This document shows, one piece after another, positions 1 through 64,000 of a stretch of DNA of 64,000 bases. The first letter of the stretch is position 1. Every line of letters begins with the position of its first letter. This DNA comes from Telmatactis stephensoni. Its lineage: Eukaryota > Cnidaria > Anthozoa > Actiniaria > Isophelliidae. The notes under the pieces were generated by a model. That model did no database searches, had not been told where the DNA came from, and saw only the letters and a list, made by a program, of their open reading frames with translations. The position numbers were made by a program, and so were the translations under genes. The stretch lies in NCBI GenBank assembly GCA_029948255.1, contig JALIZF010001682.1:248001-312000 (forward strand), written 5' to 3'.

Positions 1-489
1 CTAAATTTACAGTACCATTGCACTGCTAATCATTGTGAGAGTTCAATTAACTCCCAGTTACAGTAAAACAAAACACCCCCTCTCCCCCCCCCCCCAAAAC
101 AAAAAACAAAAAAACAAAAAAACAAAAACAGCAGGCCGGGGAAGGACTGGCAAGACAGTATTCCTTTAAAGAATAAACTGAAGGTAACTGCAATTTCCAA
201 AATAAGACAAACAGTCCATGTGGGTGGAGTGTTTGAAGGTCAAAATTTGCATGATTTTGAAAATTGATCATGAAATAACTTTGAGCTAATAAGATACACC
301 AGTCTTGACTTGAATTAATTGGCTTCTTACTAATTAATACAAGTCAAAACCTGTACCAGGATAAATTTTATCTATAGATCAAAAAGTCTGAATTCCTTTC
401 CATTTGCCATAAACAATCATAATGCCTTGAAACTTTTTGTTTCATTGCAAAACCAGGTTATAGTTTATACTTTTACTATGCATACTTAC

Positions 490-1016
490 TGTGTTAAGCC
501 GGCTTCTGCGACGCTGGTCCTTCTGATACTTGTCAAGAGTTGACTTTTCTGTCATTTGAAATTTTCTTCGTTTTGTGTTAAAGTGTGCACGGATAGCATC
601 TGTTAATAAATGAAATAAAAAGATTATAAGTCAACTGGACACCTGTATTCTCAATTTTTACACCTTTTTGAAAGAAATCATTATTGCCTTTAAGATAAGG
701 CTAATTATCAATTAAGCCTACCTCTAATAACAGCTGGTGCAGTATCTTTGTCACGATTCTTTATCCCTTGTGTGATAGTGCTGTTTACTACAGAAATTAA
801 TAACACAAAAATTAATAACTTGAAATTAAATAGCACACATGCCAGATCCCATTTTAAGATATAGACATTAATTTCCCCACTGACCATTTAAGTATACCAA
901 CAAATACTGTAAAATACCTCCCAATGTAAGTAGCACACAAACCTTTTCTGGAAGTCCCAAAGTTGCTTTCCATCAGGTGATTCCTCAAATTCTTGGTAAA
1001 CAGCTCTGACATTTGT
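490..1016 (-). CDS. three exons of an unrecognised minus-strand gene (partial)
   Basis: Three minus-strand exons can be joined in one frame: 1016-943, 780-722 and 599-490, each with AG acceptor and GT donor (the last donor is a consensus GTAAGT). The phases agree at both junctions. The joined peptide runs from TNVRAVYQEF through WDFQKSTITQG to KDQRRRSRLNT and ends in a basic, arginine-rich stretch. I do not recognise the family. Basic tails of this sort are frequent in small DNA-binding or transposon accessory proteins, but that is only an analogy. The gene should continue to the left of the window. Upstream it may begin in the Ser/Thr-rich reading frame at 1862-1512, for which I could not find a convincing donor. 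Confidence 0.5.
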
Positions 1017-1511
1017 CTAAAAAATACAGCAGAGAACACTTAAACTGTGTCACCAATTTGTAGCCTAGTTGCAGCTGAACAAAAACCCTGGTTATGTTAA
1101 ATGTTACATAACCACGGTTTTAGATCAGCCCCCTCTCCCCCCTCTATAAATAATGACCGGTTCCTTAGGATTCATCTTATATCTCCTTTTTGAAAGGGAA
1201 TATTTTGTATATTTTTAAGCTACTCATCAGTGGCATTAGCAAAGCATGACCAAAAATCCGCCAAATACTTGTGTCGCAGCCCCTTTAAGGAAATGGCGTC
1301 CTTCCTTTATCACGTGGCAATGGCGTCGTTCCTGTCACGTGGCATTGCAGTGCGCCGAAACTTATCATAAAACGTATCTAGATTTTATCAATAATTACAA
1401 CGGCAGACAATTACAAACAGCAAACAAACTTACCGTTAAATCGAGAGGTAATTTCCGTTTTCTTGCTCTTTGGAAGGTTGCACTTCTCGGGTCCAGAAGG
1501 CCTAAAATTCT

Positions 1512-1862
1512 TCAATTGAAGTCCCTTTGTTCTTCAATGAAAGAAGACAAATGGTTCGGGTTTTCGTCTCTAGTTTCTGAAAGGGATTCAATCGTTGACG
1601 ATGGTGATTCCACGGGTAAAGCAAGTGAAGATGAATGTGAGGTAGCCGTGGTCGATGGTGATTCCGAGAGTAAAGCCAGTGGAGATGAATGTGAGGAACA
1701 TGTACTTGACGAAGGCGATGCATTCGTTGGAACCGGTGTAGTGGGCATTGGTATCGACCGACGGCAAGACATCTCATCGTTTTGACGATCATTTGCTACA
1801 ACAGGTACTTGAGGTTGCTCTGTTCGAGAGGAAGACCGCTTTTTTCGATTTTGACGAGCCAT
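1512..1862 (-). CDS. Ser/Thr/Pro-rich reading frame, possible first exon of the minus-strand gene
   Basis: An open frame starts with ATG at 1862 (MARQNRKKRSSS) and runs to a stop at 1512. It has a basic start followed by a low-complexity Ser/Thr/Pro region that contains a duplicated unit. It lies divergently, about 340 bp from the transposase start on the plus strand, which is a usual arrangement for two genes sharing a promoter. The complementary frame on the plus strand is also open and acidic, because the duplicated DNA unit is open in several frames, so coding strand is uncertain. Function unknown. Confidence 0.35.
   Translation of the reverse strand: MARQNRKKRSSSRTEQPQVPVVANDRQNDEMSCRRSIPMPTTPVPTNASPSSSTCSSHSSPLALLSESPSTTATSHSSSLALPVESPSSTIESLSETRDENPNHLSSFIEEQRDFN
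1593..1695. repeat. two-copy tandem repeat of about 57 bp
   Basis: The segment starting GACGATGGTGATTCC and ending GATGAATGTGAG occurs twice in a row with a few substitutions (about 1596-1641 and 1653-1695). It is the reason why both strands are open here. Confidence 0.6.
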
Positions 1863-2205
1863 TTTGGTAAAAGTAACGCAGATTAAGCACAACTGGATCA
1901 CCACAGCTCAGAAGGAACGCGAAGCGAAGAAAACTTTTTGGCGACGGTATCCTAAAAGTCGCGCCGAATGGATCTGTTTACATTTTCTCTAGATTTGATT
2001 GGTCATTTCACTTTTTCACGTGAACAGTAACGACAAAGGACTGGAACGAGTCTAAAGGTCACATATTTCACATGTCAAGTCTTTGTCAAGTCACGCAACT
2101 ACAGGCATGATATCGACGTGGGCACGCGCAGTAATCGTAAACAGAACACCGCGATCGATAGACAAAACTCAAATTTCGAACGTAAATGTCAATAACTCCA
2201 GTAAT
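1863..2205. promoter_or_regulatory. probable bidirectional promoter region
   Basis: This gene-free gap separates two divergent reading frames (minus ATG at 1862, plus ATG at 2206). It is clearly less AT-rich than the surroundings and holds CACGTG-like motifs, for example TTTTTCACGTGAAC near 2015. No TATA box is obvious. The promoter role is inferred from position only. Confidence 0.4.
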
Positions 2206-5200
2206 ATGAATTCAGAAAAAAGAAAATTTTGTGTCCATTGTAACCAATACGTAAGTTCCAGAACACATAGGCTTCACATGTCGTTATTTTACGATACCAG
2301 GAAGAAGAAATGGAAAAGCAACGATCACCAAGAACTCGTCTCATCTGATTCATCAGATGATGAACATTCAAGCTTTGGTGCTTTGCTTGATTTTGATGGT
2401 CACGATGTAACATACAGCAACGTTGATTCCCAGATCACACAGGAGGATACAGCTTTAGAGAACGCTGTTAACCAAGGTACTTAACTTCTCATTTTGTTTT
2501 ATAACTCTTATATTTATAGCGCGTGATGTGCATTTTAAAAGTGGTTTTCAGGACTTTTTTAAAAATTTAAGGTGTCTCTCGGCATTTACTAAATTTTGTG
2601 ATCAAATCTTAAAATTCCAATATTAGGCTTGAATGTATTCGGTAGGTTTTTAATTTTCATTTTATGAAATTCATGAATTATCCTAGACCAATTCAAACCG
2701 CATTTGCAGTAGGGATTAGACTTAGATGAAAATTTTCACCTGATGCTAACAAAATTACTTTACTGTTTAGCACTGTTAATGAACAATAGATTTTGTTTTG
2801 AATTTGGTTAACTCACATGGCCATTTGGAGAGCTCTAAATGGTGATGTTCAATCTTTAAAGAGAACTGTGGTGTGAAAACTGAAATGTCAAAGACATCAC
2901 CATTTAGAGCTTTCTAAATGGTCATGAATGACATGAGTTAACTGAAATTTATAACACAATCAAATTGTTTGGTGGCAGTGCTAACAGTTGGTATTAAAAG
3001 CAATTTCTTGGTAGTTGTACAGTGCAGTATATTATTGTACTCAAGAAAATAAGAAGAAAATGAAAAAAAAAATAGAAAAACACATCAAAATCTTAACATC
3101 TTTTAAGACTAAAGAAAGTTTTGACATTTCTCCAGTTTGATTTGAAGTGTATAGAGTGATCAAAATAAGCTGCAAGCTGTACGTGTAAGACAATTAATAT
3201 AAGCCTGTCACTACTGTGGTCCGTGGTTCGAGTCCCTTGCTCTTGAAGGCATTCGGGTCATATGTATGATATGTATATGATCATAATTGAGTTTATTCAT
3301 TTGTTTACCATGCCAAGAGGGTTTTTCTCTGGGTTCTTCAGTTTTGCCTCCCTCATTAAAAATCAACATGCGAGTTGACCAATGTTTGCAAAATAATTTA
3401 ATGTAGAGGTAGTGTGTGTGAGAGAAAACAGGCCCACATCAGCTTTTAGCTGCAAAACTCAGCCTGTATTTATAAACAAATGCATTTTATTTGTTATTTA
3501 TTTATTTATTTACATGTACATATTGTGCATAAAACACAATTTTCCAGAGAATTCACAGAGGCAAATAATCATCTAGAGGGCTTGGAAAAAGTTTATCAAC
3601 CAAACACAGAATTTTGATACTTAAACAAAGCTTGAAAGACCTTTAAAAATTTACATACAACTGACCATCAATTGGTATAGAGAATGTTTGACACCAGTGT
3701 TTAATTTCTGAGCAATCCAAACAATCTTTAAATACTTCTTACATTAAAGTTGTCCTCAAATCAAGCACATGTTTAAAAGCTCTAGTAAAAGCAGATTTGT
3801 ATGAGTGTGGAACAAACCGTGCCCTGCTGTGACTGTGTCTAATATAAAAAATTCCTCCCCTAACCGCAACTTGACTGTACAGTGATGTTTTCACAGTCAT
3901 ACGAAAACTACTCTAAGAAGCGGAGGCTCAAATACAGATTTCAGATCCTGACAGTATATTGTATTCACTGTTGACGAATATTGTTTTTTTATGAATATTT
4001 ACCCCTACACTTCACATCGTGGCAAATATTCTTTTGCTAGTCACCTCCAGTTCAGAAAATAGTTGTTAACTGATGCAAATTAAAGGTAGTGGCCTTTTCT
4101 GAAATATTTGATAATTTTTGATTAAAAAAACTATGTGAATATAATTACTGAGTAAATTACCTTTATTATTAAGTTGGGAACCTACATGTAAATCTTGAGA
4201 AAGCATTTCCAGCTCTTGAGAATTAATTGATCAAGATTATTAATCAACTAAAAAAATGACAATGAGAAGAGAATTCTCTACAAGGTTTTCTATTTAAATT
4301 TATTTCATTCATTTTCTTTTTTAAATTTTTTAGCCAGTCTCATTCCAATAATTTCAGGGTGCTATTGAGCAATTGATAGCCTGTAGACTATTAATTTGTC
4401 AGCTTAATTGTTATTGACCACAATCTATTGTTGTAGGTGCAGTTGTTAAAGACTTAGAGGAAGAGGATGTTAGACTAACTGGTGCAGATGTTGCTGATAA
4501 TGATGAGTGGCTTTACATGGAAAAGGAACCAAACGAGGTACAATTTGAGCAATGGGAACTTGATGAAAAGGAACTTAATTTAGACTTTGATGAAAATCAA
4601 GATAGATGCCCATCTTCATCTATGTATCATGAAATACAAGAGGAAAAGTTTGGATTCATTATTAAGTGGATATTGGTCTTCCTGTGTGTATGGTCATCAT
4701 ACTGTTGCATTTCAGACAATGCCTTGGACATTTTAATCCACTTCATTCATGCTCTTTTCCAGTCAGTTGCTACAGTTTTACCAGCACTGGCAGGATTTGT
4801 AGTTGCATTTCCAAAATCTCTTAATTTGTTAAAACATCAGCTTGGTATCGATAAAGACAAATTCAAGAAATATGTTGTCTGCATAAAATGTCATAGCATA
4901 TATGACTTTAAAGACTGTTACTTTGAACAGTTTGGTAGAACTCATATTAGGGCTTGTCCCTATGTGGCACATGACAATCACCGTCAGCAGTTTCGTCGCA
5001 CAGCTTGTGGTGAACCTCTCCTTAAAGAAGTGGTACTAAAGAATGGGAAGAAGAGATTATACCCTTTAAAAGTTTACTGTTACAACAGTATCATCAGTAC
5101 ACTCAAAAATTTCACTACAAGACCAGGTTTTGTAGCCAACTGTGAACTTTGGAGGGACAGAAACATACCAAGAGGAATTTTAGCAGATGTATTTGATGGG

Positions 5201-7150
5201 AGAATTTGGAAAGAATTCATGTATGTTAGAAATGAGTCTTTCTTAGCTGCACCCAGGAACTATGCTTTCATGTTAAATGTGGACTGGTTTCAGCCCTTTA
5301 AACACTCAGTAAACAGTGTTGGAGCTATTTATTTAGTATTCATGAATTTGCCCAGGGAACAGCGATTTAAACCGGAGAATGCAATACTGGTGGGTATTAT
5401 TCCAGGACCACATGAACCAAAGCTTACCATCAATTCTTATTTAAAACCATTGGTTGCTGAATTGAATATTCTTTGGGATGAAGGCATTCAAGTTACACCT
5501 CCAGGATACCAGAGTGCACAAACTTTTCGGGGAGCTTTGTTATGTGTGGGCTGTGATGTACCTGCTGCTCGAAAAGTTTGTGGCTTTACTGGGCACACTT
5601 CATGCCATGGATGCTCGAAATGCACAAAGGAATTTGCTGGGAATGTAACAGACAGAATGGATTTCTCAGGATTTGATGTATGTCCACCAAGGACTAATGA
5701 ACAACATAGACAGCAGGCTCAAGAAATCCTAAACCAAACATCATCTACTGACAAGGCTAACAAAGAACAGGAATTTGGGACAAGGTTCACTGAACTGATG
5801 ATGCTCCCATATTTTGACTGCATTCGATTCCACATAATTGATCCTATGCACAATTTATTCACAGGGACAGCCAAACATGTCATGAAAAATGTTTGGTTAG
5901 ATGAAAGTTACAGTTTAATTGATCCTAAAAGATTGACTGACATTCAGGAAAAAATTGATAATGTAAAGGCACCATCCAGTGTTGGCCGTCTTCCAAAAAA
6001 AATTTCCCACAACTATGGTGGTTTTACAGCCGATCAGTGGAAATCGTGGACACTACTTTACTCAATTTTTGCTCTTTGGAATATATTGCCAAAGGAACAC
6101 TTAGATGTTTGGCGTGAGTTTGTAATTGCTTGCAATATCCTCTGTAGCAATGTCATAACGGAAACAAAGGCAGAGTTGGGACATCTTCATTTGATGAACT
6201 TTTGTAAAATGTTTGAACAATTGTATGGAAGGAGTAAAATAACACCAAACATGCATCTTCATATGCATATTCTTGACTGTATCTTAAATTTTGGCCCAGT
6301 ATATTCATTTTGGCTGTTTAGCTTCAAGCGTTATAATGGAATTCTAGGAGAATATTCAACAAACCAAAGATCAGTGGAAATCCAGATAATGCGCAAATTC
6401 ATGTCTGAACAATTTATCAAGTCTTTGTCATTACCCCCACAGTTTGGTGAGCATTTCGAACCAGTATTTCAAAGAATGAAACTCAAAGACTCAGGAACCC
6501 TGCATGAGTATTCATCAAATAATTCAAGTTGTTTAATACAGTTACACCTTTTGTCAAATGGTCCGGTAAGGAAAGGTCTCCATTGGATACTTAAAGACAG
6601 TTATTCCTCTTTACTCAATATTATTCGACCGATATCCAAATATTGTGTTGAATTTGACTCTGTTTCAAATCTTAAAGCAGCCTATACAAGCATTTTTTAT
6701 GGTGTGAATGAGTCCTCAATAACTGGTAACTGTGACAGAATTGCTGGTTTATCATTTGGAGGAGAAGAGTTTGGGTCAATAGAAACCAGAAAAGAAAGAT
6801 CATGTTTTATTTTAGCTAGATGGTGTGGTGACTTAAGAGGAAATATTGACCATTCTGGTGCAACTCTAAGACCAGGATTTGTTAAATTCTTTTTGAGACA
6901 GAACATTCAGATAAATGGAGAATATCATACTTGTATTCTAGCTTCAGTGAGGTGGTTCAAAAAACACCCTGCAAGATTGAACTTGGGACCTCCCCTGGAA
7001 GTATGGTGCAAAGATCTCTTTGAAGATGATGGACCAGCTGAATTTATTCCCTTCCAGAGAATTCATTCCAAGTTTGTACCTGCTTTTGATGTCGTCCAGA
7101 AAGAAAATGTTCTAGTGACCTGCCCACTGCGGCGAAAAGTGCAGTGCTAA
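2206..7150 (+). CDS. CACTA/EnSpm-type transposase (tnp2-like), two exons, intact
   Basis: Exon 1 is 2206-2476 and exon 2 is 4437-7150. The intron is GT-AG and the codon split G|GT is in phase, giving 994 aa. The N-terminus has a C-x2-C...H-x2-H finger (FCVHCNQYVSS...THRLH) followed by an acidic linker. A hydrophobic segment (IIKWILVFLCVW) follows, then Cys pairs (CIKCHSIYD). The core shows motifs I associate with Transposase family tnp2: NVDWFQPFKH, GIIPGPHEP with INSYLKPLV, CDVPAARKVCGF and IDPMHNLFTGTAKH. The Asp of DWFQ, the Asp of CDVPA and the IDPMH Asp are candidate catalytic acids. There is no frameshift or internal stop, so it is either a recent element or a retained gene. I could not locate CACTA termini, so element borders are unknown. 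The intron has picked up a SINE and a palindromic repeat. Confidence 0.85.
2807..2942. repeat. 136-bp palindromic (foldback) repeat in the transposase intron
   Basis: GTTAACTCA at the left end and TGAGTTAAC at the right end are inverted, and the inner arms pair too (GAGCTCTAAATGGTGATG against CATCACCATTTAGAGC). It is MITE-like. No target duplication could be fixed. Confidence 0.65.
3185..3390 (+). mobile_element. tRNA-derived SINE in the transposase intron
   Basis: A polymerase III B-box match (GGTTCGAGTCC) lies at 3225-3235. It is followed by a body with GGGTTTTTCTCTGGGTTC and CCTCCCTCATTAAAAATC, which resembles a SINE tail common in cnidarians. The minus-strand copy near 15.8-15.96 kb shares the B-box plus this tail. 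Borders are approximate. Confidence 0.6.
3391..4436. other. rest of the transposase intron, no gene
   Basis: AT-rich intron sequence. A short (TTTA)n tract lies near 3494-3512. On the minus strand, sequence upstream of that tract could be an old retrotransposon 3' end, but I could not read a reliable protein. The intron ends in a good polypyrimidine/TTGTAG acceptor. Confidence 0.5.
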
Positions 7151-8423
7151 GTACACTGTCTATGTACAATATTATTTGTTACAGAACGTAGACCATTTTT
7201 TATAAATTTCCATCTAAAATATAAACAATCAGCTTGTAACACAAATAGGAGGTATAGTCTAATTGGCAACATTTAGAATACTTGTTCTAGTCCTTGTTGT
7301 CACCAAGAAGTTAAATTATCTAGGGATTTCTTTTTCCTCTTGTATTTTTGAGACAAATTGCTTATAAACATATTCTTTGGTAGAATGTGGCTTCACAGCA
7401 CTCATCTTGTATAAACTTCAAAAAACGATTTCTCACTAGCAGTTTATTTTTGTCATCCCACATGGCTACCATTTTATTGTCTTTTGCTTTGATGCAACCC
7501 AGCAATAGATTTTTGTCTTTACAATAGTTTTTTTAATCATTAATACAACTATTACAAGGGAAAAAATTATACATAGTACATGTAAGCAGTTTGTCTCAGA
7601 AAATTGACAAGAATTTTTTTGTAAGTCATCCTTGAACTGTTTCTGGGTGTGCCATTTCACAGGATTCCCAGGGGCCAGGGAAAAGTCAGGGAATCTTGTA
7701 CAGAGACACAGTCTATAAAAGCTGTGTTTATATGCTTGTTTTGTTGTCATTTGCAATTGAAAGGTAAAGTGTTTGAACTGTTTAGTGAACAGGGCAATTG
7801 TTGAAAAGAGGACAAGAATAACCTAGTTAAAACAATTAGTGGTTCTCTTTAGATTTTAGTTGGTGTTCTCATTAATATCCTTTTGAACAGGTGGGCCTTG
7901 GTCATGTTGATCAACCACACAAACGTTTTGATTCTGGGTATCGTTTGGTCAGATACAGTAAATTTTTAGTCAGGATTCAGGAGATAGGTTAGGAAATATA
8001 ATTTTCCACAATGACTGGAAATCCTGTTTGATTTTTCACGAGATAAGTGTAGCATAATAATTTTATTATTTTGTGTTTGAATTGCACAAGCAGGAGAACC
8101 GTACCAGAAAGCCTGTCTCTAATATTTCATAACTTTTGTTGTAGTAACTCAGCAGAATAGCATCACTAAGTCTAGCACATTTTCCAGTGTGATTGTTCTG
8201 TATTAATAATGCAGTTATTTGTTGAATTCGAAATAAATTCTTCTTTCTCTGATGGATTTGTAAATGTATTTTAGATTAAAATGCGCCAAACTAACTGGGT
8301 AAATGATTATTCCTGAACTATATCTTATATCTATTGTACCGATACAATTTTACATTTGCGTGATACTATGGATATAGTATTGGCTTTTTATTGGCAATTT
8401 ATAAGAACAGTGCCGTCTAGGCT
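7151..8423. other. intergenic, no gene seen
   Basis: Downstream of the transposase stop the sequence is AT-rich and without a convincing reading frame. The frames that exist on the minus strand (for example 7466-7756) lack any recognisable motif. Confidence 0.5.
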
Positions 8424-8780
8424 CGGATCGAACGAGAATTAACGCAAGTCGACGTAAGTTGTGACATGCCACATGCTCGTCTCATTTGAACACCACTCAA
8501 CTCAAGTTTTTCAAAAACTTCCAATAACAATAAGCTACCTGAAGGACAAAGAGACACTCAGTTTTATTTTTGTTTGAACGCTTTGTGAGAGAGGCAATGT
8601 GTAGAAGAAAAAAAACAAAAATCTAGGGTGGTGAGTGCAGTGTTCAAACAAGCGGCCAAAACGTACGTCGCAAGTCGACACAAGTCGATGCAAGTCGATG
8701 CAAGTTGGTATTCACTTGAACGCAACTCCGCGGAAGTCAAAACTTGCATCGACTTCCCTTCTCGTTTCATCGGGTCAGTT
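8424..8780. mobile_element. inverted-repeat element with CAAGTCGA subterminal motifs (MITE-like)
   Basis: The left arm (GAACGAGAATTAACGCAAGT..., from about 8429) matches the reverse complement of the right arm (GAAACGAGAAGGGAAGTCG..., ending near 8769), both continuing into AAGTTnTGAC. The motif CAAGTCGA or a close variant occurs in the left arm and three to four times in tandem at about 8668-8705. Subterminal repeats like these are typical transposase-binding arrays. Exact ends and target duplication were not found. Confidence 0.5.
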
Positions 8781-8984
8781 ACATCGAGAATTTTATCGTT
8801 TTATCAAAACGTAGAGTCATCCTTTGCCAGTTTTTGGTTCAAAGGGCCGTTCGGTAACTCGGTTGTCGCTATATACGCTCAATGTTTACTCTCAGTGCAA
8901 ATGTGTGCCGTGATGAGTGGTCTTTGCTTCTACTGTGAAACTTAAGTAAATCTAAGTAAAACTTGGTATTTTGCATCAGTTGAA

Positions 8985-9137
8985 AATATGGTGCAAATGT
9001 GTTCAAATTAACACATTTACGTTGTGTTTGATTACATTTGCAGCGACGGCAAACATCGTCTTTGAATCATATACCACAACAAAGGCAAATATGATGTAAA
9101 TATAGAGCCCCAACTTCACATCATATTTGCACCATTG
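8985..9137. repeat. small inverted-repeat element
   Basis: ATGGTGCAAATGTG near the left end pairs with CATATTTGCACCAT at the right end, with further related copies of GGCAAATATGATG inside. It lies just upstream of the tyrosine recombinase exon and could be a short MITE. Confidence 0.35.
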
Positions 9138-9170
9138 AGCAAACATAAGCAAATCCGTTATTTCATGCAG

Positions 9171-9948
9171 TGCCTACCTGCGTCTTATTCGAGAAGAACA
9201 GGCCCAAGCCAGAGTCATCCCTAAACAATCTATTCCGCTATTTTTTGATAAGTTAGTTAAGTTATGTGCTCATCTAAAAACACTTGTTTTCTCACCAAGT
9301 TGTACTCCTTGTCAACGCTACATCATTGCTAGGGACTTAGCTTTCTTCTGCTTGGAGTTTTATTCCGGAGATCGGGCATCAAATTTGGGAAGAGTGTTAA
9401 CTAAGGAAGTGTCCCGCCTCCAAGGGAATGAGGGTTTTCTTTTCCATCATACATTTGGCAAAACCTTAAGAGGTGGTAACACTAACACGTTTGTGATTAA
9501 AAGATGCCAGGATGTCACAATATGCCCAGTAGCCAATTTAGAATTGTACGTTAAACTTTGTGATTTAATGTTGATAAATCTCCGGGATGGTTACCTATTT
9601 CGCGTGTTAAACAGCAAAGGAGAAGTTTCTGGGTTACCTTTTATGAGGTCAGCGGTAGCCAACCATCTTACACTTCATTTGAATAACACCGGAATCAACA
9701 GTGGCGAAACTATGCATAGTTTCCGTAGTGGGTGTGCTATCACGCTTACTCTTCTTGGCTGGTGTTCGCTAGAAACCTTAGAGCACTACACGCAGACTGG
9801 GAAAGTTATGAGTGCTGACCGTTTGGCATCGGCTTTAGCTAGCAGCACCTCGTCATCATCTCAGCAGGAAGTCCTGGCAGCAGCAATTGCTGCTCAAAAT
9901 TTTTCTGTAAGGAATGAGCTGGGTGATTTCCAGCCCGCTTTCCCGTAA
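9171..9948 (+). CDS. tyrosine recombinase (integrase/XerD-like) catalytic domain exon
   Basis: An open frame follows a good acceptor (TTATTTCATGCAG) at 9170 and runs to TAA at 9946-9948. It encodes about 258 aa beginning AYLRLIREEQAQARV. The true start must lie in an upstream exon that I could not identify. The tyrosine recombinase residues are present in order: Arg in SGDRASNLGRVL, a His-x-x-Arg box in MHSFRSGCAI, Trp in GWCS and a Tyr in LEHYTQTGKV. Proteins of this type are abundant in cnidarians and resemble Crypton or DIRS recombinases. No reverse transcriptase is nearby, so Crypton-like is slightly favoured, but this is inference. The reading frame is undamaged. Confidence 0.7.
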
Positions 9949-10559
9949 ATAAAATGGAATTTAATCTGCATGGTTGCACAGGTTTATTTTCTGAGTTTTA
10001 AGAGTAGGTTCATATCTTTCGCTTTCTCTATCTGTTCTGGTCATATTTTTCCTTATATGTCTCGCTTTAAGGTGTGGAGTTTAAGCGAATGAGAGGAGGT
10101 CAAATCTAATTCTCCCATAACTTATTCCCATTGAGAACCATAAGCGGGTACATTTTACAGTGAAAATGGTTAAATATGTTCATTGTTAAAATTCCCCGCG
10201 AAATGCATTCAAACTGTTCAATCGACCTGTCTCTCTTGGGACCATTTGTTTAGAATACCTCGCATCGCCATGACTTCTTTTACACGTATTTAAGGAAACA
10301 AAGATCCAGTTTTAGGGCTTTTTCCTCGTAGTCAAACTAAGGACGCGTCGAAGGTCTTCTCAACCCCCCCCCCCTCCTCCCCTTCGGCGACGTTACCTTT
10401 TTAAACCATGTGTCTGCTTAACGTTATTTGGCGTTCCGCTCATGGTCTCGGTCAAATCTCATTCTCCCATAACTTATTCCCACTGAGACCATAAGCGGGT
10501 AAATTTTACAGTGAAAATGGTTTACAAGTCTCATAAATCGGAACATGTGTTTTGAGCTT
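9949..10559. repeat. non-coding, with an 80-bp direct repeat
   Basis: A segment starting GGTCAAATCTAATTCTCCCA (about 10097-10172) recurs at about 10449-10525 with a few substitutions and shares CCATAAGCGGGTA and TTTTACAGTGAAAATGG. A C-rich run (CCCCCCCCC) lies between. The source of the repeat is unknown. Confidence 0.6.
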
Positions 10560-10983
10560 ATTAGCAAAGCTTGTACATAAATCATTGAGTGATAAAACAC
10601 CAGTGTACATTAGAGATAGGTTTAAACTTATTAAAGATGTGCATCAAGTTAACACCAGAAGCAGATCACACAAATTAGTTCTTCCAAAGTTTAGGAATTC
10701 TTTTGGGCAACGCACATTTTAGTTCATTTAGTTTAGAACTCAAATCTGTTAATTCTTTTGCCAAAGAACTGAAATCAATTACTTTAGATAGATAGAATTT
10801 ATATTTCAAAAATAGCCTTCAGATAGAATTTCACAAATTAAGACAATTTTTTTTGGATTTTTAAGTTTTGTTATAATATATATGTACGTTTATTGTATAA
10901 TTTGAGGGCCACGTGTATGTTATGTTTATATATTAAGTGTAACCCTCTGTAAATAAAGTATTATTCTATTCTATTCTATTCTA
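10560..10983 (+). pseudogene. 5'-truncated CR1/L2-type LINE, 3' end only
   Basis: From 10563 the frame reads AKLVHKSLSDKTPVYIRDRF and then VHQVNTRSRSHKLVLPKFRN, the usual C-terminal part of a CR1/L2 ORF2 (the NTR...LP.F..S.GQRTF pattern). It breaks by a frameshift after GQRTF and resumes as LELKSVNSFAKELKS. An AT-rich 3' UTR follows, ending with AATAAAGTA and an (ATTCT)n tail at about 10962-10983. The copy is dead. Confidence 0.75.
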
Positions 10984-11187
10984 AATGTTTTATCTTAAAT
11001 GGTCGATAATATATTCAAATCATTTTAATAATTAGCTTGAGTACGTTTTAAGAAATGTATACTTTTATGCTATGTCATGTCATGTCGAGCTCGCGATTTT
11101 CATTTAACATCTGCAAGAAATATAGCTGTACAAAACTGTAGTTGTCAACTAATATCATTAAATTACATTAAATATTACTAAATATAC
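10984..11187. other. AT-rich spacer, no gene
   Basis: I see no supported feature between the LINE tail and the minus-strand exon. Confidence 0.5.
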
Positions 11188-11305
11188 CTCACTCAGTTTC
11201 TTCTGGGAAGTGCAAAGCCTTCTTTCTAAATCTGAGCATTTTGCTTTCCATTGTGTTAGTTCTTGTTTCAACTGTTCAAAAACATGCATGGCATTAGAAG
11301 TTTTC
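11188..11305 (-). CDS. isolated coiled-coil exon on the minus strand
   Basis: Reading leftward, an AAAAG acceptor is followed by an open stretch encoding NAMHVFEQLKQELTQWKAK and CSDLERRLCTSQKKLSE, which then meets a GTATAT donor. The heptad-like spacing of hydrophobic residues suggests a coiled coil. I did not find partner exons with confidence, so it may be a leftover of a decayed gene. Confidence 0.35.
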
Positions 11306-11760
11306 CTTTTAATTTCTTAACTCAAATATAAAGGGCACGGGTTGTTCACTCGGGGTTGTCAGTTTTGCTACACCAAGTTAATTTACCAGTTTCACTTGAC
11401 TCTTAGTCTCTTGAGTGTTATCAGCAACCTAGGACAAGGCATTGAAGACTAAGATGAGACATTGTGATAGTAATAGATGCATTGTTTATAATCTGACTGA
11501 CTTTGCATGATTGAGTTCAAAGATCACGGACATATCGGACATATGTGTGATCACTTCAGACACCTGGACAATAAAGTCCTTAGTCTATCACAAGAGTACT
11601 TTTTACACTATTGAGTAAAATATACAGGACCCATATACAGGACCCATATTGATAGCAGTTTTATATATATATCCTGGCTGTATATAGTGTGTATGTTTGA
11701 CGTATGTACTACCAAATTATTAAATCAAACACCGAAGAATATGAGTTTGACAGGACTTGT
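11306..11760. other. non-coding, no gene
   Basis: AT-rich sequence with a short direct duplication (TACAGGACCCATAT twice near 11620-11650). No supported gene. Confidence 0.5.
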
Positions 11761-11763
11761 TTA

Positions 11764-12714
11764 GGGACTTGTCAGAAATTAGCAGGGTGGGAGGGGGGTG
11801 GAAACAGAGGGGGGTCACTACTTTTTGAGCCTCAGAAAAGGGAGGGGTCATGAAAAATGGGCCGTTAAAAGAGGGAGGGTCATGCAAATATATGCCCGTG
11901 ATCATGTAGAGGTTCACCCACAGAAGAAAAAGGAAGTTCTTTATTTGGCAAAAAACAAAAAGAGAAAAAAAAGAACAACGGTTTACGGAACGTTATGGAT
12001 ATAAACTGTGAAGTACTATAGCAAGAATTTAACAAACATCTAGTTTTCATTCATAACAATGCTAAAGAGTCTTATTGAAATTATGAATGTTATTAATGTT
12101 AGTAGAGTTCTGGCTATCCTATTCATCACTGTCTTCAGCATCACCATCGATGCTGCTGTGAGCATCTTGATCATCATCATTTATCTCATCAGTATTAATA
12201 CAATCACTTTCATCATCATCATGATTTTCATTTAAGTTGAAGCGTAGATATTGCTTGATAATGTCCTGTGATTCTTTGGTGAACAATCCCTTTTCAAAGG
12301 CATATTGGATATATGGTCTTTGTGTTTTGAGGAGCCCACTTATTCCTTCATAATGAAGAGATAAGATGAAGAGATGGGCCAATAGGCTCTGTAACATCAT
12401 GCGACTCTTGCTGAGGTGCAATGGAGTAGAGTGATCAGTCGGACTCTTAATGCTGTCATCGAAAATGTATGTATGTAGCATGACAAAGAACAGATTAGGA
12501 ATATATTTTGAGTTTTCATAATACTGACTCACCCTAGTGTATTGCAAGAACTAGATTTTATCATTCATACAAGAGGGGGAGGATCATGATATTTTAGGCC
12601 AAGCTCAAGGGGAGGGTTAGCAAATTTCACTCCCATTGCAGGGATGGGTCACCTAATTTCCGAACCCAAATATAAAATCCCCCCCTCCCCCCCTGCTAAT
12701 TTCTGACAAGTCCC
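11764..12714. mobile_element. 951-bp DNA transposon with G-rich TIRs and TTA target duplication (PIF/Harbinger-like)
   Basis: The left end begins GGGACTTGTCAGAAATTAGC and the right end is its inverted copy (GCTAATTTCTGACAAGTCCC); both arms then run into G-rich (or C-rich) tracts. TTA lies immediately outside at 11761-11763 and 12715-12717, the target duplication typical of PIF/Harbinger elements. The interior has no transposase but holds a minus-strand frame. A related end fragment occurs near 43980-44012. Confidence 0.8.
12119..12533 (-). CDS. acidic-tailed reading frame inside the TTA-flanked element
   Basis: A minus-strand frame opens after an acceptor (ATACACTAG) at 12534 with VSQYYENSKYIPNLFFVML and ends in a very acidic tail (repeated DDD/DED, finishing GDAEDSDE). 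The middle is hydrophobic and helical in appearance. I do not recognise it. It resembles a real terminal exon more than noise, and may have been captured by the element or be a remnant of its own gene. Confidence 0.4.
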
Positions 12715-13096
12715 TTATGTCAGATGTCAAATGGAGTTTGGGCCGGTCGAGCCGCAACATCAAGATAACGAATGAGTTGATGAGGTAAGTCAACCAACTA
12801 CTTGACTCCAAAACCAGAATGCCACAAGACATGAATATCATGAAATACCGTAATGTACTTCTATCATAGGAACAAAAAGAAAATAAATGCAAAAAAAAAA
12901 CAAAAAGAGGGGAAAAACTTCAAGACGGGAGCGTATCTATGTTGGGCTCTATCAAAGTGTTCTGCCAAAAGAAGTGTACGAAAAATGTATTAAATCCAGA
13001 AGAAATTCAGGGCTGTCTTACCCAATTCTGCGAGTGTACCGAAAAGGAACAGCATTCATTTAAACTTGATTTATTGTACTTTGCGAGTATCAAAGA

Positions 13097-13454
13097 TGAA
13101 AGTGGGGCAATAAAGTATGAGTATCAGATAAAATGGAAAAAAAGGTTTGCCGAAAGGCATGGATCATGTCTCATGGCATCAGCAATGGAAGGTAATTTCA
13201 TTAACTGATTTAATGTAGACGCGAAGTTCAAATGTTAGTCCATTTCCTAAGCAACAGACTTTGATTTTATCACAGATTTCACAATTTGAAAGCAGATTTC
13301 GAGGCTGGGTGCTCTTCACCAATATGTATGCATGGTTGTAGTGGGAAGAAAACTAATCGTATGCTAGGTGCACAGGTGTGGTTTGAAAAATATGTCGATT
13401 CCATGGCGGACAGAATGCCAGATGAAAAGAAATTACACCTCCCATCCTGTGTTA
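13097..13454 (+). repeat. source copy of a 358-bp duplicated exon-intron-exon segment
   Basis: This block (end of exon 1, whole intron, most of exon 2) is repeated at 14789-15144 with only a handful of substitutions and a 2-bp length difference. The 2 extra bases here (AAAAAAAGG against AAAAAAG) destroy the frame that the other copy keeps. Confidence 0.9.
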
Positions 13455-14788
13455 CCAAGATACAAGTACATAGAATGTACCAAGAATCATTTAAAGGCAG
13501 AAAAACGATAAGCTACAGACAGTTCTGTAGAATGTGGAAAAGGAACTATCGATATGTGATTATCCCAAAGGTATGTAATGTTACCAATAATTACAATAAT
13601 AATATCTTTATTTTATATAGCATCAATTCCTATAGTTCAGCAATCGTAAGTAATAATAATATGATGATGATGATGATTACAAATTTTCATCTCCTTCACT
13701 GAGTCAAGCCAATAGCTAACATACGTTTTCTATTTAGCCAAGAAAGATTAAAATATTACAAACACCAAGAAAAAGCTAAAACCTTTCCCAAAAAGTATCT
13801 GTCTATTATAATGGACGGGATGGATCAAGTGAAAACCAACATTCCTCACTTCCACATTCCATCAAAGGTATGTTAAATGTATACTTTTCACTTTCGTAAC
13901 ATATGCCTTATATGTTATAACGTATTGTATTTCTTTCACTTTTTTTCCTTTTAGAGTGATGGTGAATATGCCAATTTTTTAAGAGTACATGTCACTGGAG
14001 TTATTTCCCATGGAAACAATACTCCAATTTGCTTTCTAGACTTAGGAAGATGGGAGCAAGACGCCAACATAACTATTAATGCACTGCTGTCAACTTTGAG
14101 AGCTACCAAAAAAAGGTGAAATATTCCCCTAGTCCATTGTAAAGAAAAAAATAGAATGTCAAAAACAAGAAAATTTGTAGTAGAAATTTCATTCATTACT
14201 TTTATTTTACAGACAGGCCGTCTTCCTCCAGTCCTCTATTGGCAGATGGACAATTGTTTTCGCGACTGTAAAAAATATATATGTATTAGGATTTTGTGCG
14301 TATTTGGTGAAAGCAAAAGTCTTCAGAAAGGTAAAAAGAAAACTGATGAATCACAAAATGTCTTTTTTCTAATAATGGCTGCTGTTCCCTAATTATTAAA
14401 TTAGCACTTTAGTCAGTAGGAACTGGGTGGATCCAATTAGAGCTTAAATGTTCCGAATCACAGGAACATCAATGAAACGTGGCAATATTATGTTATAATT
14501 CTAAACTGAAGTGAGTTTTTTTTCATGATTTTCAAATAACAGGTACGGCTGTCGTATCTTATGGTTGGTCACACACATGAAGATGTACACCAGGTAAGAA
14601 AAACCTTTAATTTATGTAAAGAAGCCTTACAGAATCGATACAGATATAAGACAGCAAAGAAATGCTCGTTTCTTTTCCATCTAGATGTTTAGTAGAATCT
14701 CGGTTGCATTAAGAAATGCCAACGCTTGCACCTTGGATGTTCTTCACAATGTTATATCATCCAGCTATACCCCAAGGCCATGTGTGGT

Positions 14789-15144
14789 TGAAAGTGGGGC
14801 AATAAAGTACGAGTATCAGATAAAATGGAAAAAAGTTTGCCGAAAGGCATGGATCATGTCTCATGGCATCAGCAATGGAAGGTAATTTAATTAACTGATT
14901 TAATGTAGACGCGAAGTTCAAATGTTAGTCCATTTCCTAAGCCACAGACTTTGATTTTATCACAGATTTCACAATTTGAAAGCAGATTTCGAGGCTGGGT
15001 GCTCTTCACCAATATGTATGCATGGTTGTAGTGGGAAGAAGACTAATCGTATGCTAGGTGCACAGGTGTGGTTTGAAAAATATGTCGATTCCATGGCGGA
15101 CAGAATGCCAGATGAAAAGAAATTACACCTCCCATCCTGTGTTA
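14789..15144 (+). repeat. second copy of the exon 1-2 block, flanked by 36-bp direct repeats
   Basis: The copy sits inside a downstream exon. It is bounded by the same 36 bp on both sides, beginning TATCATCCAGCTATACCCC, at 14755-14790 and 15143-15178. The gene therefore received a local genomic fragment, intron included, with duplication of the target. Confidence 0.88.
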
Positions 15145-15789
15145 TCATCCAGCTATACCCCAAGGCCATGTGTGGTTGTGGTTGTCTTCAGTAACGTATG
15201 AGCTACCACAGTCAGCCTCATGCATATCGCTTCAAGAAAAATGCAAATGATGAGATTGAAATGCAGTACAAACATTGGGCGAACGACAGAAGCAAGTTTT
15301 GGAAACCACCAAAGCCCTTGATCGTCACAAACTTGTTGCCAAAAGGTTGGCCCATTGTTTTAAAACCACTAAACAAAGCAAAGAACTGCCCAGAACCTGA
15401 CGAAATGGATAAAGATGTGAGACATCTGTCTCACAGACTGTCAGAAGCCCATGTTTCTTGGTGGGAGACTTTTATTTCTTCCCAAAGAAAGAAACGAGAA
15501 ACATGGGCTGCGATGGGGGAAGAAGATTATGAAGAAATGGGTAAATATTATGAAATTGCCTTGCTTCAGTGTGCTGAATGCTATAAAATAATAAATAAAT
15601 TAGGAGTAGCTCATCACCCTTCCTTGCAGCTAAGTGCTGAATTACGAAGGGTGCAGCTCAACATGATCGAGTCAAAGGTTTACAAAGGCACTTTCATTAC
15701 AAGACAATTGAACAATCACACATTTACATACAAATTTACATACATATACACGTAGCAGCCACCATACGACCCACGTCTGATCACGGAGC

Positions 15790-15960
15790 ACAGCTTAGAT
15801 CGAAACTAGTTCGTTTTTACTGAGGGACGAAAAAATCGGAGAACCCGGAGAAAAAAACCTTGAAGCAGGGGAGAGAACGAACAAGAAACTCAAGCCACAT
15901 GTGATACCACGTCCAGGGATCGAACGAGGGACCAGAGCGGTGACAGACCGGCACTCTCAC
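15790..15960 (-). mobile_element. tRNA-derived SINE, minus strand
   Basis: Read on the minus strand it has a B-box-like GTTCGATCCC (15916-15925), then GGTTTTTTTCTCCGGGTTC and TCGTCCCTCAGTAAAAAC, matching the tail of the SINE in the transposase intron. It lies directly upstream of the LINE body. Confidence 0.6.
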
Positions 15961-15961
15961 T

Positions 15962-16308
15962 GCTCGGCAGAAAACGCAAAAAATATCCAAAAAGCAGAAA
16001 ACGCAAAAAATATCCAAAGAAAAATGTCTGATCTGTCAAAATCCATAAAAACCGAGTATCCAGACACCAAAATTGCTTGGTCCTCGATAATCGAACGAAA
16101 AGATGACCCCTCGCTGAATCCTAAGATCAAAAAAGTCAACGAATCACTTAAAAACTTTTGTCACCACAACAGCATCGACTTCATCTGCAATGACGATCTC
16201 AAAGAGGACTGTCTGAACCGTGGGGGTTTGCATCTTAATAAAAAAGGTACATACAAACTCGCAAGTAATTTTAGACACTATATAGATAACATAGATAATA
16301 TTAATCAA
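15962..16308 (+). pseudogene. LINE ORF1 C-terminal fragment
   Basis: An open frame ends at a stop just upstream of ORF2. It carries DCLNRGGLHLNKKGTYKLA, a motif I associate with the C-terminal block of CR1-like ORF1 proteins that carry an SGNH/GDSL-esterase-like domain. A short internal repeat (ENAKNIQ..AENAKNIQR) marks its 5' side. The N-terminal part is missing. Confidence 0.6.
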
Positions 16309-19300
16309 TGAGTAAATTTTGATGGTGCAGAGATCATTATTAATAACAATGTAAACAGTCTGAATAATCATTCCACCTTCAATATTTCAAATATCATGCA
16401 AACACGTGGATTTAAGATGGGGTTGCTAAATATCAATAGTTTAACAAGTCACTTAGACGAATTGCAAATTCTTATGTCAGATGAACCTTTCGATATTCTG
16501 GCCATAAATGAAACAAAGCTAGATAATAATGCAGCTGATTCTCAAATTCAATTACCTGGCTATGTTTGTCTACGAAATGACAGAAATAGTCACGGTGGTG
16601 GCGTTTGCATTTATGCCAAAAACCATTTAAACATTTCTAGAAAACATGACATAGAAGTAGATGAATTAGAAATGGTATCTCTTGAAGTAAGACAACCAAA
16701 TTCTAGCCCTTTTCTAGTATCCACTTGGTATCGGCCTCCCAAATCCTCTAATGAATGTTTTGATCAATTTGAGTTATTTCTTTTGAAAGCGGAATCTGCC
16801 TACAAAGAATTTTATGTCCTGGGGGACCTTAATTGCAACCTCCTCTCAAATCCAATTGAGTCGCATACATCGCGCCTCGTTGATTTATTAGATGCTTACC
16901 AATTATCTCAAATTATTGATGAGCCGACTAGAATAACCCATAAATCATCGACATTGATTGATCTCTTTATAGCTAATGATAAGAATCCTATTATAGCCTC
17001 TGGCTCATACCCATTATCTATAAGTGATCATAATCTTATATTTGCAATAAGAAAGAAAGGAATCCCTCGAGGGAAACCTAAAATAATTACAGTGAGAAAC
17101 TTTAAACATTTTAGAGGGACTGAGTTTATCCACGATCTCCAAACTGCTAAATGGCCAATTATCCAAAATACAATGGATGTTAACGAAGTGTGGCATTCAT
17201 GGAAGGATAGTTTCATTAAAATTGTAAATAAACATGCTCCCGAGAGAAAGATGAGGGTTCGCAATAAACCCTCTCCATGGATAACCTCTGACCTCAAAAG
17301 CGAAATGCAAGCTAGAGATTTCCTCAAAAAACAAGCAATGAAATATAATAACACAGATGACTGGGTTAAATATAGACAAAAAAGAAATAGTGTCAATACA
17401 CAAATTCTAAAAACAAAGAGAGCCTTTTACAGAGAAAGAATAAGTAAGTACTCAGGGGATTCCAAAATGACCTGGAAAACAATAAATGACCTATGTGGCA
17501 AGAAATCCAACAATACAATCATCACCGAAATGAAATCCAGTACAAGCTCGGAGACTTGTGTAGACTCGAAAAACATTGCCAACACTTTGAACACTCATTT
17601 TACCAGTATTGCGGAAACGTTGGCCTCTAAAATAGATTCAGAAAAATGTACATCCGTGCACAGCGACTTTCTCACGAAAGTCAAATCAGTATTTTCCCTT
17701 CGCAACGTGAGCGTAAATGAAGTCAAAAATACACTGGAAAACCTTAAAACCGATAAGGCAACAGGTCACGATGGAATCTCCAACTACCTTTTGAAACTCG
17801 CAGCTCCTTATATTTGTGACACGCTTTGTAACCTGTTTAATCTTTCTATTCAAACCAATAGCTATCCAAATGAATGGAAAGTTGCAAAAGTTACTCCAAT
17901 TTTCAAATCAGGCGAGCAAAGTGATCCAAATAATTATAGGCCTATATCTGTTACCCCGACAATCTCTCGCCTATTTGAAAAACTAATCTATAATCAAGTA
18001 GCGACGTATATTACCGAAAATAACTTACTTTATTCACACCAATCTGGATTCAGGCCTTTACATTCAACTCTAACTGCTCTTCTAGATATGACAAATCAGT
18101 GGTCATTTAACATTGACAGGAAAATGGTCAATGGCGTTATTTTCCTGGATCTAAAAAAAGCCTTCGACACGGTTGACCATGATATTCTGCTGTCGAAGTT
18201 AGACCTTTACGGATTTGATTCTGGTGCCAAAGAATGGTTTAGATCGTACCTATCGGATAGAACCCAGCAATGTTCTGTTAACGGTGTTCTGTCTGACTTT
18301 CGAGTTGTCTCGTACGGTGTACCGCAAGGTACAATTTTAGGTCCAATATTGTTCCTTTTTTATATAAATGACCTCCCAAATTGCCTCGATTTTAGCAAAA
18401 CTCGACTCTACGCTGACGATACAACCCTAACCTTCTCTGACACCAGAATGCATGAGCTGAAACAACAAATCTCTAATGATCTAGAACATATAACATCTTG
18501 GCTCTGTGCCAACAAGCTGACTCTCAACGTTCTCAAATCTGAGTTCATGCTGATTGGTTCGAGGCAAAGATTGGCCACACTCGAAAGTGACATATCTTTG
18601 TCTGTAAAAGAAACACAGCTAAAACGAACATCAGAAACCAAATGTTTGGGAGTCACCATTGACGAAAACCTAACTTGGCGACCCCATATTGACAGTATCA
18701 AAAAGAAAATTTCAAAAAATCTGGGGATGCTCAAGAAAATGAAACCCATACTAAGCCAAGAGTATCTAATTAAAATCTACAAGTCAATAGTTGAACCTTA
18801 TTTCAACTACTGCTGCTTAGTATGGGACAGCATAGACCAAGTGTTAATTGAAAAATTACAAAAATTACAAAATTGAGTGGCGCGCATCATTACCGGGGCT
18901 CCATACCTCAGTGTTCGTACAAACCAAGTATTTAAAGAACTAGGGTGGTCACCACTTTCTGAATGTCGGGCACAACAAAAGGCCATTATGATGTATAAAA
19001 TCGTTAATGGCCTGACCCCTCCCTACTTGAAAGAAATGTTTTCCAGCCACCTTGGTTCTAAATGCTATAATTTACGTTGTCCAAGTGATAACTTTCAGCT
19101 CCCCAAAGTGAGGACTAATATTTACAGAAACAGTTTTGCATACACTGGGGCTACATTATGGAACTCCTTACCTGACTCACTGAAAAGAGCTACAATCACG
19201 GACAAAAATCCTTGAGACAGTTATGAAATCCATACATTTCAGCTGTTACTTGATTAGGTCGCCTCTTCCTTACAAGTTATTTGTTGAATCCCCCTCCCCC

Positions 19301-19722
19301 CTGGGTCAATGTTGTACCAGACGATAGCCCATTCTATGGACGACATTGTGCACCTACCTCAACATTGGGTGAGAGGGGGAAAGGGGAGAACAATTAACTG
19401 AACGTGATGGGTTTACTCAAAAATCAACATGATTTTCGTTTTGTCTTAACCTTTTTGTCCGGCATTGTCTATGACATGTTTTGCGCTTTACGGGGGCCAG
19501 TTCAAGGGTATACCAAAAAAGCCTCTTGCAAAATGTTCACATCAAGTGTACGTATTTGTACAGGAAGTTGTAGATCACGGTCTTAGTGTATGAGGAAATA
19601 CGGGACAAATTAAGTTTTCGCAGATTACCTATTAAAAACGTAGCTATTTCACACTCCTTAGAAATAGAATAGCAATTTCCACATTAACGCTTAGAGATTA
19701 AACGTGGACCTTCTTCAAAGAT

Positions 19723-20007
19723 ATGAAAACGATTAGTTATCTTCAGAAAGGTCTAGAGAATCAGAAAATTAAAGAGGTTAGGTACCACAGACATGTGAAG
19801 TCTACATTTAGTAACTTACAGCCAGCCAGATTAAGAGCGACTTCCCTCACGCGCAATGATTTCGCCGAAATTGGTGTGCACTCCTTCAACATTTGCAATG
19901 CTAAAGTTAAGCATTGGTGCTGTTTTCGAGAAAGCCATCAGAATGGAGGTGTACGCAAGTATATAGCCATTTGGTTGGATAAAAGTTACAGGCGGTTAAC
20001 TGCTTAG
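19723..20007 (+). pseudogene. small reading frame in the composite insertion, remotely Rep-like
   Basis: A 94-aa frame ends SFNICNAKVKHWCCFRESHQ then NGGVRKYIAIWLDKSYRRL. The pattern W-x-C-C-x-E-x-H-x-x-G-G followed by a beta-strand-like stretch resembles proteins that carry an H-x-H (HUH) replication-initiator motif at this place, where here RKY is found instead. The similarity is recalled by pattern only. If right, this is a dead fragment of a Rep-like gene. Confidence 0.3.
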
Positions 20008-21249
20008 CAGTCCTGGTACACAAACGTGGAATCAGGGTCCGTTTATATTCTAAGCCACACAATAACTACCATAATTACCATAGCGCGTGGAAATATGTTA
20101 CCAAATGTGTTATGAAATCAAACACTGAATAATAAACAAAATCGCTGGTCGACGATCGCGAAATGGACATGCTGCGTGTCTAGTGCAACTTGATACAACC
20201 GAGCTATCAAATCCCAAGGGAGTCTAACATGAGGTCCCTTCTTGTGCTAACTTTGCGGTGCTGATACTAAGTTGAACGTTTTCTTATATATATGTGCGTG
20301 TTTGTACCTATATAAACGGTTATAACTCGGTTAACTTCATTCAATATTGCATATTTGAAATAAAACCACGATTAACAAGCCATCTTATCGGTTAACAGCC
20401 AATGTTTTCTATAAGTAGATATCAGTCAGTTCTTCTCTAGAGAAAAGTGGTGTAGATCGTTCGTTAACCGTTGAAAACAAAATCAATGAGGTTGTGAATC
20501 GTGCGAAATCTTTATTTACCTGAAAGCTAACATATTGACAATTTGAAAGAGTTCCTTCGAGATTTTATTCTAAAGAGAATCAAAACTTTTTGCCTGCTTG
20601 GGTAATCAAATCCCTCTTTGTACAGTAGTGTAATGCGATAAACTGACATGTCAAGCAATGTCCAGAGGAATTGTAACGCGCGCGCGTGACCCTGATCTAA
20701 AAAATATGTAGCGCTTTTAGATATTCGTTAAATGTTAGATTAAAAAAAACAGACTTTTATTGAAAAAGCGATGTTAATATTTGGTACTTTGTCCTTTAGA
20801 AGCAATCATAAGATTCAGACTACTGTTACTGGATTTATAGTCTTATCTATTTTAGTAACAAGGAAACTGTACAATGTTTCTATGACTCTATCTGCGAACT
20901 GTCTATAGTTCTCAGGTGTAATATTTTGTTCCAGTGCTTGTTTCCTCAGCATAATAATTGATCCTGGATAGGTATATTCTTATCTTGCCAGAGATATTTT
21001 ATATAATTTCGAGCATGATCGCTTATTTTCTTGATATAAACCATGGACATAAAGAGCTGAAGTACTATAATCAAGTGCGACAGCAACCAATAACTTTAAG
21101 AAGCATCAAAGGCTTTGCCTACACAACTGTTATTCTTTCGTTATGATTGGTAATTAGAATTTGCGTTCATCATGACAACGAGTGAAAAATTTAGTACAGA
21201 CACTGTGAAATTTACGTAAACGCGCGATAACAGGCTTATCGTTTATATA
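20008..21249. other. inner part of the composite insertion, no gene
   Basis: AT-rich with some CG-containing patches (CGCGCGCGTG near 20680). I find no convincing reading frame. Confidence 0.5.
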
Positions 21250-21787
21250 CAATCACGGACAAAAATCCTTGAGACAGTTATGAAATCCATACATTTCAGC
21301 TGTTACTTGATTAGGTCGCCTCTTCCTTACAAGTTATTTGTTGAATCCCCCTCCCCCCCGGGTCAATGTTGTACCAGACGATAGCCCATTCTATGGACGA
21401 CATTGTGCACCTACCTCAACATTGGGTGAGAGGGGGAAAGGGGAGAACAATTAACTGAACGTGATGGGTTTACTCAAAAATCAACATGATTTTCGTTTTG
21501 TCTTAACCTTTTTGTCCGGCATTGTAGCTCTTTGAGCTGCTTCAAAAAGAAAGCTAAGCAATATGACCTCTGTACCAACAACAATTGTTAATTATATGCC
21601 GCCTATTATTCCATTTTTCCTCAATTTTCTGCTAATTTTTTAATATTATATATATCATATTTGTAGAAATTTTTTATTGACATACGACCTCTAGGTAGAC
21701 CAAAATTGAGTTGTATTATATTAGCTTAACTTTGATAGAGTATTCGTGTTTAAATAAAGTTCAGTTCAATTCAATTCAATTCAATTC

Positions 21788-24063
21788 GGCCACCCTGCTT
21801 ATCAGAAGGCACAGATGATGAAGATGTTTAAAAAGCTGTGGCGGCCTTATTAAAGTCAGTGAGTAAAGTCTCCACTTTTAAGCCAGTAAGTAAATGTTTT
21901 ACTAAAACCCAATACAATCATCTAATGAGATGTCTCATGAATACCTGTTAGGTTTTGAAATAAAAATAAATCACACACTAGTACTGGCATTTGAAGATAT
22001 ACGGAATTTTCATTTTCGGAAAATATCCTTGGAATTCAGCAAATACACACAAAGTTATTTCGTTTCAAATTTGTAGAACAAGGGGCTGTCCCCTCCAGAC
22101 TCAGAAAAGACAAGTTTTAGAATATCTGGATGTGCTGAGAATGGGAACGAGTTAGAGGCGGGGAAAACGGAGTGTACGTTTTAAATACATAGGGATGAGG
22201 TTTTTTAGATGTAATAGTGAAGAGTCCAATCCAGGTGAATTCAGACAAGTAACCCTGTCAGAATAACTATAACGGCCAGGAATTTGCGGCACAGTATTTA
22301 AGTGTTTTGGCGGGTAAATACTTGTGATATCATTTTCATATATACTGTAGTTTATAAGGTTTACGTTGAAACAAGTTATATAAATATAGTCGCACTGAAT
22401 GAGTGTTGATACACTGCATGTTGAGGCTGCAATAAATCTGTTAATCTTTAACAAAGGAATGGAAATTGCCTATTGTTTAAATACTGTCCGTGCACCCAGA
22501 TCCCGGCTTGTTAAAAAAAATAGACCTCTATGTGGTTACTGGCCTCAAATCCAAATATAGATATAGACACATTTCAAGGCTTGTCCCTGGTTGGGGGTGG
22601 GGGTAGGGGTCTACTTCGACTAGTGCATACACACACCGACTTTGTCCTAGTGCCCTTGGTAAGTTTATTTAAATTTCTACATAAGCAAAATGAAAAACTG
22701 AAGTACTATATAAAATGTAACAGAACCATTGAGAAATATAAATCATGTTCTACCTGCCTTCGCATCTTTAACTAGTAAATATTGTTAACATGGCTGGAAA
22801 ACAAAATTTCGATCAAACATGTAAGTTCTGTTGAGAAATTGCCTCAACCAAATCAACAATAAACCACACTTCAACATAATCTTGAATTTTACAAGGTCAA
22901 AAACAAAACGACTTTTGGCATTTTTAGTATTACAATGTAAATGATGGCGGAGAACCAAGTAGAATTCTTATCATATTAAAGTAAACTACATTTTTAGTCT
23001 TTCCAAAGTCTCACAAGAATCAATTAATTTAAAGCTGTGCCTGATTACATGCAATAAACAAAATTCTATATAGTTACAGACTTTACATTCGTATTTTACG
23101 TGAAAGTACTTTTATATTATTCACAGTTCTGAAACGGTCTGAAATGTTGGTGTCCTGTGGAGCAATACGCTACAGTTTGAGTTATGTGACATAACAACTC
23201 TTGCCAAATTAAACATCTTGTGCATCAAATTATTTTGCTTTCAGCTCAAAAATTTTCTCCAAACACAGTTTTCTAAACTATATTTTTGAACAAAATCGAT
23301 TGGATGAGAAATAATATTCCAATTCAAATTTTGGGCACCTATGCCGTGACGTGCAAACAAACATTTGTCTATTGCAAATCAAAAACCTTCAAACCTTTAG
23401 ACACGGTAAGTTCATTTAAACTTCTACATGAAAACTGAAGTACTATATAAAATGTAACAGAATCATTGAGAAATATAAATTACGATCAACTTACCTTCGC
23501 ATCTCTAATTACTAAATGCACATTATAAACGCAACCTTAATGCCTACGACCCAAAGCCATTGATCTACAGTAAAATATTGCCCCATGTTTCCGTGCTTAA
23601 GTTTCCTATTTCATTCCGAACAGCTTCATCAATACTACATTTATCGAGAATTGATCAAACGTTTCCCCTACATATATTTATGAACTAAACTGAACAGTTT
23701 GGTCTCAAAACATATATTATAACCACAAACCCTATATTTGATTATTAATAATCGGACCGGTGCACCAATACCACACATATCTTTCGGCTTGACACTTCGG
23801 CTCTACTTTGGAGATTTCCGAATTACACGCGCACGCATAAAAACAAGACTGATTATTATAGCTGCCTGAAGTTAAAAGGAACCCTATAAAGTATTTCTAC
23901 ATGAATTACATAGCAAATATAATCTTGTCCTTTTGGGTCACTGTGATCTTTCACTTCGCATCAAACATGTCAAATTTTGATATATAGAAGAGGCAGGTCA
24001 CATGCTATTGGCTCAGAGAAGAAACTGTTTCTCTGTAATTATAAACTGATACACTACAGCAAC
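21788..24063. other. non-coding, with a dispersed ~115-bp direct repeat
   Basis: No supported gene. A block with CTGAAGTACTATATAAAATG and CATTGAGAAATATAAAT occurs at about 22659-22779 and again at about 23406-23518, in the same orientation and diverged. Weak frames here (for example 22152-22454, minus) show no motif. Confidence 0.55.
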
Positions 24064-25017
24064 CAGCCTAGTCCCCAGGCTATCCCGTCTCTCGTTTCAA
24101 AACGTGACATCACAGAGTGACTCCAACGGGAACGCCTAGCGAATAATGCCAAAGTTCAAGATGGCGGATGCTAACTTAGAGACAAACTCGAGACAAACGT
24201 GATGCTTTAGAAGACGCTGTTAACTTCACAGTTAAATGCTCCCGGATTTCACAAGACACCCTATATGTGAAATTAACTGAATTGAAATGCGTTCAAAACT
24301 CTAACGGTTGCGGTGTGTTCGCATCGATCGAAGCAATACGATAAGTTGTGTTCGGTCTAATCGATTCTCCATTTCGAAGGTAAAATCTCTTAGTAATTAA
24401 CGGCTATCTATACCGCTAAAATTTCTGGTGAATTGAAATTGCTTTATTTACACAGACTACTATCACTAGTTGAGTTAAATCCACATATATTTATGCACTT
24501 GAAATAAAACAATCTCCGTCAGATTCTCTGTAATAAATGTAATGTATCTGATATTTATCAAGTTCCCTTTAGCCGCAACAGGGTTCCATTCAAATTTTAT
24601 TGTAAACAAACTTCACTCAGTTAGTTTTATAATCACTACCAAGACTGTGATTGTTTGAAAATGTAGTAGATTTGAATAAAATGTACTTGTAAGTAGTCTC
24701 TTGACTCTGAAATCCCCTTTACAGTATAATCTTCCTCTATGCTTTCTTAAAAACATATAAACTCGTAAAAATCCAATTTTTGGTCTATATTGGTGAATGT
24801 CGATACTCGTTCCACCGAAATTGTTGGAAAAACTTTAAAAATTCAAGTTGTTAAGTCCGCTAAAGGTCAGGGACACTGTTGGTCAAATCAGGGACACTTT
24901 TGGTCAAATCAGGGACACTTTTGGCATTATTCGCTAGGCGTTCTCTCGCGCTTACGCGCTCGCCCCAGGTCTCGCTCGCGCTTCGCGCTCGCAGGGGAAC
25001 GCCTGGGTACTAGGCTG
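24064..25017. mobile_element. 954-bp MULE-type MITE with 9-bp target duplication
   Basis: The ends are inverted: CAGCCTAGTCCCCAGGC at the left against GCCTGGGTACTAGGCTG at the right, and an inner pair GAACGCCTAGCGAATAATGC is also inverted. TACAGCAAC occurs directly outside both ends (24055-24063 and 25018-25026), a perfect 9-bp duplication as made by Mutator-like transposases. The right half has a GC-rich palindromic part (GCGCTTACGCGCTCGC) and a three-copy 21-bp tandem repeat at about 24866-24923 (unit TCAGGGACACTTTTGGTCAA). There is no transposase. Confidence 0.88.
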
Positions 25018-25026
25018 TACAGCAAC

Positions 25027-26439
25027 TGTTTCTACACGCTGAAAAGCAATGATCTTCAAGAATTACAACGTCGAAATCCTAGTATGAAAGACTCATCAAA
25101 AACGACCATCTCAAAACAATAGTCTTCGAGTTGAAGTCGAAAGTGTGGTGGAACAAATCGTCTCAAAGTCACACAATTTTTAAGTCACAAGATTTTTCTT
25201 TTCTCTTCTCTGCGCTTTTGGATTTTTTAGGAAAAAGCACTTGCTGAGTTCATTTTTGTAAGTTTGATCCATTATTTTAATATTACTTGTGTTGGTCGAG
25301 CACATTTCTACATTATCTACCCGGTTATCTCTCAGAATTGTGCGGTGAAGTGTGACAAGTGTGTTTGTTCTGATTTATGCTCAAACAATTTGCATGGACA
25401 ACGATTCAAAACTTCGACAGCATCGGATATTAATCAGTGAATCCTACTAAACACAAAAACAATCGAGCCTGAACAATCCTCTCGACAATAAATATCCTTG
25501 CCTTATAAAAATCATTTATCATCGGATACGATTGTTTTGTCCCTCTTCCGCTCGAGAATAAATATCTTCAAAAAAATCAATGAATTTATACAATTTCTAG
25601 GATAAGATGCTACAAAAATCAATAACAAAGTACAAGGTGACTTCTATTTTGAAAATCGTGCTGCTGTAATGAAGTGTTGACAGATAAAAGCCAAACATGT
25701 TACCAATAAGTTACGTTGATTGGCTCAGAGAGTAAACTGTTTCTTTGTAATCTGATATAGCTAACACCCGATTGGTCAGTTTCAGAAACAGTTTCTAAAA
25801 TCAATACAGTCTCTTGAAATGGCTATTTCTCATTGGTTTAGACTGGAGACTATTCCAAAACTATCTTGGGAGTGTTTCTGACTTTGATATTTTCCACTTT
25901 GACATGTCATTTTCCATTTTGTTTTGTCACACTGTTTTATACAACAGTTTCTGGTGGCATACTGCAGATATCCCACAAGTAACTTGAATTTTCTCAGTAT
26001 ATACACTTGCCTAAAGGCTTATGTGTATGCTAGAAAATACAAGTGCCTCATGGGATATTCCATGGTTTGCCAATCGGAACAATTGTATAACCAGTATATA
26101 ATGAAGTGGTGATGGGTTGAGTGTGATGTCACAGATATCTCCTGCAAAAGGGTTATAAAAAATACTGAAATATTTGTAAAGAAAAGATTTTAATTAAATG
26201 AGTTACACCCTTAAAAAATGACCAAATCTTCAATGACGAACTGAAGTATAGACCACCCGGCGCCCATTGCAAGTAATGTTAGAGCTCAACCTAGGGGACA
26301 AAAAAGGACTTTCGATCTCTTGAGAATTAGAATCCATTATTTTGTCTCCCAGATTGAGCTGCATGTCCACGTCCTTCAAGGGGTCTATACAGTCCTAGGA
26401 TACCAATGTCCTTTGACTTTATTTAACAATTCTGTCTTT
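25027..26439. other. non-coding, no gene
   Basis: AT-rich. A stretch near 25717 (TTGGCTCAGAGAGTAAACTG) resembles the flank of the MULE-type MITE near 24008, so that element had inserted into an older dispersed repeat. No supported coding region. Confidence 0.5.
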
Positions 26440-26618
26440 AGTGGGAACCAGAAGTTGAAGAGGGTCTCAAGCATGGTAAGCTTACTTCAGAACAAAGAGC
26501 ACTTTGACAAGACAACTGTGCATTTCTTTAACAGCATACACTGACAAACTCAGTGCATCAGAAAGAGATCAGATAGCCATTCTTCTTGTACAAAGGATCC
26601 TTTGGATCAGGCCATGTA
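26440..26618 (+). pseudogene. two possible small exons of an unrecognised gene
   Basis: A CTGTCTTTAG acceptor is followed by an open stretch encoding WEPEVEEGLKHG and a GTAAGC donor. A second acceptor (TTCTTTAACAG) precedes YTDKLSASERDQIAILLVQR and a GTAAGT donor. The second peptide has a helical look like regulatory segments of transposon-associated proteins. There is no support beyond splice sites and composition. Confidence 0.25.
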
Positions 26619-29231
26619 AGTAAAGTAATCATTTTCAAATATTTGGCTTCTGAAGAATCAGTACTGAAAGCACATATTATATTGTCTTGGGATTTATGTG
26701 CTTGAAGATCTTCTTAATTGCTCTTAATTGCTTGTCTTACCAATCTAAAGATACCTCAATGATATTTTGCAGTATTTCATGGGATTGTTGCTATTAGTCC
26801 TGGTTAAGCAGATGCACTTTTATAAAGTACGAATACAAAAGTGTTTTCTGACGGCAACCTTGACAAATACAACAACATTCCTGCACAATTTCTAAAATAT
26901 AAATATGTATCACACAAACTGGTAATAAGTATTTATTCCTTCAAACAAAACTCAAAATCCAAAAAAATGTCTTATGGTTTAAATTAATTACTCCATGAAG
27001 ATTGTCTCTAGATTATCTCTAATGGTTTATAGATTTTGAAAAATTACAGGTTGATTGATAACGGAGGTATAAGTCATGTCATGTATAAGTGTGTTTTTTT
27101 GTTTTCTTTCTGTGTTTTTTCTGCATGTTTTTATTTCTATATATATTGTATTTTTCATGTCATTTTTGTTTTTTCTGCCTTTTTTTTTTGCAATTGTGAA
27201 TAATGTGCCTCCCAGCTAGTTTAACTCACACAGTTATTCTGGGAGGGCATTTACCAAATATGTTAAATGTAAATAATGTAAATATAATAGTCAAAAATGG
27301 TAATAAAGAACAAACTACTTAAGTCATGTTAAGTCTTGGTATCACCAAAATACTCTTGCACTGGTACTTACTTTTTCCAGACAAAATGAAGGGGGTCCAA
27401 ATTTTTTTTGTTTAATTGTTTAATTTACAGCGAAAATCATTGCATCACAACCAGCAAATTACAATTTGTTTCGAGTTTTTGGGTTTTTCTGAGCTGCCCA
27501 TCAGTTTTTGGGGCAGAGCTTCTTTCAAATCAACCAATCACTGAACAAGTTCATGAAAGCTCCGTCCCCAAGAATGATGGACGGATCAGAAAATACCAAG
27601 ACATACCAAAAAATCTCACGAAAAGTCAAATGTGCATTTTTCGGCAAATTTGCATTTTTCATTAAAATGCTATTTTTCGAATAGCAACATGCATTTTTTG
27701 ATGAAAATCGCGTTTTGCACTTGAAAATAAGGTCAAAAAGGACTTTTTGTAAGAAAAATTCGAAAATCTTGAAAAAGTAAAATTTGCGTTTTTTGGCAAA
27801 TTTGCATTTTTCATTAAAATGCTATTTTTCGAATAGCAACGTGCATAAAAGTGGATTTTGTATGACAAATTTCATTAACAATGACAACTGTTTAGCTCGA
27901 AAAGAAAGACAACATTTCCAACCTCAACTTGATCGTGAAATCGTGTGATCCAAGCCACGGTGTCCAAGGTCCAGCATAATTGTTATCTTATTATAATTTT
28001 AGTGATGTATCGCTGATTATCCATTCCGATCATTCCAAGTATATTTTGATGACATCAAAATCATCCTTGAATCCAAGTACCAAAAAGTCGAATTCAGAGC
28101 TGGTCTATAAACTCGCTGCACATGACACACAGGAATCCCACTGCAAGATTAGTGTCGCCATCATTATGATCACCAAATAACAACTTTAGAAAATGTGTTG
28201 ATTGAAATGTTACAATTTTCTTGACTCATAAATGTATATGAACTGATGCAATGTAATGATTTATGTAATCTTTTCCTTGGCGTGACAAGTCTTTCCAAAT
28301 CGCATAAAAATCTGTGGAAATTAAAGCTTTACATTGTTTGTGTTTTCAAGTGTAATCATTTTCGAGTAAAGACGACAAACAAGGAGGAAAACTGCTAAGA
28401 AGTTGTGTGCACGTACGAAGGAGATATAGGGGGTATTAAACACAACAATTAACTGGCTTTTAGGTAAGTTTAATATCAAATATGATATTTATTTCACTTT
28501 ACTGACCATTTCAAATTTTTAGTTGTTTTCCGACATATGACTCAGCAGCGAAGGTCTGAGTACTTTGTTGGTTGAGTGCTCATCAGCTAGGGCTTCTACG
28601 GTTGCATGCCTAATAGAAAGGCGTTTATCGATAATTCTCCCAATGATTAGGCAAAGTTGAACTTTGTCATTCTCATGTCAGTCAATCAAAGAAAGGTTGT
28701 ACGCAATGTACTTTTCTGTAAAAGTTTTGCCGAGCTGTTTTGTCTGAGGTACAACCATCAACCATTTCTTTCATTGATATTCTTTGTGGGGGAGTGAAGC
28801 GCACAATGTATTTACCCTAGGCAAAGGCTAATTATTTGACGTATTTTTTGTGAACAAAGGTTACTTATTTTATTTATTTATTTTTTCTTTCTCTCTCTCT
28901 CACTCTTTCTATCTTCTGTCTAAACGTATAGGACAATATAATTTCCCAAAGCGTTACTTTCTAAATGTTTGTTGTTGTTGGTTTTATCAAAATTACATAT
29001 CTTAATGAAATTGACGCGCCTTTGTTCAAATTTCGCGCTCGCTACGCTCGCGAAAAAGAACAATCATATCATCATGGCTTGCTAAAGCCCTGCAATGTTA
29101 CTTTAAAAGAGCGTTTGAGGAAGTTACGTCCCCGCCGTGTTTTGTAAAATGATGTACCCCCCTTTAAAAGGTCTGCAGCCACTTTTGAAGGTGCTCCGCG
29201 GCACCTGGAAAAAGAAACTGTAAGATCGCAC
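26619..29231. other. non-coding, with LINE-like 3' tail, 57-bp repeat and simple repeats
   Basis: About 27100-27310 is T-rich and has a hairpin (CCTCCCAG at 27209 against CTGGGAGG near 27246) followed by an ATGTAAATAATG-type tail, like the 3' UTR of a LINE. A 57-bp segment containing GCAAATTTGCATTTTTCATT occurs at about 27637-27695 and 27790-27846. A TTTA/CT-rich tract lies at 28862-28912. No gene is supported. Confidence 0.5.
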
Positions 29232-29735
29232 GTGCCCAAAGAAATTTCCAAGCCCACAAGTGCTACTTCCAGTGTGGTGAGTGGTAATGAAGCAGAACAA
29301 GCACCGAATGCATTCACATTGAGCAACTGTGTCAGGGTCGAGAGCACAACCTCAAGTAAGCCGCTTTCTCACTTGCTTATTGTTCCTGTATGGCTCCATC
29401 ACGAAACAAATCCAGATAACATGATACTAGTGTACGCACTTCTCGACGAACTGTCAGAAGCCTGCTTCATCAAGTAGTCTCTATTAGACGATCTCGAAGT
29501 GGTCCAGAGGTTGACTTTGAATTGAGTACAGTTCTAGCGAAGAAAGTCATCACAGTCGAAGAGTAGATGGTCTAGTGGTCCATGGCGTAAATGAAACACG
29601 AGATCATCCTCCCAAAGACTTACACAAGAAATGCGATTCCGGCTGAAGGTGATCACATACCAAGACCCGAGACTGCACACAAGTGGCCACATCTTCAAAG
29701 CATAGCCAACAGTATCATGCCCCTCAGAGATGATA
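29232..29735 (+). pseudogene. BEL/Pao polyprotein fragment, protease region, upstream of a LINE insertion
   Basis: Readable blocks include HLLIVPVWLHHETNPDN, YALLDELSEACFIK, a stop, then FELSTVLAKKVITVEE, a stop, then ILPKTYTRNAIPAEG and PRPETAHKWPHLQSIANS. This order is typical of the aspartic protease (DUF1758-type) region of BEL/Pao retrotransposons. Stops and a frame change show that it is dead. It continues after the LINE at 31316. Confidence 0.7.
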
Positions 29736-31198
29736 ATAAAACGTGCCTCCTGGATCCCATTCCTACAGGACTCTTGAAACAGTGTCTGGACGATCTTTTG
29801 ACAACCATGACATCTGTTATTAACCTCTCACTTGAAAGTGGACATGTTCCTGACAAATTAAAGTACGCATTGGTTACGCCTGTACTTAAGAAGAAATCCC
29901 TTGATCCCGACGTTCTCACCAATTACCGTCCAATTTCTAATCTTCCATTTTTGTCTAAAGTCCTAGAAAGAGCTGTCTGTACGCAACTTGTTCACTACCT
30001 AGAGTTAAACAGTTTGTATTCTGATATGCAATCTGCCTATCGCCGTAGATACAGCACAGAGACAGCTTTACTACGCGTGTACAACGACATCCTGATGGCT
30101 CTGGATGAGGGTTGTGAAGTCATTCTGGTACTTCTGGACTTTTCTTCTGCCTTTGACACTATTAATCACTCAATGCTACTATCTCGTCTTCATGACCGTT
30201 TTGGAATTACTGGCACTGCGTTAGAGTGGTTTAAATCGTATCTGTCTTCACGCTCTGTTTCAACTCGTATTCGATCCACTGTTTCTCCTGTCTCTCCGCT
30301 GGTTCATGGGGTCCCACAGGGCTCTGTGTTAGGCCCCGTCCTCTTCACACTATATGTTGCTCCTCTGGAAGACGTGATCTATGCACATGGAATCAATTGT
30401 ATCATGTATGCTGATGACTCCCAGCTCTATACTGTTTTAAAACATCCTCAGTCTGACATGATCCAGAGAATTGAACACTGCGTCAATGATATTAAGATAT
30501 GGTCCACTCAAAACAATCTGTTTCTTAACGATGGTAAAACTGAGGTTATTCACATTTCCTCAAAATTCCGTTCAGCATCCCTACTCGCTGGTATCAGCGT
30601 TGATGGCTACAGCATTGCTCCTGTCGCCGAAGTACGTAACTTGGGCGTCACCTTTGACAAGAATCTGTGTATGGATACACACGTCACCAACATCTGTAAG
30701 AGTGCTTTTCTGGCCATTAGAGATATTGGTCGAATTAGGCGTTACCTTGATCAGTCTACGACAGAACGTCTTGTACACGCCTTCTCATCTCATCTCATCG
30801 ACCGGCTGCAGAAAGTACAGAACACCGCCGCAAGGCTCGTCTCCCGATCTAAACGCTCTGACAGTGTTACACCAATTCTTAAGAAATTACACTGGCTCCC
30901 TGTTTCTGAAAGAATCGAATTCAAAATCCTCCCTTTAACGTACAAGTGCCTTCATGGACTCGCCCCAAAGTACCTTTCTGACCTTCTCAAGCCGTATAAG
31001 CCCAGCCGTTTACTGCGTTCCTCTTCAAAGCTTCTTCTCGAAGAACCAGGTTCAAGAACTTCTACCTTTGGCAAAAGATCCTTTTCACTGGCTGCACCTT
31101 CCCTTTGGAACAATCTACCGGACACTGTGAAACATGCTATCTCTCTGGCTTCCTTTAAATCTCAACTGAAAACATTCCTGTTTATCAGGAACGTATAA
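29736..31198 (+). pseudogene. reverse transcriptase part of a LINE ORF2
   Basis: The frame is open from the BEL/Pao part (from about 29591) straight into the LINE, so one long chimeric frame results. It contains TNYRPISNLPFLSKVLER, LLDFSSAFDTINH, VPQGSVLGPVLFTLY and CIMYADDSQLY (the YADD active site), then the C-terminal LHWLPVSERIEFK and SLWNNLPDTVK blocks. Between VHAFSSH and LIDRLQKVQN about 20 residues usual in the family seem to be missing without loss of frame. The endonuclease is absent, so the copy cannot move by itself. Confidence 0.85.
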
Positions 31199-31315
31199 TC
31201 AAATGGTATTTCGTTAAACTTCAAGAATCTGTAATTCTATCTGGCCTAATGTAAAGAGCATCGAGACTTTTGTATGATGCGCTTTGAAGAACCATTTATT
31301 ATTATTATTATTATT
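29736..31315 (+). mobile_element. 5'-truncated CR1/L2-type LINE inserted in BEL/Pao
   Basis: The insert begins within ORF2 (LDPIPTGLLKQ) and ends with a 3' UTR and an (ATT)n tail at about 31296-31315. ATGATA is repeated at both sides (29730-29735 and 31316-31321), a likely target duplication. Across the insert, the BEL/Pao reading continues. Confidence 0.82.
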
Positions 31316-31690
31316 ATGATATTGACATGGCAGTTTTGATTGGCACCAACTGCACTCGAGCAATCAAACCACATGAAATAATACCTGGTCAAGACGATGA
31401 TCCCTATGGCAAGAAAAACCACACTCGGCTGGGGGTATCGTGGGCTTGGCCGACAATCATGTCAGATATTTTGAAGCAAACCATGTAGGAGTACACACAA
31501 ATATCTTACATCAAGCCTCACAGAGACAAGGACACTGTACTTTGTGTCACCTAAACAAAACTCAGGTTAAAGTAGTATTTAATGACGCACAGCTGAAGAT
31601 GTTTGAGATTGACTTCAGCGAGAACGAGAAGATGCAAGCACTGTCCCATGATGACAGGATGTTGGATTGCACCAATGTGCGATGTGGTGT
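31316..31690 (+). pseudogene. BEL/Pao polyprotein fragment, downstream half
   Basis: After the LINE tail the reading resumes with DIDMAVLIGTNCTRAIKPHE and IIPGQDDDPYGKK, then in a shifted frame GWGIVGLADNHV and MFEIDFSENEKMQALSHDDR, the region between protease and reverse transcriptase of BEL/Pao. It breaks off near 31680. A short repeat (GTGCGATGTGGTGTTTG twice) follows. Confidence 0.72.
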
Positions 31691-32187
31691 TTGACTCTTC
31701 TATCCCAACGTGCGATGTGGTGTTTGGTGCCTGTACTATAATCTTATGGCTAACAAACAGCACCATTATGGTGTTTCATTCTTCTACCCCATAGTGCTTA
31801 CTTTGTGTTACATAATGTTGTAATTATCATTTGTCACAGAATTCAGACTGCTCGTCATTGGAATGTACAGACTATGAAGAATCAGAAGCAGAAGAGATAA
31901 ATGCCAAAAGAATTCTCCCGTTTATATAATAAACAAATAAGACGGTTTTTTAGATCATTGCTTAATTACATTACTAATTTAATATTTGTTTTAAAAATGG
32001 AGAACAGTGAAAAGATGTTAACAGCAATTATCAACGAATCGATGCTGAATCAATTCGCGAGGTACTTCATATGGAATCATTTTCTTTGAGCTCCAATAAC
32101 AGCTTGGAGGTATCTGTTATTCAGTCACAGTCAAGATTGCCAAAAGTGCTGCTATAATAGCTGCCCTCAAAGCCATCAACATGAGCC
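31691..32187. other. non-coding, no gene
   Basis: AT-rich sequence without a supported feature. Confidence 0.45.
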
Positions 32188-33024
32188 TTGAAGGATTTCA
32201 AGCAGCACCTAGCGGTTTGCCAAACAGCCTTAGTGAAAGCTCGGCAGTCCATGCTGCAAGGCAAATTGCCCATTGGGCTTGACTCCTTATTTCTGTTTGG
32301 CGAGGAACTTCAAGAGACAACAGCAATTTCAATACCTTCACAAACACAAGAACATACTCTGGCAACACAACCACATACATAGCTACAGCAACTACATGCC
32401 CAACCACCACAATTATGCATACAAGCACCACAACCACAACAACCACATACACAGGTACAGCAACCACATGCCCAACCACCACAATTATGCATACAAGCAC
32501 CACAACCACCACAACCACATCAACAACCACATAAACAGGTACAGCAGCCACATGCATACAAACACCACAACCACATTCAGTTACCGCAACTTCACATACA
32601 ACTACATCAACATACACAACCAACACAAACACCACAACTGCATAACCAAATTCCAAAAACAAACTCTGTGACACTATCTATCGAGCTTGACACCCTTAAG
32701 GTATACCGGCAATATGTCTCAGTATACCAAAGTGTTGAACTTTGGCTGGAATCTTAAAAAATTCCACGAAACATTGAAAGATTGGAGGAAGTGAAAGAAA
32801 TCTGGGAAAATGGTTGTCAAGATTGCCCCCCACTGAAAGACTGGACCTGCCGAATGAGGAACTATAAAGGCAAAAATGGAAGCCACACTTCAATTTACAG
32901 CCAAAGAAAATGTATCTACAACATCTACAAAGGGCACGGCTTCAGTGATCAAAGCGTCTTTAATGTATATGGAGAAATCAAACCAGAGAAGCTTTATAAG
33001 TTATATAAATCTAAAACAAATCAT
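32188..33024 (+). pseudogene. Gln/His/Pro-rich exon with a conserved-looking C-terminus, two in-frame stops
   Basis: One frame runs from 32188 to TAA at 33022-33024, broken only by TAG near 32380 and TAA near 32755. The middle is made of two long CAA/CCA-rich tandem units (about 32387-32458 and 32459-32542, encoding QQPHAQPPQLCIQAPQP). The end is well structured: WENGCQDCPPLKDWT, RMRNYKGKNGSHTS, IYSQRKCIYNIYK and VYGEIKPEKLYKLYK. I recall such a C-terminus from cnidarian transposon-linked proteins but cannot name the family. The opposite strand frame rich in Val/Cys is only its shadow. Confidence 0.45.
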
Positions 33025-33319
33025 TAACTGTCTTTAACTGATAAGCACTACATAAAAAAAGGTATCATATCAATAGAACATCAATACCTAGTGCCTCGCA
33101 CATTCACTCCGATGATAAAACATGGTTAAAGGATAGCCTATTAAACAGGATTAGAAAATTATCTACGAACATCAGGCAAATTTTGATAGAAGCTAAGCAT
33201 TGTTTTTTACAGATAGTTAATTTAATTCTTATTCAACTGAATGGCTTTATGTTATAACAGATACATTTTATAATCTGAAAACATTAGTGTAATTTGTTTA
33301 ATCAATGCAAACAATCAAT
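33025..33319. other. AT-rich spacer, no gene
   Basis: Nothing supported is seen here. Confidence 0.5.
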
Positions 33320-33323
33320 TTAA

Positions 33324-34229
33324 GGTATCAGGGTACCCCAAAGTTTCTCAAAAGGGTCGATTTTTACCTTTTTTTAATTTAGAATACACAATAAGCTATG
33401 ATTTAGTGAAAAAATTATTTCACTATCGATTTTTAATAGCGAAAGTTATAAGCGAAAAACTTTTTTCCGGCTTAATCCCTGTCAATTATCTGTTGACATC
33501 ACTTGCCAATTGGCCTGTCATCAAGAGAGCTTGTCAGTGAAGAATATATTTGTCTAACTATCGAAACCTTTGTAAATAGATTATTCAACAAGAGCCAAAG
33601 TTCAATGGGATCAAATTGCCTTGCCTTTACGCCATTTGTGTGGGAAACGTAACAAAATTTTGGTTGCCCTTTACTTCAGCTGTCATCGGGTAAGATTATG
33701 AGGTGTTATAATCCCCTTGTACCAACAAACCCACTTCTTGGCTCCAAAACACATTTTTGCGTTTTTCTCGGAAGTGAATTTACGTTCAATTAGCCCTGTG
33801 TTTTGAGTTCCCGGTCAAAGGGATTTTAATGGATTTTGCTCCATTCCAAAGTTATCGTCTGTTTTGTATCAGATACAGCTATTTTGGCGGTGTTGTAACT
33901 TTAGGAACGTATAACAGAACAACGGGGCAACTAATCAAAAATCTGAGACAAACTTTTGACAAGTGATATCTCATAATCTCAGAAACATAACAAACATTGT
34001 TTTCGGATCAATATTGATTGACCGGGAACTCCGCGAAGACACCTCGGTGAAAATTTGAATAATTCGCTCTAACCTAAAAGGAAAAAAATATTTTACGATA
34101 AAAACAATAGAAATAGTTTCTACATTTATTCAGCTTTCTAAAAATGTATACTTTAATGGGGTTTAGACTAAAAGTTTTGGCGCAATATAGAGTTGAACAC
34201 ACACCGGTCGCTAGGGGTACCCTGATACC
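33324..34229. mobile_element. 906-bp element with TTAA target duplication (Kolobok- or piggyBac-like MITE)
   Basis: GGTATCAGGGTACCCC at the left end is perfectly inverted at the right end (GGGGTACCCTGATACC). TTAA lies directly outside at 33320-33323 and 34230-34233. TTAA targets are used by Kolobok and piggyBac transposases. The interior has no reading frame of note. Confidence 0.82.
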
Positions 34230-34639
34230 TTAAAAAACGTTTCTGATTTTTAGTTGATATAAATAGTTCTTCAGTCATGGCTAATACAAGCTTTGCATTA
34301 GGTTCGCATTGCATCTACTTACATTAAATGAACTTAGAAATACTGAATGTCTTTGGTAAACCAGCCCATAAGTTAATATAGCTAACACGTATACTCTGTT
34401 AGTCTTAATTCACTCTCAATGTGCACATAACCTCTGAGACAATACTTTCAGAATCACTTCTATATTGAAGTGAATAGTGAAATCGTAAAATTATTTGAAG
34501 CTGAAACAAATTGACAACCAAAAGAACTATTTCACCATGCAACAATTATATTCACGTCATGTAGAATGCTAGTTGAAATTACAGCATCAAGGATTAGGTG
34601 CCATGTCAATAACTCCACTTGATCCTGAATCCTCCAGGA

Positions 34640-35420
34640 AGTGGATTTAGAATCCGGAATCCAGCCTGTGGGGCACCAGGCTAACCAGTGTTGCAGCAGG
34701 GGTTGTTTCAAATGCAAAGGAAAGCATCATACGAGTCTGTGCATGCATGACAGTAGTTCAAATGACAGACTACGATCAAACGGCGTTCTTAATGGATATA
34801 CCCCTTCAACTGAGAAAAGTTTACCAGTGATAATTCCCATGCACATTGAAAAAAAAATCTGGCTCAGGGAGGAACTTTGTATCCAGAGAGGCAGTAAAAA
34901 GCTCAAATTAACCCCAATGAAACACGAAACATTGTAACTATGAAAAAACAATCCATGCCTATATTCGAAGTTGAAATCAAGTTGTTAGATAATCACCAAA
35001 GTGAGAGAATTGAGTAAACTGGAAGTAGAATGCCTGATCTCATGAAAATTAACCGACCGACTGTGAAGGAGCTAAAAGAGAAGTATCCACATGTGTGGGA
35101 AAATGTTCTACTACACAGAATATGAAGTGAGTGTCCCATGGATTCCTGGTGCAGCACAGGAATGACCAATACCAACGAAGAACCAAGTACAAAAAGACTA
35201 CTTAAAGAGAAAGTTGACGAGAAAATGAGAATCTGAGGAAGGAGTACCAGAAGATCGTGAACGAGCAGCTAGACCATGGGATCATGAAGGAAGTACCAAG
35301 CAAGGCTTCAGGAGATCACATATTCTATATGCCTCACAAACCAGTCCTCAGAGAAAATGCTGCCACCATGAAAGTCAGAATGGTGTTTGACGCCAGCGGC
35401 AAACCACACCCACTAGCCTA
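34640..35420 (+). pseudogene. second BEL/Pao fragment: gag zinc knuckle to start of reverse transcriptase
   Basis: CSRGCFKCKGKHHTSLC is a retrotransposon zinc knuckle. After it come KSLPVIIPMHI, KKLKLTPMKHET, a stop, MPIFEVEIKLLD, INRPTVKELKEKYPHV and, in another frame, YQKIVNEQLDHGIMKEVPSK and KVRMVFDASGKPHPLA, the beginning of a BEL/Pao reverse transcriptase. There are several stops and frame changes. It ends abruptly near 35420, followed by a short direct repeat (ACAAAATCACTCCCC twice). Confidence 0.72.
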
Positions 35421-36200
35421 AACAAAATCACTCCCCTACACAAAATCACTCCCCCACTATCAATAAAACGAAGAACATTGGGACTGTTGCCCCTGAAATT
35501 GTTTTTTGAACAAGACGCCATTTTCTTTTGCTACATGCAGTGCATAGAAAAAAAGACGTCATTCCAAGGCTTGCTCTTATTGGCTAACTGTAGGATTTCT
35601 ACGTGATGGCTGACAGTAGAATAACCTCTCATTATGCAGGCTCTGATTGAGAACCGTGTGTGATTAAAGTGCACACGCATAGAAGACGTCATAGGATCTT
35701 ACATGTGCTCTGATTTGTTGAAATACTTTTATTAATGTTATATAAAAAACGAATAGATTCCATTTTTCCGTGGGTCTGTACTCTAATTGATGCAAGTTCA
35801 GATGTACTTCGTTTCGTGGCATACGTTTTTGTTCTCACCACACTCTGACCTCATCTGTACAGATGCACGGTCAACTGGAATCCATTTATTAAGTAGTGGC
35901 AAAAAAGTGGGTCAAATCTAAAAATTCATAGTGTGAAAACAATATTTTTATTCTTGTTATAATATATTATCCCTTTTGCAAGATCAATAATACAAGTTTT
36001 ATCGCTTTGAATAAAGAGGTGATTGATTTTAAAGACAAAAGCTCCTGGGACAGATTCATAAGCATTTTCAATACATTTCGTAAGAAATCCTTAAAATATT
36101 CTGAAAACCTCGTAAAAATGTTCAACATACTCGTGATCTTTTGGAAAGTGTCCAAAAAATGCAAGTAGCAAAGATCAGCTTGAAGAAATGCCGGATTTGG
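35421..36200. repeat. non-coding, includes a dispersed repeat shared with 44.8-45.1 kb
   Basis: About 35690-35890 and 44815-45125 share CCATTTTTCCGTGGGTCTGT-like and ACATCATCTGTNCA-like stretches in the same order with diverged sequence between, so both are old copies of one repeat family. No gene is supported. Confidence 0.45.
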
Positions 36201-37130
36201 TGACTAAAGAGTGAACTATCATATTATTGTGAAAGAGTTGTTGAGTGCGTATAAATGCAAAGATATGGCTAACATAAAGCAACCTTTTGCCTTCAATGGG
36301 GAGAATGCAGTAGGGGATGGAGTATGTAGAGAGGTTTATTCAGTATTTTGGGATAATTTCATGAAAACCTTCTATGAGGGAGTATCCCAATTTTCCTTTA
36401 GTGTCTCACCAAGCATTGCCGTTGATGACTTTGCTTGCCTTGGAGGACTCTATACTTATCAGTTCTTACAGACTGGTACTATTCCTTTACAGATTTCTGA
36501 AGCTACAATCCAGCAGACTGTTACTGGAAAAGTTTCACAGCAGTGCCTACTAGAGGCACTCAATGAGAAGGAAATAGAGATCATAGACTAAGCGCATTTC
36601 AAACATATGAACTGATTGATCTACTATCATATTATGGTGCTGCAACTACCCTGAAAGCTTCCAATATTTGACCACATACAGTTCAGAGTGTCCAGAATTG
36701 ATTGCAAAGCCTTACACATGAACTTTAAAATTTGAGGAGGGCATGGGAGACTTCTAGAAAGACATAAGTGCTGATGAGATTCACGCATTGTACAAAAGCT
36801 GCATACCGACCACGACCAACGTGATCGATTGTTTCTATTTAGAAACACCAAACAACAGAGAATCAGAGAAAGTATTCCGATGGCTGGTTTGTTTTATTCA
36901 AAATCTAGAAAAAAAACCTGTCAAAGTCCATTCGCTTTTGTACCAGGAGCAACATAGTAAACAGGTGCGTCATGGCTCATTTGGAGGCCATGCCAGAATT
37001 AACAATATGTCCAAAGTCCCTGACATGTGACATTTGTTATCGGCAAGTTCTGTACCGTGTGAACATAAAATCTTTAATCCTGCTCAGGACTTTTAGTTTG
37101 CACTCCTGGTGCTCTGCTTAATGTATATGC
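36201..37130 (+). pseudogene. HECT-domain-like ubiquitin ligase remnant
   Basis: The 5' part is open at 36211-36591 and reads IVKELLSAYKCKDMANIKQ, NGENAVGDGVCREVYSVFW and PLQISEATIQQTVTGKVS, matching the HECT N-lobe pattern of the G2E3-like ligases that are common in cnidarians and fish. The continuation passes through stops. Then DEIHALYKSCIPTTTNVID and VFRWLVCFIQNLEKK match the C-lobe pattern. I cannot see a convincing catalytic cysteine. It has no introns in the part that can be read. It is a different lineage from the HECT gene at 57-61 kb. Confidence 0.5.
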
Positions 37131-37178
37131 AATAAACAGTGTATTTCCTGGTTTGTAATTAACATACAATTCGTATTT

Positions 37179-37500
37179 CTAAAGACTCAACATCATTCGT
37201 TGTAAACATCGTGGTGCTGTGGTAAGTGGTTTATTGAAGAAATATTCAAGCGGCTTGTGGTCAGTTGTAACTGTCACAGGCTTCCCATAGATAAATTGGT
37301 GATATTTTTTGCATCCAAAATGGATTGCCAAAAGTTCCTTTTCAATCAGTGCATAGTTCTTTTCTGATGTACTGAGGGATCTTGAGGCATATGATATGGG
37401 CTGTCCCTCATGCAAGAGACATGCACCAAGCCCATAAGACGATGAATTGACCGAAATGGTGACCAGTTTAGTCACATCATAATACTGGAGTACTTTACCT
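37179..37500 (-). pseudogene. Ty3/Gypsy RNase H fragment
   Basis: Minus-strand frame with VTISVNSSSYGLGACLLHEG, PISYASRSLSTSEKNYA, IEKELLAIHFGCKKYHQF and VTVTTDHKPLEYFF, the RNase H domain that follows the reverse transcriptase in Ty3/Gypsy pol, including the DHKPLE block. Only this piece is present, without LTRs. Confidence 0.82.
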
Positions 37501-37820
37501 GAGATCAAGCTTTCCTACTTGATTAAATGCAGATTCATCAGGGACGGCAGAGCTGGGGGGGCTGGGGGGGCTTTAGCCCCCCCAATAATTTCTGATTCAG
37601 TTTTGAGTTTTTTTTCTAAAAAGACAAATATCACGAGCACAGCCGAACTGCAAGCACATATTATTGGTCAGTGCAAAGAGAACTTGAGATTCCTGTGGTG
37701 CTAACTACAGGGACTGGCACTAGTTATCAATCTCGTGGTGTTGTTTCAGTGTTGTTGGCTTCTGGTCAGTTTAAAACTACTTTATTGATCGTCCTAATAC
37801 ATCTAGTGATTGATGAACAG
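37501..37820. other. non-coding, with a G/C-run hairpin
   Basis: GCTGGGGGGGCT occurs twice and is followed by TTTAGCCCCCCC near 37550-37585, which could fold back. No gene. Confidence 0.45.
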
Positions 37821-37821
37821 C

Positions 37822-38516
37822 CTCCCGGATCTCATTCTTTGTCAAATATTTAAACATTTGTATTTGAGCGAGTAACTAAAATAAGTCTTGTATGTAAGAG
37901 ATGGAATAGCTTATCGAAAACTTCGCTGGTTTGGAAATGTGGTTATCAACGAAACATCACCTCTGAAGTTCTGAACAGCTACGTTTACCCTGGATCTACG
38001 AGAGTAGTAGTCGATGAATGTGTTAACCTGATTTGGAAAGAACTTCACTCTATTCTAAAGAAGAGTCAAAGGTTAGAAGTGTTGTCTTTAACTTGGATTG
38101 GATATTCAAATTGAATCCATTTGGACTTGAGTGAATTAAGCATAAGTAATGTACAATATATTAATTTAAGTAACTGTTTTCTAGGCGATGGCGACAAACA
38201 GTTGGAAGATATTGCATTACGCTGTACGCATTTAACTGTTCTTATCCTTCAGAACAGTTCTGGGATTTCTAGGGAAGCGTATATTTCATCTAGTTTCAAA
38301 GATCACTGTAATCTTGAGTTGATTACTGTTGCTTATGTGACAGAAGCTCTTGATCTTTTGACCATTAGAAGCATTTTACAATACAATATCAAAGTGAAAC
38401 TTGACATCAGAGGTCAACGCTTGACAGACGAAGACTCTGACACCATTGAAAGTGCTGACAGTCATGCTTTAGCGAGGATCATTGATATAGAGGATTATAG
38501 ACATTTACTGTTCTAA
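37822..38516 (+). pseudogene. F-box/LRR protein remnant
   Basis: LPDLILCQIFKHLYLSE starts at 37822, the first half of an F-box. After a stop and a frame change the second half continues as ISLVCKRWNSLSKTSLVWKC. Leucine-rich-repeat-like sequence follows (QRLEVLSLTWIGYS, a stop near 38113, then LSISNVQYINLSNCFLGDGD, CTHLTVLILQNSSGISREAY) and the frame ends at 38516. F-box proteins recruit substrates to SCF ubiquitin ligases. With one frameshift and at least two stops, this copy is not functional. No introns are seen. Confidence 0.62.
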
Positions 38517-39347
38517 AAATTGTCATTCGATCACAAGTACACTGTATTTACTGAAAGTGATAGATGTAGATGTCTAAAAATAAATCTATTGAAAATTACT
38601 TCATAAAATTGAGAGAACAAAACATTGAAATAGAATGTGGTACTAGCACAGACGAGAAATATGAACCCACCTTGCTATCAAAAAGTTTGGTTAGGAGTTA
38701 GGAGGCAGCCTAGCCAGAAGATCTGACCGCTATCTTTTGGCGGCGTCTGGTCAGGACATTCAAATAGTTGCTATGGATTTGAATGTTGAAGGATAAGATG
38801 AAGAGGAAAATTTGAAAACAAGAAAAGCAGCTCTTTGCAGCGTCGACGAAAAGAAACAATTCTTTGTGAAATGCGATTTCACAGATTTTTTCTATCCACG
38901 AGATATCCTTTGTGTAACCCGTAGTGTTGACCGGCAAATCGAAGCCCTAAAGGATTATCGACAATTAAGAAGAAGCAGCCTTTTTGGACCCAAAGGAGTT
39001 GACTGTGGTACATAAGGGCCCATCAGACGCATAGTACATTGCACCAAGAAGAAACATGTATCAATTCGCAGCTATAAAAATGTAATTGCAGACAAATATG
39101 AAGGTATGAGGGGTCGAAATATGCAAATGTGTCACTCACTCGCAAATGTGTTCACTATGGCTACTGCGCATGTGTCATATCCTGTGATGCCATATTGACT
39201 AATTGCAAAGTCTCCCGACATAAGTGAATTGTCAATCAAGTCAATACCTGCATTTCTATTGGTCTATTTTAAAACAAGTGAGGCATCATATGAAGGTTTT
39301 GTGTCAACTGACAAAATCACTTCGCCGGACTTGCTCCAACATTGAAG
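38517..39347. other. non-coding, no supported gene
   Basis: A short frame at 38812-39015 (FVKCDFTDFFYPRDILCVTR) has no recognisable motif. The part just before 39348 is the probable promoter of the next gene. Confidence 0.4.
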
Positions 39348-39434
39348 ATGGCTGAAAACCATAACAATCAAAAACTTCAAGAATGCGAAACAATTGATGT
39401 AGATTGGAGTCTTCTTCCACCAAGTCTTTACGAA

Positions 39435-41719
39435 GTAAGTAAATAGAATTTCTTACCTCTTTATAATAGTTCAGGATAGTTAATTCTTCATCTTAGTTTT
39501 AATTTTTATCACATGTTTTTAAAAACTTCGCAACTATGGTGAAACCATTTCTCCTTAAGTCGCAACTACACTTTTATGATAATATTGACTACATTGTATT
39601 ACTTCAACTAAATGTTGTTTTCTTATTTAAAGCTGTCACGCAAGTTTTCCTTGTAAAAAAACACTTGTTATTAAAAAGTTGTTTCGTGTGACAAACGGAC
39701 CAAAGATTATTATAACAAAAAATGCGGTTCTGCGCTAAAAAAATTGTCATAAATAATGTTCAAAAAAAGTTATAAGAACTGTTACTACATCCAAACATGG
39801 ACGCATCAAACATCTCTGACAAATATTTTATGCTCAATGATAACTTTCTTATCAACATGTGACTTCAAGTTCCCTTATGAGCCTCAGTTTCGACTTATCA
39901 CTAGTAATCGAAGAATACATCTGAGTATGTTTATATAAAGTGCTCATAGAGGACTGCATATCAAGATCCTATACTTTGAGTCCGTTCACTTGTAATTCGC
40001 TGTGACTTATTTAAAGATAAGATTGATGGACCTCGAAGAAAGTGTTCTTAGATTGCATGTGCAACATCAATAAGGAAAATTTCGGAAAAATTTTTTTGAA
40101 TGCTTTTAATAAAATAATTTAGCAAAAGAGTTTGAAAGAAGTATCCCTTGAATTTTTTGACTGTTCCAGTCGCTTCGACATCTTTTTATCGGCGATCACG
40201 TAATACCGTCACCGGATACTTTATGAAGCCAAGAACTAATCATTCTACCATTCCACCACAAAATTCACATTTTGTGTTAATTAGTGAGTATGTTCTTCGA
40301 TTTAAAAAAGATCCAGCCTTAAGTCGGCAAATTAGCTGTTGTTTTCGTGTCATTTTGACGCTCGATGTTTTGCCGCCATTTGTTAATATGGGAGATTATA
40401 TTGTGGGTTTGTAATTCTGTTGGCGCGAGCAACCGAAAAATAAGCTGGCCGACAAAGTTGGCCTAGATTTGGTTGCAAAATACATTGATTTGTATTTGTA
40501 AAGTTAGGACTTTTCTTTCAAAAATATAAACCACAAAATCGCCTATTGGTCGGTTGGTTCGGACAGTTCTGTATGCTTCTTGAGAAGCGAAACAAAACCA
40601 AAGAAGTCAGGACTACCTGAGAGTTGACAAAAACATTTGTGCATCTTTAACGCCCATGAAGTTTTGCGAAAGACTGCCATCAAAACGCTGCTAAAAGAGG
40701 TCAAAACACCTAGACTTGTAGATTTCAAAGAAAGTTAGATCTTTTCCATTGAAAAAAATCCATTCAAGGTACTTTCATTGATTATATCTAAGATATCTAG
40801 TTAAATGATTTTATATCTCCAATGTGCTAGTTTTTAAAATAAGCTTAATGTTTGATGAATTGTTTTGGTTTTAACGTGTTGTATCACCAAAAAACACTCA
40901 AATAAACTCAAATATCCATAACTTCCTTTACAAAGTTTGACAGTCAGCAAACCAAAGTTACCTTACATTCTCAAGTTACAAGTTACATTCTGTATCACAA
41001 AATTGCTACCAAAAGATACGGTAAATTGTGAAGAATGGCTAATTTTGGAATACAAAATTTTAAATCATGAAAGTTGTTGATTTAGATTATAAACTTATAT
41101 ATGCAAGTTAAATCGTTGACATGACTTTTAACGATTTAAATTTTGAAAATGCACCACAAAAAGCTACCTGGCAAGGCTTTTATAGTAAACAAAAAGTGAT
41201 GAATCTCTCTAATATATTTATCATGAAGTACTTCTCTTATAGCATTGATCATTTCTTGCAAAAAAGCTCTCAATCTCTGTACTGGAAAAACGTTTTCTAA
41301 AAGTGTTCTATTAAAAACAGTTTTGTTTTTAGACTTTTTGTAAAAAGGCTAAATTCTAGTTTTCCTTGCTATCAGAGAAATAGTTCTCTATTGTTACCGT
41401 TCTAATTGCTGAAGTGGATAATAGTGTTTCTCGTATCTTTCTCTCATAAACAATTATTATCAGTGATTTTGACCTTTGTTTGTTTTTGTGACCACTTCTT
41501 ATACTAATAATTAGACTAAGTGCAAAAACGCGTGAAATAGTTACTAGTAGAATTAATAAACACAAGCAGACTTTTTTAATTGTTTTCCGTTGGTCTATTA
41601 AATATTACACACTAACTTTATATTTTAAAAACACTCAGGTTTTTTGAGTTCATTCTAACTTGAATAACACTTATCCACTGCTTTGTTACATATTGTTTTT
41701 GCATTTTTGTTTACTTTAG
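39435..41719. other. first intron of the DUF3987-like gene
   Basis: Long AT-rich intron, no reading frame with recognisable content. Confidence 0.45.
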
Positions 41720-43232
41720 GTGTGTGGGTGCTTGGCTAAAGGCATCAAACAAACAAGAACAACAGTTCTCCTAGGATTGCTGGCATTAGTATCCTTTTGT
41801 GCCGGACACTGTGAAATTGAAGTCCACCCAACTTGGCAAGAGCCAGTCATAATTTGGATTGCAATTGCCCTTGAGACAGGTAAATAATTAAAAGATTTTT
41901 AATATAAGAAAGTTCATTGCAATTTTAATCACTGACAACCACAGATTCATTTCATTTTTCCAATTCATCAGTTCAAGAATCTTGCAGTTTGATTGTAATA
42001 TCTGATGATTTGTTATTACACTAAAACTTTTCAATTATTTTACGCCCATGCATTATGAAATAAAATTTTGGGAAGGGACACAGGAGGTGAATAAGGAAGA
42101 CACTCCATGCAAAAAAAATTCGGTTAAGCAAATAAATTTCCTTTGATAGCAACCGAAAGCCTTCTTGCACAATATTTTGTTAAGGACAATTTTTTTGTTC
42201 AACATCAAACGTCCCATAATTTACTCTCAGTCACTTAACGGCACCAACGACTAATGATTCACTTAATGTTCAAATTCATCAGTTCAAAAACTTTCCAACT
42301 CATTTCATTTTCCAAAATTATTATAAGTCCAATTTAAATTTCCAATTAATGTTAACCCCATGCATTACAATATAATATTGTCAAAAGGGACAATTGAGCT
42401 TAACGAGAAAAGAACTCACATGCTAGAAAAATTATCAAACAGATAAATTTTCTTCCTTACCACAGGAAAATTTCTTGCACTACATTTTGTAAAGGGCTTA
42501 TTTTTGGTTCAATTAAACTACATACTTCCCATTTTCTCAAGCCATTGGGTTATTAATTTAGTGATTCTCATTGCAAAACTCATTTGTTTATATATGCACT
42601 TTAATCATTCAGTTGTCTCTTGAGAACAATCTTTCAACTTGAAAACCTATATTATGGATATTTTTTTTCAAATTTACATGTTGGTCTGATTCTAATTGCT
42701 TGCATGTAATGGCATGGTAACAATTAACTCCTGCATGAACATATAAAGAATTAGAAAGGAAAGCTGACCACTTGGCAATAATCTTACTTCACAACTTTTA
42801 ATACAAAGCCATTACAACACCAATTTCGAAATTTGTCACCTCATATTAATTTACAATTTGTGTAAATATAAGATTCAATATTTGAATTAGCAACAATTAA
42901 TAACCTAAATGAACATTTTTTAATTCTATTTTAGGGAGATGTAAAAGTGCCTTCCATCTTTTCTTGGAAAAGATAGTGGAATATATTGAAAAACGACTTC
43001 ATGAAAAACGCTTCAGAAGAACAGACCTGCTGCTGACCAACTGTACGTGGGAAAAATTTGGTGACAGATTGGCAAGTGCAGGTGGTCGGCAGTTAGGTCT
43101 GTTTGATGAACTCATCTCATTCTTTGCAATGATGAATATGTATTCATCGCAAAAAAAAACAGGTTTCAGAAACAAAGGAAGGTGCTGATTTCCTGCAGAT
43201 GTATACAGGCAAATCCAAAACAAGAGAAACTG

Positions 43233-44108
43233 GTAATTTAGTGTATTAGTAGAGACATTTCAGTCTTTAAGGTGGTTCCCTGGTATGAAAAGTTGACAAA
43301 TCTAACTTTTAATAGCATCTTTCATCATTATAACTTTGCCAAATGAAGGTTTGTTGAATAGTGATTCTTCAATCACCAACTATGGGAAATCAAATTGATG
43401 GAACTAATTGAATGAATGTTTTTAAGGAAAATATTGCATATCTTGAAAATTGCAATCTTGAGACAAAATTGTTATTCAAATTTATAAGTTGATTTTTTTC
43501 TCATATTACCCTGAGCAAGAATAAGTGCTAACAATTAATTCTAGTCAATTTTAATATCAATCTAATACTAACATGCTACTCAATAAATGTATGGTAAATT
43601 TGGGGCTCAAATAAATTGTATTTTAAACTCCATCATCTTCTAAACCAAATGCTCACAACAATTAATTATATTACCAGTTTCAGGAAAGTTCAATACTACT
43701 TGTAACTAGAGAAAATTTGTAATTACAACATTGAGAAATCTCCAATCAACTCAAATCCAGCAAAGAGACAGATATTTATTGTAACTTTAAAGACCAAATA
43801 TGAGAACGTTATAATAATCATTCTTTTAAAATTTGTTTTTATATGTACTTTTTAAGATGATTTAGAGCAATACATCACTTTAATATGATGTAAAGCAATA
43901 CATCAACAATCATGAAACTTTATAGATTCATAGCAGTGATCCACCTTAAATCCAATACAACAGTGCCTGGGCAGACATTAGCAGGGTCCAATTTTTGACA
44001 AGTCCCTCATTAAATCGCATTTTTATCAATCACTACAAAACAAACTTCCACTCATTAAAAATTAAGTCATTTCAAAGTTGCTCATCACATTTTTATTTTT
44101 TCTCTCAG
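43233..44108. other. third intron, with a fragment of the G-rich-TIR element
   Basis: The stretch near 43980-44012 (ATTAGCAGG...TTGACAAGTCCCT) is similar to the right end of the TTA-flanked element at 11764-12714. The rest is AT-rich intron. Confidence 0.45.
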
Positions 44109-45349
44109 TAACTAGCAATGCTAATTTTAATATGATGAATCAGACCTTCACTATGTTTGGTTTCACACAACCAATAGCAGCCCTTCCAATTATCAAGGAC
44201 TTACATAACAACGCAAAAGGGTTTACGTCACGAATACTTTGGTACTTTCCAAAACCCATCTTTTGTAAAATGGAGGAAAGGAGGCTTGACAAGAAAGAAC
44301 AAGAAGTGGCTGATAAATTCAGAAAACTTTTCGGTAATATATTTCATTTATATAAATATATTAAATTTAAGGTCTTATTTGCATTTGTTATTTAGAGAAA
44401 GATGATGACTAATACAACTTTTTAAATACTTAAAGGTCAATAACCATATATCGGATAATCATCTAAGAGGAATCACGATCTATAGGCCTGTCTACAATGC
44501 ACATTTTCTTTTAAAACAATAATTTTTCTCTTTTATAATGCTTTTAGGCCTTCCATCAAAACACAAAAAAAGTTCACTAAAAACAATACTTTTAATTTAA
44601 AACATTCTAAAAAGGGGATACCTCAAAAAAGGCTGTATGTTCACCTTTGCACAAACACTGGTAAAATTTTCACTTTTATACATATCTTATACAACTAAAG
44701 CCAATTTAACAAATACAAACATACCTCAGCTCCTTATTTACAGGAACTCTAAGATACAAAAAACTTTACATAAACTTCTATGAATATTAATTAAAAAATA
44801 TTTGGTATATTATGTGTGCTCTGATTGGTCACACAACCATCTTTTATTACAGTACACATACATACATTAAAGCATCTCATCATATCTTCACACACTTCGA
44901 TTGGTTTGAATGTTACAAGAAATATGATATAAACAGAGATCCCATTTTTCCATGTGTGTGTACTCAATTTAGGTTTAAAAAAAAACGTCAAAATGTGATG
45001 AGAAAAACAGACATACTGCTTGACTTTTGTTTCCTGGTGTACAATTTGTTTTCTCCACTATGTGACATCATCTGTGCATCTATTACAGTACACTCAAACA
45101 CAAAATGGAATCTATCTGTTAACAATACATTAACAACTATTTGATATTATTTGTTTTTAGTGGAATTTTTGTCTGACCTGTATGAATGTGGATAAAGTAC
45201 TTACACTTATGAAGAGAGAAACAAAATCAAATTTGTCAAAGTCAAAAGAAGAACCTATCAAATGGAACAAAGTCACATATTTGATGATATCAACGATGAT
45301 TGGGAACTAAACATATGCCAAAAATTCCCATATGACCACCTTGTCAATG

Positions 45350-47180
<1,831 letters not shown>

Positions 47181-47262
47181 TAAACGACACCATTTTGATT
47201 ATGTAAAGAAAAGTGATCCAGAACCAACGTCATTGCCAAACAAAAAGGCTAGACACGAGTAA

Positions 47263-49431
47263 TCAACAGATTCATTTACAGTTCTTCAATGTTTTACATA
47301 TATTTAGCAAAATAGTTGCACAAAGTAACATAATACTTATTGCTTTATAACAAAACACCCAACATGAAAGATAAGAAGAAGCATTATACATTTACTGAAT
47401 TTATGATTATTCATTATATGGAAAATTATGCCCTCTCACCTTTTATCATTTGCAAGTTGAATGCGATCATAAATGAACAATATTTGATTAGAACCATTTT
47501 TACAATTCAAAACATTAAATTACTTCACCCTAAAAATGTGTTGTCTGATAAATAGGTTCAAACATACTCAACTACACCACAAAGGAGTATTGCTGTTTGC
47601 AAATATTTGCTCTCTTAGCTTTCATTTTTATTCAAAGAATCAATGAGTAAAGAATTCTATTTATAAGCACAACACAAGCTGGTTGAGATTTATCCTGCCT
47701 ATTAGTCTACATGAAATTTCATAGCTTTTCGTAATCCATGACTGCACTGTATTTTGGGTTAATTGCAATATTAGACTTCACTATATTGGCCAACAACATG
47801 GAATCCAATATGTGTATGATAATATATCTAGATATGTCTTTAGAATAATTACTTTGTTCATATTATTATACTTATGGCACTATAAGTCTAACACAATAGA
47901 AAAATAGTTTTGTTCTTGTTTATTAAATTGGTCATAGTATCTCAAAGACAATTAATTGTCAAATACACTTTACACTGAAACTGTTTAATGAAAAAATGAT
48001 TTAAATATACTCCTTTTAATGCATTTTAGAGTGTTAACATTAAAAGTACTAATAAAAATGTTGTATTTGAACTTGAATTTAAGTGATTGTGTCCAAACAA
48101 TAACTTTATAAATATTCAAAGTATTTCTTATTTTAATTACCATTTTCACTCAATTATTTAAATATTAGTTACAGGATACATTAAGGCATGTTATGAGACA
48201 GTCCATAATAAATTTTAAAATCATTTCTGTCATATATCATAGAAAACCATTTTTAATCATGTCAAGTATTAACATTCATGTAGGTCAATTTCATTCTAGA
48301 GCAGATTTCGTTTGAGTTGGAAACTGACTGAACCGTACCATGACTGTGTCAGTACCACAATGTCAATAAAAATATTCAAAATTCATGCCATAACCGTACC
48401 GTGCATTGACCGTAACTGGTACAGATAATTTCCCACTCATACAGAAACCACTTGATCTACACTTTTACAACTCATCTACCAATTGTTTGCATTACATGTT
48501 ATCAATAACTGCAGTTTCAAACAAAACATCAATTTGAATAAATCTAGTTAAAACAAAAATCATCACACTTTGTTATGTTGTTGTTTTTTAGTAAAATTAA
48601 TTAATTTATTTAATAGATAAGGTAATTAATTGTCTTTTCATTTTTTTGGACAAGAATCAGGTGAATTGGACATCATTAAGTATGATAAAAAATGTTCAGC
48701 ACGATACTTCCAAATATGAATATTTATACAATGAAAATTTTGCAATTTACATCTTTATCCATGAATTACAGACATCTAAACTGCTACAGTTAAATGCTTC
48801 AGTAAGTTAAGCACATTTCTGGGCAATTGGATTTTCCAGAGGGTAGCAAAAACCAAGTGGAAAAAATCATGGAAATTCTAGGGGGAGGAAGGTCTTATAA
48901 ACAACCCTTAGAACGGAAATTCTGTGAGGTATAGGGATCTCAAAAGAAAAAACCCTCCATAAAAGGAGTATGGATATTTTCTGGAACTACACATTCAATC
49001 TATCTATTATCTAACTAGAATGGTGCCACACATTAAGTATACAGTAACCTACTGTGTCACTCACTCAAGATAGTTTAGTTGTTACTGGGTATGTCAATGT
49101 GATTAACCAAGGCCCACAATATGTGTTCTAGGGATACAAATTTCCAGCAAAGAGCTCATACAATTATATATGTGACAACAAAAAAAGATTATGTAAAATC
49201 TGCCATTGTGCTTTCTCATGCATACAGCCTAAAGCTCCAACCTGGCAAGTTTTTGGGCAAGAAATAATGGAAAATATCATCAAACATGCTCTCAAAGATT
49301 TCCTTAAACCTTTGCCTGACTATAGGTCTACCCTCAAACACTTGCCTTATGAAGTATTTTTCTGATGCATATTAAGTGCAATATACCAATTAACTCCAAT
49401 TCAGATACAACCTTATTAGACATTGTGCAAC
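47263..49431. other. AT-rich intergenic, nothing recognised
   Basis: No splice-supported exon, no repeat structure that I could define, and no RNA gene were seen. Frames such as 47340-47555 are chance. Confidence 0.45.
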
Positions 49432-49713
49432 AGTCAATGTCAAGCTCCGGGGGGGGGGGACCACGGGCACATCCCAGGGGGATTTGACATTTTTATATTT
49501 TTTTGGTCAAATTCCCCACCCTGGGGAACGTTTAGAACTTCAAATATCCCCTCCTAAGGGATCGTAATATGATGATTGGAATAGAAACTTTGCCAACAGT
49601 CCCCTGTCTCGGGCAGTCAGCTGATGTCAAATTCCCCATCCAGGGAAATAAAAAAATGTCAAATCCCCTGGGCATGCCTGTGGTCCCCCCCCCCCTGGGG
49701 CTTGACATTGACT
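49432..49713. mobile_element. 282-bp MITE with long inverted arms
   Basis: AGTCAATGTCAAGCTCC followed by a G run is inverted at the right end, where a C run precedes GGGGCTTGACATTGACT. The arms go on to pair in GGGGGATTTGACATTTTT against its inverted copy. Nearly the whole element can fold. I could not fix a target duplication. Confidence 0.75.
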
Positions 49714-50029
49714 AGTGCATTGTTGTTTGAAACGTACAATTTAATATCACCTACAGAATTAACATCAGATGGGCTTCTAGAACAACATCTTTAATAAACA
49801 GTATGAACTATCAGACAATCAATTTAAAGTACCAAATAACTAAGCTTAATAATATTGAAAAACATATCAGAAAGCTTAAGCTCATTTAAATCAATTTTCG
49901 ATTCTGTTACTTGGTATTTCGTAAAGGTAAAAGCTTATAATAAACTCAATATAGAAACTTACCTTCAACAAACCAATGAAATCTTAAACGGTAGTAGTAG
50001 TATTCGATAAAATGACATTTCTTTTAATA

Positions 50030-50800
50030 TAGTCGTGACTAGAACGAATAGAAAACAGTCCTTTCCATTGGATCGAATGGTTCCATTCGATCCATTCGAC
50101 ATGGTCAAGCATGGCTAATAATTACGAGCCTCCAGGTAATGGGACCAGTGGAAGGTAAATGCCACAGGAATCCCAATTACTTCATATCCACGATTAGAAC
50201 GACTAGAAAAATGTATTTTCCAATGGAATATCACTTTTTCCATTCGATCCAATCGATTGAATGTAGTGTTTATTTGGCAGGGTCATCAACCAGTCGTCAA
50301 GTAATTACTTATACATATTCCACATGAATCCCAATCGTTGTTATCCCCAATTAGAACGACTAGAAAAATGTATTTTCCAATGGAATATCACTTTTTCCAT
50401 TCGATCCAATTGATCGAATGGAGTGTTTATTTGGCAGGGTCATCAACCAGTCGGCAAGTAATTACTTATACATATTCCACAGGAATCCCAATCGTTGTTA
50501 TCCCCGATTAGAACGACTAGAAAAATGTATTTTCCAATGGAATATCACTTTTTCCATTCAATCCAATCGATCCAATTTTGGACACTCCAATGGATCGAAT
50601 GGATCGAATGGTTCCAATCATCACTGACCAACTCCCCAAAAAATTTTTCATCATTTTACATGGTCTTCAAACAGTCTTATATCATTTAGCAGGGTCTTCA
50701 AACAGATGGCAAGTAATTACTTAGTTCCACAGGAATCCCAAATCGTTGATTTCCCCGATTAGAACGACTAGAAAATTATATTTTCCAATGAAACTCCATT
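50030..50800. repeat. tandem repeat with ~160-bp units, interrupted
   Basis: The unit containing GATTAGAACGACTAGAAAAA, TGTATTTTCCAATGGAATAT, CCATTCGATCCAAT and CAGGGTCATCAACCAGTCG recurs with starts near 50168, 50327 and 50486, and a partial copy begins near 50728. The short self-complementary phrase CCATTCGATCCA / TGGATCGAATGG is also scattered throughout. Short frames across it are chance. Confidence 0.82.
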
Positions 50801-50949
50801 AGAATCTAGACGCGATATTGGACAACCCTCTGTTGTCATGGATGGCACTGCGGAACCTTTTGCAAAAGGTTATCCATTTTTTGGGATCTCCCTTAAACTT
50901 CTTAAGTCATAACTTACGCAATTTTGTACTTACGACCTTTACATGATTA

Positions 50950-51330
50950 GTTTTCCTCCTAGAGGTCATAGAGGCACTATTAGATTTCCAGACAAATGAT
51001 CACCGATCTTCACTATAATGTCATGTAATCCAGCTCTAAACTTCCCCGCTCCTTCGATTTCCAAGGCAATTTCTTCATCAGACTCCAATTCATCTAAGAT
51101 TTCTTCATGGAGGATGAAGACCTTTTTCCAGAATTTCTTTAAGGCTTATTTTCAAGATTTTCAACTTGTCCCTGAGGTCTTGGCCATCTTGACTAAAATA
51201 CCAGCTCGCTTCTTGCATTAGCTTAGAGGCGGAGGCCTTGTGGCCATTTCTGAGCTTGTAAGGATTCCACTCCTTTCCAGCGCCCTTAATCGTCTTTGTC
51301 TGTCTTTTGGAGGCATGTCTTCAAGTATTC
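50950..51330 (-). pseudogene. gag-like (DUF1759-type) fragment, minus strand
   Basis: Read on the minus strand, two frames give GAGKEWNPYKLRN and then ILHEEILDELESDEEIALEI followed by EGAGKFRAGLHDI. The second part has the spacing of the N-terminal coiled region of BEL/Pao-like gag proteins. There is a frameshift between the two. Similarity is weak and recalled from pattern only. Confidence 0.35.
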
Positions 51331-51516
51331 GATCCGGCTCGAAGGACCATGTGAGATATAATGAGGCTAAATCTAGGTTAGTTTCTTGTCAATTCCTATA
51401 CTTTAATGTCATACACTGATTGCAGTCGTTACAAAAAGCAGAAGTCTCTCGTTTCACACTCACTCTCTGTTAATCTGTCACGTAATTAATCTGTCACGTG
51501 ATTCAGTTAATCAATG
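51331..51516. other. left flank of the 10-kb transposon
   Basis: Short target region without a gene. It contains a small tandem duplication (TAATCTGTCACGT twice near 51472-51500). Confidence 0.5.
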
Positions 51517-51522
51517 TCTTTT

Positions 51523-51929
51523 TATGGCGCGTTTTCCCTGACAAAATTCATGTTCATAAATCGAGCATACGTTTGTCTATTCGACCGTCTGATCAACTTA
51601 ATCGAGCTGCTGGTCAGTTACAAAACAAGCATCGCTTGTCCAAATCGAGCGACAGAGAAGTTGCCTCTTATCTCCACTTTGATAGTGACCCTTATTCGAG
51701 CGGATGTCTGACAAATCGAGCAGAAGAATGCTTTGCTACCCATCATGCATTGCTATCCCGGCCTACTTCCGCTGCCATTTGTGCCTGCGGGCTCACACTC
51801 TCCCTTTGCACGTGGAACAGGGACAACTCTTCTTCGAAGGTGAGTGCGAAGCAATATTTTATAGTACTTTTTTGCTCTATTTCTTGCATTTTTGCAAGGT
51901 TTTTTCCGTTTTAGGGTGGGGAGAATTGT
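51523..51929 (+). repeat. left terminal inverted repeat, 407 bp
   Basis: Matches 61318-61724 in inverted orientation. It holds five (A/T)TCGAGC motifs (near 51560, 51601, 51644, 51695, 51715), which could be transposase-binding sites. It also holds an inward-facing leader ending in a strong splice donor (CGAAG|GTGAGTG, exon end 51839). ACTTCCG and CTGCCATTT upstream of the donor resemble ETS and YY1 promoter sites (inference). Confidence 0.93.
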
Positions 51930-52195
51930 ACATTTTCAAATACGTTCAATACAGAACATAAACCAAAGAATCGGGACTTTAATATCGGCGGTTGGGATAG
52001 ACACAAGCCTAAAATTTTACAGGTTTCTTTTCAGATTAAATAGCAATCAATGTTTAAGCTTACTTCAAAAACAAGCTTTGAACATTTTTACGTCTTTAAA
52101 AATACTTATAATTTTGCAGCTAAAGCTTAAGACTGCTTATAGTCATCACTAAAATTCTTTGTTTTATATATTAGATAATGGACCATCAATAACAT

Positions 52196-55047
52196 ATGCA
52201 TATCCTGAGAGGAATGAGAAATACTTTATTAGACATCTTGGGGAGACTGCAAAATATGGACTCTGAAGGACTTGACTCGATTATCTTCAGACTAGAACAA
52301 CTTTCTTCTCATATCTTAAGACTGTGTGATGTTGACCTTGTAGATGACACCTTGCATAATTTGATTAGTGACACTATTTTTAAGTTACGCCAAGTAGAAT
52401 ATATTCATGATGATGCGCCATTTGAAGTTGGAGCTGTGCAAAGTGGTGGACGAGGCCGCCCAAGCTATGACATAACCTACAGCCAACTTAATTACCTGTT
52501 AAATTATGGGTTTTCAGTACCTGACATTGCTCAAGCTCTTGGTGTATCTGAAAGAACAATTTTCAGACGTATGGCACAATACAATATATCAGTACAGCAA
52601 TCCTTCTCTATACTAACAGATGATGAGCTTGATGACAAGATTAGAGAAGTAATGCAAGAGTTTCCAGGTGCTGGATATAGACGCGTTATTTCACAGCTGA
52701 TTGCTTCTGGAGTAAGAGTGGCACAAACCCGCGTTCGGCAATCATTACAAAGGATTGATCCTCAAGGTGTAGCTATGAGATGGCTTTGCTTAACACCAAG
52801 AAGAAAGTATAATGTATCGGGCCCTCTTGCATTGTGGCATATAGATGGGAATCATAAGCTAATCAGGTAATACAGATGGTACTTCTAGATAATAAGTTGT
52901 ATATATTTACAAATATTGGTCTTTTCTAAGACTCAAGGTGAATATAGTAATACAGTCATCTGGGTGTAATGTAAACCTGTATCATGACTAAGCATCGTAA
53001 TTGTTGCATAATTTATTTTAATTCATTTTAAGGTGGCTGGATATCCGTCTTTCACTTCACGAATTAAGCAACTTACTCTTGGCCAACCAAAATGGTTTTC
53101 CCACCAGTTATTGGACTTGAATCAAAGTTTAGATTTTTGTCTGTTTCACTTCTGTTTGTGATGCCTTAGTGATAGTAAACAAAGATTGCTGAAACAACTT
53201 TTCTTAAATATCTCTTGAACTGGAGCAGCTCTAGACAAGAGACTAAGTGGGCAATAAACTACACACCAAGGCAAGGAAATTAAGGCACAATTCAAAAATT
53301 TTTACCAAGTCATTTTTTAATAAATTACAAACAATTCAAAAAATGAAATTGATTAGACCATTAAGTGATAAGCTTACCCTAGTTAAATCACAATGATTTT
53401 CCTGTCAGTAGATGAACTTAGGTCAAGGTTTTGTTTTATTGTTAGTTTCAGTGAAATTGGTGTTACCATGGCAACAATATAAAAATAAACCTGAAATCAG
53501 TTTTTCTGAAATATGTCTTGATTTCAAAGAATTCCAGGCACCCAAATACTATGTAACAATGTACATACCAAGGCAAAGGAGAGAAAATAGAATTAAAACT
53601 CTTTGATTGAAGTGATTTGGAATAAAGGACTGGTAATAATTATTAGCAAATTAGCATTGGTATTTTTCTTTTTTTTTTATTTAGCATTTATTTCTTTGTT
53701 TCAGTATGTAGTTTATTGCCCATATAGTCCCTTGTCTAGAGTTCGAAAGATATTTTAGAAAATTTGATTTCAGCCATCTTTGTTTACTGTCGCTATGGCA
53801 ACACAAATTCAAGTTAAATAGACAAAAATTTAAACTTTTATTTAAGTCCAAATGCTAGTGTAAAAACCATTTTGGTTGGTCAAAAGTAGTTAATTCATGG
53901 GATGAAAAACAGAGGCATGGTCAATAAAAACTATATCAAACCACATTTAGTTATATTTTTCTTTGATGTTCCAGATGGAGACTAGTCATACATGGCGGTA
54001 TTGATGGCTTTACCAGGATTCCAGTATTCCTTAGATGCAGCACCAATAATAGAGCTGATACTGTACTGAATGCCTTCTTAGAAGCAACTGCAGAGTACGG
54101 CCTACCTTCAAGAGTCCGTTCAGACAAAGGGCTTGAAAATACTGCTGTGTCACGTTATATGCTACAACACCCAATGAGGGGGCCAGGAAGGGGCAGTATG
54201 ATAACAGGAAGAAGTGTACATAATCAGAGGATTGAGAGGTTATGGCGAGACCTTTTTGAAGGAGTAACTTATATTTATTACCATTTATTTTATCACTTAG
54301 AGGAAAATGGTTCTTTAGATCCAACTAACCAACTGCACCTATTTTGCTTGCACTATGTGTATGTCCCAAGAATAAATAGACACATAGACAAATGGAAAAG
54401 TGGTTTTATACATCACAGGATCCGAACAGCTGGTAATAGAAGCCCTATGCAACTGTACATCCTTGGCCTTCTTAACTTGAGAAACTCTCAACATTTGGCT
54501 ATCCAGGATGTTTATTCAGCCACTTCAGTGAGTATATTAGAGCAAATGCTATATAGTGGTTTTCATAAGCCCGTGAAACACACTTTAGTGCATCACTCAC
54601 TAATACACCCTAATTCCACAGTGTTCTTTTGTTATTATTTGACTATTACCCCACTGTAACTGATACATTTTGTTTCACCAGTTAAGGAAAACCACTCAAT
54701 GTATGTCCTGTTGTGATGGCATAACCTTTGTGGATTATCAATATCAATATCATTGTCAATATCATTTTACATTTTAGTACTTGGTATTAATCAGTAGCAA
54801 ATAATCTTTTTTCCTGTTTTAGGACCCGAATGACTATCAAGAATATGGGATTGATTGGGATGGGCCTCTTCCAGAAGAAGCTGATTGTGAAGACATGGTA
54901 GAAGTTCCAGAAACAATTTGTCCATTGAATCAAGAGCAGTATCAAGAACTTGTTCATGCTATTGACCCCTTAGCACAGAGTGATTGTTATGGTATTGATA
55001 TTTATATGGAAACTATAGCATTCACAGTTAATAAGGTATCTTCCTAA
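52196..55047 (+). CDS. retroviral/IS3-like DDE integrase, 3 coding exons, 482 aa
   Basis: Exons 52175-52866 (coding from 52196), 53975-54527 and 54823-55047 join in phase with GT-AG introns. A non-coding leader in the left TIR probably precedes them. The N-terminal region is helical. Residues 85-91 (GRGRPSY) look like an AT-hook-type patch. Residues about 100-130 form a helix-turn-helix (GFSVPDIAQALGVSERTIFR). The integrase core has Asp217 in WHIDGNHKL, Asp274 in VRSDKGLEN and Glu311 in HNQRIERLWRD, a D-D-36-E layout. Further family blocks are VIHGGIDGFTR and YVPRINRHID. The last exon is acidic and ends with VPETICPLN and YGIDIY blocks. It should cut and join transposon ends in the nucleus, acting on the TIRs. 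The first ATG at 52196 follows an earlier ATG with a stop after three codons; Met-7 is an alternative start. Confidence 0.9.
52867..53974. repeat. integrase intron with a large imperfect inverted repeat
   Basis: From about 53075 to 53265 and from about 53705 to 53890 the sequence is inverted: GACCAACCAAAATGG-like, GGACTTGA, TAAACAAAGAT, CTAGACAAG and GGGCAATAAACTAC occur in the left arm and in reverse in the right arm. A third, diverged partial copy lies in the middle (about 53396-53580). This is an old foldback element nested in the transposon. Confidence 0.7.
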
Positions 55048-56822
55048 GTTATAACAGTATAGGAGGACACAGTGTGACTATTTGCTTAATTTGCAATCAA
55101 AATGTCAAGGTACCAACTTAAAACATGAGAAGGAGTAATCACTCTTAGTAAAATCTAAAAACTTTAGTATAATAGTGCCAAAAACACAAAGCCAGGCATG
55201 ACCAAAGTGTGTTGCATGTTTAAAATTTGTTTCCCATTTATGTGAATCTTAAGCTTTCTATTAGCTTGTTCAGCTGCAAAATTTACAGTGAATGTTTGGG
55301 AGGTCCAGGTACCTTGAATGTAGTTGACCCATAAAAAGAGTGGTGGCACACATACAACCAACAAACATTTTTATTGCATACATTGATAATTCATTAGAGT
55401 GAATGATCAGTACACTTAACCAATGAAAAATTACTATTAATAATAATTATCTAAATGGTACAAAATCCTTTGTTTGTCATTACATTTATTTAGTGTGTAG
55501 TTACTAAAAGGAGGAATGAGCTACAATGAGCTACTATGAGTTGTAATTACTAAAATCCAGACCCACTTCAATCCAAACAACCTTACAAAACTAGCCGAAC
55601 CCACCATATTTTACTCTTACCTCTGAATGCCACATTTTCTGAGACATGCTCTCTCTCATCTGCCATAAGCAAAATTATTTCTCATAGTAAATAAAAATAC
55701 AAGACTGCTTAAAATGATAGCATTTCACAGAGAAATAAGCTCAGATATCCAAATGTTCACGATTTGTTTCATACCGGGTTCCCTGTGGCTAAAAATATAA
55801 ACAACCAGGCATTCCACTGTGCATTCCACTGCCTGGTTGAAATAAATGGTAGAAGAAGAAAAAGAGAATGTAAAAGAATATATAAATAAATATACGAAAT
55901 GACTATGATACCAGCATTCTCTTTTTCACCTTGTGTACAGGCGGCAGGGGAATGCCTGGTTGTTTATATTTTTAGCCACAGGGAACCCGGTATGAAACAA
56001 ATCGTGAACATTTGGATATCTGAGCTTATTTCTCTGTGAAATGCTATCATTTTAAGCAGTCTTGTATTTTTATTTACTATGAGAAATAATTTATGCTTAT
56101 GGCTGATGCAAGAGAGCACATCTCAAAGAAAATGCGGCATTCGGAGGTAAGAGTGAAATATGGCGGATTCAGCTAGTTTTTGTAAGGTTGTTTGGATTGA
56201 AGTGGGTCTGCATTGTAGCTCATTCCTCCATACTACAGTATTTAGTGCTACATAAGTGTTGCTACAGCAATATTCAATTATAAGTACCATACCAGTACTT
56301 TTTACAGCAGCATGTTAGTTGATTAACAATTGTAAAATCACAAGATGCAAATCATATTCATTTTCTGGTACCCATTTTCTAACCATCACCAACAATAACA
56401 ATACTCAAGTATGAACTAACTTTGTTTGGCTAACACAACACTGTAAACTCAAACTTCTGTAAACTTCTGTTTTTGTTTACTATATTTCCCATCATTGCAG
56501 GATTGTAAATTAAAATGAAGCCAACAAAAAGTTTGAATCTCAGATGTTTTTTTAAATTACTTTCAGATATCAAAATCTCATTTTAACTCTAAGCTTCAAC
56601 TAGAAAAATTGACTAATTAGAAATACTTCCAAAAATAACTAAAAACTTTGCAAATTCAAAAATAAAAATTAAAACTTCACTAAAGTATAGTATTGATACA
56701 AAGCTTAGAAGCTTGTAATAACTTCCATATGCACATTACCAAGAATGTCTTTAACATGAACAAAACGTACTAATATACTTTAAGAAAATATAGGTTGCAT
56801 ATTCATATTATTGCAACAACAT
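55048..56822. mobile_element. spacer between convergent genes, holding a palindromic MITE at 55510-56229
   Basis: The left arm (GGAGGAATGAGCTACAATG, CAGACCCACTTCAATCC, then AAATATAAACAACCAGGCAT) is repeated almost perfectly in reverse up to 56229. The loop is short, near 55810-55930. A 29-bp segment is present only in the left arm. The outer flank sequence is AT-rich. No gene lies in this region. Confidence 0.85.
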
Positions 56823-59800
56823 TTATGCACACCCAAATCCTCTGCTGTTCTCACATGCTTCTTGCACTTTTGCATGGAAATCATTGAAGTTATCATAAGT
56901 GGTCGGTACACGTAGCACTAGGCCACATGTTTCTGCAAATAGTAAGCTGCTATATTCATTGAACTCAACTTCAATCTTCTTTTCAAGTCCCAGAGGTGGA
57001 ATTCTTGATAGGCCAGTCATAAAGTGCAAGAACTTTTCAAGCACACTTGGACCTGCATCTTTAAATCAAAAGAAAAAAATATACAAAAACCCTAATAATT
57101 TAACTGTAAATTATTTACAGTTTTCTTTTGTAAATATCACGTCTGTGATGTACAATGGTAGTCCAATTTGAATACATCATAATATATAGTGTATACCAAA
57201 TTGAAAAAATAAACATTGCAGTATGTAAAACCATACATCATATAAAAAAATATTCCAGCTGTAATATTGAATGAAAGTGCTTGCAAGTTAAGTCATAATT
57301 TTGTGCTTTTTGAAGCATGCATAAGTCTGATTTCTTGGAAATATATAAAAAAATGTACATTGTATTCTACATGTACAACTAATGTTACCATTTCCTAAAT
57401 TGAAATCTTCTTATCAAAAAGAACAACTGTATGTAAATGATGCTTCAAAATGAAATCATACTTATTTTTTATCTTTTTTAATCTTACCTTGCTCAAGCTT
57501 TTTGATACTGTCTACAAGGTAGCTATATGTCTTCTCTGCCTTTTCATCACCAATAGTTCTTGCAGAAAAAAGGTCAGTTATATGCTGACTTGTCAGTTGG
57601 TTTGACTTGTCAGACACAAAGTACTGTTCCATCAGCTCTGGATGAGTTTTGATGAGGTTCAGCACACCCAAGGTGTCGAGACCCTTTATGAGTTGGTCCA
57701 ATGGTTCTTTTCTTTTCTTTATTGCAAAGTGGACTACAAGTGTTTGTATAGCCAATTCTTTGTTTTCAGTGTTCAGATCCCTTAACCAGCCAGCATTGAC
57801 AAGGTTGTCGAGAAGTACACCATCTCTGCTGAGGACATCCAGCTCGTCTTGTGATGAAGCAGCAATAACCTGTAATTTGAATGTTGCATTTTTATTGGTT
57901 AATACTTTTCCTATCCTAAGGTTTTTCTCATAGTTTATCACTGTTGACACAAATGGTGTAACAATACACTCAAAATCCACTCAAACTATTGGGGACTTCT
58001 CAAAAAAAAATTTTTTTTGTAAGCAAAGAAAGTCAATCTAACTTTAATCTGAAATGTAATATTTATTTCAAGAGGAAATTATGTTTATGGGACATTCCAC
58101 TGTACCTTCTCAGCAAGTTCTTTTATTTCTAGGTCACACAAATCATCCATGCAACAATAACTTGAGGCACTTTCAAGAGATGTGCTTGCAATATAATGGT
58201 ACACACAAGGACTAAGGCAAGGAATGCCTATGTCCATGTGAATAATTATGTATGCTATCATTTTGCCAGCAAGTTGGAATAACCTTGATTGTATGGCTTC
58301 CATGGAGTATATAGGGAGTTTCCTGTCAATGTCTCCCTCAAACAGGTTGGCCTCAGCAGAGAAAATCTTCTCTCGTAACAGTGTTCCATATTCATTTCTT
58401 AACCCCCCAGCATCAATTCCTCTTTCGCCTTCAAAGGTTACAAAAGGGGGAGATGTGGTCTTGAACTTTGGGCTTTTGAAGGTTGCAATACTTTCCCTCC
58501 ACAAATCTTCCCTTAAAACTGATATGCGCTCCATACCACTTAAGTCCAAACTTTTCTTATGTTTTGACATCAAATCTTCCAAACTGAGCTGGGAACTTTG
58601 TTCTTCTTTTATTTCAAACACACTCTCCATTAAATCAGCATCTGATGATGAATCTGTGTCATTACCTGGTTGAAAATTATTTTTTTGATTGAATGTACAA
58701 TTACAATGTTACATTTTAATCTGATTTGATTGAGCCATTGATCAGTATTTTGTCATGTACTGTAATGGCTATTTATATTAAAGAATAAAAAAATGTATAA
58801 ACAACTTTTAAACACAGAATGTAGAAAGCATGGCACTGAAACTGTAATGTGTCTTAAAAAATAAATTAATTTTAAAAAATTAACAAAAAGTACAATGTTG
58901 AGCAAATAAAGAACTTTATTGATACCTTTATCAACCTGAAGCAGCTCTTCAGCAGCAAGGTTGATATCCCCTAATGCACTTTCCAAAGCTTTTCTTACAC
59001 TATCCTGGTGTGTGTCAGGAAACATACTCTGCAGCTTTGTGATGTCTAAATGAGAGCATAAAGTTTGATTCCATGATAAGCACTCAAGTTTGCAGATGCA
59101 TAAAAATTCTTCATGTGCTAAAATATAGTTCAATGTATAATACCTTCTTGCAGTACTTTCTTGACAATATCATTTGGACTGTAAAAAGAGTTATTAAAAT
59201 GTTAATAAAGGTAGACTAATTTCATTCACTTAAGTTTTAAATATGCTAATGAATGGCAAAATGTCAGCCAAACCAATAGGAACAGGATCAACACTAATTT
59301 TGAAAGCAAGGTTTACTTAACATAGGGAAACAAACAATGTGCAATGTTGTGATAACACCTATACAAATGTAGCTAGGGTACAATTTCAATGTATATATTA
59401 AAAGGTCATTGTTAACAATTTTGTGGTGATGTACAGTGAAGAACACTTTTATATTACTCAATTAAATACACCTTAGCAGACGCTAATTTTGTTGGATTCT
59501 TTTGTGTCTATTATTGTAACATTACAGCTTGAATATTAGATTTTAGCTTCATGTGTTTAGTCTGCCTTCACAATGATAGAATGAACTGGGATGGAATACA
59601 TGATTTACACAGTGAGCCATGAATCATGAAGAAAATATTAAGCCTTTGTGCACCTGGAGTTAGTAACTGTTACTGATGACAAAGAACCACTTCCACCACC
59701 TCCACAAACATCCTGATGTTGCCTCATCATATTCATTGGAACATTTAATTTACAATTCAGGCATGGAACTTGTGGGCTCGAGTGGTTCTAAAGTAAGAAC

Positions 59801-61052
59801 ATCCAAATTAAATAAATAATAAATCATTAAGAGAATGTTAGACATCTTAGCAAAGGGCCATAATTGAAGGGTTCCAAGTGAAAACAGCCTAAGTGACGTT
59901 TTGGTGGAGGTCCACACTTTTTTAGCATAGGGAAGTTTTAGTTGATATCATTTTAGACAATTGAACAAAATCATCAAAAAGTCACTCACATCATTTTTAT
60001 AGGTAGCCCTTCAATAAGTATAATTACATTCAAGAGAAAAGTCAGTCAAATACATAAGTAAATCAAGTCCCCACCCATCTACTTTCTTACCCCTACACCC
60101 ATTTTTTTAAAGTATTTACATCTGAAAGAATAATAGCATCAAGACTGGCAACGATGAGTTTGACATGGGACAACAAAAGGTGGAGGTAAAGAGGTGCCAT
60201 TACCCATTGGCATTTTTCATGTAACTTAGTCACTACCTAGGTCAAGGGTAGCCCCAGTGTATGGCTACTAGGTGTCTAATAAATTATTATTACTCACTTG
60301 TGACTGACAGACTGCAACTGTATTCATAATAAAAAAATTATATTGTTATTATTACTCACTTGTGACTGACTGACTGCAGCTGCATTCAAAACAATATCTT
60401 TCTGGAGAGGTCTTAAGTAGCCTTTGGCAGAACCCAAAGTGGTCTTTAAATATTCAACTGTGTAACCTCCTGGAGGAATTTCAAGAACCATTAACTTTCT
60501 GTTTCCCTTGTCTCCAGTACGGAGAATTTCATAACCACCAGCATCTTTAAGGCCTGTAAATGCATTTAAAATTTGGTTGTGCACATGATCACTATTGCCA
60601 TCTTTGTTGAAACAGATGCTTTTTTCTTGCATTCCACATAAAGCCATAGATGCTTTCTCTGATGCTGTTGGTACATTGGTAGAATTTGTTTTCATTAAAC
60701 AGAAAAAATTCTTTGTCCAAGTGTTTCTGATTGGAAAAGACATTCTTTTTCCCGTCGAGGAGATAACAGTGCGTCGCTTAGGAGGTGGAAAAGATGTGCT
60801 ACCACGGCTACTTATTGGTATCCTGAATCCAAACAGACTTCTGTGTTCAGATGCTGCTGAAGAAGACTGAACATTGGTGGCTGCTTGTGGAGTTTGTGAT
60901 GTACTTGGTTGACTTGGTTGAGAAATATTCCCTGAATTTGGGCTTGAATTATTCCCGGAATTACTTCTAGATTGTGACTCCAGTTGATTTACAGCTTGCA
61001 TTAAGTTGTTTGCACAAGAGCGCAATAACTCTTTTGTCTCCTTGTCAGTCAT
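56823..61052 (-). CDS. HECT E3 ubiquitin ligase with zinc-finger-like motif and CUE-like domain, 7 coding exons, 719 aa
   Basis: Coding exons on the minus strand: 61052-60360, 59787-59654, 59178-59144, 59045-58926, 58665-58106, 57869-57488 and 57058-56823. All phases fit and no stop intervenes. ATG directly follows an acceptor (TTTTTTATAG), so the right-TIR leader probably splices to it. Residues 28-70 are Ser/Asn/Gln-rich. Residues 150-225 form a domain seen in G2E3-like proteins (GGYEILRTGDKGNRKLM, PPGGYTVEYLK, GYLRPLQKDI). Residues 240-259 have a C-x2-C-x11-H-x3-C pattern. Residues 288-327 are CUE-like (LQSMFPDTHQDSVRKAL, INLAAEELLQVD), a ubiquitin-binding fold. The HECT domain spans about 380-719, with TFEGERGIDAGGLRNEYGTLL in the N-lobe and Cys686 in AETCGLVLRVPTTYD, the expected thioester cysteine about 33 residues from the end. 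It should accept ubiquitin from an E2 and pass it to substrates; targets are unknown. Confidence 0.9.
60286..60388 (-). repeat. tandem duplication of a splice donor region in the HECT gene
   Basis: The end of the first coding exon with its donor (plus-strand TTACTCACTTGTGACTGAC) is present twice, near 60291 and 60351, about 60 bp apart. The copy nearest the exon is the one that fits the phase. The other is a possible decoy donor. Confidence 0.65.
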
Positions 61053-61317
61053 CTATAAAAAAATATAAACAAACACACTCACATTTTAGGTTTATTTTAT
61101 CTGTTTATTTATCAAACTTTCACTGAGTAAACGATATAGCAAAAAGAAATACAAGAAATAAACAAATAAAGAACTCAATAACGTAATATAAACATTAAAA
61201 AAGAGAAAACTTAGCGAGGGACAATCACAACAGAGCATGAAAGCCCGAACTTCAATAATACGAAATATATGATGCACAAGATAGACATAAAAATATAGTT
61301 ACAAAATCATTTCGACA

Positions 61318-61724
61318 ACAATTCTCCCCACCCTAAAACGGAAAAAACCTTGCAAAAATGCAAGAAATAGAGCAAAAAAGTACTATAAAATATTGCTTCG
61401 CACTCACCTTCGAAGAAGAGTTGTCCCTGTTCCACGTGCAAAGGGAGAGTGTGAGCCCGCAGGCACAAATGGCAGCGGAAGTAGGCCGGGATAGCAATGC
61501 ATGATGGGTAGCAAAGCATTCTTCTGCTCGATTTGTCAGACATCCGCTCGAATAAGGGTCACTATCAAAGTGGAGATAAGAGGCAACTTCTCTGTCGCTC
61601 GATTTGGACAAGCGATGCTCGTTTTGTAACTGACCAGCAGCTCGATTAAGTTGATCAGACGGTCGAATAGACAAACGTATGCTCGATTTATGAACATGAA
61701 TTTTGTCAGGGAAAACGTGCCATA
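61318..61724 (-). repeat. right terminal inverted repeat, 407 bp
   Basis: Mirror image of the left repeat with two visible substitutions (GGCACG instead of GGCGCG near the tip, and AACGAGC instead of AACAAGC). The same TCGAGC motifs and the same splice donor (leader end at 61408) now face the HECT gene. Confidence 0.93.
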
Positions 61725-61730
61725 TCTTTT

Positions 61731-62589
61731 GTCTTTCAACTTGCTTGATCCACAGATAGTCGCTTGTGCTTTGCTCTTACGGCCTCTCGTTGATCTTCCT
61801 AATTTTTCTATTCTTGTTAACCTCTACTTCTGCCTTCTCCTTTTACAGTTCTCTTAGATAATTCTCATAATTGGACCTTGACATTGCTGCACACTTTAAG
61901 AGCTCCTTATTCAACACAGCATGTTGAATTCCTCCACTATGGTGTTGATGATGATGGTGATGAGAATGACTATTATGATCACCACTATTTCTATTTGTAT
62001 TCTTTGTATATTTCATACAGGCAGTCTCAAGTCTACATGTGGACACGTGCTATACTGGTCAAGAATTATGCAAGACTTTTGTCTAGAAGCACAGTGTTTT
62101 TATAAATATTTTAGAAATACTCCATAACATCCATCAATCATTCCCTCCATGTGATGTGCTCTAAGCCAGTGAGAAAACATGTTTGAGCAGATGATGTAAC
62201 AAAAAGGTTGAATGAGATGTTCTATAAAAGTAGTAACTCACCCAATGTAGCTTCTCAAAATATCATGGCCAACTGTCAAGCTTTTTCACGGACTTCTGCC
62301 AGAATGAGATAACTTTGATCATCTGCATTGACATTCAATGCATCTACAAGGACCTCGCCATACACCTGACAATTTGGCTACTTCATGTCCAGTCTAGTCT
62401 GACCTAAAGATAACTATATATAGATAATGAAGTAGAAAGATCATCTTTAACAAAAGTTAAATAGAAATTACATATAGGTATCTTTAATCATCAATCATTA
62501 TGAATTATAAAGTAAAGTCAATAAAAAGACTTATAATAGTGTAAATTTATTTTACTATGTAAATTACCTGAAGCTGCATTTTACACACT
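61731..62589. other. right flank of the transposon, no firm gene
   Basis: The sequence continues the interrupted target. A minus-strand frame at 61843-62046 ends SRSNYENYLREL and has a His run (HSHHHHHQHH), but I cannot support it as a gene. It could belong to the neighbouring Harbinger-type element. Confidence 0.4.
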
Positions 62590-62991
62590 TTTAAATAGTG
62601 TAGTTCTGCAAATTGGAACACAACACTTCCTTGGTTCCAGTTTGCTTATTCAAGAGTTGGTCTTCCAATGTCCATATATGGAGACCCCGCATATCCACTG
62701 CGGATCCATCTGCAAGCTCCATTCAGGCATGGAGTTATAACCCAACAAATGGCTGCATACAATTCTGCAATGAGTTCAGTAAGGGTTTCCGTGGAATAGT
62801 TGTTTGCTGATATTGTGAATTATTTCAAATTTTTGGATTTTAAGAAAAATTTGAAACTTGGTTTAAGTAGCATAGGAAAAATGTACATTGTTTGTGCTAT
62901 TCTGCAAAATGCCTTGACTTGCCTTTATGGTAACAATACTTCAGAATATTTTGACTGTGATTCCCCACATCTTCTTGAATACTTTGCTTGA
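62590..62991 (+). pseudogene. PIF/Harbinger transposase, C-terminal part, one stop
   Basis: The frame reads PMSIYGDPAYPLRIHLQAPF, then SSVRVSVE followed by TAG (62797-62799) in place of the Trp usual after the Glu, then LFADIVNYFKFLDFKKNLKL, KMYIVCAILQNALTCLYGN and YFDCDSPHLLEYFA, ending TGA at 62989. GDPAYPL holds the catalytic Asp region and SVE the Glu of the Harbinger DDE domain. The N-terminal half was not found. With the stop, this copy is inactive. Confidence 0.75.
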
Positions 62992-63556
62992 ATTACAAGA
63001 AAGCAAGGACTAAAAGTTTGCAAAACATGGAACTATACTAAAACCCAATAATTAGCAGAAAATATATTTTAGTACTAGCTTTAGAGTACAAACATTGAAA
63101 GTGTGCAACATAAATACCACTAAATACTACTAAATTAGGCTATTTCTATTGTTAATTTCTATTGTTTAATTAACATTATTTTAGTAGTAAATTGTACAAA
63201 GTATTGTACATTTTTAGCATTTGTACTCTACTGATTTCAAGCTTTTGGTATTTGTACTCTACATGTATTACCCATCATGAATAACAACATCAATTTAATT
63301 TCTTTTAATGTATTTCAAATGTAATTAAGTATAACTGCAAAAAGACAGATTAGACACAAGTCATATAGATGACAGATATTACAAATAATTGCATATTGTG
63401 TCAATTACTGTTCATATGATATTGTTAACATGTTAAAATTGTTCAATTAAAACTTAGCACTGAACCTTTCATGAGTTTTTGTTTCAATTTCAACTAAAAT
63501 ACAAAATTTTACTTTTCCTTAGCCCAACTAGAAAGGAACTGAAACATGAAGAAATA
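62992..63556. other. AT-rich spacer between convergent genes
   Basis: No feature seen beyond short AT-rich runs. Confidence 0.5.
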
Positions 63557-63867
63557 TTACTCATTCTTTGAGATCACTTTTTCTAACAATGACATTATTG
63601 CCTTATTCTGTTGTGCCATTAGAATTTGGAGATTCTGGGTTTGCTGCTGTTGCTGTGCTTGTTGTTGCTGCATGGCTTGCATCATTTGGCTAAACTGGTC
63701 AGTTTTACCTTCTTGCTCTTTGACTTTCAGCTCAATTTCTTTTTCTCGAAGTTTCATTTCTTTCTCACTCTTCTCTTGCAAAAACTCCTTTTTTATTTCA
63801 AAATCATCCTCTTCACTTTTCCTTGTCTTTGTTTGACCCATTTGTTCCATGGCCTTGGTTCTTATAC
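63557..63867 (-). CDS. Gln-rich coiled-coil C-terminal exon, possible Harbinger accessory protein
   Basis: After an ACTGCTGAAG acceptor at 63868 the minus-strand frame encodes RTKAMEQMGQTKTRKSEEDD, a charged helix (KSEKEMKLREKEIELKVKEQ), then a Gln-rich run (QAMQQQQAQQQQQTQ) and a helical end (NKAIMSLLEKVISKNE), stopping at 63557. Many PIF/Harbinger elements carry a second, convergent gene for a Myb-like DNA-binding protein whose C-terminus is a coiled coil of this kind. The DNA-binding part would lie right of the window edge, and a further exon piece may lie at 63925-64000. Confidence 0.5.
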
Positions 63868-64000
63868 CTTCAGCAGTAAAAAATAATAAATAAAGACTTT
63901 ATCTAAATATACCTTCAAAAATATACCTTCAGCAGTTGCTTTTTCTTATTGTGACTTCTTGCTTTCATTATCTCTGCTCTCCTCTGCAAGTTTTTCTCTC

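Follow-up and report, generated by a model that had tools for sequence, protein, structure and literature searches.

A candidate HECT ubiquitin ligase gene paired with the transposase of a probable IS3EU transposon in Telmatactis stephensoni

Background

IS3EU elements, a superfamily recorded in Repbase since 2013 (PMC10045372), have TA..TA ends (TAYGG..CCRTA in the fungal families described), 6-bp target-site duplications and an IS3/IS481-like DDE transposase (extracts of PMC10045372 and PMC12730594). Fungal TET+ IS3EU transposons also carry accessory genes for an alpha-kinase and a TET/JBP dioxygenase; the accessory enzyme gene is opposite in orientation to the transposase gene, and the TET/JBP gene has been passed between transposon lineages (extracts of PMC12730594). 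An enzyme of the ubiquitin pathway is likewise known from DNA transposons: the VTD deubiquitinases of Helitrons and Helentrons, which lie inside the Helitron open reading frame of these rolling-circle elements (extracts of PMC9741609).

The element described here (10,202 bp) lies in a window of 64,000 bp of the T. stephensoni genome, the whole stretch that was analysed. It has TA..TA ends, a 6-bp duplication and a DDE transposase of the IS3/IS481/integrase type, and on these grounds is placed in IS3EU. It differs from the IS3EU families in the extracts cited in that its transposase gene has a HECT E3 gene as a tail-to-tail neighbour; whereas VTD enzymes remove ubiquitin, a HECT ligase would add it. 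A link between IS3EU and HECT was absent from the matches listed and the extracts consulted in the literature searched, with Repbase and the GingerRoot paper lying outside that search. The element is likely an autonomous cut-and-paste DNA transposon of this superfamily with the HECT gene as a regular functional partner.

Structure and insertion site of the element

One pair of inverted repeats encloses two convergent multi-exon genes (Table 1). The original prediction, made from the letters of the window, had given this layout with two mismatches between the repeats, a TCTTTT duplication and open frames for a DDE integrase and a HECT ligase, and it was accurate on each point: the repeats are identical at 405 of 407 positions without gaps, TCTTTT is found on both flanks, and both genes can be modelled with open frames. 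On another contig of the same genome the site is uninterrupted, with one TCTTTT, and this contig, most simply the sister haplotype, matches the flanks of the element 400 bases for 400. Because it keeps the site empty with a single TCTTTT, the element is a genuine insertion and a recent one. Both genes transposed jointly, as parts of one element that duplicated 6 bp of a target site which this other contig still has unoccupied.

Direct copies of AATCGAGC are found in the left repeat, with one further copy in the remaining 53.8 kb of the window outside the element; four copies of any 8-mer occurred in 7 of 1000 shuffles. Repeats specific to each family are also present in two divergent families of the source genome (B and C; the family of the window's element is A). 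We propose the AATCGAGC copies as candidate transposase-binding repeats. The motif GTGAGT is proposed to be the donor of a 5' non-coding exon that would, by way of the two inverted repeats, serve both genes. Such a leader-like site occurs in the repeats of families A and B, and none of the three hexamers searched is present in those of family C. Neither the element nor its genes recur in the rest of the window (tblastn gave one 17-residue match, E-value: 0.98), and at gathering thresholds Rfam gave no match anywhere in the window.

Table 1. Features of the element and its flanks (positions in the window)
Feature	Position	Strand	Description
Left target-site duplication	51517..51522	.	TCTTTT, single copy at empty site
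Left terminal inverted repeat	51523..51929	+	407 bp, first letters TATGG
AATCGAGC, four direct copies	51559..51721	+	in left repeat; starts 51559, 51600, 51643, 51714
GTGAGT	51840..51845	+	splice-donor-like, repeat position 318
Transposase exon 1	52196..52866	+	HTH region and first catalytic Asp, D217
Inverted repeat arms	53070..53891	.	transposase intron 1, ~190 bp, 81%
Transposase exon 2	53975..54527	+	rva_4/rve integrase core, D274 and E311
Transposase exon 3	54823..55047	+	C-terminal part
Foldback element	55550..56218	.	between the two genes, arms ~272 bp, 93%
HECT exon 7	56823..57058	-	C-lobe, putative catalytic-cysteine motif AETC (C686), stop
HECT exon 6	57488..57869	-	
HECT exon 5	58106..58665	-	HECT N-lobe begins
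HECT exon 4	58926..59045	-	bulk of CUE domain
HECT exon 3	59144..59178	-	
HECT exon 2	59654..59787	-	CxxC..HxxxC, zinc-finger-like by eye, without Pfam match
HECT exon 1	60360..61052	-	N-terminal region, kept in coral relatives
Right terminal inverted repeat	61318..61724	-	407 bp, last letters CCATA
Right target-site duplication	61725..61730	.	TCTTTT, matches left

Transposase and HECT proteins

The models encode a transposase of 482 aa (three exons) and a HECT protein of 719 aa (seven exons on the minus strand), with splice sites chosen manually on the basis of frame, homology and the GT-AG rule, which each of the eight introns follows; the transposase start may be 6 residues further in. The transposase has the conserved domain PF24764 (E-value: 2.5e-81), which agrees with the IS3-like or retroviral type of integrase core first assigned to it, a type whose superfamily had already been named IS3EU. 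The rve match (E-value: 2.6e-4) is under the curated cut-off for that domain. Residues D217, D274 and E311 are invariant in all 14 aligned transposases. Ahead of the core, Pfam lists HTH matches and no integrase zinc-binding domain. Viral contigs searched with the transposase alignment or with the HECT protein gave no relatives of either.

The HECT protein has the conserved domains PF00632 (residues 423-718, E-value: 8.7e-18) and CUE (E-value: 2.2e-5), and its N-terminal region has no Pfam match above chance. AETC near the C terminus aligns with the TC of E6AP and AREL1, which we take to contain their catalytic cysteine. By domain and cysteine motif the protein is a candidate E3 ligase. Like the animal ligases G2E3, E6AP, AREL1 and NEDD4 it has, by sequence, a HECT domain and, close to the C terminus, a cysteine motif, but it differs from them in having a CUE domain and a distinct N-terminal region. 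G2E3 has PHD fingers ahead of HECT, and no PHD finger was matched in the 719-aa model (Pfam, E-value ≤ 0.01). The label G2E3-like, under which the gene was first reported, is not retained here; its basis is the name of one homologue (P0121, G2/M phase-specific E3 ligase), which looks like automatic annotation. Protein database relatives of the HECT protein number five, or 14 with a profile. These relatives and those of the transposase would point to a cnidarian as host.

Copies of family A in the source genome

Six long copies, including that of the window, are present in the 483.5-Mb genome and are 0.01-0.33% apart. All six contain both genes; the HECT frame is open in all six and the transposase frame in four. 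Exact 6-bp duplications flank four of the six long copies and all five short copies of the family. The two exceptions (C379 and C446) have one flank each in common with another copy, and are explained by swapped flanks. The short copies enclose neither gene and are internally replaced derivatives. Full copies with both genes, 6-bp duplications and a site without the insert had been proposed as checks, and all three were found. Repeats that lack the HECT gene, named in advance as evidence against the prediction, are confined to the five short derivatives. That the element is young is borne out by the empty site and by the divergence of the long copies, which we use as grounds for its age in place of repeat identity. 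The few coding differences within the family match the neutral expectation (nonsynonymous against synonymous, 8 and 2 in HECT, 5 and 2 in the transposase). Recent purifying selection in family A is not supported by this ratio, which is neutral and comes from too few sites.

Pairing of transposase and HECT genes across the genome

Loci were defined as clustered matches; the clustering gap was 20 kb for HECT and 6 kb for the transposase. As scoring covered 62 candidates out of 375, 88 out of 428 and 129 out of 186, the locus counts, all from one genome, are lower bounds. A HECT locus lies within 15 kb of 39 of 68 transposase-matching loci, and all 39 pairs are tail-to-tail; copies of one family among them are not independent. 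No HECT match was found at 29 of the 68 loci within 15 kb and at 28 within 30 kb, although HECT exons were seen on closer look at C157, one of the loci counted as unpaired. In the reverse direction, at least 32 of 38 HECT loci adjoin a tail-to-tail transposase within 30 kb, and direct tblastn added a 33rd (C171), missed by the locus-scoring search. The original suggestion that elements of this kind may be the reason why such HECT genes are so numerous is thus upheld within this genome only. Alpha-kinase, a multi-copy family used as a control, is found within 15 kb of 0 of 68 transposase loci, unlike the arrangement in the extracts on fungal TET+ elements (PMC12730594), and was rejected as an alternative second gene; it lies within 30 kb of two loci, both times on the strand of the transposase. 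The HECT gene is therefore a recurrent second gene at many divergent IS3EU loci of the source genome. The prediction had called it cargo, a word too weak for a gene that recurs in this way.

Divergent families and exchange of HECT modules

Families B and C have their own long inverted repeats with both genes between them and 6-bp duplications. Repeats of A and B end in TATGG, and in C the two ends differ, one being TATGG and one TATGC. The duplications are exact in all five B and C copies: in C110 and C330 by script, and in C166, C171 and C444, where the script failed, once the start was moved by eye 1-2 bases to TATG. A further copy tried alongside them (C282) gave no duplication and no clear ends.

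The HECT cysteine motif is kept in all five lineages in which it is readable (A, B, C, D and F), although identity among their HECT N-lobes is only 27-55%. For A against E/F, identity is 33-41% in the HECT regions and 68-71% in the transposase core. In AU tests of groups named after the trees were seen, grouping A with E and F was rejected for the HECT N-lobe (p-AU 1.2e-4; E is represented by only 84 residues), and grouping A with B was rejected for the transposase (p-AU 1.5e-6). The trees have no transposase row for C525 and C157; C59, C17 and C60 are in the transposase and N-terminal trees only, and B and D in the transposase and N-lobe trees only. In old copies, X was substituted for stops. 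Because the HECT and transposase trees partly disagree, HECT modules appear to have been exchanged between IS3EU lineages.

Proposed role of the HECT gene

The transposase would bind the repeated motifs of the inverted repeats, excise the element and insert it at a target whose two strands are joined at points 6 bp apart. Promoter and leader-exon sequence in the repeats may start both genes, giving matched expression. The HECT protein could ubiquitinate a host factor that limits transposition, such as a silencing, DNA-damage or cell-cycle factor. Our tentative preference is for an active E3 directed against such a host protein. A target inside the element, its transposase, seems less fitting, because the transposases with which HECT modules are paired are very dissimilar, and the modules have diverged more rapidly than they have.

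Self-regulation is rather unlikely; here the HECT protein would act on the transposase or transpososome of its own element, to control how much of it is present or to free it once strand transfer is complete. The constant tail-to-tail pairing and the leader-like site in the A and B repeats, which would match expression of the two genes, are in its favour, but the HECT N-lobe and transposase trees are discordant, and the lower identity of HECT regions than of transposase cores between A and E/F fits a changing external target better. We give slightly less weight to a G2E3-like action on the cell cycle or DNA repair, by which excision gaps would be repaired or copies gained, as opposed to a role against silencing. 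Cut-and-paste elements rely on host repair and P0121 bears a fitting name; against this stand the apparently automatic origin of that name and the PHD finger not found in the model.

Transposons often acquire host sequence, and the HECT gene might be a captured passenger of no benefit to the element, in keeping with the neutral change ratio within recent family A. This is improbable, as pairing in the same orientation recurs across divergent families, the cysteine motif is kept despite the low identity of the N-lobes, and the HECT frame is open in all long copies. An assembly chimera or a nested insertion mimicking one two-gene element can practically be dismissed. Flank swaps do occur in C379 and C446, so that the assembly error feared at the outset is real for those copies, but for the window's copy the agreement of the two TCTTTT sequences and the uninterrupted site refute it, barring an assembly error in the contig with that site; the identical layout of the six copies, repeated in families B and C between their own repeats, also argues against it.

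HECT genes of the G2E3-like type are numerous in some animals. A host-directed HECT ligase could perhaps be the standard, exchangeable second gene of an animal-wide IS3EU branch, acting against host silencing or repair; many cnidarian and fish genes named "G2/M-phase-specific E3" would then be transposon genes, and the ubiquitin system a front of transposon-host conflict. An annotation puzzle is thereby turned into a testable statement. The enzymes known from DNA transposons, among them the dioxygenase, kinase and deubiquitinases, are joined by a candidate E3 ligase that divergent families have retained next to their transposase, and the young insertion, with its empty counterpart in one assembly, is a candidate for direct assay.

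Two further inverted repeats lie inside the element. That in transposase intron 1 is probably a nested element, and the foldback element between the genes is also contained in the stretch over which the other five long copies align.

Structure and insertion of the element

The original prediction of long inverted repeats, a 6-bp target duplication and two convergent, open, multi-exon genes was borne out. The first and last 407 bp of the element are inverted repeats with two mismatches and no gaps, both ends are bordered by TCTTTT, and both frames are open in gene models placed by hand, with GT-AG borders at all eight introns across the two genes. The transposase matches the Pfam domain rva_4 (PF24764; E-value: 2.5e-81). 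Residues D217, D274 and E311 form its DDE triad and are invariant across 14 aligned transposases. The HECT gene product matches the Pfam domains HECT (E-value: 8.7e-18) and CUE (E-value: 2.2e-5), and its HECT cysteine motif, AETC, aligns with the TC of E6AP and AREL1.

Transposons of the IS3EU superfamily are described as having TA..TA ends and, as a rule, 6-bp duplications (PMC10045372). The account of rust-fungus IS3EU families gives TAYGG..CCRTA ends and a TET/JBP gene between transposase and alpha-kinase genes, in opposite orientations (PMC12730594). Judged by its TATGG..CCATA ends, 6-bp duplications and transposase type, the window element appears to fit this superfamily.

An empty site, which the original prediction proposed to seek, was found with a query made of the window copy's two 200-bp flanks joined by a single TCTTTT. 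Of 16 matches, one on another contig of the assembly, C258, covers query bases 1-400 over 400 bases (99%); the rest are the window's two flanks and partial matches (71-81%). Another 1.5 kb of right-flank sequence also aligns, in order, with C258 (98-99%), the left side being compared over 200 bp. C258 has approximately 1.7 kb of extra sequence between the two matches, and parts of the same right-flank stretch also match C133 (84% and 97%). Most simply, C258 is the sister haplotype without the element; it may instead be a recent segmental duplicate. In either case, the site shows that the whole unit inserted with a 6-bp duplication, and it rules out a chimera at the window locus.

The element and its long family A copies
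Feature	Location	Strand	Size	Remarks
Whole element (long copy)	window 51523-61724		10,202 bp
Transposase gene	window element	plus	3 exons, 482 aa	integrase-type
HECT gene	window element	minus	7 exons, 719 aa
Long copy	C530		10,649 bp
Long copy	C379		10,055 bp
Long copy	C446		10,203 bp
Long copy	C426		10,742 bp	left inverted repeat broken by ~690 bp of other sequence near 360920-361610
Long copy	C428, 50842-76803		25,962 bp	includes 15.8-kb insert in HECT intron

Family A copies

The 407-bp repeat has 31 matches in the window's own assembly (483.5 Mb, 1782 contigs). These define six long copies and five short derivatives; the copy counts leave aside the rest, which are partial or diverged. All six long copies hold both genes, answering a question raised by the original prediction, and their pairwise divergence is 0.01-0.33%. 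All six keep an open HECT frame and four an open transposase frame, the latter being broken in C446 (two 1-base deletions in exon 1) and C428 (one in-frame stop). Coding changes within the family give no sign of purifying selection. The expected 6-bp duplications are exact in four long copies but not in C446 and C379, whose flanks are swapped: one flank is common to C446 and C530, another to C379 and C426. In the outward direction, the remaining flanks of C446 and C379 open with CATATC and GATATG, the pattern expected for two sides of one further insertion, giving five insertion sites for six copies. The C446 and C379 contigs are joined across copies by assembly or ectopic recombination. The C428 insert has inverted repeats of approximately 860 bp (96%) and ORFs of 193-280 aa, and is probably another large DNA transposon.

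The short derivatives (C514, C481, C388, C220 and C178; 2717-2877 bp) have lost all but the outermost 240 bp of the repeats, and all five have exact 6-bp duplications. Neither gene was found in them by tblastn. In C178, the one inspected closely, the interior is made up of a 10-bp unit repeated in arrays. Similarity among the five is approximately 92-99%, some parts matching in inverted orientation.

Pairing of the two genes

Searches of the genome gave at least 68 HECT protein matches, clustered to 38 loci, and at least 92 transposase matches, clustered to 68 loci. A transposase lies tail-to-tail (convergent, on the opposite strand) within 30 kb of 32 of the 38 HECT loci, and direct tblastn adds C171 as a 33rd. 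With a PF00632 search included (at least 125 matches) there are 97 HECT loci, many of them probably ordinary cellular genes. A HECT locus lies within 15 kb of 39 of the 68 transposase loci (40 within 30 kb), and all 39 pairs are tail-to-tail; chance would give approximately 0.4 pairs at the 15-kb distance, the paired loci falling into fewer families whose copies are not independent. No HECT match lies within 15 kb of the other 29, a figure that is partly a detection limit because one of them, C157, proved to hold HECT exons. For comparison, alpha-kinase genes (72 matches) occur within 15 kb of none of the 68 transposase loci and within 30 kb of two, both same-strand. The HECT gene is thus a recurrent partner of the transposase in this genome. 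The linkage comes from one genome. Several sets among the 72 alpha-kinase (PF02816) matches score identically on different contigs, which suggests another mobile or amplified family.

The protein database holds 3185 relatives of the transposase (the best 120 listed) and only five of the HECT protein, or 14 with a profile, corals and a fish being among the sources; the HECT relatives are isolated protein sequences. IS3EU and HECT were not found together in the literature searched, Repbase and most subscription papers being outside its scope, and the novelty claimed in the original prediction is provisional.

Divergent families and history of the two genes

Families B (C110, C166 and C330; inverted repeats of 473-475 bp) and C (C171 and C444; approximately 380 bp) share the convergent two-gene layout of A, the B transposase being approximately 39% identical to that of A. 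Their elements end in TATGG or TATGC and have the 6-bp duplications GACATT, CACTTG, CTGCTC, GAAACC and GGTAAC; CACTTG, GAAACC and GGTAAC failed by script and were read by eye with the start shifted 1-2 bases to TATG. At other loci where the two genes are linked (C438, C255, C282 and C525), no pair of long inverted repeats enclosing both was found in the stretches examined. The repeats contain AATCGAGC four times in A, ATATTCAATA seven times in B and TCGAATCGTC five times in C, as expected of putative lineage-specific transposase-binding sites. The five lineages with a readable C-lobe, A, B, C, D and F, all keep the HECT cysteine motif. D is represented by C282 and a near copy, C525, in which a stop lies close by, and F by C255 and a near copy, C157. 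The stretch representing E (C438) yielded no C-lobe.

The tree built from 16 transposase cores joins A to E, F and two database proteins (support 100/98), and it joins B to D (96/94). The tree built from 11 HECT N-lobes places A beside the coral protein P0121 (97/97), with B the next to join (82/88), and keeps A apart from E and F. A constraint uniting A, E and F in the HECT N-lobe tree costs 32.7 log units (p-AU 1.2e-4), and one uniting A and B in the transposase tree costs 38.5 (p-AU 1.5e-6), for groups chosen after the trees were viewed. Co-inheritance occurs too, since both genes group C with C60 (transposase 90/89, HECT N-terminal region 98/96). The simplest reading is that the association is old and that HECT modules have sometimes been exchanged, much as is reported for TET/JBP genes among fungal transposons (PMC12730594).

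Proposed model

The anatomy, the duplications and the empty site indicate that the DDE enzyme carries out transposition. Each gene starts just interior to one inverted repeat, and the A repeat has GTGAGT at position 318, with acceptor-like sites downstream, ahead of each start codon; both genes may therefore share a promoter and leader exon, which would lie in the repeat. The HECT protein, a predicted ligase, would target a host factor. A host target is favoured because the same kind of ligase accompanies transposases only about half identical (48% between the A and B cores), and because HECT diverges faster than the core (A versus E or F: 33-41% identity in HECT regions, 68-71% in the transposase core). 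Self-regulation, in which the ligase would act on the element's own transposase, and a repair or cell-cycle role are less likely alternatives. Transposon involvement with the ubiquitin system has a precedent in the Helitron-encoded deubiquitinases described in PMC9741609.

Other features of the window

A tandem repeat (157-bp unit, 2.6 copies, 93%) occupies window positions 50162-50576, approximately 1 kb left of the element. A 910-aa open frame (4418-7150) is possibly another transposase. By eye, long open frames at 16312-18876 and 29591-31198 resemble LINE reverse transcriptases, and a 269-aa frame (9139-9948) resembles a tyrosine recombinase.
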